From Burkholderiaceae bacterium 26 (lineage in GTDB: Bacteria > Pseudomonadota > Gammaproteobacteria > Burkholderiales > Burkholderiaceae): 64,000 nt of DNA. Shown piece after piece: positions 1-64,000 of the stretch. Each line of letters begins with the position of its first letter. The first letter of the stretch is position 1. The notes below the pieces were generated by a model that saw nothing but the letters and a program-made list of their open reading frames with translations, was not told where the DNA came from and did not search any database. The stretch spans positions 133,637 through 197,636 of the forward strand of contig JYOB01000010.1 of the NCBI GenBank assembly GCA_000955795.1, in the 5' to 3' direction. Made by a program: the position numbers and the translations under genes.

Positions 1-8
1 TTTCTTTG

Positions 9-40
9 CTTACTTTCTTTGGCAAGACAAAGAAAGTGAG
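9..40. repeat. 13-bp inverted repeat at the window edge
   Basis: CTTACTTTCTTTG (9-21) pairs with CAAAGAAAGTGAG (28-40) through one G-U pair, leaving a 6-base loop. From memory, similar sequence recurs between genes in Ralstonia and Burkholderia genomes. It may be a dispersed palindrome or the terminator of a gene left of the window. Confidence 0.5.
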
Positions 41-96
41 TCAGCCCCGGCAGGGGATGAAACCAGGGATGCACCAACAACAAAAAAACCAAAAAC

Positions 97-133
97 AAAA
101 AAGCCGCTCCGGAATCCTCCGGAGCGGCTTTTT
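97..133 (-). terminator. Intrinsic terminator after clpB
   Basis: A perfect 11-bp stem (103-113 with 118-128, loop ATCC) is flanked by A and T runs, so it can end transcription on either strand. It sits about 20 bases beyond the clpB stop codon. Confidence 0.85.
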
Positions 134-152
134 AACGCACCACTACACAGCC

Positions 153-2741
<2,589 letters not shown>

Positions 2742-2778
2742 TAAAAACCCCTTGCGGAAAATGTTTCACTGCTCCGAA

Positions 2779-2806
2779 AGATAGGGAGCTTCGGTGGCTT
2801 TTCAAG
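2779..2806 (-). promoter_or_regulatory. Sigma-32 (heat shock) promoter of clpB
   Basis: Read on the minus strand, CTTGAAA (2800-2806) is followed after 13 bases by CCCTATCT (2779-2786). This is close to the RpoH consensus CTTGAAA-N11-16-CCCCATNT and lies about 40 bases before the clpB start. Confidence 0.8.
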
Positions 2807-2847
2807 CATGGAGACGCGAGTTTTGATGCAGATTTGCGCCAGAACAA

Positions 2848-2878
2848 ACGGCGGCGCGCCTGCTGGCCACGCCGCCGT
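2848..2878 (-). terminator. Terminator after the 3HB-oligomer hydrolase gene
   Basis: A 9-bp GC stem (ACGGCGGCG 2848-2856 with CGCCGCCGT 2870-2878) is followed on the minus strand by TTTGTTCT. It lies 33 bases beyond the stop codon. Confidence 0.65.
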
Positions 2879-2911
2879 CCCAAGTGCGCCAAAACCGTCC
2901 CGGCTACCGCA

Positions 2912-5089
2912 TCAGTTGGGCACCGATACCGTCGCCACACCGCCCGACACGCTCACCGAGATACGGTCGCCCGCGGCTGGCGTGCTGGTGAAGTTCGGCA
3001 CGTTTGCCGCATTGATGGCCGGTGCAGCACCGGGCGTGCCACCGCGCGGGGTTGTACGCACCACCTGCGAAGGCGGCAACGGCGTGCCGTTCTTCAGGTT
3101 CGCGTACATGGCGTCCAGCGCGCGCTGCTCATACAGCACCAGCGGCACGAACAGCGTGTCATAACCGGGCACAAGGTCGATAAAGCCGTCGAAATGCTGC
3201 GCGTTCATCACCTCGATGTACGACAGCTTGCTCGAGCCGCCTTCCACCTTGGCGTTCAGCCCCAGATACGGCCGCGAGCCATGGTTGACCGGCAGCAGCG
3301 CGTCGTTGCGGCCCTGCACGATCAGCGCAGGCTTGCCCTGCAGGTTGCCCGTGCGCAGCGTCTGGCTGATCCCGGTCTGCAGCGATTGCGAAGCGGCATC
3401 GGCGCCCGTCAGCAGGTTCCGCAAGCACAGCGCGCCGTCGAGGTTGGCGGCCTGCGTGCCGGTCGAGTCCACCGACTGGTTGCTGCGCGTCGGGCCGCCC
3501 TGCGCGTTGTTGTTGACGAGCTGCACGCCGGAGGTGGGCGGAATGCCGTTGCCAAGCGCCGCCATCTGCGCAAGCGCCGTGGCATTCACCGCCGTCGGAT
3601 GGAACGACGCGTCAGTGGCCGCGAAGCTCAGCCCGCACAGGTTGTCGGTCACGCTGGCGCGCGCAAGTGCATTGCCAAACGTGGTCGCCACCGAGGGGTC
3701 GATCTCATAGAACGACATCGACGCGTGCACGAGGTCCGACTCGGGCTCCCAGCCATAGGCACGCATCTTCTGCAGGGCTTCATCAGCCTGGGCAGCTGCC
3801 GTGGTGGACGTCAGCAGCCCGGCCGCTTTGAGCGCTGCGCAGCGATTGGCCTGCACGCCTGCCGGGAACGTCGTGAGGCTCCCAAAGAACGCCTGCGCCG
3901 GTGCAGTCGCAACGCTCGCAGACGACGCCGCGCACAGCCGGAACACGTTGGCATAGCTCACGTAGTCGAACAGCGGCTTGCCTGTCGTCGGCAGCGTGGT
4001 GCCGCCGCGCACGACCTGCACGCCGGTGTTGGGCGGCAGGTTGAGGCCCGGCTCGCCGACGGCCACCCCGTCGATCCACCCGCCGGTGTCCTGCTCGGCC
4101 GCTGCGATGGCCGCACCGCCGCCGTTGGAGATGCTCGACGCGATGACGATGGTGTTGTCCGGACGCACCGGCAGCGCGCTGCCGACCAACGCACCGCTCG
4201 CCGCCGACACCTTGTCGTTGATCGCCCAGAACGCGAATTGCACGGCCTGCAGCGTGAACAAGCCCCAATCCTTCTCTGGATTGCGCTGCGAATGCGCGTG
4301 TTTGAACGCCAGGCGGTTCGGCGTGGCGGCGTTGAAGGCGGCCAACTGGCTGCTGGTGAGCGGCGCGGCAAAGTGCGCGTTGGACCCGGCGGCGCTGCGC
4401 GTAGTGCGCGTGCCGTCCTGGAGGGCGACGGTATCGGTAGCCAGATCGTGCGGGCCGGCGCCCGTGCCCTTGTCGGTATAGGCGACGGCGCACTTGCGCT
4501 TGAGGCCCCATTCGCCGGTGGAAATCGCGCCGTAGATACCGCGCGAGCCCGACGAGGTGGCGGTGATGATGCAGGGGTTGTTGACGTCGAAGCTATCCGG
4601 AATCTGCACCAGCAGCACAACATTCTGCTGGCCTGTGCCGTCGTCAGAGTACGTCACGTATTCCGTCCCGGCGATCATGCCGGAGCCCTGCGTGACGTTG
4701 CCGCTGGCATCGACGTTCGGGCCATAGAGCGTGCCGTAGCCGCCCTTGGCTGCCGTGTCGACCAGCGCGCGGTAGTTGGCATAGATCGCCAGGCGGCGCA
4801 GCTCGGCAGCCGTGGGCGCTGCCGGGTTGGCGATGGTCGGCGCGGTGGCTGAAGCCAGGCCGCTTGCGCCCAGGCCGGCGGTCAGCAGATCGTCGGATAC
4901 GCCGTCGTACCGGTTGATGGTCACCTTGCCGGCAAAGGCCGGTTTGGTATTGCCCGGCACGTTGTTGCCATCATTGCTGCCGCCGCAGGCGCTTAGCACA
5001 CCGCAGCCGGCCAGCAGCACGGCTCCGGCAGCGATGAGGCTGCTTGCTGAGACGTGCCGTCGCAGGCGCGCCGTTCGGGTTGGTTTCAT
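2912..5089 (-). CDS. D-(-)-3-hydroxybutyrate oligomer hydrolase, exported
   Basis: The 725-residue protein matches the 3HB-oligomer hydrolase family, which cleaves short oligomers released by PHB depolymerase into 3-hydroxybutyrate outside the cytoplasm. An N-terminal basic stretch and hydrophobic core end in LLAGC (Cys29), with a second Cys at 35, so it is exported and could be a lipoprotein. The probable nucleophile is Ser321 in the block SSISNGGG. The start is supported by AAGGAG seven bases upstream. It is flanked by clpB and crcB on the same strand, with a terminator behind it and no sign of an operon. Confidence 0.88.
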   Translation of the reverse strand: MKPTRTARLRRHVSASSLIAAGAVLLAGCGVLSACGGSNDGNNVPGNTKPAFAGKVTINRYDGVSDDLLTAGLGASGLASATAPTIANPAAPTAAELRRLAIYANYRALVDTAAKGGYGTLYGPNVDASGNVTQGSGMIAGTEYVTYSDDGTGQQNVVLLVQIPDSFDVNNPCIITATSSGSRGIYGAISTGEWGLKRKCAVAYTDKGTGAGPHDLATDTVALQDGTRTTRSAAGSNAHFAAPLTSSQLAAFNAATPNRLAFKHAHSQRNPEKDWGLFTLQAVQFAFWAINDKVSAASGALVGSALPVRPDNTIVIASSISNGGGAAIAAAEQDTGGWIDGVAVGEPGLNLPPNTGVQVVRGGTTLPTTGKPLFDYVSYANVFRLCAASSASVATAPAQAFFGSLTTFPAGVQANRCAALKAAGLLTSTTAAAQADEALQKMRAYGWEPESDLVHASMSFYEIDPSVATTFGNALARASVTDNLCGLSFAATDASFHPTAVNATALAQMAALGNGIPPTSGVQLVNNNAQGGPTRSNQSVDSTGTQAANLDGALCLRNLLTGADAASQSLQTGISQTLRTGNLQGKPALIVQGRNDALLPVNHGSRPYLGLNAKVEGGSSKLSYIEVMNAQHFDGFIDLVPGYDTLFVPLVLYEQRALDAMYANLKNGTPLPPSQVVRTTPRGGTPGAAPAINAANVPNFTSTPAAGDRISVSVSGGVATVSVPN

Positions 5090-5248
5090 TGCGTCTCCTT
5101 CTCGTTATGGATGGAACAACACAAAGCAACCTGCGGCGGCCTCCGATACTGCACGTCCCTACTGGACGTCCCTAAGCCACCGCAGGCACTACCAGTATGT
5201 GAACCCAACTTCTCATTCGCAACTCAATTTGCGAGACTGGCCTTGCGA

Positions 5249-5629
5249 TCAACTGAATGTGCGCACCGTCCAGAGCCCAAGCATGGTGAGGAACAGCGAG
5301 CCGCCCAGGTGCGCCACGATGTGCAGCGCGCCCATCAGGTGGTCGCCAGCCAGGATGTTGGCGACAACCTCGCTGGAAAACGTCGAGAACGTCGTCAGCC
5401 CGCCCAAAAAACCGGTGATGACGAGCAAACGCCATTCCGGCGGCAGCCCCGCGTGCGTATCGAAAAAGCCCACCGCAACGCCAATCAGATAGCCTCCCAC
5501 CAGATTGGCTGCCAGCGTGCCGTACGGCAAGGCCGGATTGATGGCGTTCCACAAGATGGCGAACGCCCAGCGCAACCAGGCTCCCAGTGCAGCGCCCACC
5601 CCAACTGCCAGAATGCCCATTCCGCTCAT
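5249..5629 (-). CDS. crcB: Fluoride channel/exporter CrcB (Fluc)
   Basis: A 126-residue membrane protein with four predicted helices and the family motifs GGYLIG and GGLTTFSTFSSE. Fluc proteins work as dual-topology dimers that let fluoride leave the cytoplasm. The start lies only 15 bases beyond the moaE stop, so it appears to be the last gene of the moeA-moaD-moaE transcript. There is no room for a fluoride riboswitch in that gap, so control by fluoride at this locus is not evident. Confidence 0.93.
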   Translation of the reverse strand: MSGMGILAVGVGAALGAWLRWAFAILWNAINPALPYGTLAANLVGGYLIGVAVGFFDTHAGLPPEWRLLVITGFLGGLTTFSTFSSEVVANILAGDHLMGALHIVAHLGGSLFLTMLGLWTVRTFS

Positions 5630-5644
5630 GCGGTCGCGTCCTTG

Positions 5645-6166
5645 TTATTCGTAGTCGTTGGGTTGCGCCGATGCGCCAGGCTGATTGGCCGTGTTTGCCC
5701 CGGCGTTGGTGGTAGCAATGCCCCAGCGGGCGAGCGCCTTGTCGTCCGTGACACGCGCATCGACCCAGCGCGCGCCCTCGGGCGTCTGTTCCTTCTTCCA
5801 GAACGGCGCCTCGCTCTTGAGGTAATCCATGATGAATTCGCACGCGGCAAAGGATTCGCCGCGGTGTTTGGACGCCACCGCCACCAGCACGATCTGGTCT
5901 TGTGGCTTGAGCTTGCCAACGCGGTGGATGACGAGCGCGTCGATCAGCTCCCAACGCTGCATGGCCGCGCTGACGATGTCGGCGAGCGCCTTTTCGGTCA
6001 TGCCGGGATAGTGCTCCAGCTCCATCTCCGACACACCGGTGCCGTCGTTGATGTCGCGCACGGTGCCGATGAAGCTGGCCACCGCGCCAATGTTTGGGCG
6101 GCCGGCACGGAGCGCGGCAATCTCGGCGCCGAGGTCGAAGTCGGCTTCCTGCACGCGGACGGACAT
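5645..6166 (-). CDS. moaE: Molybdopterin synthase large subunit MoaE
   Basis: MoaE with thiocarboxylated MoaD inserts two sulfurs into precursor Z (cPMP) to make molybdopterin. The 173-residue protein has the conserved blocks ASFIGTVRD, LEHYPGMTEKAL, the lysine-containing RVGKLKP and VASKHRGESFAACEF, then FWKKE. The C-terminal 20 or so residues after ARWGIATT are low-complexity and extend past the core. It lies 16 bases after moaD in a tight operon. Confidence 0.96.
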   Translation of the reverse strand: MSVRVQEADFDLGAEIAALRAGRPNIGAVASFIGTVRDINDGTGVSEMELEHYPGMTEKALADIVSAAMQRWELIDALVIHRVGKLKPQDQIVLVAVASKHRGESFAACEFIMDYLKSEAPFWKKEQTPEGARWVDARVTDDKALARWGIATTNAGANTANQPGASAQPNDYE

Positions 6167-6182
6167 GGTCGCTCTCCTGCTC

Positions 6183-6446
6183 TCAGCCGCCGGTCACGGG
6201 CGGAAAGAATGCGACCTCGCAGCCGTCGTGCACAGAGGTATCGGCCGGCACGATCTGGTGGTCGACCGCCATGCGCAGCGCACGGCCTTCGGCCAGGGTT
6301 TCGCCCCAGACCGGACCGCGCTGCGCCAGCCAGCGGCGCACATCGCCCACGGTGCGCACGGCCTCCGGCACAACCACCTGCTCCTGCGAGGTTCCGAGTT
6401 GTTCGCGCACGCTGGCGAAGAAACGAAGTTCAATCTGCATGGCCAT
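6183..6446 (-). CDS. moaD: Molybdopterin synthase sulfur carrier subunit MoaD
   Basis: An 87-residue ubiquitin-fold protein ending in the diagnostic Gly-Gly (PPVTGG). The C-terminal glycine is adenylated and thiocarboxylated before sulfur is passed on within MoaE. It starts MQIELRFFASVREQLG, typical of the family. It lies between moeA (6 bases upstream) and moaE (16 bases downstream). Confidence 0.95.
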   Translation of the reverse strand: MAMQIELRFFASVREQLGTSQEQVVVPEAVRTVGDVRRWLAQRGPVWGETLAEGRALRMAVDHQIVPADTSVHDGCEVAFFPPVTGG

Positions 6447-6452
6447 CGCTCC

Positions 6453-7712
6453 TTACACCAGACCTGCGAACGGCAGGAAGCTGACCACATCGCCCGGCGC
6501 GATCGGCTGGTTGGGCGGGTTGTCGATCAGGCCATCGCCCCACACGGTGGAGGTCAGTACGCCCGAGCTTTGATTGGGAAACAGGTCCAGCCCGCCGTTG
6601 GCGTTGATGCGCGCACGCAGAAACTCGTTGCGGCGATCGCCCTTGGGCAGCGCAAAGTCGGCGCGCATCGGGATGCGCTTTGGTGCCACGTCGGCCACGC
6701 CCTGCAGACGCAGGATGAACGGCCGCACGAACAGCAGGAAGGTGACGAAGCTCGACACCGGGTTACCCGGCAGGCCAATGAAAAACGCGGTGGGGCCGCC
6801 CACCATGCCTTCGGGCCGCCGCACCTCGCCAAAGGCCAGCGGCTTGCCCGGCTTGATGGCGATCTGCCATAGGTTCAGCCGCCCTTCGGCTTCCACGGCG
6901 GGCTTGATGTGGTCTTCCTCGCCCACCGACACGCCGCCGGAGGTGATGATGAGGTCGTGCTCCTCGGCCGCTTCGCGCAGTGTGTCGCGCGTGGCTTGCA
7001 GCGTGTCGGGCACGATGCCGAAATCGGTGATGTCGCAGCCGAGGTTTTCCAGCAGCGCGCGCAGCGTGAAGCGGTTGGAGTTGTAGATCGCACCCGGCTT
7101 GAGCGGCTCGCCGGGCATGGCAAGCTCGTCGCCTGTAAAGAACACGGCCACGCGCGGACGGCGCACCACGTGCAGATTGGCGCAGCCGACCGAAGCCGCC
7201 AAGCCGAGTTGCTGCGGGCCAAGGCGCGTGCCGCGCGGCAGGATCTCGGCACCGTCGGCAATGTCTTCGCCGGCGCGGCGGATCCATTCACCGGATTCAG
7301 GTACGTGCTCGACGGTGACGGTGCCTGTGTCCGGGTCGGCCTTGCATTGCTCCTGCATGACCACCGCATCGGCGCCCGGCGGGATCAGCGCGCCGGTGAA
7401 GATGCGCGCCGCCTCGCCCGCATTCAGCGGCTGGCCGACATGGCCGGCCGGAATGCGCTGCGCCACCTTCAGGCGCGTGCCCGGCGCGGTGATGTCGGTG
7501 GCGCGCACGGCGTAGCCGTCCATCTGCGTGTTGTCGGCGGGCGGCACGTTCAAGCTGCTGCGAACGGCCTGCGCGAGAACGCGCCCGTTGGCGTGCAACG
7601 TCGACACGGTTTCGGTCTCGTGCAAAACGCGCACTGCGGCAAGCAGTTGCGACAGCGCCGCATCGAGCGTCAGCAAGGACGGTTTGACGGCGGGAGCATC
7701 GTTGGCGGACAT
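6453..7712 (-). CDS. moeA: Molybdopterin molybdenumtransferase MoeA
   Basis: MoeA inserts molybdate into adenylylated molybdopterin, the last common step of molybdenum cofactor synthesis. The 419-residue length is normal. Visible family blocks are NTQMDGYAVRA, the MoCF-fold SGGVSVGEEDHIK and GLPGNPVSSFVTF, followed by the C-terminal beta domain. It is the first gene of the cluster moeA-moaD-moaE-crcB, all transcribed leftwards with gaps under 20 bases. Confidence 0.96.
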   Translation of the reverse strand: MSANDAPAVKPSLLTLDAALSQLLAAVRVLHETETVSTLHANGRVLAQAVRSSLNVPPADNTQMDGYAVRATDITAPGTRLKVAQRIPAGHVGQPLNAGEAARIFTGALIPPGADAVVMQEQCKADPDTGTVTVEHVPESGEWIRRAGEDIADGAEILPRGTRLGPQQLGLAASVGCANLHVVRRPRVAVFFTGDELAMPGEPLKPGAIYNSNRFTLRALLENLGCDITDFGIVPDTLQATRDTLREAAEEHDLIITSGGVSVGEEDHIKPAVEAEGRLNLWQIAIKPGKPLAFGEVRRPEGMVGGPTAFFIGLPGNPVSSFVTFLLFVRPFILRLQGVADVAPKRIPMRADFALPKGDRRNEFLRARINANGGLDLFPNQSSGVLTSTVWGDGLIDNPPNQPIAPGDVVSFLPFAGLV

Positions 7713-7793
7713 GCGGGAATGGGGAAGCGGAATCGAAAGGGAGATTTCGATTGTATCGGTTCCAGGCCGATGCCATGCATCAGCGCAGGCGTA

Positions 7794-8411
7794 TCAAGCG
7801 AATGCGTCGGCCAGCGCGGCCCGCAGTGCCGGCACGATGTGCGCGTCAAACCACGGGTTGTGTTTAAACCAGGCCAGATTGCGCGGGCTCGGATGCGGCA
7901 GCGGGAACAGCACACGGCCGTCGGCGTCATGCACAGGCCCGTTGCGCACAACGTCGGTCAGCGACCAGTCGCGCGGCACGTCGAGGTAATTGCGCTGGGC
8001 ATAGGTTCCCACCAGCAGCGCGAGCCTCACATCGGGCATCGCGGTCAGCAACGGCCGATGCCACTTGGGCGCGCATTCGGGGCGCGGCGGCAAATCGCCA
8101 TTCGCGCCGGTGCCGGGAAAGCAGAAGCCCATTGGCACCACGGCGATGCGTCTGTCCGCGTAGAAATCGTCGTATGAAATCTGCAGCCACTGGCGCAGGC
8201 GGTCCCCGGAACGGTCGTTCCAAGGGATGCCGGTTTCGTGGACGATGCGGCCCGGCGCCTGCCCGATGATCAGGACGCGGGCGCGGCGGTCCGCCACCAC
8301 AACCGGGCGAGGCTCGTGCGCAAGGGCGCCCTTGCACTCGCGGCAGGCACGGATGTCGTGCAGGCAGCGCTCGAACGCTGCCCCTGCCCCGTCATCCGGC
8401 ACTGCTTCCAT
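7794..8411 (-). CDS. Uracil-DNA glycosylase superfamily protein
   Basis: The 205-residue protein carries the superfamily's phosphate/uracil loop as GQAPGRIVHETGIPW and a C-terminal PHPSPRN, the equivalent of the leucine-loop HPSP motif. Proteins of this kind are related to the iron-sulfur type 4/5 glycosylases. It has several cysteines (CLHDIRACREC, FCFPG, PECAPKW), but I cannot say they bind a cluster. The ATG at 8411 lies four bases after the thrC stop; an upstream in-frame start would run deep into thrC. It therefore looks co-transcribed with hom-thrC. Confidence 0.8.
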   Translation of the reverse strand: MEAVPDDGAGAAFERCLHDIRACRECKGALAHEPRPVVVADRRARVLIIGQAPGRIVHETGIPWNDRSGDRLRQWLQISYDDFYADRRIAVVPMGFCFPGTGANGDLPPRPECAPKWHRPLLTAMPDVRLALLVGTYAQRNYLDVPRDWSLTDVVRNGPVHDADGRVLFPLPHPSPRNLAWFKHNPWFDAHIVPALRAALADAFA

Positions 8412-8415
8412 CGGT

Positions 8416-9867
8416 TCAGAGACCGGTGTGCTGGGCGATGTAGCCCTTGATGCGGTCAGCGTCGGCCGGCATGACTTCGAAGCGCTGCGGCAGCGATTCG
8501 ATATCAGCGTAGCCAGCCGGACGCTCCGGCTCTCGGTCCAGCGCTTCGCGAATGGTGTCGCCAAACTTGGCCGGGAGCGCCGTTTCCAGCACCACCATCG
8601 GCACGCCCGGCGTCAGGTTTTCGCGTGCCACCTTCACGCCGTCGGCGGTGTGGGTGTCGATCATCGTGCCGTAGGTGGCAAACACGTCGCGGATCGTATC
8701 GACGCGGTCTGCGTGCGAGCTGCGGCCCGAGACAAAGCCGAACTCGGCGATGCGGTCGAACTCCGGCTTGCCCGTCATCGAGAAACCGCCCTTTTCGTCC
8801 ACGTCACGGAAGAGCTGGGCGAGGCGAGCCGGATCACAATCCAGCAGATCGAACACGAAGCGCTCGAAGTTCGAGGCCTTGCTGATGTCCATGCTGGGGC
8901 TGGAGGTGTGATACGTCTGCGCGGCCGAACGCACGCGGTACGTGCCGGTGCGGAAGAACTCGTCGAGCACGTCGTTCTCGTTCGTGGCAACGACCAGCTT
9001 GTCGATCGGCAAACCCATCATGCGCGCGATGTGGCCGGCGCAGACGTTGCCGAAGTTGCCCGACGGCACGCAGAACGACACCTTGTCGCCAATCTTCGGG
9101 GCCGCCAGCAGGTAGCCCTTGAAGTAGTAGACGACCTGGGCGACGACGCGCGCCCAGTTGATCGAGTTGACCGTGCCGATCTTCTGGCGGGCCTTGTATT
9201 CGAGATCGTTCGACACCGCCTTGACGATGTCCTGCGCGTCGTCGAACACGCCTTCGATGGCGATGTTGAAGATGTTCTTGTCTTGCAGGCTGAACATCTG
9301 CGCGGTCTGGAACGCGCTCATCTTGCGGTGCGGGCTCAGCATGAACACGCGCACGCCACGCTTGCCGCGCATGGCGTATTCGGCGGCGCTGCCCGTGTCG
9401 CCGGAGGTCGCGCCCAGAATGTTCAGCTCGGCGTGCTCACGGTCGAGTGCGTATTCGAACAGGTTGCCCAGCAGCTGCATCGCCATGTCCTTGAAGGCCA
9501 GCGTCGGGCCGTTGGACAGGCACAGCAGCGACAGCGACGTGCCGCCTTCCTCGCCCAGCTTGTGCAGCGGCGTGATGTCGGCGGTGTTATCGCCGGCGCG
9601 CGCGTTGCAGTAGACCTCGGGCGTGTAGGTGCGGCGGGTCAATGCGCGCAGGTCGTCCTCGGGAATGTCGGTGGCGAACTTGCGCAGGATTTCGAACGCG
9701 AGATCGGCGTACGGCAGGTCGCGCCAGCGGGTCAGCTCGTCAACGCTGACCTGCGGGTACTGCTCAGGCAGGTACAGGCCGCCGTCCGGCGCCAGGCCGC
9801 CCAGCAGGATGCGGGAGAAGCTCTGCGGCTCTGCGTGGCCGCGGGTCGATCGGTATTGCATGCTCAT
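8416..9867 (-). CDS. thrC: Threonine synthase ThrC
   Basis: This PLP enzyme converts O-phosphohomoserine to threonine. The 483 residues have the long proteobacterial form: YRSTRG at the N-terminus, the PLP-lysine block TLAFKDMAMQLLGN, the phosphate-binding ATSGDTGSAA, and VPSGNFGNVCAG. It lies nine bases after hom, the usual order for the threonine branch. No thrB homoserine kinase is seen in the window. Confidence 0.97.
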   Translation of the reverse strand: MSMQYRSTRGHAEPQSFSRILLGGLAPDGGLYLPEQYPQVSVDELTRWRDLPYADLAFEILRKFATDIPEDDLRALTRRTYTPEVYCNARAGDNTADITPLHKLGEEGGTSLSLLCLSNGPTLAFKDMAMQLLGNLFEYALDREHAELNILGATSGDTGSAAEYAMRGKRGVRVFMLSPHRKMSAFQTAQMFSLQDKNIFNIAIEGVFDDAQDIVKAVSNDLEYKARQKIGTVNSINWARVVAQVVYYFKGYLLAAPKIGDKVSFCVPSGNFGNVCAGHIARMMGLPIDKLVVATNENDVLDEFFRTGTYRVRSAAQTYHTSSPSMDISKASNFERFVFDLLDCDPARLAQLFRDVDEKGGFSMTGKPEFDRIAEFGFVSGRSSHADRVDTIRDVFATYGTMIDTHTADGVKVARENLTPGVPMVVLETALPAKFGDTIREALDREPERPAGYADIESLPQRFEVMPADADRIKGYIAQHTGL

Positions 9868-9876
9868 GTCCTGCGC

Positions 9877-11196
9877 TTAGTTCAGTTCTTCCATGCGGAT
9901 GCGCGTGACCTTCGACAGCACGGTCGGCAGCGCTTCGATGGCGGCGATGGCGGCGTTCACGCGCTTTTCCACCGTCACATGCGACAGCATGATGATGTCG
10001 GTCTGCGGCTCGCCTTCGCGCGATTCCTTCTGCAGCATGGCGTCGATCGAGATGCCGCCTTCGGCCAGGATGCGCGTGATGTCGGCCAGCACGCCGGTTT
10101 CATCGGCCACGCGCATGCGCAGGTAGTAGCTCGAACGCACTTCGTCGATCGGCAGCACCGGCGTGTCGGACAGCGCGTCCGGTTGGAACGCCAGATGCGG
10201 CACGCGGTGTTCCGGGTCGGCCGTGTGCAGGCGCGTCACGTCCACCAGATCGGCGACGACGGCCGAAGCGGTCGGCTCGGCGCCAGCGCCCTTGCCGTAG
10301 TACAGCGTCGGGCCCACGGCATCGCCATTGACGACCACGGCGTTCATCGCGCCTTCGACATTGGCGATCAGGCGCTTGGCCGGCACGAGCGTCGGATGCA
10401 CGCGCAACTCAATGCCCGCTTCGACACGGCGCGTAATGCCCAGCAGCTTGATACGGTAGCCGAGTTCTTCGGCGTAGCGGATGTCGACGGCTTCCAACTT
10501 CGTGATGCCTTCCACATACGCGCGCTCGAACTGCACCGGCACGCCAAAGGCGATGGCGCTCATGAGCGTGAGCTTGTGCGCGGCGTCAAAGCCTTCGATG
10601 TCGAAGGTCGGATCGGCTTCGGCGTAGCCCAGGCGCTGGGCTTCCTTGAGCACCGTATCAAAGTCCAGACCCTTGTCGCGCATCTCGGTCAGGATGAAGT
10701 TCGTGGTGCCGTTGATGATGCCGGCGATCCACTCGATGCGGTTGGCCGTCAGGCCTTCACGCAGCGCCTTGATGATCGGAATGCCGCCAGCCACGGCAGC
10801 CTCGAACGCCACCATCACGCCCTTGTCCTGCGCGGCCTTGAAGATCTCGTTGCCATGCACGGCCAGCAGCGCCTTGTTGGCGGTGACAACGTGCTTGCCG
10901 TTGGCGATGGCACGCAGCACCAGTTCGCGTGCCAGGTCGTAACCTCCAATCAGCTCCACGACGATATCGATCTCGGGCGAATCCACAATCGCAAACGGGT
11001 CGTTCACCACCGGCACGGTCGCGCCGGCTTCCTGCACGATAGCGCGGGCGCGGTCGACATTGCGCACTGCAATCATGGCGACTTCAATGCCGCGACCCGC
11101 ACGACGGCGGATTTCTTCCTGGTTCCGTTGCAGAACCTTGAGGGTACCGCCACCGACGGTACCGAGCCCGAGCAGGCCGATCTTGATGGGATTCAT
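9877..11196 (-). CDS. hom: Homoserine dehydrogenase
   Basis: It reduces aspartate semialdehyde to homoserine, the branch point to threonine and methionine. The chosen start MNPIKIGLLGLGTVGGGT puts the Rossmann glycine motif at the N-terminus and gives 439 residues; an upstream in-frame codon adds 15 non-conserved residues. The dehydrogenase core (AAVAGGIPIIK, GIINGTTNFILT) is followed by a C-terminal ACT domain around 350-430 (YYLRMRVADETGVLADIT), so threonine feedback is likely. No aspartokinase is fused to it. Confidence 0.97.
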   Translation of the reverse strand: MNPIKIGLLGLGTVGGGTLKVLQRNQEEIRRRAGRGIEVAMIAVRNVDRARAIVQEAGATVPVVNDPFAIVDSPEIDIVVELIGGYDLARELVLRAIANGKHVVTANKALLAVHGNEIFKAAQDKGVMVAFEAAVAGGIPIIKALREGLTANRIEWIAGIINGTTNFILTEMRDKGLDFDTVLKEAQRLGYAEADPTFDIEGFDAAHKLTLMSAIAFGVPVQFERAYVEGITKLEAVDIRYAEELGYRIKLLGITRRVEAGIELRVHPTLVPAKRLIANVEGAMNAVVVNGDAVGPTLYYGKGAGAEPTASAVVADLVDVTRLHTADPEHRVPHLAFQPDALSDTPVLPIDEVRSSYYLRMRVADETGVLADITRILAEGGISIDAMLQKESREGEPQTDIIMLSHVTVEKRVNAAIAAIEALPTVLSKVTRIRMEELN

Positions 11197-11231
11197 GAGA
11201 CGTGTCGTAAAGAAACGAAAAAGCGGAGAAG

Positions 11232-11266
11232 CAAAAAACACACAGGGCAGACACTTCGGTCTGCCC
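11232..11266 (-). terminator. Terminator-like hairpin between alaA and hom
   Basis: GGGCAGAC (11245-11252) pairs perfectly with GTCTGCCC (11259-11266). On the minus strand it is followed by TGTGTGTTTTTT. It may end the alaA message or limit readthrough into hom-thrC. Confidence 0.65.
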
Positions 11267-11296
11267 CGCAGTTACTGATCTGGCGGAAGACCGAGT

Positions 11297-12586
11297 TTAT
11301 GCGGCCCGGATGCCAGTACCGTGACGCTGACGGTACCGCTCCAGGAAGCGCGAAATTCGGCCAATCGCTTCACGAAGATCGTCTTCGTGCGGCAGGAAGA
11401 CGATGCGGAAGTGGTCTGGCGAGTGCCAGTTGAAGCCCGTGCCCTGCACCAGCAGCACACGCTCTTCTTCCAGCAGCTGGCGGATAAAGGTCTGGTCGTC
11501 TTCGATGGGATACACCGCTGGGTCCAAACGCGGGAACATATACAGCGCAGCCTTGGGCTTGACGCAGGTCACGCCAGGGATGGCGGTGATCAGCTCGTGC
11601 GCCAAGTCGCGCTGACGACGCATGCGGCCGCCCGGTGCCACCAGGTCTTTGATGCTCTGGTAGCCGCCCAGCGCGGTTTGGATCGCCCATTGCCCCGGCA
11701 CGTTGGCGCACAGGCGCATCGACGACAGCATGTTCAGGCCTTCGATGTAATCCTTGGCCGGGCGCTTGTCGCCGGACACGACCATCCAGCCCGCGCGGTA
11801 ACCGCACGAGCGGTAGCTCTTCGACAGGCTGTTGAACGTCACCGTCAGCACGTCTTCCGACAGCGAGCCGATCGCGGTGTGCTTGTTGTCGTCGAACAGA
11901 ACCTTGTCGTACACCTCATCGGCGAAGATCACCAGGCCGTGTTCGCGCGCGATGGCGACAATGCCCAGCAGCAGCTCGTCCGAATACAGCGCGCCGGTCG
12001 GGTTGTTCGGGTTGATGACGACGATGCCCTTGGTATTGGGCGTGATCTTGGCGCGGATGTCGTCCAGATCTGGCATCCAGCCATTGGCTTCGTCGCAGAT
12101 GTAGTGCACCGGCGTGCCGCCCGAAAGGCTGGTCACGGCGGTCCACAACGGGTAGTCGGGCGCCGGCAGCAGCAGCTCGTCACCGGCGTCGAGCAGCGCG
12201 TTGGTGGCCAGCGAAATCAGCTCCGACGCGCCGTTGCCCAGATAGATGTCTTCCAGCGTGACGTTCTTGATGCCCTGCTCTTGCGTGTAGTGCATCACCG
12301 CCTTGCGCGCCGCGAAGATGCCCTTGGAATCCGAATACGCCGCCGAATTCGGCAGGTTGCGGATCATGTCCTGCTGGATCTCTTCAGGGGCATCGAAACC
12401 GAACACGGCCAGGTTGCCGATATTCAGCTTGATGATCTTGTGGCCCTCTTCTTCCATCTGCTTGGCCTTCTCGAGCACGGGGCCGCGAATGTCATAGCAG
12501 ACGTTGTTGAGCTTGGCGGATTTCTGGATCGTTTTCACGGGCAAGGCGGCGAGTGGCGACGTTGAACGGCTGGAACTACGGGACAT
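11297..12586 (-). CDS. alaA: Alanine/glutamate-pyruvate aminotransferase AlaA-like
   Basis: A fold-type I PLP aminotransferase very close to E. coli AlaA (YfbQ): NVCYDIRGPVLEKAK, LNIGN, YLGNGASELIS, PAPDYPLWTA, INPNNPTGA and the PLP-lysine block TFNSLSKSYRSCGYRAGW. It should interconvert pyruvate/glutamate and alanine/2-oxoglutarate. The ATG at 12586 (MSRSSS) gives 429 residues; the first 25 or so are not conserved, and no good ribosome site marks the start. It lies upstream of hom on the same strand, with a terminator-like hairpin between them. Confidence 0.93.
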   Translation of the reverse strand: MSRSSSRSTSPLAALPVKTIQKSAKLNNVCYDIRGPVLEKAKQMEEEGHKIIKLNIGNLAVFGFDAPEEIQQDMIRNLPNSAAYSDSKGIFAARKAVMHYTQEQGIKNVTLEDIYLGNGASELISLATNALLDAGDELLLPAPDYPLWTAVTSLSGGTPVHYICDEANGWMPDLDDIRAKITPNTKGIVVINPNNPTGALYSDELLLGIVAIAREHGLVIFADEVYDKVLFDDNKHTAIGSLSEDVLTVTFNSLSKSYRSCGYRAGWMVVSGDKRPAKDYIEGLNMLSSMRLCANVPGQWAIQTALGGYQSIKDLVAPGGRMRRQRDLAHELITAIPGVTCVKPKAALYMFPRLDPAVYPIEDDQTFIRQLLEEERVLLVQGTGFNWHSPDHFRIVFLPHEDDLREAIGRISRFLERYRQRHGTGIRAA

Positions 12587-12716
12587 TCTGTGGCGCAGCA
12601 AAGCGGCGACGGTAACGCCACACAGCGGCAGGCGCCGCTACGCTATTCCTTGCCGGACATTCGCTTGTGGCGCGGCGGGCGAAGGAGAGAAAAAGATATA
12701 ATTTAGCCCATTATGA

Positions 12717-12766
12717 CAGACTTAGGCGGGCATTTTTGCAACGCAGCGAAACCTGCCCGAAGTCTG
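12717..12766 (+). promoter_or_regulatory. Long hairpin before the Mth938-like gene
   Basis: CAGACTT (12717-12723) pairs with AAGTCTG (12760-12766), and inside it CGGGCA (12727-12732) pairs with TGCCCG (12754-12759), leaving a 3-base bulge. No T run follows, so it is not a simple terminator. It could be a leader structure of the arn transcript or an operator. Confidence 0.45.
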
Positions 12767-12834
12767 AAACCTAGCGCCTTTGCCTGCGTGCCGCCGTATG
12801 CGCCGCAGTCATCGCGCCCGATGGGATTCCCGCC

Positions 12835-13215
12835 TTGAAGCTTCATTCATCCGATTCGTCGACCATTCTCAATACCGTTACCGGCTATGGCGACGGCTAT
12901 ATCGAAATCAACAAGGTGCGCTACGAGCACTCCGTGCTGGTGATGCCCGAGGGCGCCGTGGTGCAGTGGGATGTGTCGCGCTTTGAGGATCTGACGCCCG
13001 AGCATTTCGCTCGCCTGCTCGAACTGGGCGCCGAAGTGGTGATCTTCGGCTCCGGCAACAAGCTGCGCTTCCCGCACCCGCGGCTGACGGTGCCGCTCAC
13101 AGAAAAGCGCATCGGCGTGGACGCCATGGACCTGCAGGCCGCCGGCCGCACGTACAACATCCTGATGCTGGAAGGCCGGAAAGTGGCCGCCGCCCTGCTA
13201 ATCGAGCGTGCCTGA
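12835..13215 (+). CDS. Mth938-like domain protein (DUF498 family)
   Basis: A 126-residue protein of the Mth938/DUF498 family, whose bacterial members have no settled function (human relative NDUFAF3 helps complex I assembly). Typical parts are YIEINKVRYEHSVLVMPEG, VVIFGSGNKLRFPHP and GVDAMDLQAAGRTYNILMLEGRKVAAALL. The start is TTG at 12835: the next in-frame ATG falls inside the conserved core. Its last eight bases overlap the arnT start, so the two are translationally linked. Confidence 0.85.
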   Translation: MKLHSSDSSTILNTVTGYGDGYIEINKVRYEHSVLVMPEGAVVQWDVSRFEDLTPEHFARLLELGAEVVIFGSGNKLRFPHPRLTVPLTEKRIGVDAMDLQAAGRTYNILMLEGRKVAAALLIERA

Positions 13216-14890
13216 CCGCATGCCGATCGACCGCACTGCTCAAGCGCCCACCCTCCCCTGGCGCAATGCGTCGCTGTGGCTGCTGGCTGCTGCGTTCCTG
13301 GCCATCTGGCTCGGCACGCTGGGCTACCGGCACCTGATCCCCACCGACGAAGGTCGCTACGCCGAAATCGCGCGCGAGATGTTCGTCTCGGGAGACTGGG
13401 TGACCATCCGCTACAACGCCCTGAAGTATTTCGAGAAGCCGCCGCTGCAAATGTGGGGCACCGCACTCGCCTACACGCTGTTTGGCATCGGCGACTGGCA
13501 GGCGCGGCTGTTCACTGCGCTTTCCGGCATCGTCGGCATTGTTTTCACGATGCTGGCGGCGGCGCGCTGGTGGGGCAAACGGACGGCGGTCATCAGCGGG
13601 CTGGTGCTGGTGAGCGCGCCTCTGTGGAACGTGGGCTCGCACTTCAATTCGCTCGACATGGGCGTGGCCGGCTGCATGACGATGGCGTTGGGTGCGCTAC
13701 TGCTCGCGCAGCATCCGGATGCCACGCGCGCTCAACAACGCGGCTGGATGTGGGCCTGCTGGGCATCAATGGCGCTGGCTGTGCTGAGCAAGGGCCTCAT
13801 CGGCGTGGTCCTGCCGGGTTTTGTGCTGGTGGTCTACACGTTGGTCGCGCGCGACTGGGCCCTGTGGAAACGATTGCATCTGGTGAGCGGGCTGATCATC
13901 TTCTTTGCCGTCGGCGCGCCGTGGTTCGTCCTGATCTCCATACGCAACCCGGAATTCGCGTGGTTCTTCTTCGTGCACGAGCATTTCCAGCGTTTCACGT
14001 CGACCGTGCATAACCGAAACGCGCCGCTTTGGTACTTCGTGCCATTGCTGGTGGCCGGGTTCCTGCCGTGGCTTGCTCAATTGCCCGGCGCTGCACGCCT
14101 GACCCTTGCACGCGGTGAAACCGCCAGCAACGGTTTCCGCCCCACGCTCATGCTCGGCCTGTGGGCTGTCCTGATCTTCGCGTTTTTCAGCATTTCCGAC
14201 TCGAAGCTGCCGGGCTATATCTTTCCAATCATCCCAGCGCTGGCGATTCTGGCGGCCCTGGTGCTCGAGCACACCAGCGAGCGAGCGTGGCGCTGGCAAC
14301 TCAAGGGTTTCCTGGTGCTGGCGCTGGCTGGTCTGGCGGCCAGCGGTTACGTGGCGACCATGTCGTCGGACATGTACCCGAACGCCGTGTTTTCCCGATT
14401 TGCGATGTTCCTGGCCGTGGCGTTCGTGGCGGGAGCAGGGTTCACGTGGCTGGCACTTCGCTTGGCGGACCGGCGCTTCGAGAGCGTGGCCGCATTTGCG
14501 TGCGCGTGGTTCCTGACATTTACGGCGGCCATGCTCGGCCACGAAGCTTTCGGGCGCTCCATGTCGGGTATCGATCTCGTGCCAGCCGTCAAGCCGTGGC
14601 TCAAGCCCGACGTGCCGTTCTATGCGGTGGAGCGTCTGGACCATACAATGCCGTTTTACCTCGGCCGGCCCACCACCATGGTGCAGGAACCTGATGAGCT
14701 GGCCTTCGGCGCTAAACAGGAGCCGGCCAAGTGGGTGCCGACCACCGAAGCGTTCGTGGCGCACTGGAAAGCCGGCGGTCAGGCCGTCGCCATGATGGGA
14801 CCGGGTACCTATGACCGGCTGGCAGCCCAGGGCGTACCGATGATCGTGATCGCCCGCGATGCCCGCCGCGTGATCGTCCGGCGCAACTAG
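13208..14890 (+). CDS. arnT: Lipid A 4-amino-4-deoxy-L-arabinosyltransferase ArnT
   Basis: A 560-residue inner-membrane GT-C glycosyltransferase of the ArnT/PMT type. The first periplasmic loop carries the diagnostic PTDEGRYAEIAREM and YFEKPPLQMWG; about a dozen hydrophobic helices and a C-terminal periplasmic domain follow. It moves L-Ara4N from undecaprenyl phosphate to lipid A phosphate, lowering negative charge and giving resistance to polymyxin. The start is GTG at 13208, overlapping the preceding gene, or ATG at 13220. It leads the arn genes here, whereas in enterobacteria arnT follows arnD. Confidence 0.92.
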   Translation: MPDRMPIDRTAQAPTLPWRNASLWLLAAAFLAIWLGTLGYRHLIPTDEGRYAEIAREMFVSGDWVTIRYNALKYFEKPPLQMWGTALAYTLFGIGDWQARLFTALSGIVGIVFTMLAAARWWGKRTAVISGLVLVSAPLWNVGSHFNSLDMGVAGCMTMALGALLLAQHPDATRAQQRGWMWACWASMALAVLSKGLIGVVLPGFVLVVYTLVARDWALWKRLHLVSGLIIFFAVGAPWFVLISIRNPEFAWFFFVHEHFQRFTSTVHNRNAPLWYFVPLLVAGFLPWLAQLPGAARLTLARGETASNGFRPTLMLGLWAVLIFAFFSISDSKLPGYIFPIIPALAILAALVLEHTSERAWRWQLKGFLVLALAGLAASGYVATMSSDMYPNAVFSRFAMFLAVAFVAGAGFTWLALRLADRRFESVAAFACAWFLTFTAAMLGHEAFGRSMSGIDLVPAVKPWLKPDVPFYAVERLDHTMPFYLGRPTTMVQEPDELAFGAKQEPAKWVPTTEAFVAHWKAGGQAVAMMGPGTYDRLAAQGVPMIVIARDARRVIVRRN

Positions 14891-15016
14891 GTTTCACCGC
14901 CACGGATTGTCGAAAGGGGCGCGCAAGCGGAATTGTCGTAACATGCGGCCCGGCGGCGGGATTAAGAATATCCGCACGGGGAAACCGCCGCAGTCTGTAA
15001 AACATCAAAAGAACAC

Positions 15017-15388
15017 ATGAATCTGGTCACTTTCGGGCTGATCCTGACGGGCGTCATGCTCAATGCGTGCGCCCAGCTGCTGCTCAAGGCGGGCGTCAAC
15101 AACATCGGCCGCTTTGCGTTTTCGGCCGACAACATCCTGCCGATCGGCATCAAGCTTGCAACACAGTGGCCCATCATTGGCGGCCTGTCGTGCTACGTCA
15201 TCTCGGTGGTGGTGTGGATTCTCGGTCTGTCGCGCGTGGATGTAACCATCGCGTATCCGATGCTCTCCCTGGGCTACGTGGTCAACGCCTTCCTGGCGTG
15301 GTATCTGTTTGGCGAAGTGCTGTCGGTGCAGCGCCTGATCGGCATCGCGATCATCCTCGTCGGCGTACTTGTGCTGGCTCGCTCGTGA
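15017..15388 (+). CDS. SMR-type undecaprenyl-phosphate-L-Ara4N flippase subunit (ArnE/ArnF-like)
   Basis: A 123-residue four-helix membrane protein of the small multidrug resistance/EamA fold, with the N-terminal NACAQLLLKAGV and the later VTIAYPMLSLGYVVNAFLAW typical of ArnE/ArnF. In E. coli two such proteins are thought to flip undecaprenyl-P-L-Ara4N to the periplasm. Only one copy exists here, between arnT and arnB, so it probably acts as a homodimer or with a partner elsewhere. It starts 126 bases after arnT. Confidence 0.85.
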   Translation: MNLVTFGLILTGVMLNACAQLLLKAGVNNIGRFAFSADNILPIGIKLATQWPIIGGLSCYVISVVVWILGLSRVDVTIAYPMLSLGYVVNAFLAWYLFGEVLSVQRLIGIAIILVGVLVLARS

Positions 15389-15428
15389 GCCGATGTGCCC
15401 GCCCCCAGCACCCAACCTCATTCAAGTC

Positions 15429-16589
15429 ATGACGCAAACCACCGCCACAGCCGAACTTCCGTTCCTGCCCTTCGTGCGCCCGACCATTGACGAGGCGACC
15501 ATCGCCGCCGTGGCCGATGTGCTGCGCTCGGGCTGGATCACCTCGGGCCCCAAGGTTGCCGCGTTCGAAGCCGCGCTGTCGGAGTACTTCGGCGGCCGCA
15601 TCGTCCGCACATTCGCCAACGGCACGGCCACGATGGAAGTCGCGCTGCGCATTGCGGGCATTGGCCCCGGCGATGAGGTAATCACCACGCCGATCTCGTG
15701 GGTCGCCACGTCCAATGTGGTGCTGACGGTCGGCGCCAAGCCGGTCTTCGTCGACATCGACCCGGTGACGCGCAACATCGATCTGGACAAAGTCGAGGCC
15801 GCCATCACGCCGCGCACCAAGGCCATTATTCCGGTCTATCTGTCGGGCCTGCCCGTCGACATGGATCGCCTCTACGACATCGCCCGCCGCCACAAGCTGC
15901 GCGTGGTGGAAGATGCCGCGCAAGCCATTGGTTCGCGTTGGGGCGACAAGCGCATCGGCCAGATTGGCGACCTGGTCAGCTTCAGCTTCCAGGCCAACAA
16001 GAACATCACGACCATCGAAGGCGGCGCGCTGGTGCTGAACACGCCCGAAGAAGCCGTGCTGGCCGAGAAATATCGCTTACAAGGCGTCGTGCGTACCGGC
16101 TTTGACGGCATGGAAGTCGACCTGGTGGGCGGCAAGTTCAACCTCACGGACGTGAATGCCGTGATCGGCCTGGGCCAATTCGCTCAGCTGGAAGCCGTGA
16201 CTGCACGCCGCGCTGCGCTGGCCCGCCGCTACTTTGCAGGCATGCGAGCAGCCGATATCGAGTCGTTCGGCGTTGAACTGCCCGTGGAGAACTTCACGCA
16301 CACCAACTGGCACATGTTCCAGATCGTGCTGCCGCTGGATCGCCTGAAGGTCGATCGCGCCAGCTTCATGGCTGGCCTGAAGGCGCTGGGCATCGGCGCT
16401 GGCGTGCACTATCCGCCCATCCACCTGTTCAAGCTCTACCGCGAACTCGGCTGGAAGCCGGGCATGTTCCCGGTGGCCGAGCGCATTGGCCGCGCCATCG
16501 TTACGCTGCCGATGTTTGCCGGCATGGAAGATTCCGATGTGGATCGCGTGGTCAGCGCGGTCCGCCAACTTTGCGCCCAGTACCAATAA
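15429..16589 (+). CDS. arnB: UDP-4-amino-4-deoxy-L-arabinose-oxoglutarate aminotransferase ArnB
   Basis: ArnB transfers an amino group from glutamate to UDP-4-keto-arabinose. The protein (386 residues from the ATG at 15429) is a DegT/DnrJ/EryC1-type PLP enzyme: FVRPTIDEATIAAV, the N-terminal GWITSGPKV, ANGTATMEVALR, VEDAAQAIGS, and the PLP lysine Lys191 in SFQANKNITTIEGG. An in-frame start 60 bases earlier would overlap the flippase gene and add unconserved residues. arnC follows after seven bases. Confidence 0.95.
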   Translation: MTQTTATAELPFLPFVRPTIDEATIAAVADVLRSGWITSGPKVAAFEAALSEYFGGRIVRTFANGTATMEVALRIAGIGPGDEVITTPISWVATSNVVLTVGAKPVFVDIDPVTRNIDLDKVEAAITPRTKAIIPVYLSGLPVDMDRLYDIARRHKLRVVEDAAQAIGSRWGDKRIGQIGDLVSFSFQANKNITTIEGGALVLNTPEEAVLAEKYRLQGVVRTGFDGMEVDLVGGKFNLTDVNAVIGLGQFAQLEAVTARRAALARRYFAGMRAADIESFGVELPVENFTHTNWHMFQIVLPLDRLKVDRASFMAGLKALGIGAGVHYPPIHLFKLYRELGWKPGMFPVAERIGRAIVTLPMFAGMEDSDVDRVVSAVRQLCAQYQ

Positions 16590-16596
16590 TCCAATA

Positions 16597-17592
16597 ATGA
16601 AGACACCCGCTCTCTCGGTCGTCATTCCTGTTTACAACGAAGAAGACGGGCTCGCCGCGCTGTTTGCGCGTCTGTATCCCGCGCTCGACGCGCTCGGCAT
16701 TTCGTATGAAGTCGTGTTCGTCAACGACGGTAGCCGCGACCGCTCCGCCGCCATGCTGGCCGAGCAGTTCCGGGCACGCCCGGACAGCACGCGCGTCGTG
16801 CTGTTCAACGGCAACTATGGCCAGCACATGGCCATCCTGGCCGGCTTTGAACATGCGCGCGGCGAACGCGTCGTCACGCTCGATGCCGACCTGCAGAATC
16901 CGCCGGAAGAAATCGGCCGCTTGGTGGAAAAGCTCGACGAAGGCTACGACTACGTCGGCACCATCCGGCGCGTGCGCCAAGACAGCTGGTTCCGTCGCAC
17001 CGCATCGCGTGCCATGAATTCGCTCCGCGAGCGCATCACGCACATCAAGATGACGGACCAGGGCTGCATGCTGCGCGCATACAACCGAACCATCGTCGAC
17101 ACCATCAACCGCTGCCGCGAAGTCAACACCTTCATTCCGGCGCTGGCCTACACGTTCAGCAAGAACCCGACCGAAATCGAAGTCGACCACGAAGAACGCT
17201 TTGCGGGTGAGTCGAAGTACTCGCTCTACAAGCTCGTGCGCCTGAATTTCGACCTGGTGACGGGCTTTTCCGTCGTGCCGCTGCAATGGTTCTCGGCGAT
17301 CGGGATGCTCTTGTCGTTTGCCTCTGCCGTGCTGTTCATCCTGCTGGTGGTGCGGCGCTTCATCCTGGGCGCGGAAGTCCAGGGCGTGTTCACGCTGTTC
17401 GCCATCACGTTCTTCCTGATGGGCGTGCTGCTGTTTGGCATTGGCCTGCTGGGCGAATACATCGGCCGCATCTATCAACAGGTGCGCGAGCGCCCGCGCT
17501 ATCTGGTGCAGGGTGTGCTGGAAGAAGCGCCGCACCTGCATGAGGCCGGCGCCGCCGATATGAAGACTGGCTCGCAGCGGGGTGTTGCATGA
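16597..17592 (+). CDS. arnC: Undecaprenyl-phosphate 4-deoxy-4-formamido-L-arabinose transferase ArnC
   Basis: A GT2 glycosyltransferase that loads formyl-L-Ara4N onto undecaprenyl phosphate at the cytoplasmic membrane face. The 331 residues show LSVVIPVYNEEDGL, FVNDGSRDRS, TLDADLQNPPEEI (catalytic DAD), MTDQGCMLRAY, and two C-terminal transmembrane helices around 228-290. The ATG at 16597 is required because the upstream extension lies within arnB. The stop overlaps the next start as ATGA. Confidence 0.96.
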   Translation: MKTPALSVVIPVYNEEDGLAALFARLYPALDALGISYEVVFVNDGSRDRSAAMLAEQFRARPDSTRVVLFNGNYGQHMAILAGFEHARGERVVTLDADLQNPPEEIGRLVEKLDEGYDYVGTIRRVRQDSWFRRTASRAMNSLRERITHIKMTDQGCMLRAYNRTIVDTINRCREVNTFIPALAYTFSKNPTEIEVDHEERFAGESKYSLYKLVRLNFDLVTGFSVVPLQWFSAIGMLLSFASAVLFILLVVRRFILGAEVQGVFTLFAITFFLMGVLLFGIGLLGEYIGRIYQQVRERPRYLVQGVLEEAPHLHEAGAADMKTGSQRGVA

Positions 17593-18530
17593 GTTCGCAG
17601 CTCAAGCGGCGTGCCGTCGTTTTCGCGTATCACAACGTCGGCGTACGCTGCCTGCGCGTGCTGGCAGCGCGTGGCATTCAGGTCGAACTCGTTGTCACGC
17701 ACGAGGACAACGTCGCCGAGAACATCTGGTTCGGTAGCGTGCGCGCCACCGCACAGGAATTAGGCATTCCATACATCACGCCGGACAACGCAAACGGCGA
17801 AGACCTGCACGCGCGAATCGCCGCAATTGCGCCGGACTTCATCTTTTCGTTCTATTATCGGCACATGATTCCGATGCGCCTGTTGAGCCTCGCCAAATTC
17901 GGTGCGTTCAACATGCACGGTTCACTGTTGCCCAAATACCGCGGCCGCGTACCCATCAACTGGGCGGTGCTGCACGGCGAGACCGAAACCGGCGCCACCC
18001 TGCACGAAATGGTCGAAAAGCCGGATGCCGGTTACATCGTCGACCAGACCATCGTGCCGATCCTGCCGGACGACACCTCGCACGAAGTGTTCGAAAAGGC
18101 CACCGTGGCGGCCGAGCAAACCTTGTGGCGCGCGCTTCCCGCGATGATTGCCGGGCACATTCCGCAGCACCCGAACGTGCTGGCCAACGGTAGCTATTTC
18201 GGCGGCCGCAAACCCGAAGACGGCCGCATCGACTGGTCGAAACCGGCACAGCAGGTCTATAACCTGATTCGTGCCGTGGCGCCGCCCTACCCCGGTGCCT
18301 TTACGGACGCCGGCAGCGAACGCTACGTTGTCGCGCGGGCCCGTCTGGCGCACCAAACCTTTACGAATTTGCCGCCGGGCTTGCACGTCGTGGATAATGC
18401 GATGTTCGGCGTGTGCGGCGATGGGGGAGCCATCGCCATTCACGAGCTCTGGCGCGTCGAGCCCCAAGCTGCCAGCGGAACATCTGTCGTGACCGCGCAG
18501 CAGCTCGCCAGCCAGCTCGCCCTCTCCTGA
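17589..18530 (+). CDS. arnA: UDP-L-Ara4N formyltransferase (ArnA N-terminal half as a separate gene)
   Basis: The 313-residue protein matches the formyltransferase half of E. coli ArnA. Catalytic residues Asn108, His110 and Asp146 sit in AFNMHGSLLPKYRGR and EKPDAGYI, as in methionyl-tRNA formyltransferase folds. It N-formylates UDP-L-Ara4N using 10-formyl-tetrahydrofolate. In enterobacteria it is fused to the decarboxylase; here it ends by its own stop, 16 bases before the decarboxylase gene. It overlaps arnC by four bases. Confidence 0.93.
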   Translation: MSSQLKRRAVVFAYHNVGVRCLRVLAARGIQVELVVTHEDNVAENIWFGSVRATAQELGIPYITPDNANGEDLHARIAAIAPDFIFSFYYRHMIPMRLLSLAKFGAFNMHGSLLPKYRGRVPINWAVLHGETETGATLHEMVEKPDAGYIVDQTIVPILPDDTSHEVFEKATVAAEQTLWRALPAMIAGHIPQHPNVLANGSYFGGRKPEDGRIDWSKPAQQVYNLIRAVAPPYPGAFTDAGSERYVVARARLAHQTFTNLPPGLHVVDNAMFGVCGDGGAIAIHELWRVEPQAASGTSVVTAQQLASQLALS

Positions 18531-18546
18531 TCTTGAGTTTGCCTTC

Positions 18547-19611
18547 ATGAAAAAAGTACTGATCCTCGGCGTCAACGGCTTCATCGGCCACCACCTGTCC
18601 AAGCGCATCCTGGAGACCACCGACTGGGAGGTCTACGGCATGGACATGCAGACCGAGCGTCTGGGCGACTTGGTCAACCACCCGCGCATGCACTTCTTCG
18701 AGGGTGACATCACCATCAACAAGGAGTGGGTCGAGTATCACGTGAAGAAGTGCGACGTGATCCTACCGCTGGTGGCCATCGCCACGCCGTCGACCTACGT
18801 CAAAGACCCGCTGCGCGTGTTCGAGCTGGACTTTGAAGCCAACTTGCCGATCGTTCGCTCGGCTGCCAAGTACGGCAAGCACCTGGTCTTCCCGTCGACC
18901 TCCGAGGTCTACGGCATGTGCGGCGATTCGGAATTCGATCCGGAAGCCTCGCCGCTGATCTACGGCCCCATCAACAAGCCGCGCTGGATCTACGCGTGCT
19001 CGAAGCAGTTGATGGACCGCGTGATCTGGGGTTACGGCATGGAAGGCCTGAACTTCACGCTGTTCCGTCCGTTCAACTGGATCGGCCCGGGCCTCGACTC
19101 GATCTACACCCCGAAGGAAGGTTCGTCGCGCGTTGTGACGCAGTTCCTCGGCCACATCGTGCGCGGCGAGAACATCAAGCTCGTCGACGGCGGCAGCCAG
19201 AAGCGCGCCTTCACGTATATTGATGACGGCATCGACGCGCTGGTGCGCATCATTGCCAACAAGGACGGCGTGGCCTCGGGCAAGATCTACAACATCGGCA
19301 ACCCGTCGAACAACTACTCGGTGCGCGAGCTGGCCAACATGATGTTGGAACAAGCCGCCAAGATCGACGAGTACAAGGACACCGCCAAGCAGGTCCAACT
19401 GGTGGAAACGACCTCCGGCGCCTACTACGGCACCGGCTACCAGGACGTGCAGAACCGCGTGCCGAAGATCGCCAACACCATGGAAGACCTTGGCTGGAAG
19501 CCGACCACCGTGATGAAGGACGCGCTGGCGAACATTTTCGAAGCGTATCGCACGCACGTGGCTGAAGCCCGCAGCCTGGTCGAAGACGGCAACGGCAACG
19601 GCAACAAGTAA
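18547..19611 (+). CDS. arnA: UDP-glucuronate oxidative decarboxylase (ArnA C-terminal half as a separate gene)
   Basis: This 354-residue short-chain dehydrogenase matches the C-terminal half of ArnA, which oxidises and decarboxylates UDP-glucuronate to UDP-4-keto-pentose with NAD+. The NAD motif GVNGFIG starts at residue 8, followed by PSTSEVYGMC and the Tyr-x-x-x-Lys pair in YACSKQ. FRPFNWIGPGLD is an ArnA-type block. It lies between the formyltransferase gene and arnD. It does first what ArnB, the formyltransferase and ArnC then continue. Confidence 0.95.
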   Translation: MKKVLILGVNGFIGHHLSKRILETTDWEVYGMDMQTERLGDLVNHPRMHFFEGDITINKEWVEYHVKKCDVILPLVAIATPSTYVKDPLRVFELDFEANLPIVRSAAKYGKHLVFPSTSEVYGMCGDSEFDPEASPLIYGPINKPRWIYACSKQLMDRVIWGYGMEGLNFTLFRPFNWIGPGLDSIYTPKEGSSRVVTQFLGHIVRGENIKLVDGGSQKRAFTYIDDGIDALVRIIANKDGVASGKIYNIGNPSNNYSVRELANMMLEQAAKIDEYKDTAKQVQLVETTSGAYYGTGYQDVQNRVPKIANTMEDLGWKPTTVMKDALANIFEAYRTHVAEARSLVEDGNGNGNK

Positions 19612-19634
19612 AAGCAACACCCCCGCGCAGGTTC

Positions 19635-20528
19635 ATGGCTCTCATCGTCCTCAAGATCGACGTCGACACCCTGCGCGGTACCCGCGAAGGCGTGCCCAAC
19701 CTCGCGCGCATGCTGCGCGAGCACGAGGCGGGCGCGACCTTCCTCTTCAGCCTCGGCCCGGATCACACCGGCTGGGCGCTGCGTCGGGCCTTTCGCCCCG
19801 GCTTTCTCAAAAAGGTTTCTCGCACGTCGGTTGTTGAGCATTACGGTCTTCGCACGCTGATGTACGGCGTGCTGCTGCCCGGCCCCGACATCGGACGCAA
19901 AGCCGCAGCTGAAATGCGCGCCATCGCCGAGGCAGGTTTCGAGACCGGCATCCACACGTGGGACCACGTGCTCTGGCAAGACAATGTCCGCCAGCGCGAC
20001 GCAGGCTGGACCGCCCGCCAGATGACCGCCGCACACGCCCGTTTCATCCAGGTATTCGGCCAGCCACCCGTGACGCACGGCGCCGCCGGCTGGCAGATGA
20101 ACGACCACGCGTTCCGCCAGATCGACAACTGGGGCATGGCCTATGCCTCCGACGGCCGGGGCACGCATCCGTACATCCCGAGCGTTGATGGCAAAGCGCT
20201 GAACCACGTGCAATTGCCGACGACGCTGCCCACACTGGACGAGCTGATCGGCGTGGAAGACATCACGCTCGACAACGTCGCCCGGCATATCCTGAAGATG
20301 ACCGAGTCCGACCGCGACCAGGTGTTTACCTTGCATGCAGAACTTGAAGGGCAGAAACTTGCCCCGATCTTCCGCGAGTTGCTGCGAGGCTGGCGCGCGC
20401 AAGGCCATCGGCTAGGGTCGATGGGCGATTACTACGCGACGCTCGATCGCAGTACCCTGCCCGTGCAGCCCGTCACATGGGGCGAAGTTGCCGGCCGCAG
20501 CGGCAGCCTGATCGTTCAGCCGGCCTGA
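19635..20528 (+). CDS. arnD: 4-deoxy-4-formamido-L-arabinose-phosphoundecaprenol deformylase ArnD
   Basis: A 297-residue NodB-type polysaccharide deacetylase. Asp9 and Asp11 in LKIDVDTLRGT and the histidines of GIHTWDHVLWQ are the expected metal and catalytic residues. It removes the formyl group after transfer to undecaprenyl phosphate, making that step irreversible. It starts 23 bases after the decarboxylase gene and closes the arn block. Confidence 0.94.
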   Translation: MALIVLKIDVDTLRGTREGVPNLARMLREHEAGATFLFSLGPDHTGWALRRAFRPGFLKKVSRTSVVEHYGLRTLMYGVLLPGPDIGRKAAAEMRAIAEAGFETGIHTWDHVLWQDNVRQRDAGWTARQMTAAHARFIQVFGQPPVTHGAAGWQMNDHAFRQIDNWGMAYASDGRGTHPYIPSVDGKALNHVQLPTTLPTLDELIGVEDITLDNVARHILKMTESDRDQVFTLHAELEGQKLAPIFRELLRGWRAQGHRLGSMGDYYATLDRSTLPVQPVTWGEVAGRSGSLIVQPA

Positions 20529-20624
20529 TCTTTCCGATCTCCGGTTTGGCGTTGGGCGCTGTATCTCAGATTTGCCCGTCTACGAGCTTCCCGTCTCTCT
20601 CCTCGCGGTTTTCCGGAACACACC

Positions 20625-21089
20625 ATGCCCGTCACGATCGACCAGCCTCTTCCCGATTTCTCCGCACCGGCAACCAACGGCATCACGTTCTCGCCGGCAT
20701 CGCAGCGCGGCAAGATCGTCGTGCTGTATTTCTATCCGAAGGACAACACGCCTGGCTGCACCACCGAGGCGATGAACTTCCGCGACCAGTACGACGCCTT
20801 TGAAGCCGCCGGCGCCGTGGTGTTCGGCATCTCGCGCGACAGCCTGAAATCGCACGAAAACTTCAAGGCGAAACTGGAGATGCCCTTCGAGCTGATTTCC
20901 GACGCCGACGAAGCCGTCTGCGACATCTTTGACACCATCAAGATGAAGAAGATGTATGGCAAGGACGTGCGCGGCATTGAGCGCAGCACATTCCTGATCG
21001 ACAGCAAGGGCGTGCTGCGAAAGGAATGGCGCGGCGTAAAAGTGCCGAACCATGTCGATGATGTGCTCGCGGCGGTGCGCGCCCTGTAA
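20625..21089 (+). CDS. bcp: Thioredoxin-dependent peroxiredoxin Bcp/PrxQ
   Basis: A 154-residue peroxiredoxin that reduces hydrogen and organic peroxides. The peroxidatic Cys45 lies in DNTPGCTTEAMNFRD. The resolving cysteine found five residues later in E. coli Bcp is Met50 here. The only other cysteine is Cys99, so it either works as a 1-Cys enzyme or uses Cys99. It lies 96 bases after arnD on the same strand and may be separately transcribed. Confidence 0.94.
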   Translation: MPVTIDQPLPDFSAPATNGITFSPASQRGKIVVLYFYPKDNTPGCTTEAMNFRDQYDAFEAAGAVVFGISRDSLKSHENFKAKLEMPFELISDADEAVCDIFDTIKMKKMYGKDVRGIERSTFLIDSKGVLRKEWRGVKVPNHVDDVLAAVRAL

Positions 21090-21555
21090 CTGCACGTGGA
21101 TCCAGCTGTCGGGAAAGTGCGGTGCACGGCCTCCTGGCGGTTGATTCTGCGTCGATTTCGCATCGTCTGTCGTGGCCAGTTTGCGACGCACCACAGGTCA
21201 CATGTGAGCGATTGCAAATCACAAAAGCTTCCGATACAGTCGGAACCGATGAGTACGAAATCCGGATGCCATTCCGATAGCCCACGACGGTACCGGCGGC
21301 CAAGTTGGCCTGATACCGCTTCTGCGTTTTTCCCGGCAAGCAGGCCGGGCAGGACGTCCGAAACGTGCAGCTTGTCGTGGCGTTCACCTAGGCCGCCTCA
21401 CCTCTCGCAGGTCATGGCGGCTTTTTTGTGGCCGTCGTCCATGCCTCAACCGCTGCGACGCGCCCATCCGTTTTCCAGCGTTTCCCGCCAGCGCCGCCTC
21501 GCCATGTGCGCGGACGGTGTTTCGTCGTTGTTCCACCCAGAGAGGTAATCGAAGC
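21090..21555. other. 466-base gap between bcp and the PhoH gene
   Basis: No coding region here looks real: the open frames are arginine/serine-rich and lack homology I can recognise. It ends in a rightward terminator-like hairpin at 21392-21427, then about 130 bases before the PhoH start. It may contain the PhoH promoter and possibly a small RNA. Confidence 0.4.
21392..21427 (+). terminator. Terminator-like hairpin between bcp and the PhoH gene
   Basis: GCCGCC (21392-21397) pairs with GGCGGC (21416-21421), and an inner ACCT pairs with AGGT. Six T follow. It lies 300 bases after bcp, so it is more likely to end an unannotated transcript than bcp itself. Confidence 0.6.
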
Positions 21556-23283
21556 ATGCCGCTGCCGACCATGCCCACCCAGCCAGCCCAATTGCTTGAC
21601 CCGGCTGAATTCAAGCCTTTCGGCAAAGCCGGAAAGCCGAAGGCGGGTCAGGAACCTCGAAAACCGGTGCCCGCGCTCGAGCGCGAGGCATTGTCAGAAA
21701 CAGGCCGTGCGCAACCTAAACGCAATGCAGCCAGCACGGCCCGCGCCCGCTCGGGCGAAGCGTCGCCTATGGCGAAAGACACCTCACGCGAATACGCAGG
21801 CATCCTCGCCAAGGCCGTGGACACGGTGGGCGCGACCGGCAAACCAACCGAAACCGCCGCCCGCCGCCGCACCCGCCGCGACGAAGGCCCCGCCAAGCTG
21901 TTCGTGCTCGACACCAACGTCCTGATGCACGATCCGACATCGCTCTTCCGTTTTGAAGAACACGACGTCTATCTGCCAATGATGACGTTGGAAGAGCTGG
22001 ACAACCACAAGAAGGGCATGAGCGAAGTTGCGCGCAATGCCCGCACGGTCAGCCGCACGCTCGACCAGCTTGTGGCGGGCACCGACGGCGTCATGGACGA
22101 CGGCCTGCCGCTCGCCAAGCTCGGCAACCGCGATGCGCAGGGGCGCCTGTTCTTCCAAACGCGTCTGAACGACATCAAGCTGCCTGATGGGCTGCCGCAG
22201 GGCAAGGCGGACAACCAGATCCTTGGTGTGGTAGCCGCATTGCAGCAGCAGCGTCCGGACCGATCTGTCGTGCTGGTGTCCAAGGACATCAACATGCGGA
22301 TCAAGGCACGCGCCCTCGGCCTGCCGGCGGAGGACTACTTCAATGATCGCGTGCTAGAAGACACCGACCTGCTCTACAGCGGCATCATGGCGCTGCCGGC
22401 AGACTTCTGGCAGAAGCACGGCAAGAACATCGAGAGCTGGCAGGACCCCAAGACGGGCACGACGTTCTACCGCCTGTCCGGCCCGCTGGTGCCGTCGTTC
22501 CTCGTCAACCAGTTTGTCTTCTTGGAGCCGAATGACGGCAGTCTGCCGCTGTACGCGCAGGTCAAGGAGCTGAATGGCAAGACCGCCGTACTGCAGACGC
22601 TCAAGGACTACACGCACCAGAAGAACAACGTCTGGGGTGTGACCGCGCGCAACCGCGAGCAGAACTTCGCCTTGAACCTGCTGATGCACCCGGAAGTCGA
22701 CTTCGTTTCGCTGCTTGGCCAGGCCGGCACGGGCAAGACGCTGCTGGCACTGGCGGCAGGCCTTGAGCAAGTGCTGGATCAGAAGCTCTACAACGAGATC
22801 ATCATCACGCGCGCCACGGTGCCCGTGGGTGAAGACATCGGCTTCCTGCCCGGTACGGAAGAAGAAAAGATGCAGCCGTGGATGGGTGCCTTCGACGACA
22901 ACCTCGAAGTCCTGCAAAAGTCCGACGACAATGCCGGTGAATGGGGCCGCGCGGCCACGCAGGAGCTGATCCGCTCGCGCATCAAGGTCAAGAGCATGAA
23001 CTTCATGCGCGGCCGCACCTTCGTCAACAAGTTCCTGATCATCGACGAGGCGCAGAACCTCACGCCCAAGCAGATGAAGACGCTTGTCACGCGCGCGGGT
23101 CCGGGTACCAAGATCGTCTGCCTGGGGAACATCGCGCAGATCGACACGCCGTATTTGACCGAAGGATCATCAGGCCTGACCTACGTGGTCGATCGCTTCA
23201 AGGGATGGAGCCACAGCGGGCACATCACGCTGGCGCGCGGCGAGCGCTCGCGGCTCGCGGATCACGCCTCAGACGTGCTGTAA
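21556..23283 (+). CDS. PIN domain-PhoH family ATPase/ribonuclease
   Basis: A 575-residue fusion: a low-complexity N-terminus (1-110), a PIN nuclease domain from about 116 (FVLDTNVLMHD, MMTLEELDNHKKG with acidic metal ligands), and a PhoH ATPase with Walker A GQAGTGKT at about 388 and Walker B FLIIDEAQNLTPKQ. PIN-PhoH proteins are thought to be RNA helicase-nucleases, and similar YlaK-type proteins are widespread. The ATG at 21556 follows AGAGG in place of an earlier in-frame codon. A terminator follows at 23331. Confidence 0.9.
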   Translation: MPLPTMPTQPAQLLDPAEFKPFGKAGKPKAGQEPRKPVPALEREALSETGRAQPKRNAASTARARSGEASPMAKDTSREYAGILAKAVDTVGATGKPTETAARRRTRRDEGPAKLFVLDTNVLMHDPTSLFRFEEHDVYLPMMTLEELDNHKKGMSEVARNARTVSRTLDQLVAGTDGVMDDGLPLAKLGNRDAQGRLFFQTRLNDIKLPDGLPQGKADNQILGVVAALQQQRPDRSVVLVSKDINMRIKARALGLPAEDYFNDRVLEDTDLLYSGIMALPADFWQKHGKNIESWQDPKTGTTFYRLSGPLVPSFLVNQFVFLEPNDGSLPLYAQVKELNGKTAVLQTLKDYTHQKNNVWGVTARNREQNFALNLLMHPEVDFVSLLGQAGTGKTLLALAAGLEQVLDQKLYNEIIITRATVPVGEDIGFLPGTEEEKMQPWMGAFDDNLEVLQKSDDNAGEWGRAATQELIRSRIKVKSMNFMRGRTFVNKFLIIDEAQNLTPKQMKTLVTRAGPGTKIVCLGNIAQIDTPYLTEGSSGLTYVVDRFKGWSHSGHITLARGERSRLADHASDVL

Positions 23284-23330
23284 AAATCACGCGGCGACAT
23301 ATTTGTCTGCCGCAAACCGTTGTGCTATCA

Positions 23331-23358
23331 GGCCGCGCAATTGCGTGGCCTTTTTTTT
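23331..23358 (+). terminator. Intrinsic terminator after the PhoH gene
   Basis: An 8-bp stem (GGCCGCGC with GCGTGGCC, one G-U pair, loop AATT) is followed by eight T. It lies 48 bases beyond the stop codon. Confidence 0.9.
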
Positions 23359-23402
23359 GCTGCTTGTGGGGCACCTCTCTTTTTCCCTGATGGAGGCCAA
23401 TG

Positions 23403-23828
23403 ATGCCCATGCAGCAAAACCTGCAGACCCGATCGCGCTTGACCCTGACGTCGGCCGCGCTGGCGATGATGCTGTCCGCCAGCGCTTCCATTGCGCTCGC
23501 CGACAACCTCACGCCGAAAACCGCCGGCCAGATCAGCTACGTCTGCGGCGGCGTTGCACAAGACGAGCAACAGGCGCTGAACAGCGAGGCACGCAACTAC
23601 AACCTGTCTTTGCTGTTCACCCAAGGCGCACGTGGCGAATATCTGGCCGACGTCGACGTACAACTCACACGGCACGGCAAGGAGGTCGCAAGCTTTCGCG
23701 CCGACGGACCGCGCTGCCTGATCAAAGCCCCGCCGGCAAGCTATAACGTCATCGCCACGTACCAGGGCACCACCAAGCGCGCGACGGTGCAGACCGGCAG
23801 CACACGCAGCGTCCAACTGCGCTGGTAA
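23403..23828 (+). CDS. Small exported protein of unknown function
   Basis: A 141-residue protein with a clear Sec signal peptide: basic start, hydrophobic LTLTSAALAMMLSASASIALA and probable cleavage before DNLTPK. The mature part, about 105 residues, is predicted to be mostly beta (LADVDVQLTRHGKEVASF, PPASYNVIATYQGTTKRATV), resembling carboxypeptidase-regulatory-like or transthyretin-like folds, and has two cysteines that could form a disulfide. Of three closely spaced ATGs, 23403 has the best distance (six bases) from GGAGG. The function is unknown. Confidence 0.75.
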   Translation: MPMQQNLQTRSRLTLTSAALAMMLSASASIALADNLTPKTAGQISYVCGGVAQDEQQALNSEARNYNLSLLFTQGARGEYLADVDVQLTRHGKEVASFRADGPRCLIKAPPASYNVIATYQGTTKRATVQTGSTRSVQLRW

Positions 23829-23969
23829 AACGGCCCGCAAAACGCGACGCCATCGAGGCAAAATCCGCAGACCCGCGCCCCGCTTGGCGTTGCGCCTCGC
23901 CAACACGCAGTTTGGCTTTCTGACGAGGCGCGCATAGCATGCTCCCTATCTGAACTCCCCTGATGGCGC

Positions 23970-24719
23970 ATGCTCGCGCAGCACAGCTTTCTCCACGGAA
24001 ACACGCGACTAGCAGGCGCCGGCCTGTTGGCGCTGGCGTGCTTGCTGTCTGCCTGCTCGTCGACACCGACCCGCTCCACCGCCTCGCGCGACGCGGGTCT
24101 GCGCACGCGCGGCGCCCCGATCCACGATCCGAGCGCTGGCCTGGAGGAAATCTCCATCGAAGCGATGGCGCTGGTCGGCACGCCATACCGCTACGGCGGC
24201 AATACTCCCGACAGTGGCTTCGATTGCAGCGGACTTGTGCGCTACGTCGTGCGGCGCGCTGCTTCTGTAAACCTGCCACGCACGGCGGCCGAAATGGGCC
24301 GCCGCGGCACCTCATTGGACCGACGCGACGTCGCGTCGGGTGACCTCGTCTTCTTCAACACGACCGGCCAGCCGAATTCGCACGTCGGCATCTATGTTGG
24401 CCAGAACCGGTTTGTCCATGCACCCGCCACGGGCGGCACGGTACGCTTAGAAGACATGACCAAGTCTTACTGGGCAAGCCGCTACATGGGCGCGCGCCGC
24501 GTCGTGGCCGTGAGCAATCTGCCCGATGCACCAGCACCGACCATCGCTCCGATGGCTCCGGCACCCGCCAGCCCAGCCCATCCGATCGATGATGATCCAC
24601 TGGGAACCCTTGCCCGCTCACGCGACGCTCAAGCTGACAGCCTGATGTCGACGCGCGGGCCTGCCGCTGCGACGACACCTGCGGACGATGACCCCATCGC
24701 GCGCTTTGCCACGCAATAG
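23970..24719 (+). CDS. NlpC/P60 family cell-wall hydrolase lipoprotein
   Basis: A 249-residue lipoprotein: signal peptide with lipobox LLSAC (Cys29), then an NlpC/P60 papain-like domain at about 55-165 with catalytic Cys in FDCSGLVRYV and His in SHVGIYVG. The last 70 residues are proline/alanine-rich and probably disordered. Such enzymes cut peptide stems of peptidoglycan, as Spr/MepS does in E. coli. It converges with pit; a shared terminator lies between them. Confidence 0.92.
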   Translation: MLAQHSFLHGNTRLAGAGLLALACLLSACSSTPTRSTASRDAGLRTRGAPIHDPSAGLEEISIEAMALVGTPYRYGGNTPDSGFDCSGLVRYVVRRAASVNLPRTAAEMGRRGTSLDRRDVASGDLVFFNTTGQPNSHVGIYVGQNRFVHAPATGGTVRLEDMTKSYWASRYMGARRVVAVSNLPDAPAPTIAPMAPAPASPAHPIDDDPLGTLARSRDAQADSLMSTRGPAAATTPADDDPIARFATQ

Positions 24720-24740
24720 CTGGCGCACGGCCCCCAATGC

Positions 24741-24770
24741 AAAACGCCCACCAAATTGGTGGGCGTTTCG
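24741..24770. terminator. Two-way terminator between convergent genes
   Basis: AACGCCCACCAA and TTGGTGGGCGTT form an almost loopless perfect palindrome flanked by A-rich and T-rich tracts. It can serve the NlpC gene on one strand and pit on the other. Confidence 0.85.
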
Positions 24771-24797
24771 TTTTCTCGGAGTCGACCTGCTGTCGGC

Positions 24798-25808
24798 TTA
24801 CAGCAAGTGTCGGCCAATCCACCAGGCAATCGCCGCCATGAACGCGGATGCGGGAATCGTCAAAACCCACGCCCAGACGATGTTGCCGGCCACACCCCAG
24901 CGCACTGCGGAAGCCTTCTGCGCAGATCCCACGCCGACGATGGCGCCGGTGATGGTATGCGTCGTCGACACGGGCACACCCAACGCCGACGCCAAGAACA
25001 GCGTCATGGCGCCACCGGTTTCAGCGCAGAAACCGCCGACCGGCTTGAGCTTGGTGATCTTCTGACCCATCGTCCGCACGATCCGCCAGCCGCCCAGCAG
25101 CGTACCCAGACCGATCGCCACATAGCAGCAGACGATGACCCAGATCGGCGGTTCAGTTGAAGTGGCCGACGCGTAGCCGCCCGCGATCAGCAGCATCCAG
25201 ATGATGCCGATGGTCTTCTGCGCATCGTTGCCGCCGTGGCCCAGACTGTACAGCGAGGCCGAGAGCAGCTGCAGGCGCCGGAACCATCGGTCCACCTTGG
25301 ATGGCGGCGTTCGGAAGAACAGCCAGGACACCGCCACCATCAGCAGCGAGCCGAGGATAAAGCCCAGCAACGGCGAAATCAGGATGAACGCCACGGTCTT
25401 GAGCAAGCCACTCGCCACCAGTGAGCCCGTACCCGACTTGGCCACAGCTGCGCCCACCAAGCCACCGATCAGCGCGTGCGACGAGCTGGACGGAATGCCG
25501 TAGTACCACGTGATGATGTTCCACGCGATGGCGCCGACCAACGCCCCGAAGATGACGTAGTGATCGACGATGGACGGATCGATCGTGTCTCGCCCCACCG
25601 TGGTCGCCACCTTGAGGTGGAAGATGAAAATGGCGATCACGTTGCAGGCTGCGGCCATCGCCACTGCCTGCTGCGGCTTGAGCACGCCCGTCGACACCAC
25701 CGTCGCAATGGAGTTGGCCGCGTCGTGGAAGCCATTCATGAAGTCGAACACGATGGCCAGCGCCACCAGCAGAACGACCACCCAGAGACTGATCTGAAGC
25801 GTATGCAT
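24798..25808 (-). CDS. pit: Low-affinity inorganic phosphate transporter, PiT family
   Basis: A 336-residue membrane protein with about ten helices and the PiT signature repeated in both halves: FDFMNGFHDAANSIATVVSTGVL near the N-terminus and LGVPVSTTHTITGAIVG near the C-terminus. It imports metal-phosphate by proton symport. The start at 25808 (MHTLQISLW) lies 14 bases after the DUF47 gene, so the two form an operon. Confidence 0.94.
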   Translation of the reverse strand: MHTLQISLWVVVLLVALAIVFDFMNGFHDAANSIATVVSTGVLKPQQAVAMAAACNVIAIFIFHLKVATTVGRDTIDPSIVDHYVIFGALVGAIAWNIITWYYGIPSSSSHALIGGLVGAAVAKSGTGSLVASGLLKTVAFILISPLLGFILGSLLMVAVSWLFFRTPPSKVDRWFRRLQLLSASLYSLGHGGNDAQKTIGIIWMLLIAGGYASATSTEPPIWVIVCCYVAIGLGTLLGGWRIVRTMGQKITKLKPVGGFCAETGGAMTLFLASALGVPVSTTHTITGAIVGVGSAQKASAVRWGVAGNIVWAWVLTIPASAFMAAIAWWIGRHLL

Positions 25809-25822
25809 GAGGCGTCGTCTCG

Positions 25823-26449
25823 TCAGGCGTTTTCGAGCACGATGCCTTCGATGATGTTGGCAACATCCTCGCAACGGTCGGTCACGCTCTCCAGTTGCTC
25901 GTAGATCGCCTTGAGCTTGATCAGCAGCTTGATATCGCTTTCGGTGCGGAACAGCTTGGCCATGGCGGCGCGCATCACGCGATCGGCTTCCGACTCAAGA
26001 CGGTCGATTTCCTGGGCGATGGTGAGGATCTGGCGGCCGTTGTTCATGTCGTTGAGCAGCGCCACAGCCTTGCGAACCTCCTCGCAGCAAGCCACGCAGA
26101 TCATCGCGAGCTGACGCGATTCGTCCGTGACATTGGTCACGTCGTACAACGAGATGGTGAGCGACACGTCTTCCATCAGGTCGAGGATGTCGTCCATCGT
26201 CGTGATCAGCTTGTGGATCTCGTCGCGATCGAGCGGGGTGATGAAGGTCTTGTGCAGCAACTCGATCGTGTCATGCGTGATGCGATCGGCTTTCTTTTCA
26301 AAGTTCTGCACATTGCGCGCATGCATTTCAGCATTGGGCAAGTCATTGACCAGTTCCTTGAGTGCATGGGCTGCCTTGACGGCGCACTCGGCGTGCTGGT
26401 TGAAGTACTCAAAAAACTTGCCTTCGGTGGGCATGAAGCGACCGAACAT
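25823..26449 (-). CDS. DUF47 family PhoU-like protein, Pit accessory
   Basis: A 208-residue all-alpha protein of the DUF47/YkaA family, distantly PhoU-like, with repeated acidic helices such as NFEKKADRITHDTIELLHKTFITPLDRDEI and MDDILDLMEDVSLT. These genes are regularly paired with pit and are thought to control or assist phosphate uptake. The ATG at 26449 (MFGRFMPTEGKFF) is the conserved start. Confidence 0.92.
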   Translation of the reverse strand: MFGRFMPTEGKFFEYFNQHAECAVKAAHALKELVNDLPNAEMHARNVQNFEKKADRITHDTIELLHKTFITPLDRDEIHKLITTMDDILDLMEDVSLTISLYDVTNVTDESRQLAMICVACCEEVRKAVALLNDMNNGRQILTIAQEIDRLESEADRVMRAAMAKLFRTESDIKLLIKLKAIYEQLESVTDRCEDVANIIEGIVLENA

Positions 26450-26484
26450 GATGATCCTTGGGAACGGAAAAAAGCAGGAGTCGT

Positions 26485-26516
26485 AAAAACAACGCCGGAC
26501 GGGATCACCGCCGGCG
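26485..26516 (-). terminator. Terminator after dnaB
   Basis: On the minus strand CGCCGG (26511-26516) pairs with CCGGCG (26493-26498), followed by TTGTTTTTACG. It lies 82 bases beyond the dnaB stop, ahead of the DUF47-pit operon. Confidence 0.6.
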
Positions 26517-26598
26517 CTGTCATTAAAACGCAATATTTTACCGGAACCAGCCTCGCGACATGCGTGGCACGTTGTGGCGGGCCGACACGAATTACACG

Positions 26599-27987
26599 TT
26601 ACGTGTCGTTGTCAAAGAATGCATTGCCCCCGGTGAAGTTGTCGAACTTCGTGTATTCACCCAGGAACGTGAGACGAACCGTACCAATCGGGCCGTTACG
26701 CTGCTTACCGATGATGATTTCTGCCGTGCCCTTGTCCGGAGAATCGGGGTTGTAGACCTGATCACGATAGATGAACAGGATCACATCGGCATCCTGTTCG
26801 ATAGCGCCGGATTCTCGCAAGTCCGACATCACAGGACGCTTGTTCGGACGCTGTTCCAGGCTTCGGTTCAACTGCGACAGCGCGATCACTGGGCAGTTGA
26901 GTTCCTTCGCCAAGCCCTTCAGCGAACGCGAGATTTCCGAAATTTCGGTCGCGCGGTTCTCACCGCTGCCCGAGCCCGACATCAGCTGCAGGTAATCGAT
27001 CACGATCAGGCCGAGCTGCCCGCACTGCCGTGCAAGCCGGCGCGAGCGCGCACGCAATTCCATCGGGTTCAACGCGGGCGTCTCGTCAATGAAGAGCTGC
27101 GCGTCGTTCATCTTCTGGATGGCATGCGTCAGGCGCGGCCAATCCTCGTCAAGCAAGCGGCCGGTACGCAGCCGGTGCTGATCCAATCGCCCGACCGAAC
27201 CCAGCATACGCATGGCGAGCTGCGTGCCGGCCATTTCCATCGAGAACACAGCTACCGGCAGCCCCTGCTCCACCGCAACGTGTTCGCCGATGTTTAGCGA
27301 GAACGCCGTCTTACCCATCGAGGGGCGACCAGCCACGATGATCAAATCACCGCCCTGCATACCGCTGGTCATGCGGTCGAGGTCAACGAAGCCCGTCGGC
27401 ACGCCGGTAATGTCGCTCTGGTTATCGCGGTGGTACAGCTCGTCGATACGCTCGACCACCTGCGTCAGCAGCGGCTGGATTTCCAGGAAGCCTTTCTGCC
27501 CGCGCGAACCTTCTTCGGCAATCGCGAACACCTTGGATTCGGCCTCGTCCAGCAGCTGGCGCACATCGCGCCCCTGCGGGTTGAAGGCGCCGGCGGAAAT
27601 CTCGTCGGCGATCGTCACGAGTTGGCGCAGCACGCCGCGGTCGCGCACGATTTCCGCATAGCGACGGATGTTGGCTGCGCTCGGCGTGTTCTGCGCAAGC
27701 GCGTTCAGGTAGGCCAGACCGCCCACCTCTTCCGCCTTGCCTGCGGCCTGCAACTGCTCGTACACCGTGATCACGTCAGCTGGCTTGGCCTGCGAAATCA
27801 GCTTGCCGATGTTGTGGAAGATCAGCCGGTGGTCGTAGCGGTAGAAATCGTGCTCGTTGATGAAATCGGCAATGCGATCCCAGGCGGCGTTATCCAACAG
27901 CAACCCGCCGAGCACCGACTGTTCGGCCTCGATGGAATGCGGGGGCACCTTGAGGGAATCGAGCTGGGGATCGGAGGGCGCGTTCAT
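26599..27987 (-). CDS. dnaB: Replicative DNA helicase DnaB
   Basis: The hexameric helicase of the replication fork. The 462 residues contain the N-terminal primase-binding domain (PPHSIEAEQSVLGGLLLDN), linker, and RecA-like domain with Walker A GRPSMGKT near 219, plus VIDYLQLMSG and LSQLNRSLEQRPNKRP. The ATG at 27987 (MNAPSDPQLDSLK) is the conserved start. It lies after rplI on the same strand but is separated by a strong terminator. Confidence 0.97.
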   Translation of the reverse strand: MNAPSDPQLDSLKVPPHSIEAEQSVLGGLLLDNAAWDRIADFINEHDFYRYDHRLIFHNIGKLISQAKPADVITVYEQLQAAGKAEEVGGLAYLNALAQNTPSAANIRRYAEIVRDRGVLRQLVTIADEISAGAFNPQGRDVRQLLDEAESKVFAIAEEGSRGQKGFLEIQPLLTQVVERIDELYHRDNQSDITGVPTGFVDLDRMTSGMQGGDLIIVAGRPSMGKTAFSLNIGEHVAVEQGLPVAVFSMEMAGTQLAMRMLGSVGRLDQHRLRTGRLLDEDWPRLTHAIQKMNDAQLFIDETPALNPMELRARSRRLARQCGQLGLIVIDYLQLMSGSGSGENRATEISEISRSLKGLAKELNCPVIALSQLNRSLEQRPNKRPVMSDLRESGAIEQDADVILFIYRDQVYNPDSPDKGTAEIIIGKQRNGPIGTVRLTFLGEYTKFDNFTGGNAFFDNDT

Positions 27988-28047
27988 GGCGGGATTATAG
28001 CGGCGCTGCTCGGTCTTCAATCTGGAACCCCTGACACAAAGGACAAC

Positions 28048-28078
28048 AAAAAAAGGCAGAGACTTTCGTCCCTGCCTT
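28048..28078 (-). terminator. Intrinsic terminator after rplI
   Basis: On the minus strand AAGGCAGGGAC pairs with GTCTCTGCCTT (one G-U, loop GAAA), followed by a run of T. It ends the rpsF-priB-rpsR-rplI operon before dnaB. Confidence 0.88.
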
Positions 28079-28130
28079 CTTGACTCGCGTCGATCGGTGA
28101 CCCGGGCGCCGCGAGGTGCTGCGTGCGTGC

Positions 28131-28583
28131 TTAGGCTGCGTCGCCCCGCACCGACACGTTCACGTCAACTGCCACGTCGGTGTGCAGCGACACGACGACC
28201 GGGTGGTCACCCACGGTCTTCAGCGGGCCGTTCGGCAGACGCACTTGCGCCTTCTCAACCTTGAAGCCTTGCGCAACCAGTGCATCAGCGATGTCGTGGT
28301 TGGTGACGGAGCCGAACAGACGGCCATCCACACCAGCCTTTTGCGACAGTTGCAGCGTCAGGCCGTTCAGCTTCTCGCCTTCGGCTTGCGCAGCAGCCAG
28401 CTTTTCAGCTGCCAGCTTTTCCAGCTCAGCGCGGCGGGCTTCGAATTCCTTGATGGCGGAATCCGTAGCGCGGCGGGCTTGCTTGTTCGGGATCAGGAAG
28501 TTACGAGCGTAACCATCCTTCACACGCACCACGTCGCCCAGGTTACCCAGGTTGACGACCTTCTCGAGCAGAATAATTTGCAT
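28131..28583 (-). CDS. rplI: 50S ribosomal protein L9
   Basis: A 150-residue protein of normal L9 length: N-terminal rRNA-binding domain [32 protein letters not shown], long central helix (40-75), and C-terminal domain with [16 protein letters not shown]. It binds 23S rRNA near the L1 stalk base. It starts 24 bases after rpsR and is the last gene of the operon. Confidence 0.98.
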
Positions 28584-28607
28584 TGTGAGTTCTCCTTATC
28601 CCGCTGA

Positions 28608-28895
28608 TTAGTGCTTGTGCTGATCGGTGTACGGCATCAGCGCGAGGAAACGTGCGCGCTTGATGGCCGTGTCCAGCTGGCGCTGATAGATCGCGCGCGT
28701 GCCGGTCAGGCGGGCCGGGGTGATCTTGCCGTTCTCGCCGATGAAGTCCTTGAGCGTGTCCAGATCCTTGTAGTCGATCTGCTCAACGCCGGCCACGGTG
28801 AAGCGGCAGAACTTCTTGCGCTTGAACAACGGGTTTTGCTGCTGGAAGCGCTTCTTGTTCTTCGCGTCGCGCTGCTTCTTGTTCATGAATGCCAT
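28608..28895 (-). CDS. rpsR: 30S ribosomal protein S18
   Basis: A 95-residue protein with the S18 core RRKKFCRFT-type block ([10 protein letters not shown]), [27 protein letters not shown] and [19 protein letters not shown]. It pairs with S6 on the 30S platform. A second ATG four codons in (MNKKQ) is an alternative start. It lies three bases after priB. Confidence 0.98.
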
Positions 28896-28898
28896 GAT

Positions 28899-29225
28899 TC
28901 AATCCTTTACGAATACGTTACATCCGGAGATGTGAAAGACCAGTGCCTTACTGCTGCGGTGCTTGCGAGCCAGGAATCCTACGCAATCCAGGACGGTGCC
29001 CGGAGCGATGCGATCCAGAACGGAAGCCATCTTGCCGGCTGCCAGTGCTTCCATCGAAAACTCGATCTGCCGCACTGTCTGCGCTTCGACCGCCTGCCCG
29101 CTGTATGCCAGTAGACAGTTGACGATCGGCACGCCTGCCGGGGTGTATCGCATCACCTCGCGCTCGACCAGAGTGGCGACGAGCTGCAGGCGATTGATGG
29201 CGTTGTCCCCGTGGGTTTCGTTCAT
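28899..29225 (-). CDS. priB: Primosomal replication protein N PriB
   Basis: A 108-residue single-strand DNA-binding OB-fold protein of the replication restart primosome. Conserved blocks are NRLQLVATLVEREVMRYTPAGVPIVNCLL and the C-terminal VLHISG-like VFHISGCNVF. Its position between rpsF and rpsR is the standard proteobacterial arrangement. It starts 41 bases after rpsF. Confidence 0.96.
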   Translation of the reverse strand: MNETHGDNAINRLQLVATLVEREVMRYTPAGVPIVNCLLAYSGQAVEAQTVRQIEFSMEALAAGKMASVLDRIAPGTVLDCVGFLARKHRSSKALVFHISGCNVFVKD

Positions 29226-29266
29226 GCTGGTGATGCGCGATCAGGCTTGCGCAGCACCGCGCGGCA

Positions 29267-29635
29267 TCAGGCGGCCTGTTCGGTCTGAGCAGCGGCCTTC
29301 TTGGCCTCTTCGCGTGCGACTTCCTTCATCATCGGCGACGGCGCCGTTTCAGCCTTCTTGGCCTGAACGATGAGGTGACGCAGCACGGCGTCGTTGAACT
29401 TGAACGCGTGCTCGAGCTCAGCCAGGGTCTCCTTGCCGCACTCGATGTTCAGGCACACGTAGTGAGCCTTCGCCAGCTTCTGGATCATGTAGGCCAGTTG
29501 ACGACGGCCCCAGTCCTCGACGCGATGCACTTGGCCGCCTTGCGTGGTGACCGTGCTCTTGTAGCGCTCGATCATCGCGGGCACTTGCTCGCTCTGGTCC
29601 GGATGGACGATGAATACGATTTCGTAATGACGCAT
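29267..29635 (-). CDS. rpsF: 30S ribosomal protein S6
   Basis: A 122-residue S6: [52 protein letters not shown] and the final [15 protein letters not shown] followed by an alanine/lysine-rich tail. The start at 29635 is preceded by AAGGAG. It leads the operon rpsF-priB-rpsR-rplI. Confidence 0.98.
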
Positions 29636-29670
29636 TGACGCTCCTTGTGGATTAAGCCGCCCGGGCGTCA
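29636..29670 (-). promoter_or_regulatory. Possible S6:S18 autoregulatory hairpin before rpsF
   Basis: On the minus strand TGACGC (29665-29670) can pair with GCGTCA (29636-29641) directly before the ATG, tying up the end of the AAGGAG ribosome site (29641-29646). CCG follows the 5' arm, as in the S6:S18-binding RNA motif. The match was made by eye only. Confidence 0.4.
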
Positions 29671-29702
29671 CACTCCGGTGCAGCAAGGTTGGTTAGCCTG
29701 CC

Positions 29703-29732
29703 ATTATACGCAGGCCTTGGAGATTTTTTCAA
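29703..29732 (-). promoter_or_regulatory. Sigma-70 promoter of the rpsF operon
   Basis: On the minus strand TTGAAA (29727-29732) and a perfect TATAAT (29703-29708) are separated by 18 bases, about 70 bases before rpsF. The -35 box overlaps the end of the asparaginase gene. Confidence 0.75.
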
Positions 29733-30733
29733 TATCGATCAATGACTTGCTGCAGGGAGGCAACTTCTGCCTCGGCGCGCCCAGAGGCCAGAAGCAACGT
29801 CAGCAGCACACGCGCCTTATAGGGGTTCAGCGAGCCGCTCGACGCCCAGCGATCTCCGCCCGGCTGCGCAGGCACCACGCCAGCACCAGTACGCGTGGAA
29901 CGGAGCACGAAAACGCCCTGCTGACTCGCCCGGTTCAGCGCCGCCTCAAGATTCGCATGGATGGAGCCCGCGCCGGTTGCGGCAACGACCAACCCCTTCA
30001 CGCCAGCGGCGACTAGGGCATCCACCACGCGCGCATCGGGCTGTGCATAGCTCGCCACAACCTCAACCCACGGCCACTGGCCTGAGGGTGGCATCGGCAG
30101 CACGTCGGTTGCGGCTACACGCTGCGCTGCACGCTGAAACTGTACTTGTGCGTCGAGCACGAAACCAAGCGCGCCCGCGTCCGGCGAGACAAAGGCTTCT
30201 ACCGCGTAAGTGTGACCCTTCTGCACATCCCGAGCGGCATGCACGCGCTGGTTGAGCGCGACCAGCACGCCGCGCCCTCGCGCCAATGGACTGGCGGCCA
30301 GCCGCACCGCGTTCAGCAAATTCAGCGGACCATCCGCCGACAGCGACGTCGACGGCCGCATCGCTGCCGTCAGAACAATCGGCGTATCGGTCTGCTGCGT
30401 CAGGTGCAGCAACATCGCGGTTTCTTCCAGCGTGTCGGTGCCGTGCGTGATGACCACGCCGTCCACCTGTTCGACGTCGATCCAGTGACGGATCCGCGCC
30501 ACCAGCTCTTCCCACACGTCGAACGTCAGGTCCTTGCTGTCGATCTGGGCGACCTGCTCGGCGCGCACATTGGCGAGGCGCTCCAAACCGAGCTTGCTGG
30601 CCGCAAGCAGTTGTTCGATGGGGACGGCGCCAGCGCGATAGCGTGCGGCGGAGCCAGCGTCGTCAGCTGAACCGGCGATTGTGCCGCCGGTGGCGAGGAT
30701 GGCGATGGTAGGCAAGGACATCGTTGCAGACAT
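29729..30733 (-). CDS. L-asparaginase (bacterial type I/II fold)
   Basis: A 334-residue asparaginase that hydrolyses asparagine to aspartate and ammonia. Both catalytic threonine blocks are present: ATGGTIAGS near the N-terminus and VITHGTDTLEETA around 95. The TAAMRPSTSLSADGPLNL block is also typical. No convincing signal peptide is seen from MSATMSLPTIAILATGG, suggesting a cytoplasmic enzyme. Start is 30733 or 30721; neither has a good ribosome site. Confidence 0.92.
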   Translation of the reverse strand: MSATMSLPTIAILATGGTIAGSADDAGSAARYRAGAVPIEQLLAASKLGLERLANVRAEQVAQIDSKDLTFDVWEELVARIRHWIDVEQVDGVVITHGTDTLEETAMLLHLTQQTDTPIVLTAAMRPSTSLSADGPLNLLNAVRLAASPLARGRGVLVALNQRVHAARDVQKGHTYAVEAFVSPDAGALGFVLDAQVQFQRAAQRVAATDVLPMPPSGQWPWVEVVASYAQPDARVVDALVAAGVKGLVVAATGAGSIHANLEAALNRASQQGVFVLRSTRTGAGVVPAQPGGDRWASSGSLNPYKARVLLTLLLASGRAEAEVASLQQVIDRY

Positions 30734-30811
30734 GCGTTGTGGGCAAGGCGCGCATTGTATCCGCCCGCCCCGCCTTTGCCGACGCGGGATTGCCCTGTGC
30801 GCCCAGAAAAC

Positions 30812-30838
30812 AAAACGCCGGCGCACCGGCCGGCGTTT
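30812..30838 (-). terminator. Intrinsic terminator after fpr
   Basis: ACGCCGGC pairs with GCCGGCGT around a 6-base loop. On the minus strand a TTTTGTTTT tract follows. It lies 20 bases beyond the fpr stop codon. Confidence 0.8.
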
Positions 30839-30857
30839 GCAACAGAAGCCCTGTCGA

Positions 30858-31634
30858 TTATTTCTCGACGAAAGCGCGCTCGATCACGTAGTCACCGGCT
30901 TCGCCCATACGCGGCGAAATCTTGAAACCGCGGGCATCAAGCAGCTTGCAAGTGTCTTCCAGCATGGCCGGGCTGCCGCAGATCATGGCGCGGTCGACAG
31001 CCGGGTCCATCGGGGGCAGGCCAATGTCGGCAGACAGCTTGCCGTTGTCGACGAGGTCTGTCAGGCGGCCCATGTTGCGGAACGGCTCGCGCGTGACGGT
31101 CGGGTAATAGATCAGCTTCTCGCGCACCTGATCGCCGAAGAACTCGTTATTCGGCAATTCGCGGGTGATGAAGTCGGCATAGGCCAGCTCGCTCACTTGG
31201 CGCACGCCGTGCAGCAGCACGACCTTCTCGAAGCGCTCGTAGGTGTCCGGGTCTTGGATGATGCTCATGAACGGCGCCAGGCCGGTGCCAGTGCCGAACA
31301 GATAGAGGTTCTTGCCGGGCAGCAGGTCATCCAGCACGAGCGTGCCGACCGGCTTCTTGCTCACCAGCAGCTTGTCGCCCACCTTCAGGTGCTGCAGGCG
31401 CGACGTCAGCGGGCCGTTCTGCACCTTGATGCTGAAAAACTCGAGGTGCTCTTCGTAGTTCGGGCTGGCAATGCTGTAGGCGCGCATCAGCGGCTTGCCT
31501 TCGACCTCCAGCCCAATCATGACGAAGTGGCCGTTGTGGAAGCGCAGCGCCTGATCGCGCGTGGTCTTGAAGCTGAACAGCGAGTCGTTCCAGTGATGGA
31601 CGCTCAGAACGGTCTCTTGATTGAAGGCGGACAT
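30858..31634 (-). CDS. fpr: Ferredoxin/flavodoxin-NADP+ reductase
   Basis: A 258-residue bacterial-type FPR. The FAD-binding motif is MRAYSIASP and the NADP-binding part starts with YLFGTGTGLAPFMSI, followed by VVLLHGVRQVSELAY and ICGSPAM; it ends ...VIERAFVEK, as in Pseudomonas and Azotobacter FPRs. It exchanges electrons between NADPH and ferredoxin or flavodoxin and often takes part in oxidative-stress response. It is divergent from lexA with about 255 bases between them. Confidence 0.95.
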   Translation of the reverse strand: MSAFNQETVLSVHHWNDSLFSFKTTRDQALRFHNGHFVMIGLEVEGKPLMRAYSIASPNYEEHLEFFSIKVQNGPLTSRLQHLKVGDKLLVSKKPVGTLVLDDLLPGKNLYLFGTGTGLAPFMSIIQDPDTYERFEKVVLLHGVRQVSELAYADFITRELPNNEFFGDQVREKLIYYPTVTREPFRNMGRLTDLVDNGKLSADIGLPPMDPAVDRAMICGSPAMLEDTCKLLDARGFKISPRMGEAGDYVIERAFVEK

Positions 31635-31829
31635 GGTGACGTTCGGGCCAGCCCAACGAGGCTCAATCGGGCTATGTGGCGGTGCAAAAAATCGGTCAAG
31701 GCCTTGATTTTATGCGATTCCCCGCGGCTGCGCCTGCATGGATTGCGCATAAGCTTCTAACCACTCGCATAGGTTTTGACGGCGGTCATAAGGACCGGGT
31801 GCTCGCGCAACACATCACAACAAAATCAC

Positions 31830-31857
31830 TTGCGCTTCCCGCGTCACTGTATAAAAT
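31830..31857 (+). promoter_or_regulatory. lexA promoter
   Basis: TTGCGC (31830-31835) and TAAAAT (31852-31857) are separated by 16 bases. The -10 element lies inside the first SOS box, as expected for LexA autorepression. Confidence 0.55.
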
Positions 31858-31862
31858 CACAG
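31847..31862 (+). promoter_or_regulatory. LexA (SOS) box 1
   Basis: CTGTATAAAATCACAG fits CTGT-N8-ACAG exactly. It overlaps the -10 element of lexA. Confidence 0.88.
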
Positions 31863-31865
31863 CAC

Positions 31866-31881
31866 CTGTTCAAATATACAG
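31866..31881 (+). promoter_or_regulatory. LexA (SOS) box 2
   Basis: CTGTTCAAATATACAG fits CTGT-N8-ACAG exactly. It begins three bases after box 1 and ends seven bases before the lexA ATG. Confidence 0.9.
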
Positions 31882-31888
31882 TACGCCA

Positions 31889-32539
31889 ATGGCCGCCCTC
31901 ACCCCTCGCCAACAGCAGATTTACGACCTGATCCGCCAGACGATCCAGCGCACGGGTTTTCCGCCCACACGCGCTGAGATTGCCGCTGAGTTCGGCTTCT
32001 CATCGCCCAATGCTGCCGAGGAGCACCTGCGCGCGCTGGCACGCAAGGGCGTGATCGAATTGACGCCGGGCGCCTCGCGCGGCATTCGGGTGCGGGCGGC
32101 CGGCGACACGGCGCAGCATCAGTTCTCGCTGCCGTCGATGGGGCTGATGCAATTGACGCTGCCGCTGGTGGGCCGCGTGGCTGCCGGTAGTCCGATCCTG
32201 GCTGCAGAGCACATTGATCGCCAGTATCAGGTCGATCCGTCGCTGTTTTCTGCGCAGCCCGATTTTCTGCTGAAGGTGCGTGGCATGAGCATGCGCGACG
32301 CCGGCATTCTGGACGGGGATCTGCTGGCCGTGCAGCGCGCCACCGAAGCCACCAACGGCAAGATCGTTGTGGCTCGACTGGGCGACGACGTCACGGTCAA
32401 GCGCTTCCAGCGCAAGGGCCGCCATGTCGAGCTGATTGCCGAGAACCCCGATTTCGAACCGATCCACGTTGATCTGGATCGTGATGAGTTTCACCTGGAG
32501 GGCTTGGCCGTCGGTCTGATCCGGCCTGCTGCTCCGTAA
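31889..32539 (+). CDS. lexA: LexA repressor
   Basis: The SOS repressor, 216 residues from the ATG at 31889. N-terminal winged helix ([29 protein letters not shown]), a cleavage site Ala99-Gly100 in GRVAAGSP, and the self-cleavage dyad Ser134 (RGMSMRD) and Lys171 (VTVKRF). Two perfect SOS boxes lie directly upstream, showing autoregulation. Earlier in-frame starts would pass through the promoter and are rejected. Confidence 0.98.
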
Positions 32540-32658
32540 GTCTCCGGCGCGTCTCAGCGCCAAAGCTTCGCTGTTTGATCCAACCTGGAGGTGAGCCATC
32601 GGCCCGCCAGGGCGGAGTCTTGCCACTCGCTTTTCCACCCGAACTCACGAGGTCTGCC

Positions 32659-32844
32659 ATGCGACTCGGATCGATGTCTTCCCGCCGCCGCCCGGTACAA
32701 CCGGTGCCTTTCCGCCAAACCCAGGGCGTGCGCATCTATCAGGGGGAGCAGCGCCGTACGATGGTCGGCAGCATGGCCGCCATCTGCCGAATGCTGGATG
32801 CTATTCCGGTCGCTTCACGTACCGCTGGCGCCGAAAACTGCTGA
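32659..32844 (+). CDS. Possible 61-residue protein after lexA
   Basis: A short frame 119 bases downstream of lexA on the same strand, beginning MRLGSMSSRRRPVQPV and containing VRIYQGEQRRTMVGSMAAICRMLD. The second half looks like a real folded helix rather than random translation, and I have a weak impression of similar small proteins in Ralstonia and Cupriavidus. No ribosome site decides the start, and an upstream in-frame ATG at 32575 is possible. Function unknown. It could belong to the SOS regulon by readthrough from lexA. Confidence 0.45.
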   Translation: MRLGSMSSRRRPVQPVPFRQTQGVRIYQGEQRRTMVGSMAAICRMLDAIPVASRTAGAENC

Positions 32845-32942
32845 GGAAAAGAAGGACAACGAGGGGCGATGAAACGTGCTGTAGCAGCCGATCAGGGCAT
32901 ACCCCAATGCTGCCGCCGCAACTGATTTCATACACTTGCCCT

Positions 32943-32962
32943 GCCCTGAGGACAGGGCTTTC
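32943..32962 (+). terminator. Weak terminator-like hairpin
   Basis: GCCCTG pairs with CAGGGC around AGGA, followed by TTTCTTC. It is first of three in the gap after lexA. Confidence 0.5.
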
Positions 32963-32977
32963 TTCAACTGATTTTCG

Positions 32978-33005
32978 GCCCGCCGCTTGAGCGGGCTGTT
33001 TTTTT
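32978..33005 (+). terminator. Intrinsic terminator
   Basis: GCCCGC (32978-32983) pairs with GCGGGC (32991-32996), followed by TG and seven T. Likely the main stop for lexA transcription. Confidence 0.7.
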
Positions 33006-33136
33006 GTTCGCAAGTTGCTGCAGCGGCACATCCCACGATGTTCCGTCAGCAAAACGGACGTTTACCCGGATGTTGTTTGGCGTACGTGACAGTAGTATTG
33101 CCAATGCCCTCAGGGGCAATGAGATCGCTGAATTCG

Positions 33137-33163
33137 AAGCCCGCACATTGCGGGCTTTTTTTT
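33137..33163 (+). terminator. Intrinsic terminator before the cupin gene
   Basis: AAGCCCGC pairs with GCGGGCTT around ACATT, followed by a run of eight T on the plus strand. No annotated rightward gene ends here. Confidence 0.7.
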
Positions 33164-33186
33164 CGCCGCAATCGGCTGGCGAGCCG

Positions 33187-33498
33187 CTAAACGCTCCCGG
33201 CTTTCTCGACGACGAGAATTCTTGCCTCGCCACGCGGGTGTGCCACATGCTCGCAGCCGACACCGGCGAAGAAGATGTCACCGGGCTCCAGCGTCGCGAC
33301 CCTCTCTTCGCCGGCTTCGCGGTAATGCATGTCGACCGTGCCGTCGAGCACCACAAACACCTCCTCGCCATCGTTCACATGCCAGCGATAAGGCTGGTCG
33401 GTCCAATGCAAGCGCGTGGTAATGCCACTCATGTTGGCAATGTCGAGCGCGCCCCAGGCACGCTCAGCAGTAAACGACTTGGCCCGGATGATGTTCAT
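33187..33498 (-). CDS. Small cupin-domain protein
   Basis: A 103-residue single-cupin protein. The cupin motifs are visible: RWHVNDGEEVFVVLDGTVDMHY (with the His-x5-Glu-type spacing) and LEPGDIFFAGVGCEHVAHP. Small cupins of this kind can be sugar or metal binders, isomerases or sensors. The substrate cannot be read from the sequence. It lies 15 bases after the M20 peptidase gene on the same strand, so they are probably co-transcribed. Confidence 0.82.
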   Translation of the reverse strand: MNIIRAKSFTAERAWGALDIANMSGITTRLHWTDQPYRWHVNDGEEVFVVLDGTVDMHYREAGEERVATLEPGDIFFAGVGCEHVAHPRGEARILVVEKAGSV

Positions 33499-33513
33499 GG
33501 CGGTTCCCGGCGG

Positions 33514-35244
33514 TTACTGCATCGACGGCAGATTGCCAACACGCACCAGCATCTCGGTGAACATCTGCATATCGAGGTCGAGGTCCGGCACTTCCTTGTA
33601 CTCGTTGGCGTTGTGCGCGGTGTACTTCTTGCCGGGCATGGCGGGGCCGAAGTTGATGGCATTCGGCATCAGCTTGGCGGTCGTACTGCCGGCCGTGGGG
33701 ACGGGCTTGGCGTCAAGGCCAGTCGTGTCGCCGTAGATATTGAGCAGCGTCGACAGCCATGCGCCCTTCGGATCGCGTGCCATCCAGTTGCCCTGGTCAT
33801 GGTTGATTTCGAGGGCGACATGGTTGGCGTTGGCCCACGCGTTGATCTTGCCGACGATCTCACCTCGCAGCGCGTCGGGCGTTTTTCCGCGCGGCATGCG
33901 CACGTTGGCGGTCACCTCCACGCGGCCATTCTTGTCACCAATCACCGTAGGCGAGATGGTGAGCGGCCCCATGAAGTCGTCCTTGTAGGCGAGGCCCATG
34001 GTGTTGCCGAGGTAGTCGGTGCCGTAAAGGTCGGTCAGATAGCGCACGGCGCGGGCGTAAGCGTTGTCTGCCAAGCCGAGATCGGCTGCGCGCAGGAACA
34101 GCGCCAGACGCGGCAGCGGGTTAACGCCTTCCTCCGGGCGTGAGCCGTGCGCCGACGTGCCGGTCACCTTCACGACGATGCTGTCCGCAGTGCGCGTGAT
34201 GTCGATTGCAAACTTGCCCTGTGCGGCCAAGCTGTTCACAAACGCGTCGCGTTTGGCTTCGAGCGCGGCGGTCGCCACGCCCAGGTCCCCGCCTTTGAGC
34301 GTGGCGGTGGCCGTCTGCGGGACGGAGCTGGCCGACGCCGCGCCCCTCATCGAAACAATGGCCGTATGCGTTGAATCGCCGGCCTGCGCAGGGAAAAACA
34401 CCTTCAGCGCGCCAGTGCCTTTCTCGGCAACCACCGCCGGGTACTTACTGTCGAGCACGATGTTGTACGCGGGCAATTGCGTGTGTTCGCGGTAGTACTT
34501 CATGCCATCGCCACCAGTTTCTTCGGTGGTTTCGATCATCAGACGGATCGTGCGCGCGAGCGGCACGCCGCTGTCCTTGACCGTTTTCATGGCGTACATC
34601 GCGGCGGCAATCGAGCCCTTGTCGTCAATCGTGCCGCGGCCGTACAGCAGATTGCCAACGCGCGTGACCTTGAACGGATCGAGCTTGGTGCCGTCGCCGA
34701 GCACCCATTCTTCGGGCTTTGCGGGTACGACATCGGCATGCGTCAGGATGCCGAATTCGTCCGAGCCGGTGCCGGGCAGCGTGACTTCAAATACGCGGTT
34801 GTCGACGTTGCGATATTTCAGGCCGAAGTCGCGCGCCATGCCCTCGACCAGCTTGCCGAACGCCACGATGGCGGGGTTTTCGTACTGCGGAATTTTGTCG
34901 TCGCGCACCGTCGGCAGCGCGACCATCTTCTCGATCGAGGCGATCACGGCCTGCTGGTTGTGCAGGCGGTTGTACAGACCGAGCAGACGCCCGATGTTGA
35001 CGAGGTCATCGCCAGTGAGCGCGACCTTCTTCTGATACGCGGCAACACTGCCTGCAACCTGCGGATCAGCCTTCGCGGCTGCCGCGAGAAAGCTGTTCAG
35101 GTCAGCCGACGCCTTGGATTGCTCAGCGACAAGCAACGCATCGAGTTGGGGTTTCTGAAGCGTGGCGGCAAAGGCGCCGGTGCCGCAAGCCAGCGACAGT
35201 GCGATCGCCAGCGAAGACAGGCCAATACGGGCAGTGCATTGCAT
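33514..35244 (-). CDS. Exported M20 family metallopeptidase (dipeptidase-like)
   Basis: A 576-residue M20/PepV-like zinc peptidase. The N-terminal MQCTARIGLSSLAIALSLACGTGAFAA is a clear signal peptide, so it acts in the periplasm. The metal and catalytic blocks follow: GILTHADVVP (His-Ala-Asp), YGRGTIDDKGSIAAAMYAM and TTEETGGDGMKYY. A dimerisation domain is inserted in the second half. The ATG at 35244 is chosen because the signal peptide begins there. It may feed peptide-derived amino acids to the cell; the true substrate is not known. Confidence 0.88.
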   Translation of the reverse strand: MQCTARIGLSSLAIALSLACGTGAFAATLQKPQLDALLVAEQSKASADLNSFLAAAAKADPQVAGSVAAYQKKVALTGDDLVNIGRLLGLYNRLHNQQAVIASIEKMVALPTVRDDKIPQYENPAIVAFGKLVEGMARDFGLKYRNVDNRVFEVTLPGTGSDEFGILTHADVVPAKPEEWVLGDGTKLDPFKVTRVGNLLYGRGTIDDKGSIAAAMYAMKTVKDSGVPLARTIRLMIETTEETGGDGMKYYREHTQLPAYNIVLDSKYPAVVAEKGTGALKVFFPAQAGDSTHTAIVSMRGAASASSVPQTATATLKGGDLGVATAALEAKRDAFVNSLAAQGKFAIDITRTADSIVVKVTGTSAHGSRPEEGVNPLPRLALFLRAADLGLADNAYARAVRYLTDLYGTDYLGNTMGLAYKDDFMGPLTISPTVIGDKNGRVEVTANVRMPRGKTPDALRGEIVGKINAWANANHVALEINHDQGNWMARDPKGAWLSTLLNIYGDTTGLDAKPVPTAGSTTAKLMPNAINFGPAMPGKKYTAHNANEYKEVPDLDLDMQMFTEMLVRVGNLPSMQ

Positions 35245-35376
35245 CGAAGTGGTTTCCGGGAAAGGCGAAGGCGCCATCATAGGGGCGAAGTGCAAGCCAC
35301 GCATTGTGCGGCGCGAAAAACGCTAAGCTACGCACGCTGCGCAGTATGCTTGGAGTTTTCCTAGGAGGCTTGCCGC

Positions 35377-35772
35377 ATGGAACCGTCTCTGGATACCGCC
35401 CCCGATCTGCTGAGCGTGCTGGAAGAACTGCGCCGGCGCGAACCTATTTTCCATCGCCCCGAATTGGGCACGCGCCGCGAAGACTTCGAGCGCATGACCA
35501 CGGAAGATTTCTGGGAAACCGGCGCCTCCGGTCAGCGCTATAGCCGCAGCTATGTGCTCGGCGTTCTCGATGCCCGGCACGGCCATATCGGCGAGGATTT
35601 CTGGCAAACGCGCGATTTCCGCTGCCAGGAGATTGCGCCGGACAACTACTTGCTGACGTACACGCTGGTGCAATCGAACCGGACGACGCGCCGGGCGACG
35701 TTGTGGCGGCGGACGGCTGATGGCTGGAAGATCGTGTACCACCAGGGAACGGTCGTGGCGGAGGCTCGTTGA
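35377..35772 (+). CDS. NTF2-like/DUF4440 family protein
   Basis: A 131-residue protein of the SnoaL/NTF2-like DUF4440 type: an N-terminal helix with LLSVLEELRRREPIFHR, a central FWETGASGQRYSRSYVL, and the closing strands NYLLTYTLVQSNRTTRRATLWRRTADGWKIVYHQGT, typical of this fold. Members are diverse and often unassigned. AGGAGG lies upstream of the ATG at 35377. It is divergent from the peptidase gene and followed by tRNA-His. Confidence 0.85.
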   Translation: MEPSLDTAPDLLSVLEELRRREPIFHRPELGTRREDFERMTTEDFWETGASGQRYSRSYVLGVLDARHGHIGEDFWQTRDFRCQEIAPDNYLLTYTLVQSNRTTRRATLWRRTADGWKIVYHQGTVVAEAR

Positions 35773-35792
35773 ACTCCGTTGCGAAACCCTCT

Positions 35793-35820
35793 AGGCAAGT
35801 CGAAAGAATGTTTGTATAAT
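35793..35820 (+). promoter_or_regulatory. Promoter of tRNA-His
   Basis: A perfect TATAAT (35815-35820) lies 42 bases before the tRNA. The -35 is weak: TAGGCA at 35793-35798 with a 16-base spacer. Confidence 0.55.
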
Positions 35821-35861
35821 CGCTGTTTCCTTGAACGGCGACATGCTGCTCAAAGAACAAT

Positions 35862-35938
35862 GGTGGCTGTAGCTCAGTTGGTAGAGTCCCAGATTGTGAT
35901 TCTGGTTGTCGTGGGTTCGAATCCCATCAGTCACCCCA
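35862..35938 (+). tRNA. tRNA-His (GTG anticodon)
   Basis: A full cloverleaf: acceptor GTGGCTG with CAGTCAC, D arm GCTCAGTTGGTAGAGT, anticodon loop TTGTGAT (anticodon GTG, 35896-35898) on stem CCAGA/TCTGG, and T loop TTCGAAT. The extra G at 35862 and discriminator C at 35935 are the histidine identity pair. CCA is encoded. A terminator follows. Confidence 0.97.
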
Positions 35939-35950
35939 AGATTCAAGAAA

Positions 35951-35974
35951 AAGCCCGCATTCGCGGGCTTTTTT
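35951..35974 (+). terminator. Terminator after tRNA-His
   Basis: AAGCCCGC pairs with GCGGGCTT around ATTC, followed by T. It starts 13 bases after the tRNA. Confidence 0.88.
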
Positions 35975-36010
35975 GCATTCAGCGGTCGGGGCAACCCGCC
36001 CCTTCCTGCA

Positions 36011-37045
36011 TCAAACCGCTACCACCTCATCGTTCGATTCTTCGCCGCGCCGCAGGTGCGCCCGCGCCTCGTCGAAGAGCGCGTGGGTGTCGGCCTGCGT
36101 CTTGACGCGGCCCAACGCCTTGGAATCCGACAGCACGCGCCGCCAGCCGCGCGCACCAGCCACGCCGCGATACAGCCCCAGCATGTGGCGCACCGCCGCC
36201 CCAGCGTAGCCGCCGCGCTCCACCCAGCGGCCGACGTAACCGATCATCGCATCTTCCACCTCGGCACGCGCGGGGGCTTCAGTGCCTGCGCCGTAGTACC
36301 GCGCATCGAAGACCGCCATCAGATGCGGATGGTGATATGCCTCGCGGCCGATCATGACGCCGTCAACGTACGCAAGGTGCGTGTCGATCTGTTCCAGCGT
36401 CTGCACCCCGCCGTTGAGGAGGATTTCCAGATGCGGAAAATCACGCTTGAGCTGGTAGACGACTTCGTACCGCAGCGGCGGAATTTCGCGGTTTTCCTTG
36501 GGGCTCAGGCCTTTCAGGATGGCGTTGCGCGCGTGGACGATGAAGGTCTCGCAACCCGCCTCGGCGATGGTGCCGACGAAATCACGCACGAAATCATAGG
36601 TCTCGATGGCGTCGATGCCGATGCGGTGCTTCACCGTGACCGGAATCGACACCGCGTCGCGCATCGCCTTGACGCCCTGGGCGACGAGCTTCGGCTCGGC
36701 CATCAGGCACGCGCCGAACGCACCTCGCTGCACGCGCTCCGACGGGCAGCCGCAGTTGAGGTTGATTTCCTTGTAGCCCCATTGCTGGCCGAGACGCGCG
36801 GCCTGGGCGAGATCATCGGGTTCGCTGCCGCCGAGCTGCAGTGCCACGGGATGCTCGACCTCGTCGAAATCGAGGTGGCGCGGGACGTCGCCGTGCAGCA
36901 GCGCGCCGGTGGTCACCATTTCCGTGTAGAGCCAGGTGTGGCGCGAGATCTGGCGATGGAAGAACCGGCAATGTCGGTCCGTCCAGTCCATCATGGGCGC
37001 CACCGACAAGCGGCGAGGGTTGGGCGTGGGGCGTTCAGCAGTCAC
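36011..37045 (-). CDS. dusA: tRNA-dihydrouridine(20/20a) synthase DusA
   Basis: A flavin enzyme reducing uridines 20 and 20a of tRNA. The 344 residues show RLSVAPMMDWTDRHCRFF, YTEMVTTGALLHGD, and the catalytic-cysteine block NLNCGCPSERVQRGAFGACLM, then TVKHRIGID and LLNGGVQTL. The start is GTG at 37045. It is convergent with tRNA-His, a natural substrate class though not a demonstrated link. Confidence 0.96.
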   Translation of the reverse strand: MTAERPTPNPRRLSVAPMMDWTDRHCRFFHRQISRHTWLYTEMVTTGALLHGDVPRHLDFDEVEHPVALQLGGSEPDDLAQAARLGQQWGYKEINLNCGCPSERVQRGAFGACLMAEPKLVAQGVKAMRDAVSIPVTVKHRIGIDAIETYDFVRDFVGTIAEAGCETFIVHARNAILKGLSPKENREIPPLRYEVVYQLKRDFPHLEILLNGGVQTLEQIDTHLAYVDGVMIGREAYHHPHLMAVFDARYYGAGTEAPARAEVEDAMIGYVGRWVERGGYAGAAVRHMLGLYRGVAGARGWRRVLSDSKALGRVKTQADTHALFDEARAHLRRGEESNDEVVAV

Positions 37046-37089
37046 AGCAAGATCAACGATTCAAAATCCAGGCGCGCAGTTTACCGGTT

Positions 37090-38199
37090 CTAGTCCGACA
37101 GCCCCAGCAGCGGATGCTGCTCATGGCGCCACGGCGAGATAAAGAACGCAGCCACTTCATCGTCACGCACGGCGTCGATGCTGGTGTGCCTCCACTTGGG
37201 CGCGTGGTCTTTGTCGACAGCGAGTGCGCGAATGCCTTCGATACCGTCGCCTTCAGCAAACACGTGCGTCATCATGTCCAGTTCGCGGCGCAGTTCATCG
37301 GCCAGCGTGGTGCGGCGGCCGCGGCGGATCAGCTCCAGCGTCACCGCCATCATCAACGGCGAGCGCTTGGCCATGTGCTCAGCGGTCTGTGCGGCCCATT
37401 CGGAATCCGTGCTGCCAGCCAGGTCGGCGAAGATGCCTTGCACGCTGCTCTGGCTGAAGCAGGCATCGATGGCCTCGCGGTGGGGCACGATGATGGCCTT
37501 GGCATCATTCGGCGCCGATGCGGCTTCGGTAAAGCAGGCAGCGATCTGCTCGGCGCTGCCCCAGTTGCCATCGCGCAGGCGTTGGACGATGCCCGCCAGC
37601 GCCTCGGTGGTGACGTGGCAATCGGCAAGGCCGACCGACAACGCGTCGGCCGCTTCGATCATCTGCCCTGTCACGCCCAGGTATTCGCCCACATGGCCGG
37701 GCACGCGCGCCAGGAACCAGCCGCCGCCAACGTCCGGGAACAGGCCGATGTTGGTTTCAGGCATGGCCATCTTCGTGCGCTCGGTCACCACGCGCAGGGA
37801 TGCGCCTTGCGAGATGCCCATGCCACCGCCCATCACCACGCCGTCCATCAACGCGATGTAGGGCTTGGCATAGCTGAAGATCAGGTGGTTGAGACGGTAT
37901 TCCTCGGTGAAAAAGGTGATGAGTTGCGGGTCGCCGGCCGTGGCGGCGCGGTGGAAGAAACGGATGTCACCGCCGGCACACAGGGCCTTGCCGCCCTCGC
38001 CACGCAGGATGACAGCGTGGACCTCCGGATCGTGCTGCCAGGCCAGCAGCGCATGCGACATCGCGCGGATCATCTCCAGCGACAGCGCGTTGAGCGCCTG
38101 CGGCCGGTTCAGCGTCAGCCAGCCGATGCCGCCGCGTACTTCGGCGATCACGTTGGGTTGGACTTCAGCCTGAGGCGCGATGGAAACGGTGGATTGCAT
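37090..38199 (-). CDS. Enoyl-CoA hydratase/isomerase family, 3-hydroxyisobutyryl-CoA hydrolase-like
   Basis: A 369-residue crotonase-fold protein. Its length and blocks (GEGGKALCAGGDIRFF, DGVVMGGGMGISQGAS, MAMPETNIGLFPDVGGGWFLARV) match the 3-hydroxyisobutyryl-CoA hydrolase group, which acts in valine breakdown, rather than 260-residue enoyl-CoA hydratases. GGG supplies the oxyanion hole, and Glu in PETNIGL is the usual catalytic residue. The ATG at 38199 (MQSTVSIAPQ) is preferred to one 14 codons earlier. No other valine-degradation gene is nearby. Confidence 0.88.
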   Translation of the reverse strand: MQSTVSIAPQAEVQPNVIAEVRGGIGWLTLNRPQALNALSLEMIRAMSHALLAWQHDPEVHAVILRGEGGKALCAGGDIRFFHRAATAGDPQLITFFTEEYRLNHLIFSYAKPYIALMDGVVMGGGMGISQGASLRVVTERTKMAMPETNIGLFPDVGGGWFLARVPGHVGEYLGVTGQMIEAADALSVGLADCHVTTEALAGIVQRLRDGNWGSAEQIAACFTEAASAPNDAKAIIVPHREAIDACFSQSSVQGIFADLAGSTDSEWAAQTAEHMAKRSPLMMAVTLELIRRGRRTTLADELRRELDMMTHVFAEGDGIEGIRALAVDKDHAPKWRHTSIDAVRDDEVAAFFISPWRHEQHPLLGLSD

Positions 38200-38345
38200 G
38201 TCTCGGATGTTGTTGTGGAAATAACGGCTCGCACTGTACACGACAGCGTATTGAAGCGAGGAAGGGCTCTAGCCTGCCCCCTTTCGCAGCGCGGGTGTTG
38301 GGCGTATACCTGCCGGTTGGAGACGACACACATCACAACAATCCA

Positions 38346-39251
38346 ATGACCCCTGCCAACGCCACCCCGGGCGCATCCGGTTTCGACCCAGGCCTGATCC
38401 TGCTGGCCTTTGCGCCGGTCTTCCTGCTGACCATCGGCGCAGAGGCGTGGTACTGGGGCAAGCGTGATCCATCCGTCTACAGCCTCAAAGACACCGTTTC
38501 AAACGCGTGCCTTGCGCTCATGCACCAGGCGTCGGACGCGTTCTTCCTGTGGCTGATGATCAAGACGGTCTACTCGTGGACGTACAGCCACGGCTTGCGC
38601 GCGGTGCCCGAGACGTGGTGGTCATTCGTGTTGCTCTTGCTGCTGCAGGATTTTCTGTACTACTTCTTCCACCGCGCGAGCCATCGCGTGCGCTGGATGT
38701 GGGCCTCGCATGTAACGCACCACTCGTCGGAAGGCATGAACTTTTCGACGGCGTTCCGCCAGAGCCTGACCTATCCGATTTCTGGTATGTGGCTGTTCTG
38801 GATTCCGCTTGCCTGGATCGGCTTTACGCCGGACTGGGTGATCCTCGCCGTGGGCCTGAACCTGGCATTCCAGTTCTTCGTGCATACGCGGCTGGGTGCG
38901 CTGGATTCGCGCTACGCCGGCTTCTGGCGCTGGCTCGGGCAATACGTGAATACGCCGTCGGTGCATCGCGTTCACCACGCCAAGAACCCGCAGTACATCG
39001 ACCGAAACTACGCCGGCGTGCTGACCATCTGGGATCGCATGTTCGGCAGCTTCGTGCCAGAGGAGGACGCGCCCGTTTTCGGCATCACGCGGCAAGTCCA
39101 CACGCACAACCCGATCACCCTCACCTTCCACGAATGGCGCGACATGTGGGCAGACGTGTTCCGCGATCGGGACATTCGCTACCTGTGGAAACCGCCCGAG
39201 TGGCGCAGCCCGCGCGCTGCGGGAACGGTCGAGGCGATGCCGCTCACATGA
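38346..39251 (+). CDS. Sterol desaturase/fatty acid hydroxylase family membrane protein
   Basis: A 301-residue integral membrane di-iron oxygenase. The conserved histidine motifs are FHRASH, HVTHH and the C-terminal HRVHH, all expected to bind iron. Hydrophobic helices occur at about 12-32, 55-75 and 130-170. Bacterial members hydroxylate various lipids; the substrate here is unknown. Its last eight bases overlap the end of the convergent LysR gene. Confidence 0.88.
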   Translation: MTPANATPGASGFDPGLILLAFAPVFLLTIGAEAWYWGKRDPSVYSLKDTVSNACLALMHQASDAFFLWLMIKTVYSWTYSHGLRAVPETWWSFVLLLLLQDFLYYFFHRASHRVRWMWASHVTHHSSEGMNFSTAFRQSLTYPISGMWLFWIPLAWIGFTPDWVILAVGLNLAFQFFVHTRLGALDSRYAGFWRWLGQYVNTPSVHRVHHAKNPQYIDRNYAGVLTIWDRMFGSFVPEEDAPVFGITRQVHTHNPITLTFHEWRDMWADVFRDRDIRYLWKPPEWRSPRAAGTVEAMPLT

Positions 39252-40113
39252 ACGGCGGCCCGAAGCGCGTGGCGACGCGATCAGTGGAATCGAACAGATC
39301 CCGCAGGACGGCGCTGGTGCACGTCGGCTGCACGTACAGGTAAAACGCCACTTCCGGCAGTCGCGGCAGGCCATCTGCTTCGGTCAGCACACGCATGTTG
39401 GCGTCGAGCAATTCGGTCGTGCGCGCCGTCACGCCCAGCCCCGCGCTAATCGCAGCCTTGATGCCCGTCAGCGTGGGCGACAGATAACTCGTGCGCCATG
39501 GAATGTGGTGCGCATCCAGGCATTCGATCGACAGCTGACGGAACAGGCTCAGTTCGTCGGCCATGACCAACGGCACCGGCGCGGCGGGGTTGAAGATGAA
39601 ATCTTCCGCGCAGATCCACACCATCGGCGACGTGCGCAGCTTGATACCGGGAAAAGCATCGTCATAGCGGGTGGAGATCGCCAGATCGAGCGTCTTGTCG
39701 CGCAACGCGTCCATCAGGAACGGGCTGCGACCAACGTTGATTTCCATCTGCAATTCTGGCGACAGCTTGGACAACCGCCGCAGCAGATTCGGCAAGATCG
39801 AATCGGCCACGTCATGCGGTGAGCCGATGCGGATTTTCTCGATCGGGCCGCCCGTCTGGATCACCTGCACGGCCTGGTCGTTGAGCGCCAGGATCTTGTG
39901 CGCATAGGCGACAAGCCGCACGCCATCGGGCGTCATCATCTTGTGGCGGCCGCGCTTCTCGAACAGCGCGCAGCCCATTTCCTCCTCCAGCCGCTGCATC
40001 TGCTGCGTGACCGCAGACTGCGTGCGCCCCACCCGTGCCGCTGCCGCGGCAAACGTCTCGTGCTGCGCAATCGCTACGAATGTGCGCAGCAAATCGATGT
40101 CCAGATTTCGCAT
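39244..40113 (-). CDS. LysR-type transcriptional regulator
   Basis: A 289-residue LTTR. Winged helix at 1-65: LLRTFVAIAQHETFAAAAARVGRTQSAVTQQMQRLEEEMG. The C-terminal effector-binding domain follows. It is transcribed away from the ABC transporter operon across a 186-base region that contains a good LysR site (40162-40178), so it almost certainly controls that operon and itself. The inducer may be a sulfur amino acid, by context only. Confidence 0.93.
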   Translation of the reverse strand: MRNLDIDLLRTFVAIAQHETFAAAAARVGRTQSAVTQQMQRLEEEMGCALFEKRGRHKMMTPDGVRLVAYAHKILALNDQAVQVIQTGGPIEKIRIGSPHDVADSILPNLLRRLSKLSPELQMEINVGRSPFLMDALRDKTLDLAISTRYDDAFPGIKLRTSPMVWICAEDFIFNPAAPVPLVMADELSLFRQLSIECLDAHHIPWRTSYLSPTLTGIKAAISAGLGVTARTTELLDANMRVLTEADGLPRLPEVAFYLYVQPTCTSAVLRDLFDSTDRVATRFGPPFM

Positions 40114-40161
40114 CTCGATCCCGATACTTCAGAAACCCTAATCAGTTCCGGCCAAAAATTA

Positions 40162-40178
40162 AATTGTTCTGCGCAATT
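40162..40178. promoter_or_regulatory. Likely LysR operator in the divergent intergenic region
   Basis: AATTG-N7-CAATT is a perfect inverted repeat containing the LysR T-N11-A core. It lies 48 bases before the LysR start and 121 bases before the transporter start. GGCC pairs flank it on both sides. Confidence 0.6.
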
Positions 40179-40299
40179 CTGGCCGATAACCTGCCGGAAA
40201 TACAAATAACACTGAACGAACAATACGTTCAGGCAGACACCTGAGCCGCGGGGAAGCGCGGTCCGACACTGAATCGGTTTCATACAAAGGAGGAACACC

Positions 40300-41136
40300 A
40301 TGTGGGCATGGAAATGGGCACAAGCTGCCGCCGCGCTAACCTTGGGCACGCTGGGCGTGGCAGGTGTGGCGCACGCCGATGCGCTGACGGACATCAAATC
40401 GCGCGGCACGCTGGTCTGCGGCACCCAGAACGCCAGCGAGCCTTACGCCTTTCCCGACGCCGCCACGCGGCAGATCGTCGGCTTTGACGTGGATGTGTGC
40501 AGCGCGTTGGCCAAGGGGCTGGGCGTCAAGCTGGAGCACCGCGCGCTGTCAACCGACGCACGCATTCCCGAACTGAAGACACATCGCGTGGATGTGCTGG
40601 CCGCTGCCGTGGCGTGGATGCCGGCGCGCGCCGCGCAAGTCGATTTCAGCAACCAATATTTCGTTGCGCCGATCCGCGTGCTGGTGCGCGCTGATTCGCC
40701 CATCCAGACGCTCGATCAGCTTGCCAACAAGAAGATCGCCGCATCCGAAGGTTCAAGCTCGGCAGCGGTGTCAGTCACGCGCCTGCCGGATTCGCGCTTG
40801 CTGACATTCCACGATATTTCGTCGGCGTATCTCGCTTTGCAGCAAGGCAAGGTCGATGGGCTGGTGGCGGGGCAGCTCGTGCTGGCGCGCTTTGCCAACG
40901 AGGCGGCGCAGAAAGGCGGCCAGCAATATCGCCTGCTGACGGCGCCCGTTTATGAAGAACGCTGGGGCGTGGTGATGAACAAGAACGAGCCCGCGCTCAT
41001 GGCAGCCGTCAACAAGGTGCTGGCGGATTACGACCAGTCCAGCGGCCTGCAGACGAGCTTCGACAAGTGGCTCGGCGCCAAGTCGGGCTACAAGTTCTCG
41101 CGCGACTACAAGGTCGAACCGATCAAGCCGCAGTAA
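40300..41136 (+). CDS. Polar amino acid ABC transporter, periplasmic binding protein
   Basis: A 278-residue family 3 solute-binding protein. The signal peptide ends at about VAHADA. The mature N-terminus IKSRGTLVCGTQNASEPYAFPD and VGFDVDVCSALAKGLG are typical. The ligand-binding aspartate/arginine region is less obvious: DVLAAAVAWMPARAAQVDFSNQYF. AGGAGG precedes the ATG. It is first in an operon with two permeases, an ATPase and sulfur-enzyme genes, suggesting cysteine, cystine or a related compound as ligand. Confidence 0.9.
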   Translation: MWAWKWAQAAAALTLGTLGVAGVAHADALTDIKSRGTLVCGTQNASEPYAFPDAATRQIVGFDVDVCSALAKGLGVKLEHRALSTDARIPELKTHRVDVLAAAVAWMPARAAQVDFSNQYFVAPIRVLVRADSPIQTLDQLANKKIAASEGSSSAAVSVTRLPDSRLLTFHDISSAYLALQQGKVDGLVAGQLVLARFANEAAQKGGQQYRLLTAPVYEERWGVVMNKNEPALMAAVNKVLADYDQSSGLQTSFDKWLGAKSGYKFSRDYKVEPIKPQ

Positions 41137-41152
41137 GCCCAGGGCGGCCGAC

Positions 41153-41845
41153 ATGTTCGATCTCTCGTTCCTGCTCGAAGACGGCTATCTGCGCCTGTTG
41201 CGGGACGGCATCCTGACCACGCTGCGTCTGTTTGTCGTCTCGGGCCTGCTGGCCATCGCCGTTGGTGTTTCACTGGCAACGCTGCGTGCGCTTCCGGTGC
41301 GCGTGTTCAAGGCGTTCGTCATCGTGGTTGTCGAATACCACCGCAACGTGCCGATGCTGGTGCAGATCCTGGTGTGGTATTTCGGCGTCCCGCAGTTGCT
41401 GCCGGAATCGCTCAAGGTATGGATCAACGCCGGCAACACCGAGTTCCTCTTCGCGGCGATTGCCCTGGCGCTGAACTCGGGTGCGTTCATCTCCGAAGAC
41501 CTGCGCTCGGGCCTGCGTGCGATCCCGCATACGCAGCAGGAGGCGGCGTGGTCGATCGGGCTGACGCATCTGCAGGCGCTGCGTTACGTGATCCTGCCGC
41601 AGGGGATTCGTGTGGCGCTGCCCGCGCTGCTCAACCAGGCGCTGTTGCTGTTCAAGAACAGCTCGCTGGCGATGGCCATCGGCGTGCACGAATTGCTCTA
41701 CCGCACGCGGCAGATCGACAACCTCACCTTCCGCACGTTTGACGTGTTCCTCGTCGCCACGCTGCTGTATCTGCTCGGCACGCTTGCGCTGATGTCGCTG
41801 TCGGATCGCGTTGCCAAGCGTCGTACGACGCCACTGGGGGTCTGA
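41153..41845 (+). CDS. Amino acid ABC transporter permease (first)
   Basis: A 230-residue inner-membrane permease of the HisM/GlnP type with about five helices and the EAA loop EAAWSIGLTHLQALRYVILPQGIRVALP. Typical N-terminal DGILTTLRLFVVSG. It starts 16 bases after the binding-protein gene and pairs with the next gene as a heterodimer. Confidence 0.94.
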   Translation: MFDLSFLLEDGYLRLLRDGILTTLRLFVVSGLLAIAVGVSLATLRALPVRVFKAFVIVVVEYHRNVPMLVQILVWYFGVPQLLPESLKVWINAGNTEFLFAAIALALNSGAFISEDLRSGLRAIPHTQQEAAWSIGLTHLQALRYVILPQGIRVALPALLNQALLLFKNSSLAMAIGVHELLYRTRQIDNLTFRTFDVFLVATLLYLLGTLALMSLSDRVAKRRTTPLGV

Positions 41846-41848
41846 CGC

Positions 41849-42541
41849 ATGCTTGAAATCCTGCATGACTATCTGGCGTTGTTCCTGGTCGGGTCGTGGC
41901 CGAATGGCCCTCTGGGCGGCGTCGCGGTGACGCTGGTGCTTTCGGTGCTGGGCTTGGTGATGTCGTTCCCGATTGCAGTGCTGATCGGTCTGGCACACGT
42001 GAGCCCTTGGCGCTGGCTGCGTCGTATTGCCGGTGTTTGGTCTCGCCTGGTGCGCGGCATTCCGCTGCTGATGATCATCTTCTGGGCCTACTTTGCGGTG
42101 CCGCTCCTGGTGGGCAAGGAAGTGTCGGCGTTCACCACGGCGGTCTGCGCGATCATCGTCTACGAAAGCGCATTCCTCTCGCAGATCGTACGTGCGGGGC
42201 TCGAGGGACTGCCGCGCGGGCAGATGGAAGCAGCGCGCTCGAACGGCTTGTCCTGGCTACAGAGCATGCGCTACGTGCAACTGCCGCAAGCGCTGACCAA
42301 CATGCTGCCGTCGATCGTTAACCAGTTCGTGTCGATCATCAAGGCAACGTCGCTCGCCTATGTGATTGGCGTGCCGGAGCTGACGTACTCAGCGGCGCAG
42401 GTCAACACCATCACGCTGACCAAGCCACTGGAAACCTTCCTCGTGCTGGCAGCCTTCTACTTCGTTTTGTGCTTCGCCATCTCCCGCTTCGCGGGGCAGC
42501 TGGAGCGCCGCATTGCCCGCCATCGCGCGGGGCTTGCCTAG
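41849..42541 (+). CDS. Amino acid ABC transporter permease (second)
   Basis: A 230-residue permease with the EAA loop [29 protein letters not shown] and five hydrophobic helices. [15 protein letters not shown] matches the family's conserved RGTPLL region. It starts three bases after the first permease gene, as usual for the pair. Confidence 0.94.
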
Positions 42542-42570
42542 GAACAAACCCTTGCCGGAGACAACATCCC

Positions 42571-43326
42571 ATGCTGGCATTTGAAAACGTCGACAAGTAC
42601 TACGACGACTACCACGCGCTCAAAGGCATCAGCGCCACCATCGAACGCGGTGAAGTCGTTGTGGTGTGCGGCCCCTCGGGCTCGGGCAAATCCACACTGA
42701 TCCGCACGGTCACGCGGCTGGAGGGCATCCACGGCGGATGCATCCGCTTTGAAGGGCGCGATGTCCATGCACGCGATGTACGCGTCAACCAGTTGCGTGC
42801 GCGCATCGGCTTCGTGTTCCAGAACTTCAACCTGTTTCAGAACCTGTCGGTGCGGCAGAACCTGATTCTCGGGCCGACCAAGGTGCTCGGTCTATCGCGC
42901 GATGAAGCGACGGCGCAGGCCGAAGCGCTGCTTGCCAAGGTCGGCCTTGCCCACAAGATCGACGCGATGCCCGCGAACCTCTCGGGTGGCCAGCAGCAGC
43001 GCGTGGCCATTGCGCGGGCGCTGGCGATGAAGCCGCCGCTCATGCTGTTTGATGAGCCGACCAGCGCGCTCGACCCCGAGATGGTGCAAGAGGTTCTGCA
43101 CGTGATGCGCGAGCTGGCAGACGACGGTCTCACGATGATGATCGTCACCCACGAGATGGGCTTCGCGCGTGATGTGTCCAGCCGTGTCTGGTTCATGGAC
43201 CAGGGCGAGTTGCTGGAGGACTCGCCGCCCGACCAGTTCTTCAGCCGACCGAAGCACGCGCGTGCGCAGCGCTTTCTGCAAGACGTCCTGCGGCCTGCGC
43301 CGCGCATTGCCGAACTCGTCGCCTGA
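42571..43326 (+). CDS. Amino acid ABC transporter ATP-binding protein
   Basis: A 251-residue ATPase with Walker [10 protein letters not shown], signature LSGGQQQR, Walker [15 protein letters not shown] and the switch His in VTHEMGFA. It powers the two permeases. The ATG at 42571 ([11 protein letters not shown]) is the conserved start; an earlier frame overlaps the permease gene. Confidence 0.96.
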
Positions 43327-43392
43327 CACCAACAACGATAACAACGCCACGTAACACAACAAGGCGCCCCCATACCTCAGGAGAATCCATCC

Positions 43393-43986
43393 ATGTCCAC
43401 ATCTCTTCCTCAGCAACGCCAAGCGGCAGTCAATGATGCGATTGCCGCCATGAAAGCCGCACTCGCACCCGAAGGTGAAACGCGTCCCGCACTGGCGGAC
43501 GTGCTCGAACAGGTCAAAGGCCTCGCCGCGCGCACGGAGTTCTGGCAGGAAACCGACTTCCCGCCTCCCAGCGACGGCGAGCTGCAAGCCCGCTACCTGA
43601 TCCACGAAGATGCAAACCAGACCTACGCGCTGTACCTGAATGTCATGCGCCCGGGCAAGAAGATCACGCCGCACAACCACACCACGTGGGCCTGCATCGC
43701 CGCCGTGGACGGCACGGAATACAACTATGTCTACCGCCGCACCGACGACCGCGCCACGCCCGGCGTCGGGACGCTGGAAATGACCGACACCGTCGTCGTC
43801 GAACCCGGTACCGGCATCGCGCTGGCGGCCGAAGACATCCACGCCGTCGAGATCAAGGGCGAGGCGCCGATCCGCCATCTGCACATGTACGGACGCGCGC
43901 TCGAAACGCTGACCGAGCGCATCACGTTCGACCTGGCGACCGGCCGCTACCAGACCATGGGCATCGGCGTGAAAACGCGCCGCTAA
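43393..43986 (+). CDS. Cysteine dioxygenase-like thiol dioxygenase (cupin)
   Basis: A 197-residue cupin of the cysteine dioxygenase family, which oxidises cysteine thiol to the sulfinate with iron and O2. By eye, the iron ligands are His94, His96 (PHNHTTW) and His150 (EDIHAVE). Arg67 falls where mammalian CDO has the carboxylate-binding Arg60. Cys101 and Tyr166 fall where mammalian CDO has the Cys93-Tyr157 crosslink; most bacterial CDOs have Gly at the Cys position. It lies 66 bases after the ABC ATPase and is followed by the rhodanese gene. The exact thiol substrate is uncertain. Confidence 0.82.
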
Positions 43987-44077
43987 CCAGCCAGCCTCAA
44001 CCCGAATCGCGTTGCCTGTCATCCGCGCTGCGTGCGCGGAGGGACGCGCTCACCCTTTTGATTCGTTTCGCATCGAT

Positions 44078-45667
44078 ATGACATCGTTCGTTACCGCCCA
44101 GACCCTGAAAGCGTGGCTGCACGACGGCGCCGAGATCGCGCTGTTCGACGTGCGCGAGCACGGCCAGTATGGTGAAGCCCACCTCTTCTACGCCATCCCG
44201 CTGCCGTACAGCCGTCTTGAGATCGATGCCCCGCGCCTCGCGCCACGCCGCGCCGTGCGCGTGGTCGTTTATGACGACAACGATGGCGTTGCCGACCGCG
44301 CGGCCGAACGCCTGAGCGCCATCGGCTACACCAACGTGCACGTGCTGCAAGGCGGCGCGCAAGGCTGGACGCACGCGGGCTTCACACTGTTTGCCGGCGT
44401 CAACGTGCCATCCAAAACCTTCGGTGAACTCGTCGAGATGGCTTACCACACGCCACGCGTCACCGCACGCGAGCTCGCGGCCATGCGCGAACGCGGCGAC
44501 GACGTCGTCATCGTCGACGGCAGACCCGTCAGCGAATACCTGAAGATGACGATCCCGTCGTCGATCTGCTGCCCGAACGGCGAACTTGGGCTGCGCATCC
44601 GCGAGCTTGTCCCCGATGCAACCACGCCTATCGTCGTCAACTGCGCGGGCCGCACACGCAGCATCATCGGCGCGCAGACGCTGATCAACCTGGGCATCCC
44701 CAACCCGGTGATGGCGCTGGAGAACGGAACGCAAGGCTGGTACCTCGAAGACCTTCCGCTGGAGCACGGCAGCACGCGCCGTTATCCCGACGTCGTGACG
44801 CCCGCTACCGTCAAGGACATGCGCGAGGCCAGTCAGCAACTCGCCGCCCGCTTTGCAGTGCCCGAGGTCGATGCAGAATCGCTCGAACGTTGGGTTGCAC
44901 ACGACGAACACAGCGTCTTCCTGTGCGATGTCCGTACCCCCGAGGAATTCGCCAGCGGCAGCCTGCCGGGTGCACAGCATGCGCCGGGCGGGCAGTTGAT
45001 CCAGGCAACCGATCAGTACGTCGGCGTGCGTCATGCCCGCCTCGTGCTCTTCGATGCCGACGGCGTGCGCGCGCCAATCGTTGCGAGCTGGCTGCGGCAA
45101 CTCGGCCACGATGCCTATGTGCTGCGCGAGGGATTGAACAGCAACGCGAGCCTGCCGGCGGCCCCAACCGCGTTGCCGCAACCGTTGCCGGAAATCAGTG
45201 CGCAAGCGCTCTCCACCGCGCTCGCGGCCGGCACCGCACACGTGATCGACTTGCGCCCCAGCATGAGCTTCCGCCGCGCCCACGTGCCTGGCGCCACATG
45301 GGCCATTCGTCCGCGCTTGCCGGCCCTGGCCGCCGACCGCGATACCGTGCTGATCGCTGACGACCCGCGCATCGCGGCACTCGCGGCGGCAGATTTGGGC
45401 ACGGGCGCGCCGCATGCCGCATCGCGTCTAAAGTTGCTCGCCGGAAGCGTCGCCGCGTGGACTGCCGCCGGCTACGTCACCGAAGGTTCCGAGAACGTCC
45501 CGCCCGACGCCGATTGCATCGACTATCTCTTCTTCGTGCATGATCGGCATGACGGAAACAAGGCTGCAGCGCGGCAATACCTGGCCTGGGAAACCGGCCT
45601 GCTCGCCCAGCTCGATGCGCAGGAACTTGGCGCCTTTCGCGTGGGCGCTGGTGCCGCGCAGTCATGA
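44078..45667 (+). CDS. Four-domain rhodanese-like sulfurtransferase
   Basis: A 529-residue cytoplasmic protein with four rhodanese homology domains at about 1-105, 125-235, 262-355 and 372-468. Only the second has a catalytic cysteine, Cys189 in the loop CAGRTRS. The matching loops read YDDNDGVAD, FDADGVRAP and ADDPRIAAL, so the other domains cannot carry a persulfide there. A 60-residue tail follows. It probably moves sulfane sulfur or senses it. It lies 91 bases after the dioxygenase gene and overlaps the next start by four bases. Confidence 0.87.
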   Translation: MTSFVTAQTLKAWLHDGAEIALFDVREHGQYGEAHLFYAIPLPYSRLEIDAPRLAPRRAVRVVVYDDNDGVADRAAERLSAIGYTNVHVLQGGAQGWTHAGFTLFAGVNVPSKTFGELVEMAYHTPRVTARELAAMRERGDDVVIVDGRPVSEYLKMTIPSSICCPNGELGLRIRELVPDATTPIVVNCAGRTRSIIGAQTLINLGIPNPVMALENGTQGWYLEDLPLEHGSTRRYPDVVTPATVKDMREASQQLAARFAVPEVDAESLERWVAHDEHSVFLCDVRTPEEFASGSLPGAQHAPGGQLIQATDQYVGVRHARLVLFDADGVRAPIVASWLRQLGHDAYVLREGLNSNASLPAAPTALPQPLPEISAQALSTALAAGTAHVIDLRPSMSFRRAHVPGATWAIRPRLPALAADRDTVLIADDPRIAALAAADLGTGAPHAASRLKLLAGSVAAWTAAGYVTEGSENVPPDADCIDYLFFVHDRHDGNKAAARQYLAWETGLLAQLDAQELGAFRVGAGAAQS

Positions 45668-46893
45668 CGCTCAACCTTCGAGGCCAACGCACCATGTCAT
45701 CGCAGAAAACCGAGCCACGGCTGGCAACCCGAGTCGCAACGCGCCTCGTCAAGGGTGGCACATCGCCCGCCTTTGAAGGCGGCCGAGCCGTCAACCCGCC
45801 CGTCGTGCGCGCCTCCACCGTGCTGTTCGATTCGATGGACGAGATGAACGACGCGCGGCGCCGTCGCGGCACCGAACGCATGTTCACCTACGGCGCGCGC
45901 GGCAACCCGACGGGCTTTGCGCTGGAAGACGTTGTCGCGCAACTCGAAGGCGGCTATCGCACGCGGCTCTTCCCGACTGGCCTGGCCGCCATTTCGATGG
46001 TTTTCCTGGCCTTCGCCCGCCCAGGGGATCACGTCTTGATTGCCGATTGCGTCTACCAGCCGCTGCGTCATTTCGTCGATACGTTCCTGCGCCCCTGGGG
46101 CGTGGAGGTGACGTATTTCTGCGCCGACGGCAGCGATGTCGCACAGCAGCTCAAACCGACGACCAAGCTCGTCTACGTGGAATGCCCCGGCTCGCTCGTC
46201 TATGAGATGTGCGATCTGCCCGCGCTGGCTGAGATTGCGCATCGCCATGGGGCCCTGGTCATCGCCGACAACACGTGGGGCTCGGGTCTGCAATACCGCC
46301 CGCTCACACTGGGTGCCGACGTATCGATCATGGCGGCAACCAAGTATCTGAGCGGCCACTCCGACGTGATGATGGGCACGGTGACCACCACACAGGCGTG
46401 CTGGCAAACGCTCGCCACGATGAGCGACGCCCAAGGCGTGGCTGTCAGCCCCGACGATGCCTACCTCGTGCTGCGCGGCACGCGCACGCTGGCCGCGCGC
46501 CTTGCCATGCACGAACGCAACGCGCTTGAGATTGCGCGCTGGCTTGTGGCGCGTCCGGAAGTGGCACGTGTCTTTTGCCCCGCGCTGCCGGAAGACCCCG
46601 GACACGCGCTGTGGCAACGCGACTGCAGCGGCACCAACGGACTGGTCTCGTTCGAATTCGCCCAAGCAGATGCGCAAATCGCCGGGCGCTTCGTCGATGC
46701 CCTCATGCTGTTTGGCATCGGCGCCTCATGGGGCGGCTTCGAGAGCCTTGCGACGGTCAGCAATGTGGCGGGCACGCGCACCTGCACGGATTGGTCCCGA
46801 GCGGGTCCGATCGTGCGCCTGCATATCGGACTGGAAGACCCGCAAGACCTGATCGACGATCTGGCACAAGCCTTCGTGCGCATCCAGACGTAA
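45664..46893 (+). CDS. metC: Cystathionine beta-lyase-like PLP enzyme
   Basis: A 409-residue Cys/Met-metabolism PLP enzyme. Lys227 in MAATKYLSGHSDVMMG is the PLP lysine; FTYGARGNPT, FPTGLAAISMVFLAF, YVECPGSLVYEMCDL and ADNTWGSG are typical of MetC rather than MetB. MetC-type lyases cut C-S bonds in cystathionine, cystine and other S-conjugates, releasing pyruvate and ammonia. ATG at 45664 overlaps the rhodanese stop; ATG at 45694 (MSSQKTE) is an alternative. The context suggests breakdown of an imported sulfur compound rather than methionine synthesis. Confidence 0.9.
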   Translation: MTLNLRGQRTMSSQKTEPRLATRVATRLVKGGTSPAFEGGRAVNPPVVRASTVLFDSMDEMNDARRRRGTERMFTYGARGNPTGFALEDVVAQLEGGYRTRLFPTGLAAISMVFLAFARPGDHVLIADCVYQPLRHFVDTFLRPWGVEVTYFCADGSDVAQQLKPTTKLVYVECPGSLVYEMCDLPALAEIAHRHGALVIADNTWGSGLQYRPLTLGADVSIMAATKYLSGHSDVMMGTVTTTQACWQTLATMSDAQGVAVSPDDAYLVLRGTRTLAARLAMHERNALEIARWLVARPEVARVFCPALPEDPGHALWQRDCSGTNGLVSFEFAQADAQIAGRFVDALMLFGIGASWGGFESLATVSNVAGTRTCTDWSRAGPIVRLHIGLEDPQDLIDDLAQAFVRIQT

Positions 46894-46913
46894 CGCCACC
46901 GGCATCCCCAGAC

Positions 46914-46949
46914 GAAAAAAAACGCCCCGAAATCTCGGGGCGTCGTTTT
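46914..46949. terminator. Two-way terminator between the sulfur operon and typA
   Basis: ACGCCCCGA (46922-46930) pairs perfectly with TCGGGGCGT (46935-46943), with A-rich and T-rich flanks. It serves the convergent metC-like gene and typA. Confidence 0.85.
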
Positions 46950-46966
46950 GGCAGATCGACTGGTGA

Positions 46967-48787
46967 TCAGACCGCTTCTTCACGCGATGCGCGCTTGCGC
47001 TCATGTTCCTTCAGGTGACGCTTGCGCAGGCGGATGCTCTTCGGCGTGACTTCCACCAGCTCGTCGTCGGCGATGAATTCCACCGCGTATTCCAGCGACA
47101 TCTGAATCGGCGGCACCAGGCGCACAGCTTCATCGGTGCCCGACGCACGCACGTTGGTCAGCTGCTTGCCCTTGATCGGGTTGACGACCAAGTCGTTGTC
47201 ACGGCTGTGGATGCCAATGATCATGCCTTCGTAAAGTGCATCGCCAGGCGACACGAACATGCGGCCGCGATCCTGCAGCTTCCACAGCGCGTAGGCCACG
47301 GCAGCGCCGTCGTCCTGCGAGATCAGCACGCCGTTGTGGCGCTCGCCCAGATCGCCTTCCTTGACCGGCGAGTAATCGTCGAAGATGTGGCTGATCAGAC
47401 CGGTGCCGCGCGTCAGCGTGAGGAATTCACCCTGGAAGCCGATCAGGCCACGAGCCGGAATGCGGTATTCCAGACGCGTACGGCCCTTGCCGTCCGACGC
47501 CATGTCGAGCAGCTCGCCCTTGCGGCGGCCCAGCTCTTCCATCACACCGCCCTGGTGGCCGTCTTCCACGTCCACGGTCAGGCGCTCAAACGGCTCGCAC
47601 TTCACGCCATCGATTTCCTTGAACACCACACGCGGACGCGACACGGCCAGCTCGTAGCCCTCACGGCGCATGTTTTCCACCAGAATAGTGAGGTGCAGTT
47701 CGCCACGGCCCGACACTTCGAAGATCGTGTCGTCGCCGGTGTCCTTCACACGCAGGGCCACGTTGGACTTCAGCTCGCGGTCCAGACGATCGCGCAGTTG
47801 GCGGCTCGTCACGAACTTGCCTTCGCGGCCAGCCAGCGGCGAGGTGTTGACGCAGAAGTTCATCGTCAGCGTCGGCTCGTCCACCTTCAGCATCGGCAGG
47901 GCTTCCTGGGCGTCCGGAGCGCACACGGTGCAACCGATGCCCAGTTCTTCAATACCGTTGATCAGCACGATGTCGCCGGCTTCGGCTTCCTGCACCAGCT
48001 CGCGCTCCAGGCCGCGGAACTTCAGCACCTGGTTGATACGGCCCTTGATGGGGTTGCCTTCCGGACCGAACTTCACCACCACGTCCTGCAGCGGACGCAC
48101 GCGGCCACGCGTAATGCGGCCCACGCCGATCTTGCCCACGTAGCTCGAGTAGTCCAGCGAGATGATCTGCAGCTGGAGCGGACCGTTCGGGTCGTCGTTA
48201 CGCTGCGGCACCTTGTCGAGAATGGTCTCGAACAGCGGCTTCATGTCGCCTTCGCGCACGTCGTCGGTCAGGCCGGCGTAACCGTTCAGGCCCGAGGCGT
48301 ACACCACCGGGAAGTCGAGTTGGTCGTCGTTGGCGCCCAGCTTGTCGAACAGGTCGAAGGTCTGGTTGATCACCCACTCCGGACGCGCACCCGGGCGGTC
48401 CACCTTGTTGATCACGACGATCGGCTTCAGGCCCAGGGCCAGCGCCTTGCGCGTCACAAAACGCGTTTGCGGCATCGGGCCTTCCACGGCATCCACCAGC
48501 AGCAGCACGCCGTCGACCATCGACAGCACACGCTCCACTTCACCACCGAAGTCGGCGTGCCCCGGCGTGTCGACGATGTTGATGTGCGTGCCGTTGTATT
48601 CGACCGCGCAGTTCTTGGCCAGGATCGTGATGCCGCGCTCTTTTTCGATGTCGTTCGAATCCATCACGCGCTCGGCGATCTGCTCGTTCTCGCGGAACGT
48701 GCCGGCTTGGCGAAGGAGCTGGTCGACCAGTGTGGTTTTGCCGTGGTCAACGTGGGCAATGATGGCAATGTTGCGAAGCGCGCGCAT
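46967..48787 (-). CDS. typA: GTP-binding protein TypA/BipA
   Basis: A 606-residue translational GTPase related to EF-G that helps ribosome assembly and stress growth. G1 is AHVDHGKTT at 11-19, G3 DTPGHAD, and G4 NKVD in [13 protein letters not shown]. The elongation-factor-type domains and the TypA-specific C-terminal domain follow ([20 protein letters not shown]). The ATG at 48787 ([10 protein letters not shown]) is conserved. It is divergent from marR. Confidence 0.98.
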
Positions 48788-49007
48788 GGGATGTGAACTC
48801 GAAAAGACGTGACACGAGCCCGGGACAGTACCCAAATTCAGCTCGCGGAATAACCTGACATTCTAGCATGCTGCGATGCGCAAGACATGACACTCCTTAA
48901 CGAATCGATGAAGGAGCATAGTTTGAGTGCCTTATAGATCACCAATTATTTCTAAAAATGGAATCGCGCATTCAGTACCTTGCTGTTTGCTGCGCCGATT
49001 CGTATAT

Positions 49008-49019
49008 TTGTCCGGACAA
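49008..49019. promoter_or_regulatory. MarR-type operator palindrome
   Basis: TTGTCCGGACAA is a perfect 12-bp palindrome ending 18 bases before the marR ATG. Its position suits autorepression of marR and the pump genes. Confidence 0.65.
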
Positions 49020-49037
49020 TGATTGTGCATACATAAG

Positions 49038-49556
49038 ATGTCCGAACAAACAAGACCCGCCACCGAAGTTGCTGCCGGAACGCTCTTCCGGGTGGAGGAC
49101 TACCGCATGTGCGAAAGCGTGGGCTACCTCGTCGGGCGCGCCAAGACGGCGCTGTCCATGGCCATCGAGCAGGAAGTTGCCGCGATGGATGTGACGCATT
49201 CCCAGGCCAGTTGTCTGGTGCTGCTCGCCAACGGCCGATGCCAAACCGCTACCGATCTGGGCCGCGAATTGAACACCGATATCGGTTCGCTCACGCGCAT
49301 GCTCAGCCGCATGGAAAAGCGCGGCCTGATCGAGCGCGTGCGCAGCGAGTCCGACCGCCGCGTCGTGCATCTGGAGGTGACGCAAGCCGGCCGTGACTTG
49401 GCTGACCGCATGCCAGCCATCTATACGCACGTGCTGAACCGTTTTTTTGCTGGCTTCACGCCGGGCGACGTCGATACGCTGCGCGAACTCCTCAAGCGCA
49501 TTCTCGACAACGGCGCCGCCACGGAGGGGCACCGCGTGCGCCCCGCCGGCCACTGA
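49038..49556 (+). CDS. MarR family repressor of the efflux operon
   Basis: A 172-residue MarR protein. The winged helix is around 65-130: VTHSQASCLVLLANGRCQTATDLGRELNTDIGSLTRMLSRMEKRGLIERVRSES with the wing SDRRVVHLEVTQAG. The ATG at 49038 (MSEQTRP) is preferred to an upstream TTG. The pump genes follow 74 bases later and a palindrome lies upstream, so it is likely to sense pump substrates and release repression, as EmrR does. Confidence 0.92.
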   Translation: MSEQTRPATEVAAGTLFRVEDYRMCESVGYLVGRAKTALSMAIEQEVAAMDVTHSQASCLVLLANGRCQTATDLGRELNTDIGSLTRMLSRMEKRGLIERVRSESDRRVVHLEVTQAGRDLADRMPAIYTHVLNRFFAGFTPGDVDTLRELLKRILDNGAATEGHRVRPAGH

Positions 49557-49630
49557 CGCCGCCCCGCTCGAATTGCACCTGCAGCACCGAACGCTTCCCG
49601 CCCCCTTGATCGCTTGACCCATCAAACAAC

Positions 49631-51160
49631 ATGAACGCCTTGAATTCCGCCCCTCAGGCACTTTCGCCCCTAAGCCGCGCCGGCAGTCCGCGCGCGCAAT
49701 GGCCGGCACGCCTGGGTGTGGCGCTTTCCACCGTGACGCTGGCCGTGCTGGCTGGTTGCGCGAACCTCGGCAATTCGCACAGCACGCAGACGCTGACAAC
49801 GCCGGGCCAGTTGGCGAGCGCGCAATCGTTGCCCTCTCAAGGCGGCCAGTGGCCGTCGCAGAATTGGGTCGATCAGTTCAACGATCCGCAACTGCGCGCG
49901 CTGGTGGATGAGGCCATCAAGGACAACCCGAACCTGCAAGTCGCCTTTGCCCGCGTGCGCGCTTCGCGTGCGATGGCCGATGTGGTGCGCGGCAATCTGT
50001 ATCCGAGCGTCGGTCTCGATGCCGACATGACGCGTCAGCGCCTGTCGGAATACGACATGTTTGAAGGCACGCCACTGGCTGGTCGCTGGTTCACGGAATC
50101 GAAGATCCAGCTGGGTGTGAGCTACGACCTGGATTTTTGGGGCAAGAATCGCTCTGCGCTGGAAGCTGCGCTGTCCGATGACAAATCGATGGAAGCGGAA
50201 AGCCAGGCTTCGCGACTGGTGCTGTCGACCACGGTGGCACGCACCTACGCCAAGCTGGCCGCGCTCTACGCGCAGCGCGACGTGGCCGAACGTGCAATCG
50301 TGCAGCGCAAGGATTTGACCAACCTTGCAGGCCAACGCGTGCGTGCTGGCCTTGATACGCAAGTTGAAACCACGCAGGCCCGCGCCAATGTGGCCGCCGC
50401 ACAGACGGAACTTGAACAAGTCGACGAGCAGATCGCGCTGGCACGCAACCAGTTGGCGGCGCTGCTGGGCAAGGGCCCCGACCGCGGCCTCTCAATCACG
50501 CGCCCGACGCTGCTCGCGCAAACCACGCCCAAGCTGCCGAACAACCTGACCATCGACCTGATCGGCCGTCGCCCGGATCTCGTGGCTGCGCGCTGGCGCG
50601 TGGAAGCCGCGTCGAAGGATATCGACGTCGCCAAGGCGCAATTCCTGCCGGATATCAGCCTGACTGCATTCCTGGGGCTGGCTTCGATTGCGCCGGAAAA
50701 CCTGCTGCTTGGTGCATCGCGTCAGCTCGGTATCGGCCCGGCGCTCAAGCTGCCGATCTTCCAGGGCGGCAAGCTGCGCGCCAACCTGCGCGGCAAGTAC
50801 GCCAACTATGACGCGGCTGTCGCGAGCTACAACCAGACGCTGACCGAAGCTCTGCACGACACCGCAGACCAGATCACCACGCTGCACAGCATTGACTCGC
50901 AGATCGCCATCCAGCGCACCGCCTTGAGCGAAGCTGAGCGCGCCTACAGCCTTGCACGCACGCGCTACAGCGCCGGCCTTGGTACACAACTGGTTGTGCT
51001 GAACGCCGAGACGACCGTGCTGCAGCAACGCAAGCTCGCGACCGATCTACAGGCACGCCGACTCGACGCGCAGATGGCCCTTATCAAGGCCCTCGGCGGC
51101 GGCTATACGGCAGAAGACCTCCCCGGCGCCAAGCCCGAGGCCGCCGCATCGCATGGCTGA
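49631..51160 (+). CDS. Outer-membrane efflux channel lipoprotein (NodT/TolC-like)
   Basis: A 509-residue outer-membrane factor. A signal peptide ends in lipobox LAGC, giving a lipid-anchored protein. Two repeats of the OEP coiled-coil domain are visible: AIKDNPNLQVAFARVRASRAM and the second with RRPDLVAARWRVEAASKDIDVAKAQFLPDISLTAFLG, the classic NodT-family block. It forms the outer duct for the EmrA-EmrB pump encoded downstream. Confidence 0.94.
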   Translation: MNALNSAPQALSPLSRAGSPRAQWPARLGVALSTVTLAVLAGCANLGNSHSTQTLTTPGQLASAQSLPSQGGQWPSQNWVDQFNDPQLRALVDEAIKDNPNLQVAFARVRASRAMADVVRGNLYPSVGLDADMTRQRLSEYDMFEGTPLAGRWFTESKIQLGVSYDLDFWGKNRSALEAALSDDKSMEAESQASRLVLSTTVARTYAKLAALYAQRDVAERAIVQRKDLTNLAGQRVRAGLDTQVETTQARANVAAAQTELEQVDEQIALARNQLAALLGKGPDRGLSITRPTLLAQTTPKLPNNLTIDLIGRRPDLVAARWRVEAASKDIDVAKAQFLPDISLTAFLGLASIAPENLLLGASRQLGIGPALKLPIFQGGKLRANLRGKYANYDAAVASYNQTLTEALHDTADQITTLHSIDSQIAIQRTALSEAERAYSLARTRYSAGLGTQLVVLNAETTVLQQRKLATDLQARRLDAQMALIKALGGGYTAEDLPGAKPEAAASHG

Positions 51161-51216
51161 GCTGTACTGAATTGAACTGAACCGAACGTTCCACCGCATT
51201 CTTTCGAGCCAACATC

Positions 51217-52506
51217 ATGAGTGACAACAAGCCCCAAGCCGCACCGTCCGCTGCCCCCGCACCCGCAGCCCCCGCGGCAACGCCCGCCGGCAACGGCAAT
51301 TCCAACGGAAAGCGCAAGCGCATGCTGACCACGCTGGCCGCCGCACTGGTCGTTGCCGGCGTCGGCTACGGCGTCTACTGGGGCCTGTACGGCCGCTGGT
51401 TCGAGTCGACCGACGATGCATACGTGCAAGGCAACGTGGTCCAGGTGACGCCGCAGGTGGCGGGCACCGTGGTCGCCATTCGCGCTGATGACACGCAGCT
51501 CGTCACCTCCGGCCAGCCCGTGATTGAGCTGGATCGTGCCGATGCACGCGTCGCGCTGGAGCAGGCTGAAGCCGCACTTGCGCAGACGGTGCGCCAGGTG
51601 CGCACGCTGTATTCGAACACCAGCGCGTTCACCGCCACGTTGGCCATGCGCGAAAGCGATCTCGCCAAGGCAAAGGACGACTTGGCACGCCGCAAGCAGA
51701 TCGCCGGCACGGGCGCCGTGTCGCAAGAAGAAATCTCGCACGCACAAACCGCCGTGCAGGCTGCCCAGTCCGCATTGGAAGCCGCCAAGGAACAACTGCA
51801 GGGCAACCGCGTGCTGACCGAACAGACCACGCTGGAGCGTCACCCGAACGTGCTGCAGGCTGCTGCCAAAGTCCGCGAGGCTTACCTGGCCTATGCGCGT
51901 ACCAGCCTGCCGGCATCGGTCACGGGCTATGTGGCCAAGCGTTCGGTGCAGGTCGGCCAGCGCGTCGCTCCGGGCACGCCGCTGATGGCCATCGTGCCGC
52001 TGGACCAGCTCTGGGTGGACGCCAACTTCAAGGAAGTCCAGGTGCGCCACATGCGAGTGGGCCAGCCGGTTGAACTGGTGGCCGACGTGTATGGCAGCAG
52101 CGTGACGTATCACGGCAAGGTGGTCGGTTTCTCGGCAGGCACGGGCTCGGCGTTCTCGCTGCTGCCGGCACAGAACGCCACGGGCAACTGGATCAAGGTG
52201 GTGCAACGCCTGCCGGTGCGCGTGTCGCTCGACCCGAAGGAACTGAAGGATCATCCGTTGCGCGTGGGCTTGTCGATGGAAGCCAAGGTCGACATCCATG
52301 ACGAAGGCGGTCAAAGCCTGGCCACCTCCCCGACAGCCTCACCGCTGCAAACGACGGTGTACGACCAGGCCGGAAAAGACGCCGATCAGGTCATTGCCAG
52401 CATCATTACGGCCAACGCCGGCCGCGGCGGCGCTACGGCACCGGCCGCCACCAACGTGCCGGCTGCAACGGCTCCGCGCACTTCGCAACCCGCACCCAAG
52501 GTCTGA
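51217..52506 (+). CDS. EmrA-type membrane fusion protein
   Basis: A 429-residue HlyD/EmrA adaptor. A proline/alanine-rich cytoplasmic N-terminus is followed by one transmembrane helix at about 35-55 and the lipoyl-type start STDDAYVQGNVVQVTPQVAGTVV. A coiled-coil hairpin follows at about 100-205, then the beta domain with VGQRVAPGTPLMAIVPLDQLWVDANFKE. An alanine-rich tail of 50 residues ends it. It links EmrB to the outer channel. emrB starts three bases later. Confidence 0.94.
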   Translation: MSDNKPQAAPSAAPAPAAPAATPAGNGNSNGKRKRMLTTLAAALVVAGVGYGVYWGLYGRWFESTDDAYVQGNVVQVTPQVAGTVVAIRADDTQLVTSGQPVIELDRADARVALEQAEAALAQTVRQVRTLYSNTSAFTATLAMRESDLAKAKDDLARRKQIAGTGAVSQEEISHAQTAVQAAQSALEAAKEQLQGNRVLTEQTTLERHPNVLQAAAKVREAYLAYARTSLPASVTGYVAKRSVQVGQRVAPGTPLMAIVPLDQLWVDANFKEVQVRHMRVGQPVELVADVYGSSVTYHGKVVGFSAGTGSAFSLLPAQNATGNWIKVVQRLPVRVSLDPKELKDHPLRVGLSMEAKVDIHDEGGQSLATSPTASPLQTTVYDQAGKDADQVIASIITANAGRGGATAPAATNVPAATAPRTSQPAPKV

Positions 52507-52509
52507 CGC

Positions 52510-54066
52510 ATGGCAACCGCCGCGCCCAAGCCGCGACAGCCACTGACCGGCGCCAAACTGGCGATCGGTACGGTCGCGCTGTCGCTGGCCACCTTCATGA
52601 ACGTGCTGGATTCGTCCATCGCCAACGTGTCGATCCCGGCAATTTCGGGCGACCTGGGTGTGGCCCCGAACCAGGGCACGTGGGTCATCACCTCGTTTGC
52701 GGTAGCCAACGCTATCTCGGTGCCGCTCACGGGCTGGCTGACGCAGCGTTTCGGGCAGGTGCGCCTGTTCGTCACGTCCATTCTGCTGTTCGTGCTGTCG
52801 TCGTGGGCGTGCGGGCTGGCGCCCAACATGGGCATGCTGATCGCGGCCCGGATCATCCAGGGCGCTGTGGCAGGCCCGATGATTCCGCTGTCGCAATCGC
52901 TGCTGCTGTCGACATATCCGCCCGCCAAAAGCTCAATGGCATTGGCGCTATGGGGCATGACCACGCTGGTCGCGCCGATCATGGGGCCGATCTTCGGCGG
53001 CTGGATCTCAGACAACATGAGCTGGCCCTGGATCTTCTACATCAACATCCCAGTGGGCATCCTGGCTGCGTACGCAACGTGGGTCATCTACAAGGACCGC
53101 GAATCGCCGACACGCTTGCTGCCGATCGACAAGATCGGCCTGGCACTGTTGATCCTGTGGGTGGGCTCGCTTCAGTTGATGCTCGATCGCGGCAAGGAAC
53201 TCGACTGGTTCAACTCGACCGAGGTCGTGGTGTTGACAGTCGTTGCCATCGTGGGTTTCGCGTTCTTCCTGGTGTGGGAGCTCACCGAAGATCACCCCGT
53301 CGTGGATCTGACGCTGTTCAAGGGCCGCAACTTCAGCGCGGGGGTCGTTGCCATCTCGGTGGCGTACGGGCTGTTCTTCGGCAACCTCGTGATCCTGCCG
53401 CTGTGGCTGCAAACCATCGTCGGCTACACCGCCACGGATGCGGGCCTAATCATGGCGCCGGTGGGCATCTTCGCCATCATCCTGTCGCCCGTGATCGGCA
53501 AGAACCTGCCGAAGATGGATGCACGCTGGGTGGCGACCACGGCGTTCATTACCTTCGCGCTGGTGTTCTGGATGCGCTCGCGCTTTACCGTGCAAGTCGA
53601 CACGTGGACGCTGATGATCCCCACGCTGATCCAGGGCGCCGCCATGGCAATGTTCTTCATCCCCCTCACGTCGATCATCCTCTCGGGCCTGCCGCCCGAG
53701 CGGATTCCGGCGGCATCGGGTCTGTCGAACTTCGTGCGGATCATGTTCGGCGGCATCGGTGCATCGATCTCGACCACGGTGTGGGACAACCGCTCAGCCC
53801 TGCACCACGCCCAACTGGTCGAGCACGTGAATCCGTACAACCCGGCCTATGCGTCGTCGATCAACCAGTACACGCAGCTTGGCATGCCCAACCTGCAGGC
53901 CAATGGCGTGATCGAACGCGTGATCTCGCAGCAAGCCGCAATGTTGGGCGCCAACGATATCTTCTGGATTTCGGCTGTGCTGTTTATCGTGCTGATCGTC
54001 TTCATCTGGCTGACCAAGCCGGCGAAGTCGGCGGCCGGTGCGGAAGCGGCAGCCGGTGCGCACTGA
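52510..54066 (+). CDS. EmrB/QacA family drug exporter (MFS, DHA2)
   Basis: A 518-residue proton-driven exporter with 14 predicted helices. DHA2 motifs are visible: NVLDSSIANVSIPAISGDLG in helix 1, WVITSFAVANAISVPLTGWL, and FGQVRLF plus GAVAGPMIPLSQSLLL (motif C-like). It exports hydrophobic drugs across the whole envelope with the adaptor and channel. A terminator follows at 54087. Confidence 0.95.
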   Translation: MATAAPKPRQPLTGAKLAIGTVALSLATFMNVLDSSIANVSIPAISGDLGVAPNQGTWVITSFAVANAISVPLTGWLTQRFGQVRLFVTSILLFVLSSWACGLAPNMGMLIAARIIQGAVAGPMIPLSQSLLLSTYPPAKSSMALALWGMTTLVAPIMGPIFGGWISDNMSWPWIFYINIPVGILAAYATWVIYKDRESPTRLLPIDKIGLALLILWVGSLQLMLDRGKELDWFNSTEVVVLTVVAIVGFAFFLVWELTEDHPVVDLTLFKGRNFSAGVVAISVAYGLFFGNLVILPLWLQTIVGYTATDAGLIMAPVGIFAIILSPVIGKNLPKMDARWVATTAFITFALVFWMRSRFTVQVDTWTLMIPTLIQGAAMAMFFIPLTSIILSGLPPERIPAASGLSNFVRIMFGGIGASISTTVWDNRSALHHAQLVEHVNPYNPAYASSINQYTQLGMPNLQANGVIERVISQQAAMLGANDIFWISAVLFIVLIVFIWLTKPAKSAAGAEAAAGAH

Positions 54067-54086
54067 TCCAAGATCGCGCAACAAAA

Positions 54087-54117
54087 AAGCCACGCAGCTA
54101 CGCGTGGCTTTATTGTT
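54087..54117. terminator. Two-way terminator between emrB and truB
   Basis: AAGCCACG pairs with CGTGGCTT, with an A run before and TATTGTT after. It serves the convergent emrB-like gene and truB. Confidence 0.8.
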
Positions 54118-54130
54118 GCCGTCGATCGGC

Positions 54131-55087
54131 TTAAAGATGCACGAGCCGCCCGGGTCGCAGCACACCATCTTGCCAAGCAGCCACTCCGAGCAGCGATGCC
54201 GTGGCGCCCGCCCCTATCGCCTCACGCACGCCGTATACGCGTACCTGATCTGCGTTCGGCAACGCCAATCGCAACGGCAAGCGCTGTCCATGCAGGAAGC
54301 GGCGGCTCTCTTCCGCGTCCAGCTCCACGCGCGGCAGCGTCTGCAACAGCGCATCGACGGGGGCCAGCAATGCGGCGCGAGCATCTTCAGCGGCCGCGTC
54401 CAGCAATTCGAGCGTCACGGCGCCGTTCAGTGTCAGGTTGCCGACCTGCGTGCGTCGCAGCGCAACCAGATGCCCGCCGCAGCCCAGCGCCTCGCCAATG
54501 TCTTCACCCAACGTGCGGATGTACGTTCCCTTGCTGCATGACACGCGCAACGTGATCGTCGGCGCTGCCGACTCCAGATCCGTCGCCAACACATCGATCG
54601 CGTGGATCGTTACCCGACGTGCAGCGCGCTCCACGGTCTGACCCGCGCGCGCGTACTCGTACAACGGCTTGCCGTCCTTCTTCAGCGCAGAGTGCATCGG
54701 CGGCACTTGGTCGATCTCGCCGACAAAGCGCGCGATGGCTACTTGCAGTTGCTCGGGCGTAACCGATACAGGGCGCTCGCTCAGCACCTCGCCTTCCGCA
54801 TCTGCGGTACTCGTCTTGATACCAAGACGCACAACGGTTTCGTACGTCTTGTCCGCATCGAGCAAATCCTGCGAAAACTTGGTCGCCTCGCCAAAACACA
54901 GCGGTAGCAAGCCCGTCGCCAGCGGATCCAGCGTGCCGGTATGCCCCGCCTTCTTGGCCCACAGCAAGCGCTTGGCGCGGATCAGCGCATCGTTGCTCGA
55001 CAAGCCGATCGGCTTGTCCAGCAGCAGCACACCATGCACATCGCGGCGCGGCGGCTTCCGTGGTGTGGTCGCATGTTGCTCACCCAT
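54131..55087 (-). CDS. truB: tRNA pseudouridine(55) synthase TruB
   Basis: It makes pseudouridine 55 in the T loop of tRNAs. The 318-residue protein has VHGVLLLDKPIGLSSNDAL and the catalytic Asp in GHTGTLDPLATGLLPLCFGEATKF. KGTYIRTLGEDIGEALG is also diagnostic. ATG at 55087 lies two bases from the rbfA stop, so the genes are translationally coupled at the end of the rimP operon. Confidence 0.97.
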   Translation of the reverse strand: MGEQHATTPRKPPRRDVHGVLLLDKPIGLSSNDALIRAKRLLWAKKAGHTGTLDPLATGLLPLCFGEATKFSQDLLDADKTYETVVRLGIKTSTADAEGEVLSERPVSVTPEQLQVAIARFVGEIDQVPPMHSALKKDGKPLYEYARAGQTVERAARRVTIHAIDVLATDLESAAPTITLRVSCSKGTYIRTLGEDIGEALGCGGHLVALRRTQVGNLTLNGAVTLELLDAAAEDARAALLAPVDALLQTLPRVELDAEESRRFLHGQRLPLRLALPNADQVRVYGVREAIGAGATASLLGVAAWQDGVLRPGRLVHL

Positions 55088-55088
55088 T

Positions 55089-55460
55089 TCAATCGTCTTT
55101 GGCACGCGTGGCGTTGGCCTCATCGATCAGGCGCGACATCTCGATACCGCGTTCAACCGAACCGTCGAAGTGGAAATGCAGTGTCGGCACCGTGTGGATG
55201 TGCAGGCGCTTGAACAACAGCGAATGCAGGTAGCCTGCCTTCTCGTTCAGGATGGCGCCGGCGACTTCCGGCTCGGCGCCCAGCACCGTGAAGTAGATCT
55301 TGGCGTGCGCATAGTCAGGCGTGAGCGTCACGGATTGCAGCGTCACCAGGCCCATCGCCGGGTTCTTGATTTCGCGCTGGATCAATTCGGCCAGATCACG
55401 CTGGATCTGATCGGCGATACGCACGTTGCGGCCAGCGGCCGATCCCGATTTCTTCGGCAT
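55089..55460 (-). CDS. rbfA: 30S ribosome-binding factor RbfA
   Basis: A 123-residue cold-shock maturation factor for the 30S subunit. It has a KH-like fold with [39 protein letters not shown] and [15 protein letters not shown]. The ATG at 55460 ([12 protein letters not shown]) is conserved; the upstream frame crosses a terminator-like hairpin. It lies 127 bases after infB. Confidence 0.96.
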
Positions 55461-55510
55461 AGAGTGTTCCTCACATGGGCGCCGCCAGCACGCGCTAGTC
55501 TGGCCCAAAA

Positions 55511-55547
55511 GACAAAACGGTGGCGCGGGACGCGCCCGGGCCACCGT
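55511..55547 (-). terminator. Terminator-like hairpin between infB and rbfA
   Basis: ACGGTGGC (55517-55524) and GCCACCGT (55540-55547) form an 8-bp stem. On the minus strand TTTTGTCTTTT follows. A second hairpin (GCCGGAC/GTCCGGC, 55559-55580) precedes it. Together they may cut rbfA-truB expression relative to infB. Confidence 0.6.
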
Positions 55548-55587
55548 CGCAAAGTCGAGCCGGACACCGCAGCGTCCGGCCAACGTA

Positions 55588-58482
55588 TTACAGCGTACGC
55601 GCCACCTCGGTGATCTCGTAGACCTCGAGTTGATCGCCTTCCTGAACGTCGTTGAAGTTCTTGATCGACAGGCCGCACTCGAAGCCTTGCTTCACTTCCT
55701 TCACATCGTCCTTGAAGCGCTTGAGCGAATCGAGTTCGCCCGAGAAGATGACCACGTTCGCACGCAGCACCCGGACCAGCGAATTGCGCTTGACGAAACC
55801 GTCCAGCACCATACAGCCGGCCACTGCACCAACCTTCGGTACGTGGAAGACCTGGCGCACCTCGACAAGGCCCGTCGTCTCTTCGCGCTTCTCCGGCGAG
55901 AGCATGCCCGACATCGCCGCCTTCACTTCATCCACAGCGTCATAGATGATGTTGTAGTAGCGGATGTCGATGCCCTGATGCTCGGCCAGCTTGCGTGCGC
56001 CCGCATCGGCCCGCGTGTTGAAGCCGATGATGACGGCCTTCGACGCGGTTGCCAGGTTGACGTCCGACTCGGTGATGCCGCCCACGGCCGCGTGCACAAC
56101 CTGTACGCGCACTTCGTCGGTGGACAGCTTCTGCAGCGAGTGCACCAATGCTTCCTGCGAACCCTGAACGTCTGCCTTGATGATCAGCGGCAGCGACTTC
56201 ACGTCGCCTTCGCTCATCTGTTCCAGCATGTTTTCCAGCTTGGCGGCCTGTTGGCGTGCCAGCTTCACGTCACGGAACTTGCCTTGGCGGAACAGCGCGA
56301 TTTCGCGCGCCTTGCGCTCGTCCGGCAGCACCAGCACTTCTTCGCCGGCGCCCGGCACTTCCGACAGACCCTGGATTTCCACCGGGATCGACGGGCCAGC
56401 TTCCTTGGCCGACTTGCCGTTTTCGTCCAGCATTGCGCGCACGCGGCCATAGGCCGTGCCAGCAAGCACCACGTCGCCGCGCTTGAGCGTACCGCTCTGC
56501 ACGAGCACCGTAGCGATCGGACCCTTGCCCTTGTCCAACTGCGCTTCCACCACCAGACCCTTGGCCGGCGCATTGACCGGCGCCTTCAGTTCCAGCACTT
56601 CAGCCTGCAGCAGCACGTTTTCCAGCAGGCTGTCGATGCCTTCGCCAGTCTTGGCGGATACCGGCACGAATGGCACATCGCCGCCGTACTCTTCTGGAAT
56701 CACGCTCTCAGCCACCAGTTCCTGCTTGACGCGGTCGGGGTTGGCTTCAGGCTTATCGACCTTGGTGATCGCCACCACGATGGGCACCCCGGCCGCCTTC
56801 GCATGGGCGATGGCTTCCTTCGTCTGCGGCATGACGCCGTCGTCGGCAGCCACGACCAGAATCACGATGTCGGTTGCCTTGGCACCACGTGCACGCATGG
56901 CCGTGAAGGCCTCGTGACCCGGGGTGTCGAGGAAGGTGATGACGCCGCGATCGGTTTCAACGTGATACGCGCCGATGTGCTGCGTGATACCGCCGGCTTC
57001 GCCTGCCGCAACCTTGGCACGACGGATGTAGTCCAGCAGCGAGGTCTTGCCGTGGTCGACGTGACCCATGACGGTCACGACAGGCGGACGGGTTTCGGCC
57101 TCGGCATTCGTCGGCTCTTCCACGCCGCCAATCAGCAGCGCTTCCGGATCGTCAAGCTTGGCTGCGACCGCCTGGTGGCCCATTTCTTCGACCACGATCA
57201 TCGCGGTCTCCTGGTCCAGCACCTGGTTGATCGTCACCATCTGGCCGAGCTTCATCATCTGCTTGATGACTTCGGCAGCCTTGACCGACATCTTGTGCGC
57301 CAAATCGGCCACAGAGATGGTTTCCGGCACGTGCACTTCACGCACGACCGGCTCGGTCGGTGCCTGGAAGGCATTGCGGTTGTCGTCGCCATGGCGGTTG
57401 CGGCCGCCCTTGGAGCCGGAGCGCCAGCCGTCGGCACCGCCGCCGGTATCGCCGCGCGTCTTCAGGCCGCCACGCTTGCCACCACGGTTGTCGTCTTGCC
57501 AACCCGCCTTGCCACGACCGCCCTTCTTGTCACCCGTAGGCGAGCTCGGTGCAGCAGCGGCAGGTGCGGGGGCAGCCGGCTTCTTGGCAGCCGCAGCCGG
57601 GCGCGCTTCGCCAGCCGGCTTGACCGGCTTGTGCAGCGTGCCCGATTGCTCGGCTTTCTTGACTTCTTCAGCCTTGCGTTCGGCAGGTGTCTTCAGCACG
57701 CGAGCGGGGGCGCTCATCATCTCGCGGATGGCACGTGCTTCGGCTTCGGCAGCTTCACGGCGCTTGCGCGCACCGTCTTCCTCGGCCTTGATCTTGTCGG
57801 CAGCAACGCGCGCTTCGTCAGCGGCCTTCTGCGCCGCTTCGCGTTCACTTGCCAGACGTGCGGCATCTTCCTCGGCCTTGCGGCGCGGGGCTTCGTCCGA
57901 CGCTTCAGCGGCTGCGCGAGCAGCAACGGCTTCCTCTTCCGCCTTCTTGGCAGCAAGTTCAGCCTGGCGTTTCTGCTCGGCTTCCGCTGCTTCCTGGCGG
58001 GCGCGTCGCTCAGCTTCCTCGCGCTCCATTGCTTCCTGGCGCGCCTTCAGCTCGGCTTCCTGCTGGGCCAGCAATTCGGCCTGGCGGCGCTGTTCTTCCT
58101 CGCGACGCGCAACTTCCTCGGCATCGACCACCGGTACAGCCTCTGTGGCGTCCGATTCAGCCTGTGCCGCGTTCGGCTCATCACGCTTGACCAGCACGCG
58201 CTTCTTCTTGACTTCCACTTGCACGGTACGCGTCTTGCCGGTGGCATCCGCTTGGCGGATTTCGCTGGTTTCGCGCTTGGTGATCGTGATCTTCTTGCGC
58301 GCGCCATCCTCGGCGCTGCCGTGTGCTCGCTTGAGATAGTCGAGCAGTCGGGTCTTGTCCGATTCGGTGATGACGTCTTCCGGCGTCGCCTTTTGCACGC
58401 CCGCGGCTTGCAATTGTTCCAGCAGCGCTGATGCGCTACGGTTCAATTCGCCAGCGAGTTGGGCAACTGTTGTGCTTGCCAT
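55588..58482 (-). CDS. infB: Translation initiation factor IF-2
   Basis: A 964-residue IF-2 of the long form. An N-terminal IF2_N domain ([19 protein letters not shown]) is followed by about 200 residues of charged Ala/Glu/Arg coiled coil and a basic Gly/Lys-rich linker. The second IF2_N domain and G domain come next, with [12 protein letters not shown] at about 472, DTPGHE and TKVDKPEA. Domains II-IV then bind the ribosome and fMet-tRNA. It lies 62 bases after nusA. Confidence 0.98.
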
Positions 58483-58544
58483 TCAAACCCTTTCGATGCT
58501 TGGTTTCAGTGAGGATTGCGATAAACGATCAACGCTTATACGAC

Positions 58545-60020
58545 TCACGAAAACCAGTGTTCACGCGCCTTCATGATCAGCGCCTTGGCTTGTTCTTCGT
58601 CGACGCCGGTCATCTCGACCAATTCGTCCACGGCCAGCTCGGCCAAGTCGTCACGCGTCTGGATGTTCCCCTCGGCCAGCTTGCCGATCAGCTCCGGGGT
58701 CAGCCCCTCGAGGTCGCGCAGGTCTTGCGACACCTTCTCGACCTTTTCTTCCTTCGCCAACTCCATCGTCAGCAACACGTCGCGAGCGCGGTTGCGCAGC
58801 TCGTTGACGGTGTCTTCGTCGAACGCTTCGATTTCCAGCATTTCCTGCAGCGGCACGTAGGCCACTTCCTCGAGCGAGCTGAAGCCCTCTTCGATCAGGA
58901 TGTCGGCAACCTCTTCGTCCACGTCCAGCTTCGCCATGAACAACTGGCGAACGACGGAGCTTTCTTCTGCCTGCTTCTGCGCAGACTCTGCCGGCGTCAT
59001 GATGTTGATCTGCCAGCCGGTCAACTCCGACGCCAAGCGAACGTTCTGGCCGCTACGGCCGATGGCAACGGCGAGGTTTTCCTCGTCGACCACCACGTCC
59101 ATGCTGTGCTTTTCCTCGTCTACGACGATGGACTGCACTTGCGCCGGCGCCAATGCACCGATCACAAACTGCGCTGGGTCTTCCGACCACAGCACGATGT
59201 CCACAGCCTCGCCGCCAACTTCGTTACGGACAGCTGTCACACGGGTCCCGCGCACGCCGACGCAGGTGCCAATCGGGTCGATACGCTTGTCGTGTGCAAC
59301 GACCGCGATTTTCGCACGCACGCCAGGATCACGCGCGGCTGCCTTGATCTCCAGCAGGCCCTGTTCCATTTCCGGCACTTCGTTTTCGAAGAGCTTGATC
59401 AGAAACTCAGGGCAAGTGCGCGAAAGCTCGATCTGCGGGCCACGTGCGGTACGGTCGACATTCAGGATGTACGCCCGGACGCGGTCGCCCGTACGCAGAT
59501 TTTCCTTCGGGATCATCTGGTCGCGGGCCAACAGCGCCTCGACGCGGCCGGTTTCAACGATCAGGCCCTTCTTGTCGGCACGCTTGATCGTACCGGTCAT
59601 GACCTTCTCGCCACGATCCAGGTAATCATTCAGGATCTGCTCGCGCTCGGCATCGCGGATGCGCTGCAGGATCACCTGCTTTGCAGCCTGCGCGCCAATG
59701 CGGCCGAACTCGACCGACTCAATCTGCTCTTCGACGAAGTCGTCTACATCGAGGTCAGGATTCTGCTCCTTGGCTTCGAACAGCAGAATCTGCTTGTCCG
59801 GTTCCTGCAGGCCTGCATCGTCGGGAACGACGAGCCAGCGACGGAAGGTTTCGTGTTCGCCCGACTCACGGTCGATCGCCACGCGCACATCCACGTCTTC
59901 TTCAAAGCGCTTCTTGGTCGCCGAAGCCAATGCGGCCTCCAGCGCCCCGAACACCACATCCTTGTCGACGTTTTTTTCGCGCGCAAGCGCATCGACGAGC
60001 AACAGAACTTCGCGGCTCAT
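58545..60020 (-). CDS. nusA: Transcription termination/antitermination protein NusA
   Basis: A 491-residue NusA: N-terminal RNA polymerase-binding domain ([37 protein letters not shown]), S1 domain at about 135-200, two KH domains ([25 protein letters not shown] and [22 protein letters not shown]), and two C-terminal acidic repeats with helix-hairpin-helix segments. The start overlaps the rimP stop by four bases (ATGA). Confidence 0.98.
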
Positions 60021-60505
60021 TGCTTGTTCCCTTTGTTTCGATTTCCTTTGAAGTCCAGCACGGGCACCAGCCGGGCGCGGTCGAGTTCCGACAGCGTGAA
60101 TTCCAGCAGTGCGGGGCCTTCCTTGCCCTCAAACTCAAGGCCGATTCGTTCCTGGCCTGACTCGCCCGTCGGAGCCTGAATGATTCCCGTGAAATTCTTT
60201 TGCCCGTCCACTGGCAGGCGCAACGTCACCTTGACCTCAAGGCCGGCGAAGCGCGTGAAGTCGGCCAGCGTGCGCAGCGGGCGGTCCAGCCCGGGCGACG
60301 ACACTTCCAACCGTTCGTAATTGACGTTTTCAACTTCGAACACGCGCGTGAGCTGATGGCTCACTTTTTCGCAATCTTCAATGACGATGCCGTTCTCTGC
60401 CTGATCGATATACACGCGCAGCAGCCCAGCGGGTGCGCGCTCCACTTCCACCAGCTCGTACCCCATGGCGGCGAGGGTTTTCTCAATCAGATCAGTCAGA
60501 TGCAC
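60017..60505 (-). CDS. rimP: Ribosome maturation factor RimP
   Basis: A 162-residue factor for 30S assembly: [62 protein letters not shown] and a C-terminal SH3-like domain. The start is GTG at 60505 (MHLTDLIEK). It is first in rimP-nusA-infB-rbfA-truB, behind a leader with an intrinsic terminator. Confidence 0.96.
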
Positions 60506-60611
60506 GTTTTTCCTGAAGAATTTCCCGGTATGGCCAACCTGCGGAAGCAAAAAAAAATGGGCGCAACGCCCATATCATTCGCCCATCTTCTACAGGATGA
60601 CTTTTGATTAG
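60506..60611 (-). promoter_or_regulatory. rimP leader containing an intrinsic terminator
   Basis: The predicted transcript runs about 106 bases before the rimP GTG. It contains ATGGGCG-TTG-CGCCCAT followed by nine T (60549-60573). A second copy of ATGGGCG (60580-60586) lies just upstream and could compete for the same partner. Premature termination here could regulate the operon, as in the rimP-leader RNA reported in other proteobacteria. Confidence 0.6.
60549..60573 (-). terminator. Attenuator-like terminator in the rimP leader
   Basis: A perfect 7-bp stem with a 3-base loop is followed by nine T on the minus strand. It lies between the promoter and the first gene. Confidence 0.8.
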
Positions 60612-60617
60612 ACTCAC

Positions 60618-60646
60618 ATTGTAATACGCTTCCAGGCAAAACGCAA
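60618..60646 (-). promoter_or_regulatory. Promoter of the rimP-nusA-infB operon
   Basis: On the minus strand TTGCGT (60641-60646) and TACAAT (60618-60623) are separated by exactly 17 bases. Both are good sigma-70 elements. Confidence 0.7.
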
Positions 60647-60713
60647 AAATTGCCCAGAAGCCCCCACAAAATGGGGCGTGGCGACGGCTGCCGCACACAA
60701 CGCCCGCATTTTT

Positions 60714-62531
60714 TTAGCGCTTACCGCCGCGTTTGCCACCACCGCGCGGCGCCTTGTTGCCGCTCGGGATGCCACCACCACTCTTTCCGGGGCGCTTGCT
60801 GCCGGGCGCCCGATTGCCATCACGCATACCACCGCCGCCAGCCGCGCCGCCGCGGCCATTCGGGCGCTCACCCATACGGGTGCGCGCTGTCAGCGTGGTC
60901 GGACCGCCCACATTGATGTAGCCCATGGACGTTTGCATCGGATCGGGCTGGCGCGGGTTGGTCGGACGGCGCTGCGCGGGCTGCGCGCGATTACCGTTCT
61001 CAACGCCCATACCGCGCGACTGGAAGTTAGCTTCCCCCGCAAAACCGGACGACATCGGCCCCATCAGCACCGGCGCAGGCCCACGGCGACGATTGCCCTG
61101 GCGGTCTTGCCCACCGCCAGAACTGGCCGTCGGCACCTTCATGCCCAGCGTGCCCATCAGCGTACGCACATCGTCGGCCGACACTTCCTGCCAGCGCCCG
61201 CGCTTAAGCCCGCGCGGCAGGACGAAGCTGCCATAGCGCGTACGGATCAGGCGCGACACGGTCAGGTTGACCGCTTCGAACATGCGCCGCACTTCGCGGT
61301 TCCGCCCCTCGGTCAGGGCGACGTGGTACCAATGGTTGACACCTTCGCCGCCGCCATCGACGCAGCGCAGGAAGTTGGCTTCGCCGTCCTGAAGTGGGAT
61401 ACCGTGCAGCAGCTTCTGGCGATCGGTTTCCGCCAGCTCACCAAGCGTACGCACTGCGTATTCACGCTCCACGCCATAGCGCGGGTGCATGAACCGATTG
61501 GCGATGTCGCCGGACGTCGTGAAAATCAGCAGGCCCTCGGTATTGAAGTCAAGGCGGCCCACAGCGACCCACTTGCCGGTCTTCATGCGCGGCAACGCGT
61601 CGAACACGGTCGGACGGCCTTCCGGATCGGACTGGCTCACGATCTCACCGGCCGGCTTGTGATACAGCAGCACGCGCGGCGGCTTGTTCGGCAGCTTGCG
61701 CTGGATCAGCTTGCCGTTCACGCGCACCTGATCGGTCGCGAGAATGCGCTGGCCGATATGAGCCGGCAGGCCGTTCACGGAGACGCGACCTTGCAGGATC
61801 AGGTCTTCCATGTCGCGGCGCGAGCCAAGCCCGGCATCAGCCAAGATTTTGTGCAGCTTAGGAGCGTCGTCGTCGGAGGTCAGTTCGCGCCCCTTGGGGG
61901 GCTGCGATGCGCCTCCGGCGTCAACCTCCGAGTCGTACGCGCCTGAAATCACGTATTGGAAGACGTCTTCGGAGCCCTTGCCGCCCTTCAGCCCCTTGCC
62001 CCCGCGATTCTGGGTCTGACCCCCAGCCTTGCCTTGCGGTTTACCGTTGCGGCTCTGCTGCTTGCCACGACCGCCGGCATTCTTGCCGCCAGCACCTTCC
62101 GTATGCTCGCCGCGCTCGGCGCGTTCCGCCGGTTGGCCTTCGCCTTGGCGGCGACGGTTCTTGCCGAAACGGCCGCGCGGGCCACGTCGCTCGCCCTGGC
62201 TGTCTGCTGGCGCCTGTTCGGCCGGTGCAGCACCCTCTGCGGCAACTACCGCCGGCTCAGCTGTCGCCTCTTTCGGCTTGCGTGCCCGTGGCGCGCGGCT
62301 CTTGCGCGGTTGCGCAGGCTGGCCGGCGTCCGCGCCACCCGCCTCAGCGGCTTCACCCTCAGGGCGGCCGTCCTGCTGCTGGCGGCGCGAAGCCACCAGA
62401 TTGCGCAAGCCGCGGCGCAATCCCTTGCGACGAGGCGCGGCCTCAGTCCCATCACCGCCGTCTTGTCGCGGCGGCTGAGCGTCGGCGTCGGCCGGCATAC
62501 GTGTATCCATGGAGTCTGACTGGGTGCTCAC
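60714..62531 (-). CDS. rluB: 23S rRNA pseudouridine(2605) synthase RluB
   Basis: The 605-residue protein has the RluB/RsuA core at about 215-460: S4 domain [29 protein letters not shown] and the catalytic Asp in [39 protein letters not shown] is typical too. Around it lie long basic, disordered tails: a 210-residue N-terminus rich in Arg, Gly and Ala, and a 130-residue Gly/Arg C-terminus. E. coli RluB is only about 290 residues. Start is GTG at 62531 or ATG at 62510. It lies 59 bases after scpB. Confidence 0.93.
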
Positions 62532-62590
62532 AACGTCTTCAAAAAATCTAGGGGTTCAGGCCATGCGCCGACTGTGCGGCAGGCATGGCG

Positions 62591-63436
62591 TTACGAATGT
62601 TCATTGGCGGGAGCCACAGGCGGCTCGACCGGTGTTTTGTACTCATCTTCGGATGGAACCTCGGTCGCACTCACCGCTTGCGACTCGGTTTCCAATGCCA
62701 GCTCACCACCCGCCGCACCCTCAGTAGACTGCGCCGGCGTTTCAGCGATTACCTCAACGGAAGCCTCGGCAACCGGCAATGCAGCCGATTCCTGCACCGA
62801 AGCCTCGGCGCTCCCAGCACCTTCCGGCGCGTCGTTGACGAGCGCCGTCAGCTCTTCCACCGCAATTGCACCGCCTTCAAACTCGATGGCGCCCTGCTCC
62901 AGCAAGCTCGCCTGCGCTTGGGCGCGGGCATCTTCAAGCGGCGGCAGTTCGTCCAACGAGCGCAAGCCAAGGTCGTCGAGAAACTGCTTGGTCGTCGCAT
63001 ACAGCGCGGGGCGGCCCGGCACGTCGCGATGACCGATGACCTCGATCCAGCCACGGTCTTCAATCTGCTTGATGACCTGCGTGTTGACCGTCACGCCGCG
63101 AATGTCTTCGATATCGCCGCGAGTGACCGGCTGACGATAAGCGATGATCGCCAGCGTTTCCATCACAGCGCGCGAGTACTTGGGCGGCTTTTCCGGGTGC
63201 AGCCGATCAAGATACACGCGCATTTCCGGGCGGCTCTGCAAGCGCCAGCCGGAGGCCAGCGCGACCAGTTCGACACCTCGATTCAGCCAATCCTGGCGCA
63301 GCTCTTCGAGCAGCACACGGATGGTGTCTGCGGACACATCTTCGTCGAAGAGCTTGCGCAAGTCATTGACTCGCAACGGGTCCTGCGCGCAGATCAGCGC
63401 GGTTTCGAGGACGATCTTCGCCTCTTGGGTATTCAT
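62591..63436 (-). CDS. scpB: SMC-Scp complex subunit ScpB
   Basis: ScpB dimers bind ScpA and the SMC ATPase to organise and segregate the chromosome. The 281 residues contain two winged-helix domains: [25 protein letters not shown] and [65 protein letters not shown]. After about 185 the chain is an acidic Ala/Glu/Val-rich tail. The ATG at 63436 is conserved; scpA is not in the window. Confidence 0.95.
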
Positions 63437-64000
63437 CGGGTTGAGCGGCTCGTCATTGCTCGCGCACGGCCAGTCGCCGTCACGCTTGAGGTTTGTCGTC
63501 CCACCGCGAAGCACGCGGCATTTCTGAATGCTGTTGCCCGCCCGGGCCCGGCGCGCGAAGGCCAATCATCCAATTGGAGCCTGCACCGAAACGCAGTGGC
63601 TGTGCCCGCAAAGTAGGGCCGGAGGAGCGAGTTGATCCGGTGCCGGTCAGGCACCACAAGGGCAATTTCTTCCGCCGCCATGGGGACGGATACTGCGCCG
63701 GACGACTACCAAGAAGAACGGCAGCCCGCCCGAATCGACTGTCCAGGGGACTCTACCGCTGGATGGCATCGCTTGGCGCCGCGCTTAGGATTGTTGATTT
63801 GCGCGGGTGGCGAATCGAATTGCGGTTGATTGTAGGGCAATTTCCAGCAGCGCCGCAACCGGGAAGATGTCCTAGCCTCCTATCATGGGACGATTGGCAA
63901 TTTTTGCCTGCCTGAACGCCTACAGCACCAGACAGAATCCGTGTGCGTTAAGCATCTCCGGCAACCAGATTGCGTGAGCCAGCCCCCAGACCCCAAACCC
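63437..64000. other. 564-base end region with no supported gene
   Basis: The open frames here are Arg/Pro-rich and resemble no family I know. A possible leftward promoter lies at 63829-63858. The last 60 bases are open in one frame from a GTG at 63941, but that is too little to call a gene. Confidence 0.4.
63829..63858 (-). promoter_or_regulatory. Possible promoter of scpB-rluB
   Basis: On the minus strand TTGCGG (63853-63858) and TACAAT (63829-63834) are 18 bases apart. It would give a leader of nearly 390 bases before scpB, which is unusually long. Confidence 0.3.

What the first reader, a model, noticed from the sequence alone, without database searches (positions are those of the whole stretch)
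40162..46893. LysR-controlled importer plus thiol dioxygenase, multi-rhodanese and C-S lyase operon
Seven same-strand genes with gaps of 91 bases or less join an amino-acid ABC importer to three enzymes that act on sulfur: a CDO-like dioxygenase, a rhodanese and a MetC-type lyase. This reads as a catabolic unit for a cysteine-like or S-conjugated compound. The lyase would release a thiol or persulfide, the rhodanese would handle sulfane sulfur, and the dioxygenase would oxidise a thiol to a sulfinate. The substrate and pathway order are my inference.
Basis: partly seen in the sequence, partly recalled or inferred. Interest (0 to 1): 0.7.

Follow-up and report, generated by a model that had tools for sequence, protein, structure and literature searches.

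The report
Mercaptosuccinate breakdown operon with dedicated lyase
This bacterial gene cluster is of a kind known to break down the sulfur compound mercaptosuccinate, and its extra lyase and importer hint that in nature the mercaptosuccinate is cut out of a fumarate-damaged form of the amino acid cysteine.

Summary
The seven same-strand genes exist as described, with a divergent LysR. The "CDO-like" enzyme is a mercaptosuccinate dioxygenase (Msdo): 65% identical to solved Msdo 8VNI, weakly similar to 3MDO/CDO. The gene set matches the Msdo cluster of Advenella mimigardefordensis, where LysR and Msdo are needed for growth on mercaptosuccinate but deleting the importer changes nothing. So the cluster is known; the passages read leave lyase and importer unexplained. 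New here: Msdo and its lyase share the same 18 of 120 family genomes. These lyases form a clade with its own Ala-Arg motif. Rhodanese is fused to dioxygenase in 7 loci and to lyase in one. Best guess: the lyase cuts S-(2-succino)cysteine into mercaptosuccinate, pyruvate and ammonia; Msdo then yields succinate plus sulfite, which the rhodanese handles. Against: 38 of 38 linked binding proteins lack the aspartate that usually holds an amino group, and some Msdo loci lack the lyase. No library paper holds both '2-succino' and 'mercaptosuccin'. Substrate untested.

The parts
39244..40113 (-). LysR-type regulator, divergent from the operon
   Evidence: Pfam LysR_substrate and HTH_1; divergent LysR upstream in 79 of 80 Msdo loci, the exception starting at a contig end; its Advenella counterpart is needed for growth on mercaptosuccinate (PMC5373536)
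40127..40192 (.). putative LysR operator/promoter: TTCAG...CTAAT box, then ATTAAATTGTT, then GATAAC
   Evidence: blocks conserved over 12 aligned intergenic regions; ATTGTT in 27 of 35 PAAT-type (window included) and 24 of 45 other loci against 3% in shuffles; rows are related, so not independent; the stricter pattern is in 0 of 50 LysR-Msdo regions; the sigma-70 scan found no promoter
40300..41136 (+). periplasmic binding protein, SBP family 3 (PAAT importer)
   Evidence: Pfam SBP_bac_3; Arg110 conserved, Gly191 at the usual Asp position in 38 of 38
41153..41845 (+). ABC importer permease 1
   Evidence: Pfam BPD_transp_1
41849..42541 (+). ABC importer permease 2
   Evidence: Pfam BPD_transp_1
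42571..43326 (+). ABC importer ATPase
   Evidence: Pfam ABC_tran
43393..43986 (+). mercaptosuccinate dioxygenase (Msdo)
   Evidence: 8VNI E 8e-79, 127 of 194 residues identical; His94, His96, His150 invariant in 10 aligned sequences (metal-ligand role inferred); in the Msdo clade, SH-aLRT 100
44078..45667 (+). four-domain rhodanese, one invariant Cys (Cys188 of the 528-residue translation from 44081, motif CAGRTR)
   Evidence: four Pfam Rhodanese stretches; 1YT8 E 5e-112; Cys188 in 153 of 153 distinct sequences
45664..46893 (+). PLP-dependent C-S lyase of the cystathionine beta-lyase family, Msdo-linked clade (inner ATG at 45694)
   Evidence: Pfam Cys_Met_Meta_PP; TIGR01324 408 bits against a cut-off of 366; clade and YGARG motif

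Best explanation
This is an Msdo-type catabolic operon beside a divergent LysR. Proposed working: a cysteine S-conjugate carrying a succinyl group, best guess S-(2-succino)cysteine (2SC, the fumarate adduct of cysteine), is taken up or formed in the cell. The Msdo-linked PLP lyase beta-eliminates it to mercaptosuccinate, pyruvate and ammonia. Msdo adds O2 to give sulfinosuccinate, which falls apart into succinate and sulfite. The four-domain rhodanese deals with the sulfite, probably by joining it to sulfane sulfur as thiosulfate. Shown elsewhere for the Advenella cluster: Msdo activity and the need for Msdo and LysR. Shown here: gene identities, co-occurrence, clade-specific lyase, natural fusions. 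Inferred: lyase substrate and product, importer ligand, the rhodanese reaction.
For: Msdo identity. Same gene set in Advenella, with no growth on mercaptosuccinate in the lysR and msdo deletions and an Msdo Km of 0.2 mM (PMC5373536). The importer deletion grows like wild type on mercaptosuccinate although its binding protein rises up to 22.7-fold on it, so its natural cargo may be something else. Msdo (over 300 bits) and a lyase at least 64% identical occur in the same 18 of 120 family genomes, in five mixed genera too. All 30 dioxygenase-linked lyases of the tree form one clade (SH-aLRT 99) apart from the 17 other lyases sampled; the window's genome has two more CBL-type lyases, 45% and 40% identical. 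Ala68-Arg69 (YGARG) in 75 of 75 Msdo-linked rows (74 loci, L138 being on the same contig as L044 by its length) and in 6 of 6 later ones, against Arg68 with His or Asp in 7 of 7 sister-linked rows and no Ala68 in 25 of 25 other CBL rows. Importers differ (PAAT 34, TctC 39, none found 7 of 80; a branched-chain type in Aminobacter), but the lyase stays in 74 of 80. Fusions: dioxygenase-rhodanese in 7 loci, rhodanese-lyase in one.
Against: 38 of 38 Msdo-linked binding proteins have Gly where two amino-acid-type reference proteins have Asp, so the importer may not carry an alpha-amino acid; 6 of 13 binding proteins of sister clusters lack it too. L129 pairs a YGARG lyase with a dioxygenase outside the Msdo clade, so motif and dioxygenase are not perfectly coupled. 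Msdo with rhodanese but no lyase nearby: L038, L063, L081, L214, and the Marinobacter plasmid lists no C-S lyase. L169 (Aminobacter) has a lyase with YGRYG beside an Msdo-like enzyme placed near the Msdo clade on a long branch. PMC5373536 offers another role for the rhodanese in Variovorax B4 (cofactor synthesis for a molybdopterin sulfite oxidoreductase). No binding, activity or growth data on 2SC exist here; most counted genomes are related Burkholderiales.
Confidence: 0.5

Rival explanations
1. Sulfane-sulfur supply. The nutrient is mercaptosuccinate itself. The lyase acts on cystine or a similar disulfide to make persulfide sulfur, and the rhodanese joins that sulfur to the sulfite from Msdo, making thiosulfate.
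For: The rhodanese is fused to the dioxygenase in 7 loci and to the lyase in one, as if it were the hub between sulfite and sulfane sulfur. The only PF00174 protein found in the genome lies at C40:61357 and looks MsrP-like by eye, so sulfite oxidation by that family is not evident. L129 holds another lyase type in a gene order like that of L128.
Against: It does not explain why lyases linked to different dioxygenase clades differ at one motif, or why lyase and Msdo share the same 18 of 120 genomes. Several dioxygenase-rhodanese pairs have no lyase nearby (L220, L221, L222, L223, L226).
Confidence: 0.2
2. Plain mercaptosuccinate (or its disulfide) import and oxidation. The importer carries the dicarboxylate thiol and the lyase is a hitch-hiking or auxiliary gene.
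For: Binding proteins lack the amino-group Asp. Other loci have TctC receptors instead. Advenella and Variovorax B4 grow on mercaptosuccinate. A few Msdo loci have no lyase.
Against: Deleting the importer in Advenella leaves growth on mercaptosuccinate unchanged. The lyase is kept in 74 of 80 loci across importer types and falls in a clade of its own.
Confidence: 0.2
3. One reading: uptake and catabolism of cystine, lanthionine, djenkolate or cystathionine, with a cysteine or 3-mercaptopropionate dioxygenase.
For: Importer and lyase families include those of cystine uptake and MetC.
Against: Dioxygenase is Msdo-like (267 bits to 8VNI against 31.6 bits to the chains named 3MDO); binding protein, permease and ATPase score below the cystine-specific NCBIfam cut-offs (105 of 312, 111 of 300, 275 of 406 bits).
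Confidence: 0.07

Closest known systems
Msdo gene cluster of Advenella mimigardefordensis DPN7T (MIM_c37410-37480; PMC5373536, passages and section 25 read)
   Same: LysR beside Msdo, cystathionine beta-lyase, rhodanese, PAAT ABC importer
   Different: Gene order: by locus tags Advenella has LysR, Msdo, lyase, rhodanese, then importer; the window has LysR, importer, Msdo, rhodanese, lyase
Msdo region of Variovorax paradoxus (strain B4 as cited in PMC5373536; strain 110B in L042)
   Same: Msdo with rhodanese and cystathionine beta-lyase
   Different: In L042 a single TctC receptor gene stands between rhodanese and lyase instead of the ABC importer
S-(2-succino)cysteine pathways: yxe/scm of Bacillus subtilis and the 2SL lyase of Enterococcus italicus and Dickeya dadantii (PMC9706529: abstract and one passage; PMC12757645: passages)
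   Same: An ABC importer in the cluster and an enzyme that breaks the succino-cysteine link, as proposed here
   Different: Those routes N-acetylate first and recover cysteine; this operon has no acetyltransferase or deacetylase, and would give mercaptosuccinate and pyruvate
Pseudomonas aeruginosa four-domain rhodanese 1YT8 beside 3MDO (organism and gene pairing PA2602-PA2603 are recalled)
   Same: Same rhodanese architecture; in the window's own genome a distant thiol dioxygenase gene is followed directly by such a rhodanese (L139)
   Different: The dioxygenase there is of another clade; no lyase match in L139
Persulfide dioxygenase-rhodanese fusions (passages in PMC6060420)
   Same: Sulfite-forming dioxygenase fused to rhodanese
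   Different: Metallo-beta-lactamase superfamily there, cupin-type thiol dioxygenase here; the window has separate genes

Membership tests
Mercaptosuccinate dioxygenase (Msdo) | Close similarity to a protein deposited as Msdo and placement in its clade | tested here: met
   8VNI E 8e-79, 127 of 194 residues identical; Msdo-linked clade SH-aLRT 100
Mercaptosuccinate dioxygenase (Msdo) | Three-His iron site | tested here: met
   His94, His96, His150 invariant in 10 of 10 aligned sequences; that these are the metal ligands is inferred by position
Mercaptosuccinate dioxygenase (Msdo) | Oxidises mercaptosuccinate | not testable with these tools
   needs an enzyme assay
Cysteine dioxygenase or 3-mercaptopropionate dioxygenase | Full-length similarity to solved CDO or 3MDO | tested here: not met
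   29-33 bits to four chains named 3MDO or cysteine dioxygenase type I and 14 bits to two further CDO chains, against 267 to 8VNI; no Pfam CDO_I match
Msdo catabolic cluster | LysR, Msdo, CBL-type lyase, rhodanese, importer together | tested here: met
Msdo catabolic cluster | LysR and Msdo required for growth on mercaptosuccinate | not testable with these tools
   shown for Advenella
Cystathionine beta-lyase (TIGR01324) | Score above the curated cut-off | tested here: met
   408.3 bits, cut-off 365.9
Cystathionine beta-lyase (TIGR01324) | E. coli MetC motif YGRRG (Arg58 and Arg59; their roles are recalled) | tested here: not met
   YGARG in the window; Ala68-Arg69 in 75 of 75 Msdo-linked rows
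Known 2SC pathways (yxe/scm, 2SL) | N-acetyltransferase, YxeK or 2SL, and deacetylase in the cluster | tested here: not met
   none among the seven genes and LysR typed; the rest of the genome was not searched for them
PAAT amino-acid importer | SBP_bac_3 binding protein, two permeases, ATPase | tested here: met
PAAT amino-acid importer | Asp for the ligand's alpha-amino group (rule recalled) | tested here: not met
   Gly191 in 38 of 38

The most novel reading that the evidence does not exclude
A third natural way to break down S-(2-succino)cysteine, without N-acetylation: a dedicated PLP lyase clade cuts it to mercaptosuccinate, pyruvate and ammonia, and Msdo and a rhodanese finish the job to succinate and sulfite or thiosulfate. 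Mercaptosuccinate would then be an internal intermediate, and the same lyase-dioxygenase-rhodanese module, with changed dioxygenase and lyase clades, would serve other cysteine S-conjugates in sister clusters.
Probability: 0.4. Interest if true: 0.7.

Novelty: new member of a known kind. Interest (0 to 1): 0.45.

Why it matters
In the one cluster paper I could read, mercaptosuccinate is studied as a polythioester precursor (PMC5373536, abstract); where a cell would meet it in nature is, as far as I know, open. If the lyase makes it from S-(2-succino)cysteine, a biomarker of raised fumarate in diabetes, obesity and certain cancers (PMC9706529, abstract), the operon gives a natural source for mercaptosuccinate, explains why importer and lyase are kept though the importer is not needed for growth on mercaptosuccinate, and adds an enzyme that removes succinated cysteine without acetylation. 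One purified lyase and one growth test would settle it.

Tried and rejected
Rejected: a CDO or 3MDO identity for the dioxygenase; S-(2-carboxyethyl)cysteine giving 3-mercaptopropionate, my first idea, dropped once 8VNI came up; the lyase as the housekeeping MetC (two other CBL-type lyases in the genome, 45% and 40%; no Ala68 in 25 of 25 other CBL rows).

Led nowhere or weak: no link between this importer and known 2SC importers was made. The shared LysR operator is suggestive only: the stricter AATTAAAT-type pattern was in 0 of 50 LysR-Msdo intergenic regions, a looser ATTGTT box is shared. The promoter scan found nothing, and terminator counts are not above shuffles (6 against 5.2). A search for papers on MetC active-site residues gave none of use, so residue roles there are recalled. 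Brandt 2014 on Variovorax Msdo is not held. In one search the gene caller found no genes in L214; tblastn found Msdo-like and rhodanese matches there and no lyase. Six loci of L003-L082 without a lyase match were left out. L138 lies on a contig of the same length as that of L044 and seems to be the same record, so the 75 rows are 74 loci. The trees are quick trees (SH-aLRT only) of 47 and 52 chosen rows, with several long branches (L169, L129, L219 and others); L139 had no match in that search and is not in the dioxygenase tree. My gene caller for loci is a simple codon-usage script, so start points are rough.
Full report
What is there. The window holds seven + strand genes from 40300 to 46893 (binding protein, two permeases, ATPase, dioxygenase, four-domain rhodanese, PLP lyase) with gaps of at most 91 bases, and a divergent LysR gene at 39244-40113. 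The genome is most likely a Ralstonia: the nearest named dioxygenases are 98% identical and from Ralstonia sp. NFACC01 and Ralstonia pickettii SSH4.

What the dioxygenase is. It matches the solved mercaptosuccinate dioxygenase 8VNI with E 8e-79 and 127 of 194 residues identical, while the next four chains, named 3MDO or cysteine dioxygenase type I, score 29-33 bits. His94, His96 and His150 are invariant in ten aligned sequences. In a tree of 52 dioxygenases it lies in a clade with 24 other Msdo-linked rows and one long-branched Aminobacter row (SH-aLRT 100).

The cluster is known. PMC5373536 (passages and section 25 read) describes in Advenella mimigardefordensis a LysR gene, Msdo, a cystathionine beta-lyase, a rhodanese and a PAAT ABC importer side by side. 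It notes the same partners (rhodanese, cystathionine beta-lyase) beside Msdo in Variovorax paradoxus B4. The strains without lysR or msdo did not grow on mercaptosuccinate. Msdo had a Km of 0.2 mM. The binding protein rose up to 22.7-fold on mercaptosuccinate, yet deleting the importer left growth as in the wild type. In the passages read, the paper gives no role to the lyase and leaves the importer's cargo open; for B4 it reports the idea that sulfite is oxidised by a molybdopterin oxidoreductase and that the rhodanese may serve cofactor synthesis. The Fig 5 legend names the deletion 37430-37480, which would include the lyase and rhodanese genes; the strain table and the text name 37450-37480. 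If the legend were right, lyase and rhodanese would also be dispensable on mercaptosuccinate, which fits the view that the lyase acts before mercaptosuccinate but would not speak for an essential rhodanese.

The lyase belongs to the system. Of the 80 nearest Msdo loci (180 were found, the best 80 kept), 80 have the rhodanese, 79 the divergent LysR (the exception begins at a contig end) and 74 the lyase. Of the six without a lyase, three are cut by contig ends and three are real (L038 Cupriavidus gilardii, L063 Thauera, L081 a Cupriavidus MAG). The importer varies: PAAT in 34, a TctC receptor in 39, none found in 7, two of those cut (TctC by Pfam for four of them). An Aminobacter plasmid has lyase, dioxygenase and rhodanese with a branched-chain-type importer. 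In 120 genomes of the family (the same set in both calls, as far as the listed handles show), Msdo over 300 bits is in 18 and a lyase at least 64% identical is in 18, and they are the same 18. The Fisher p of 9e-22 ignores kinship, but five genera are mixed and still agree. A sister dioxygenase group (8 genomes) and lyases of 49-51% identity (7 genomes) agree likewise except in G402, which has no such lyase. Of 13 genomes with a lyase of 46-48% identity, 12 have no dioxygenase match; the 13th, G505, has Msdo with its own 80% lyase. In the order-wide sample of 399 genomes, 8 have an Msdo-like match over 230 bits; the lyase lies beside it in 7 of these 8, the exception being G663 (L214).

The lyase clade is distinct. 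In a tree of 47 lyases, all 30 linked to a dioxygenase form one clade (SH-aLRT 99) apart from the 17 others. At the loop after Tyr66, Msdo-linked lyases have Ala68-Arg69 (YGARG in the rows printed) in 75 of 75 rows, or 74 loci, and in 6 of 6 later ones (L209-L213, L228). Sister-linked ones have Arg68 with His (6) or Asp (1) in 7 of 7, and YGRHG in L171, L172 and L218. Other CBLs mostly have Leu-His, and E. coli MetC reads YGRRG. I recall that this loop reaches into the neighbouring subunit's active site in this family; Arg69 could therefore bind a succinyl carboxylate or take over the PLP phosphate. Exceptions: L129 has YGARG with a dioxygenase outside the Msdo clade, and L169 has YGRYG beside an enzyme near it.

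Fusions. Seven loci have a dioxygenase and the four-domain rhodanese in one reading frame of 711-745 codons (L130, L131, L132, L137, L216, L217, L218; places of the dioxygenase part, frames). They form one clade (SH-aLRT 98), so perhaps one event. One genome, in the window's class, has rhodanese and lyase in one 919-residue protein (L129). The rhodanese is thus tied to both neighbours. Only one of its four domains has an invariant cysteine (Cys188, CAGRTR, 153 of 153). The same kind of rhodanese follows a distant, 3MDO-like dioxygenase gene elsewhere in the window's genome (L139), and several dioxygenase-rhodanese pairs have no lyase nearby (L220, L221, L222, L223, L226), so its job is probably general to thiol dioxygenases that lead to sulfite. 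The only PF00174 protein found in the genome lies at C40:61357 and looks MsrP-like by eye, so a sulfite oxidase of that family is not evident; other sulfite-oxidising enzymes were not searched.

How it probably works. A lyase of this family frees a thiol from a cysteine S-conjugate. If the thiol is the substrate of the dioxygenase next to it, the thiol is mercaptosuccinate and the conjugate is S-(2-succino)cysteine or a close relative. This would explain why the lyase is kept, why lyase and dioxygenase clades mostly change together, and why the importer is not needed on mercaptosuccinate. It is inference; no activity was tested.

What speaks against it. The binding proteins of 38 Msdo-linked loci (window included) keep Arg110 but have glycine at 191, where the two reference binding proteins have aspartate (role recalled); of 13 binding proteins from sister clusters, 7 have the aspartate and 6 do not. 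Either the importer carries something without a free amino group, or it holds the amino group otherwise. Some Msdo loci have no lyase (L038, L063, L081, L214; no C-S lyase listed on the Marinobacter plasmid). The rhodanese-lyase fusion also fits a rival in which the lyase provides sulfane sulfur to trap sulfite. Nearly all evidence comes from related Burkholderiales.

Regulation. LysR-operon intergenic regions share a box pair: ATTGTT occurs in 27 of 35 PAAT-type loci and 24 of 45 others, against 3% in shuffles. The stricter pattern from the PAAT loci was in 0 of 50 LysR-Msdo regions.

Literature. No paper in the held library contains both '2-succino' and 'mercaptosuccin'. Five papers name mercaptosuccinate dioxygenase. 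Two 2SC papers (PMC9706529: abstract and one passage; PMC12757645: passages) put N-acetylation first in the known routes; the 2SL enzymes have minor activity on 2SC itself. Subscription papers, among them Brandt 2014, could not be read.

Verdict. Ordinary in identity (a further Msdo cluster), with an open and easily tested question about its natural substrate.

Noticed in passing
L139 (G000:C44:231000-247000), 7859-10083: A second thiol dioxygenase of the window's genome (26% to Msdo) directly followed by another four-domain rhodanese (45% to the window's); resembles the 3MDO-rhodanese pair of Pseudomonas aeruginosa (pairing recalled).
   Followed up: partly
L130 5540-7741; L131 8127-10364; L132 7628-9838; L137 6172-8340; L216 3565-5724; L217 7593-9728; L218 6112-8319: Single-frame fusions of a thiol dioxygenase with a four-domain rhodanese, one clade in the dioxygenase tree; a TctC receptor lies near some of them (L131, L132, L216).
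   Followed up: partly
L129 8100-10859: One 919-residue protein made of a four-domain rhodanese and a YGARG-type C-S lyase, next to a PAAT importer and a diverged dioxygenase.
   Followed up: partly
L125, L128, L129: Sister clusters with binding proteins, a FAD-linked oxidase and a class I aminotransferase (Pfam in L125, by eye in the others), in L125 also a malate/L-lactate dehydrogenase, and a PAAT importer beside dioxygenase and lyase; substrate unknown.
   Followed up: partly
L133 and L134 (same genus as the window): A sister dioxygenase-lyase-PAAT cluster; genome G492 carries both it and the Msdo cluster, G415 only the sister.
   Followed up: partly
L171 8980-16532 (Variovorax paradoxus VAI-C plasmid): Dioxygenase and lyase followed by hydantoinase/oxoprolinase genes, which may point to gamma-glutamyl or glutathione conjugates upstream of the lyase.
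   Followed up: no
L170 8001-8629 (Marinobacter sp. M3C plasmid): An Msdo-like gene matched in two pieces and annotated only in part, next to a rhodanese and, upstream, a TRAP transporter; no C-S lyase listed.
   Followed up: no
window 13220-20528, + strand: Four of these genes are typed as aminoarabinose transferase, DegT-type aminotransferase, family 2 glycosyltransferase and epimerase: looks like an arn-type lipid A modification cluster.
   Followed up: no
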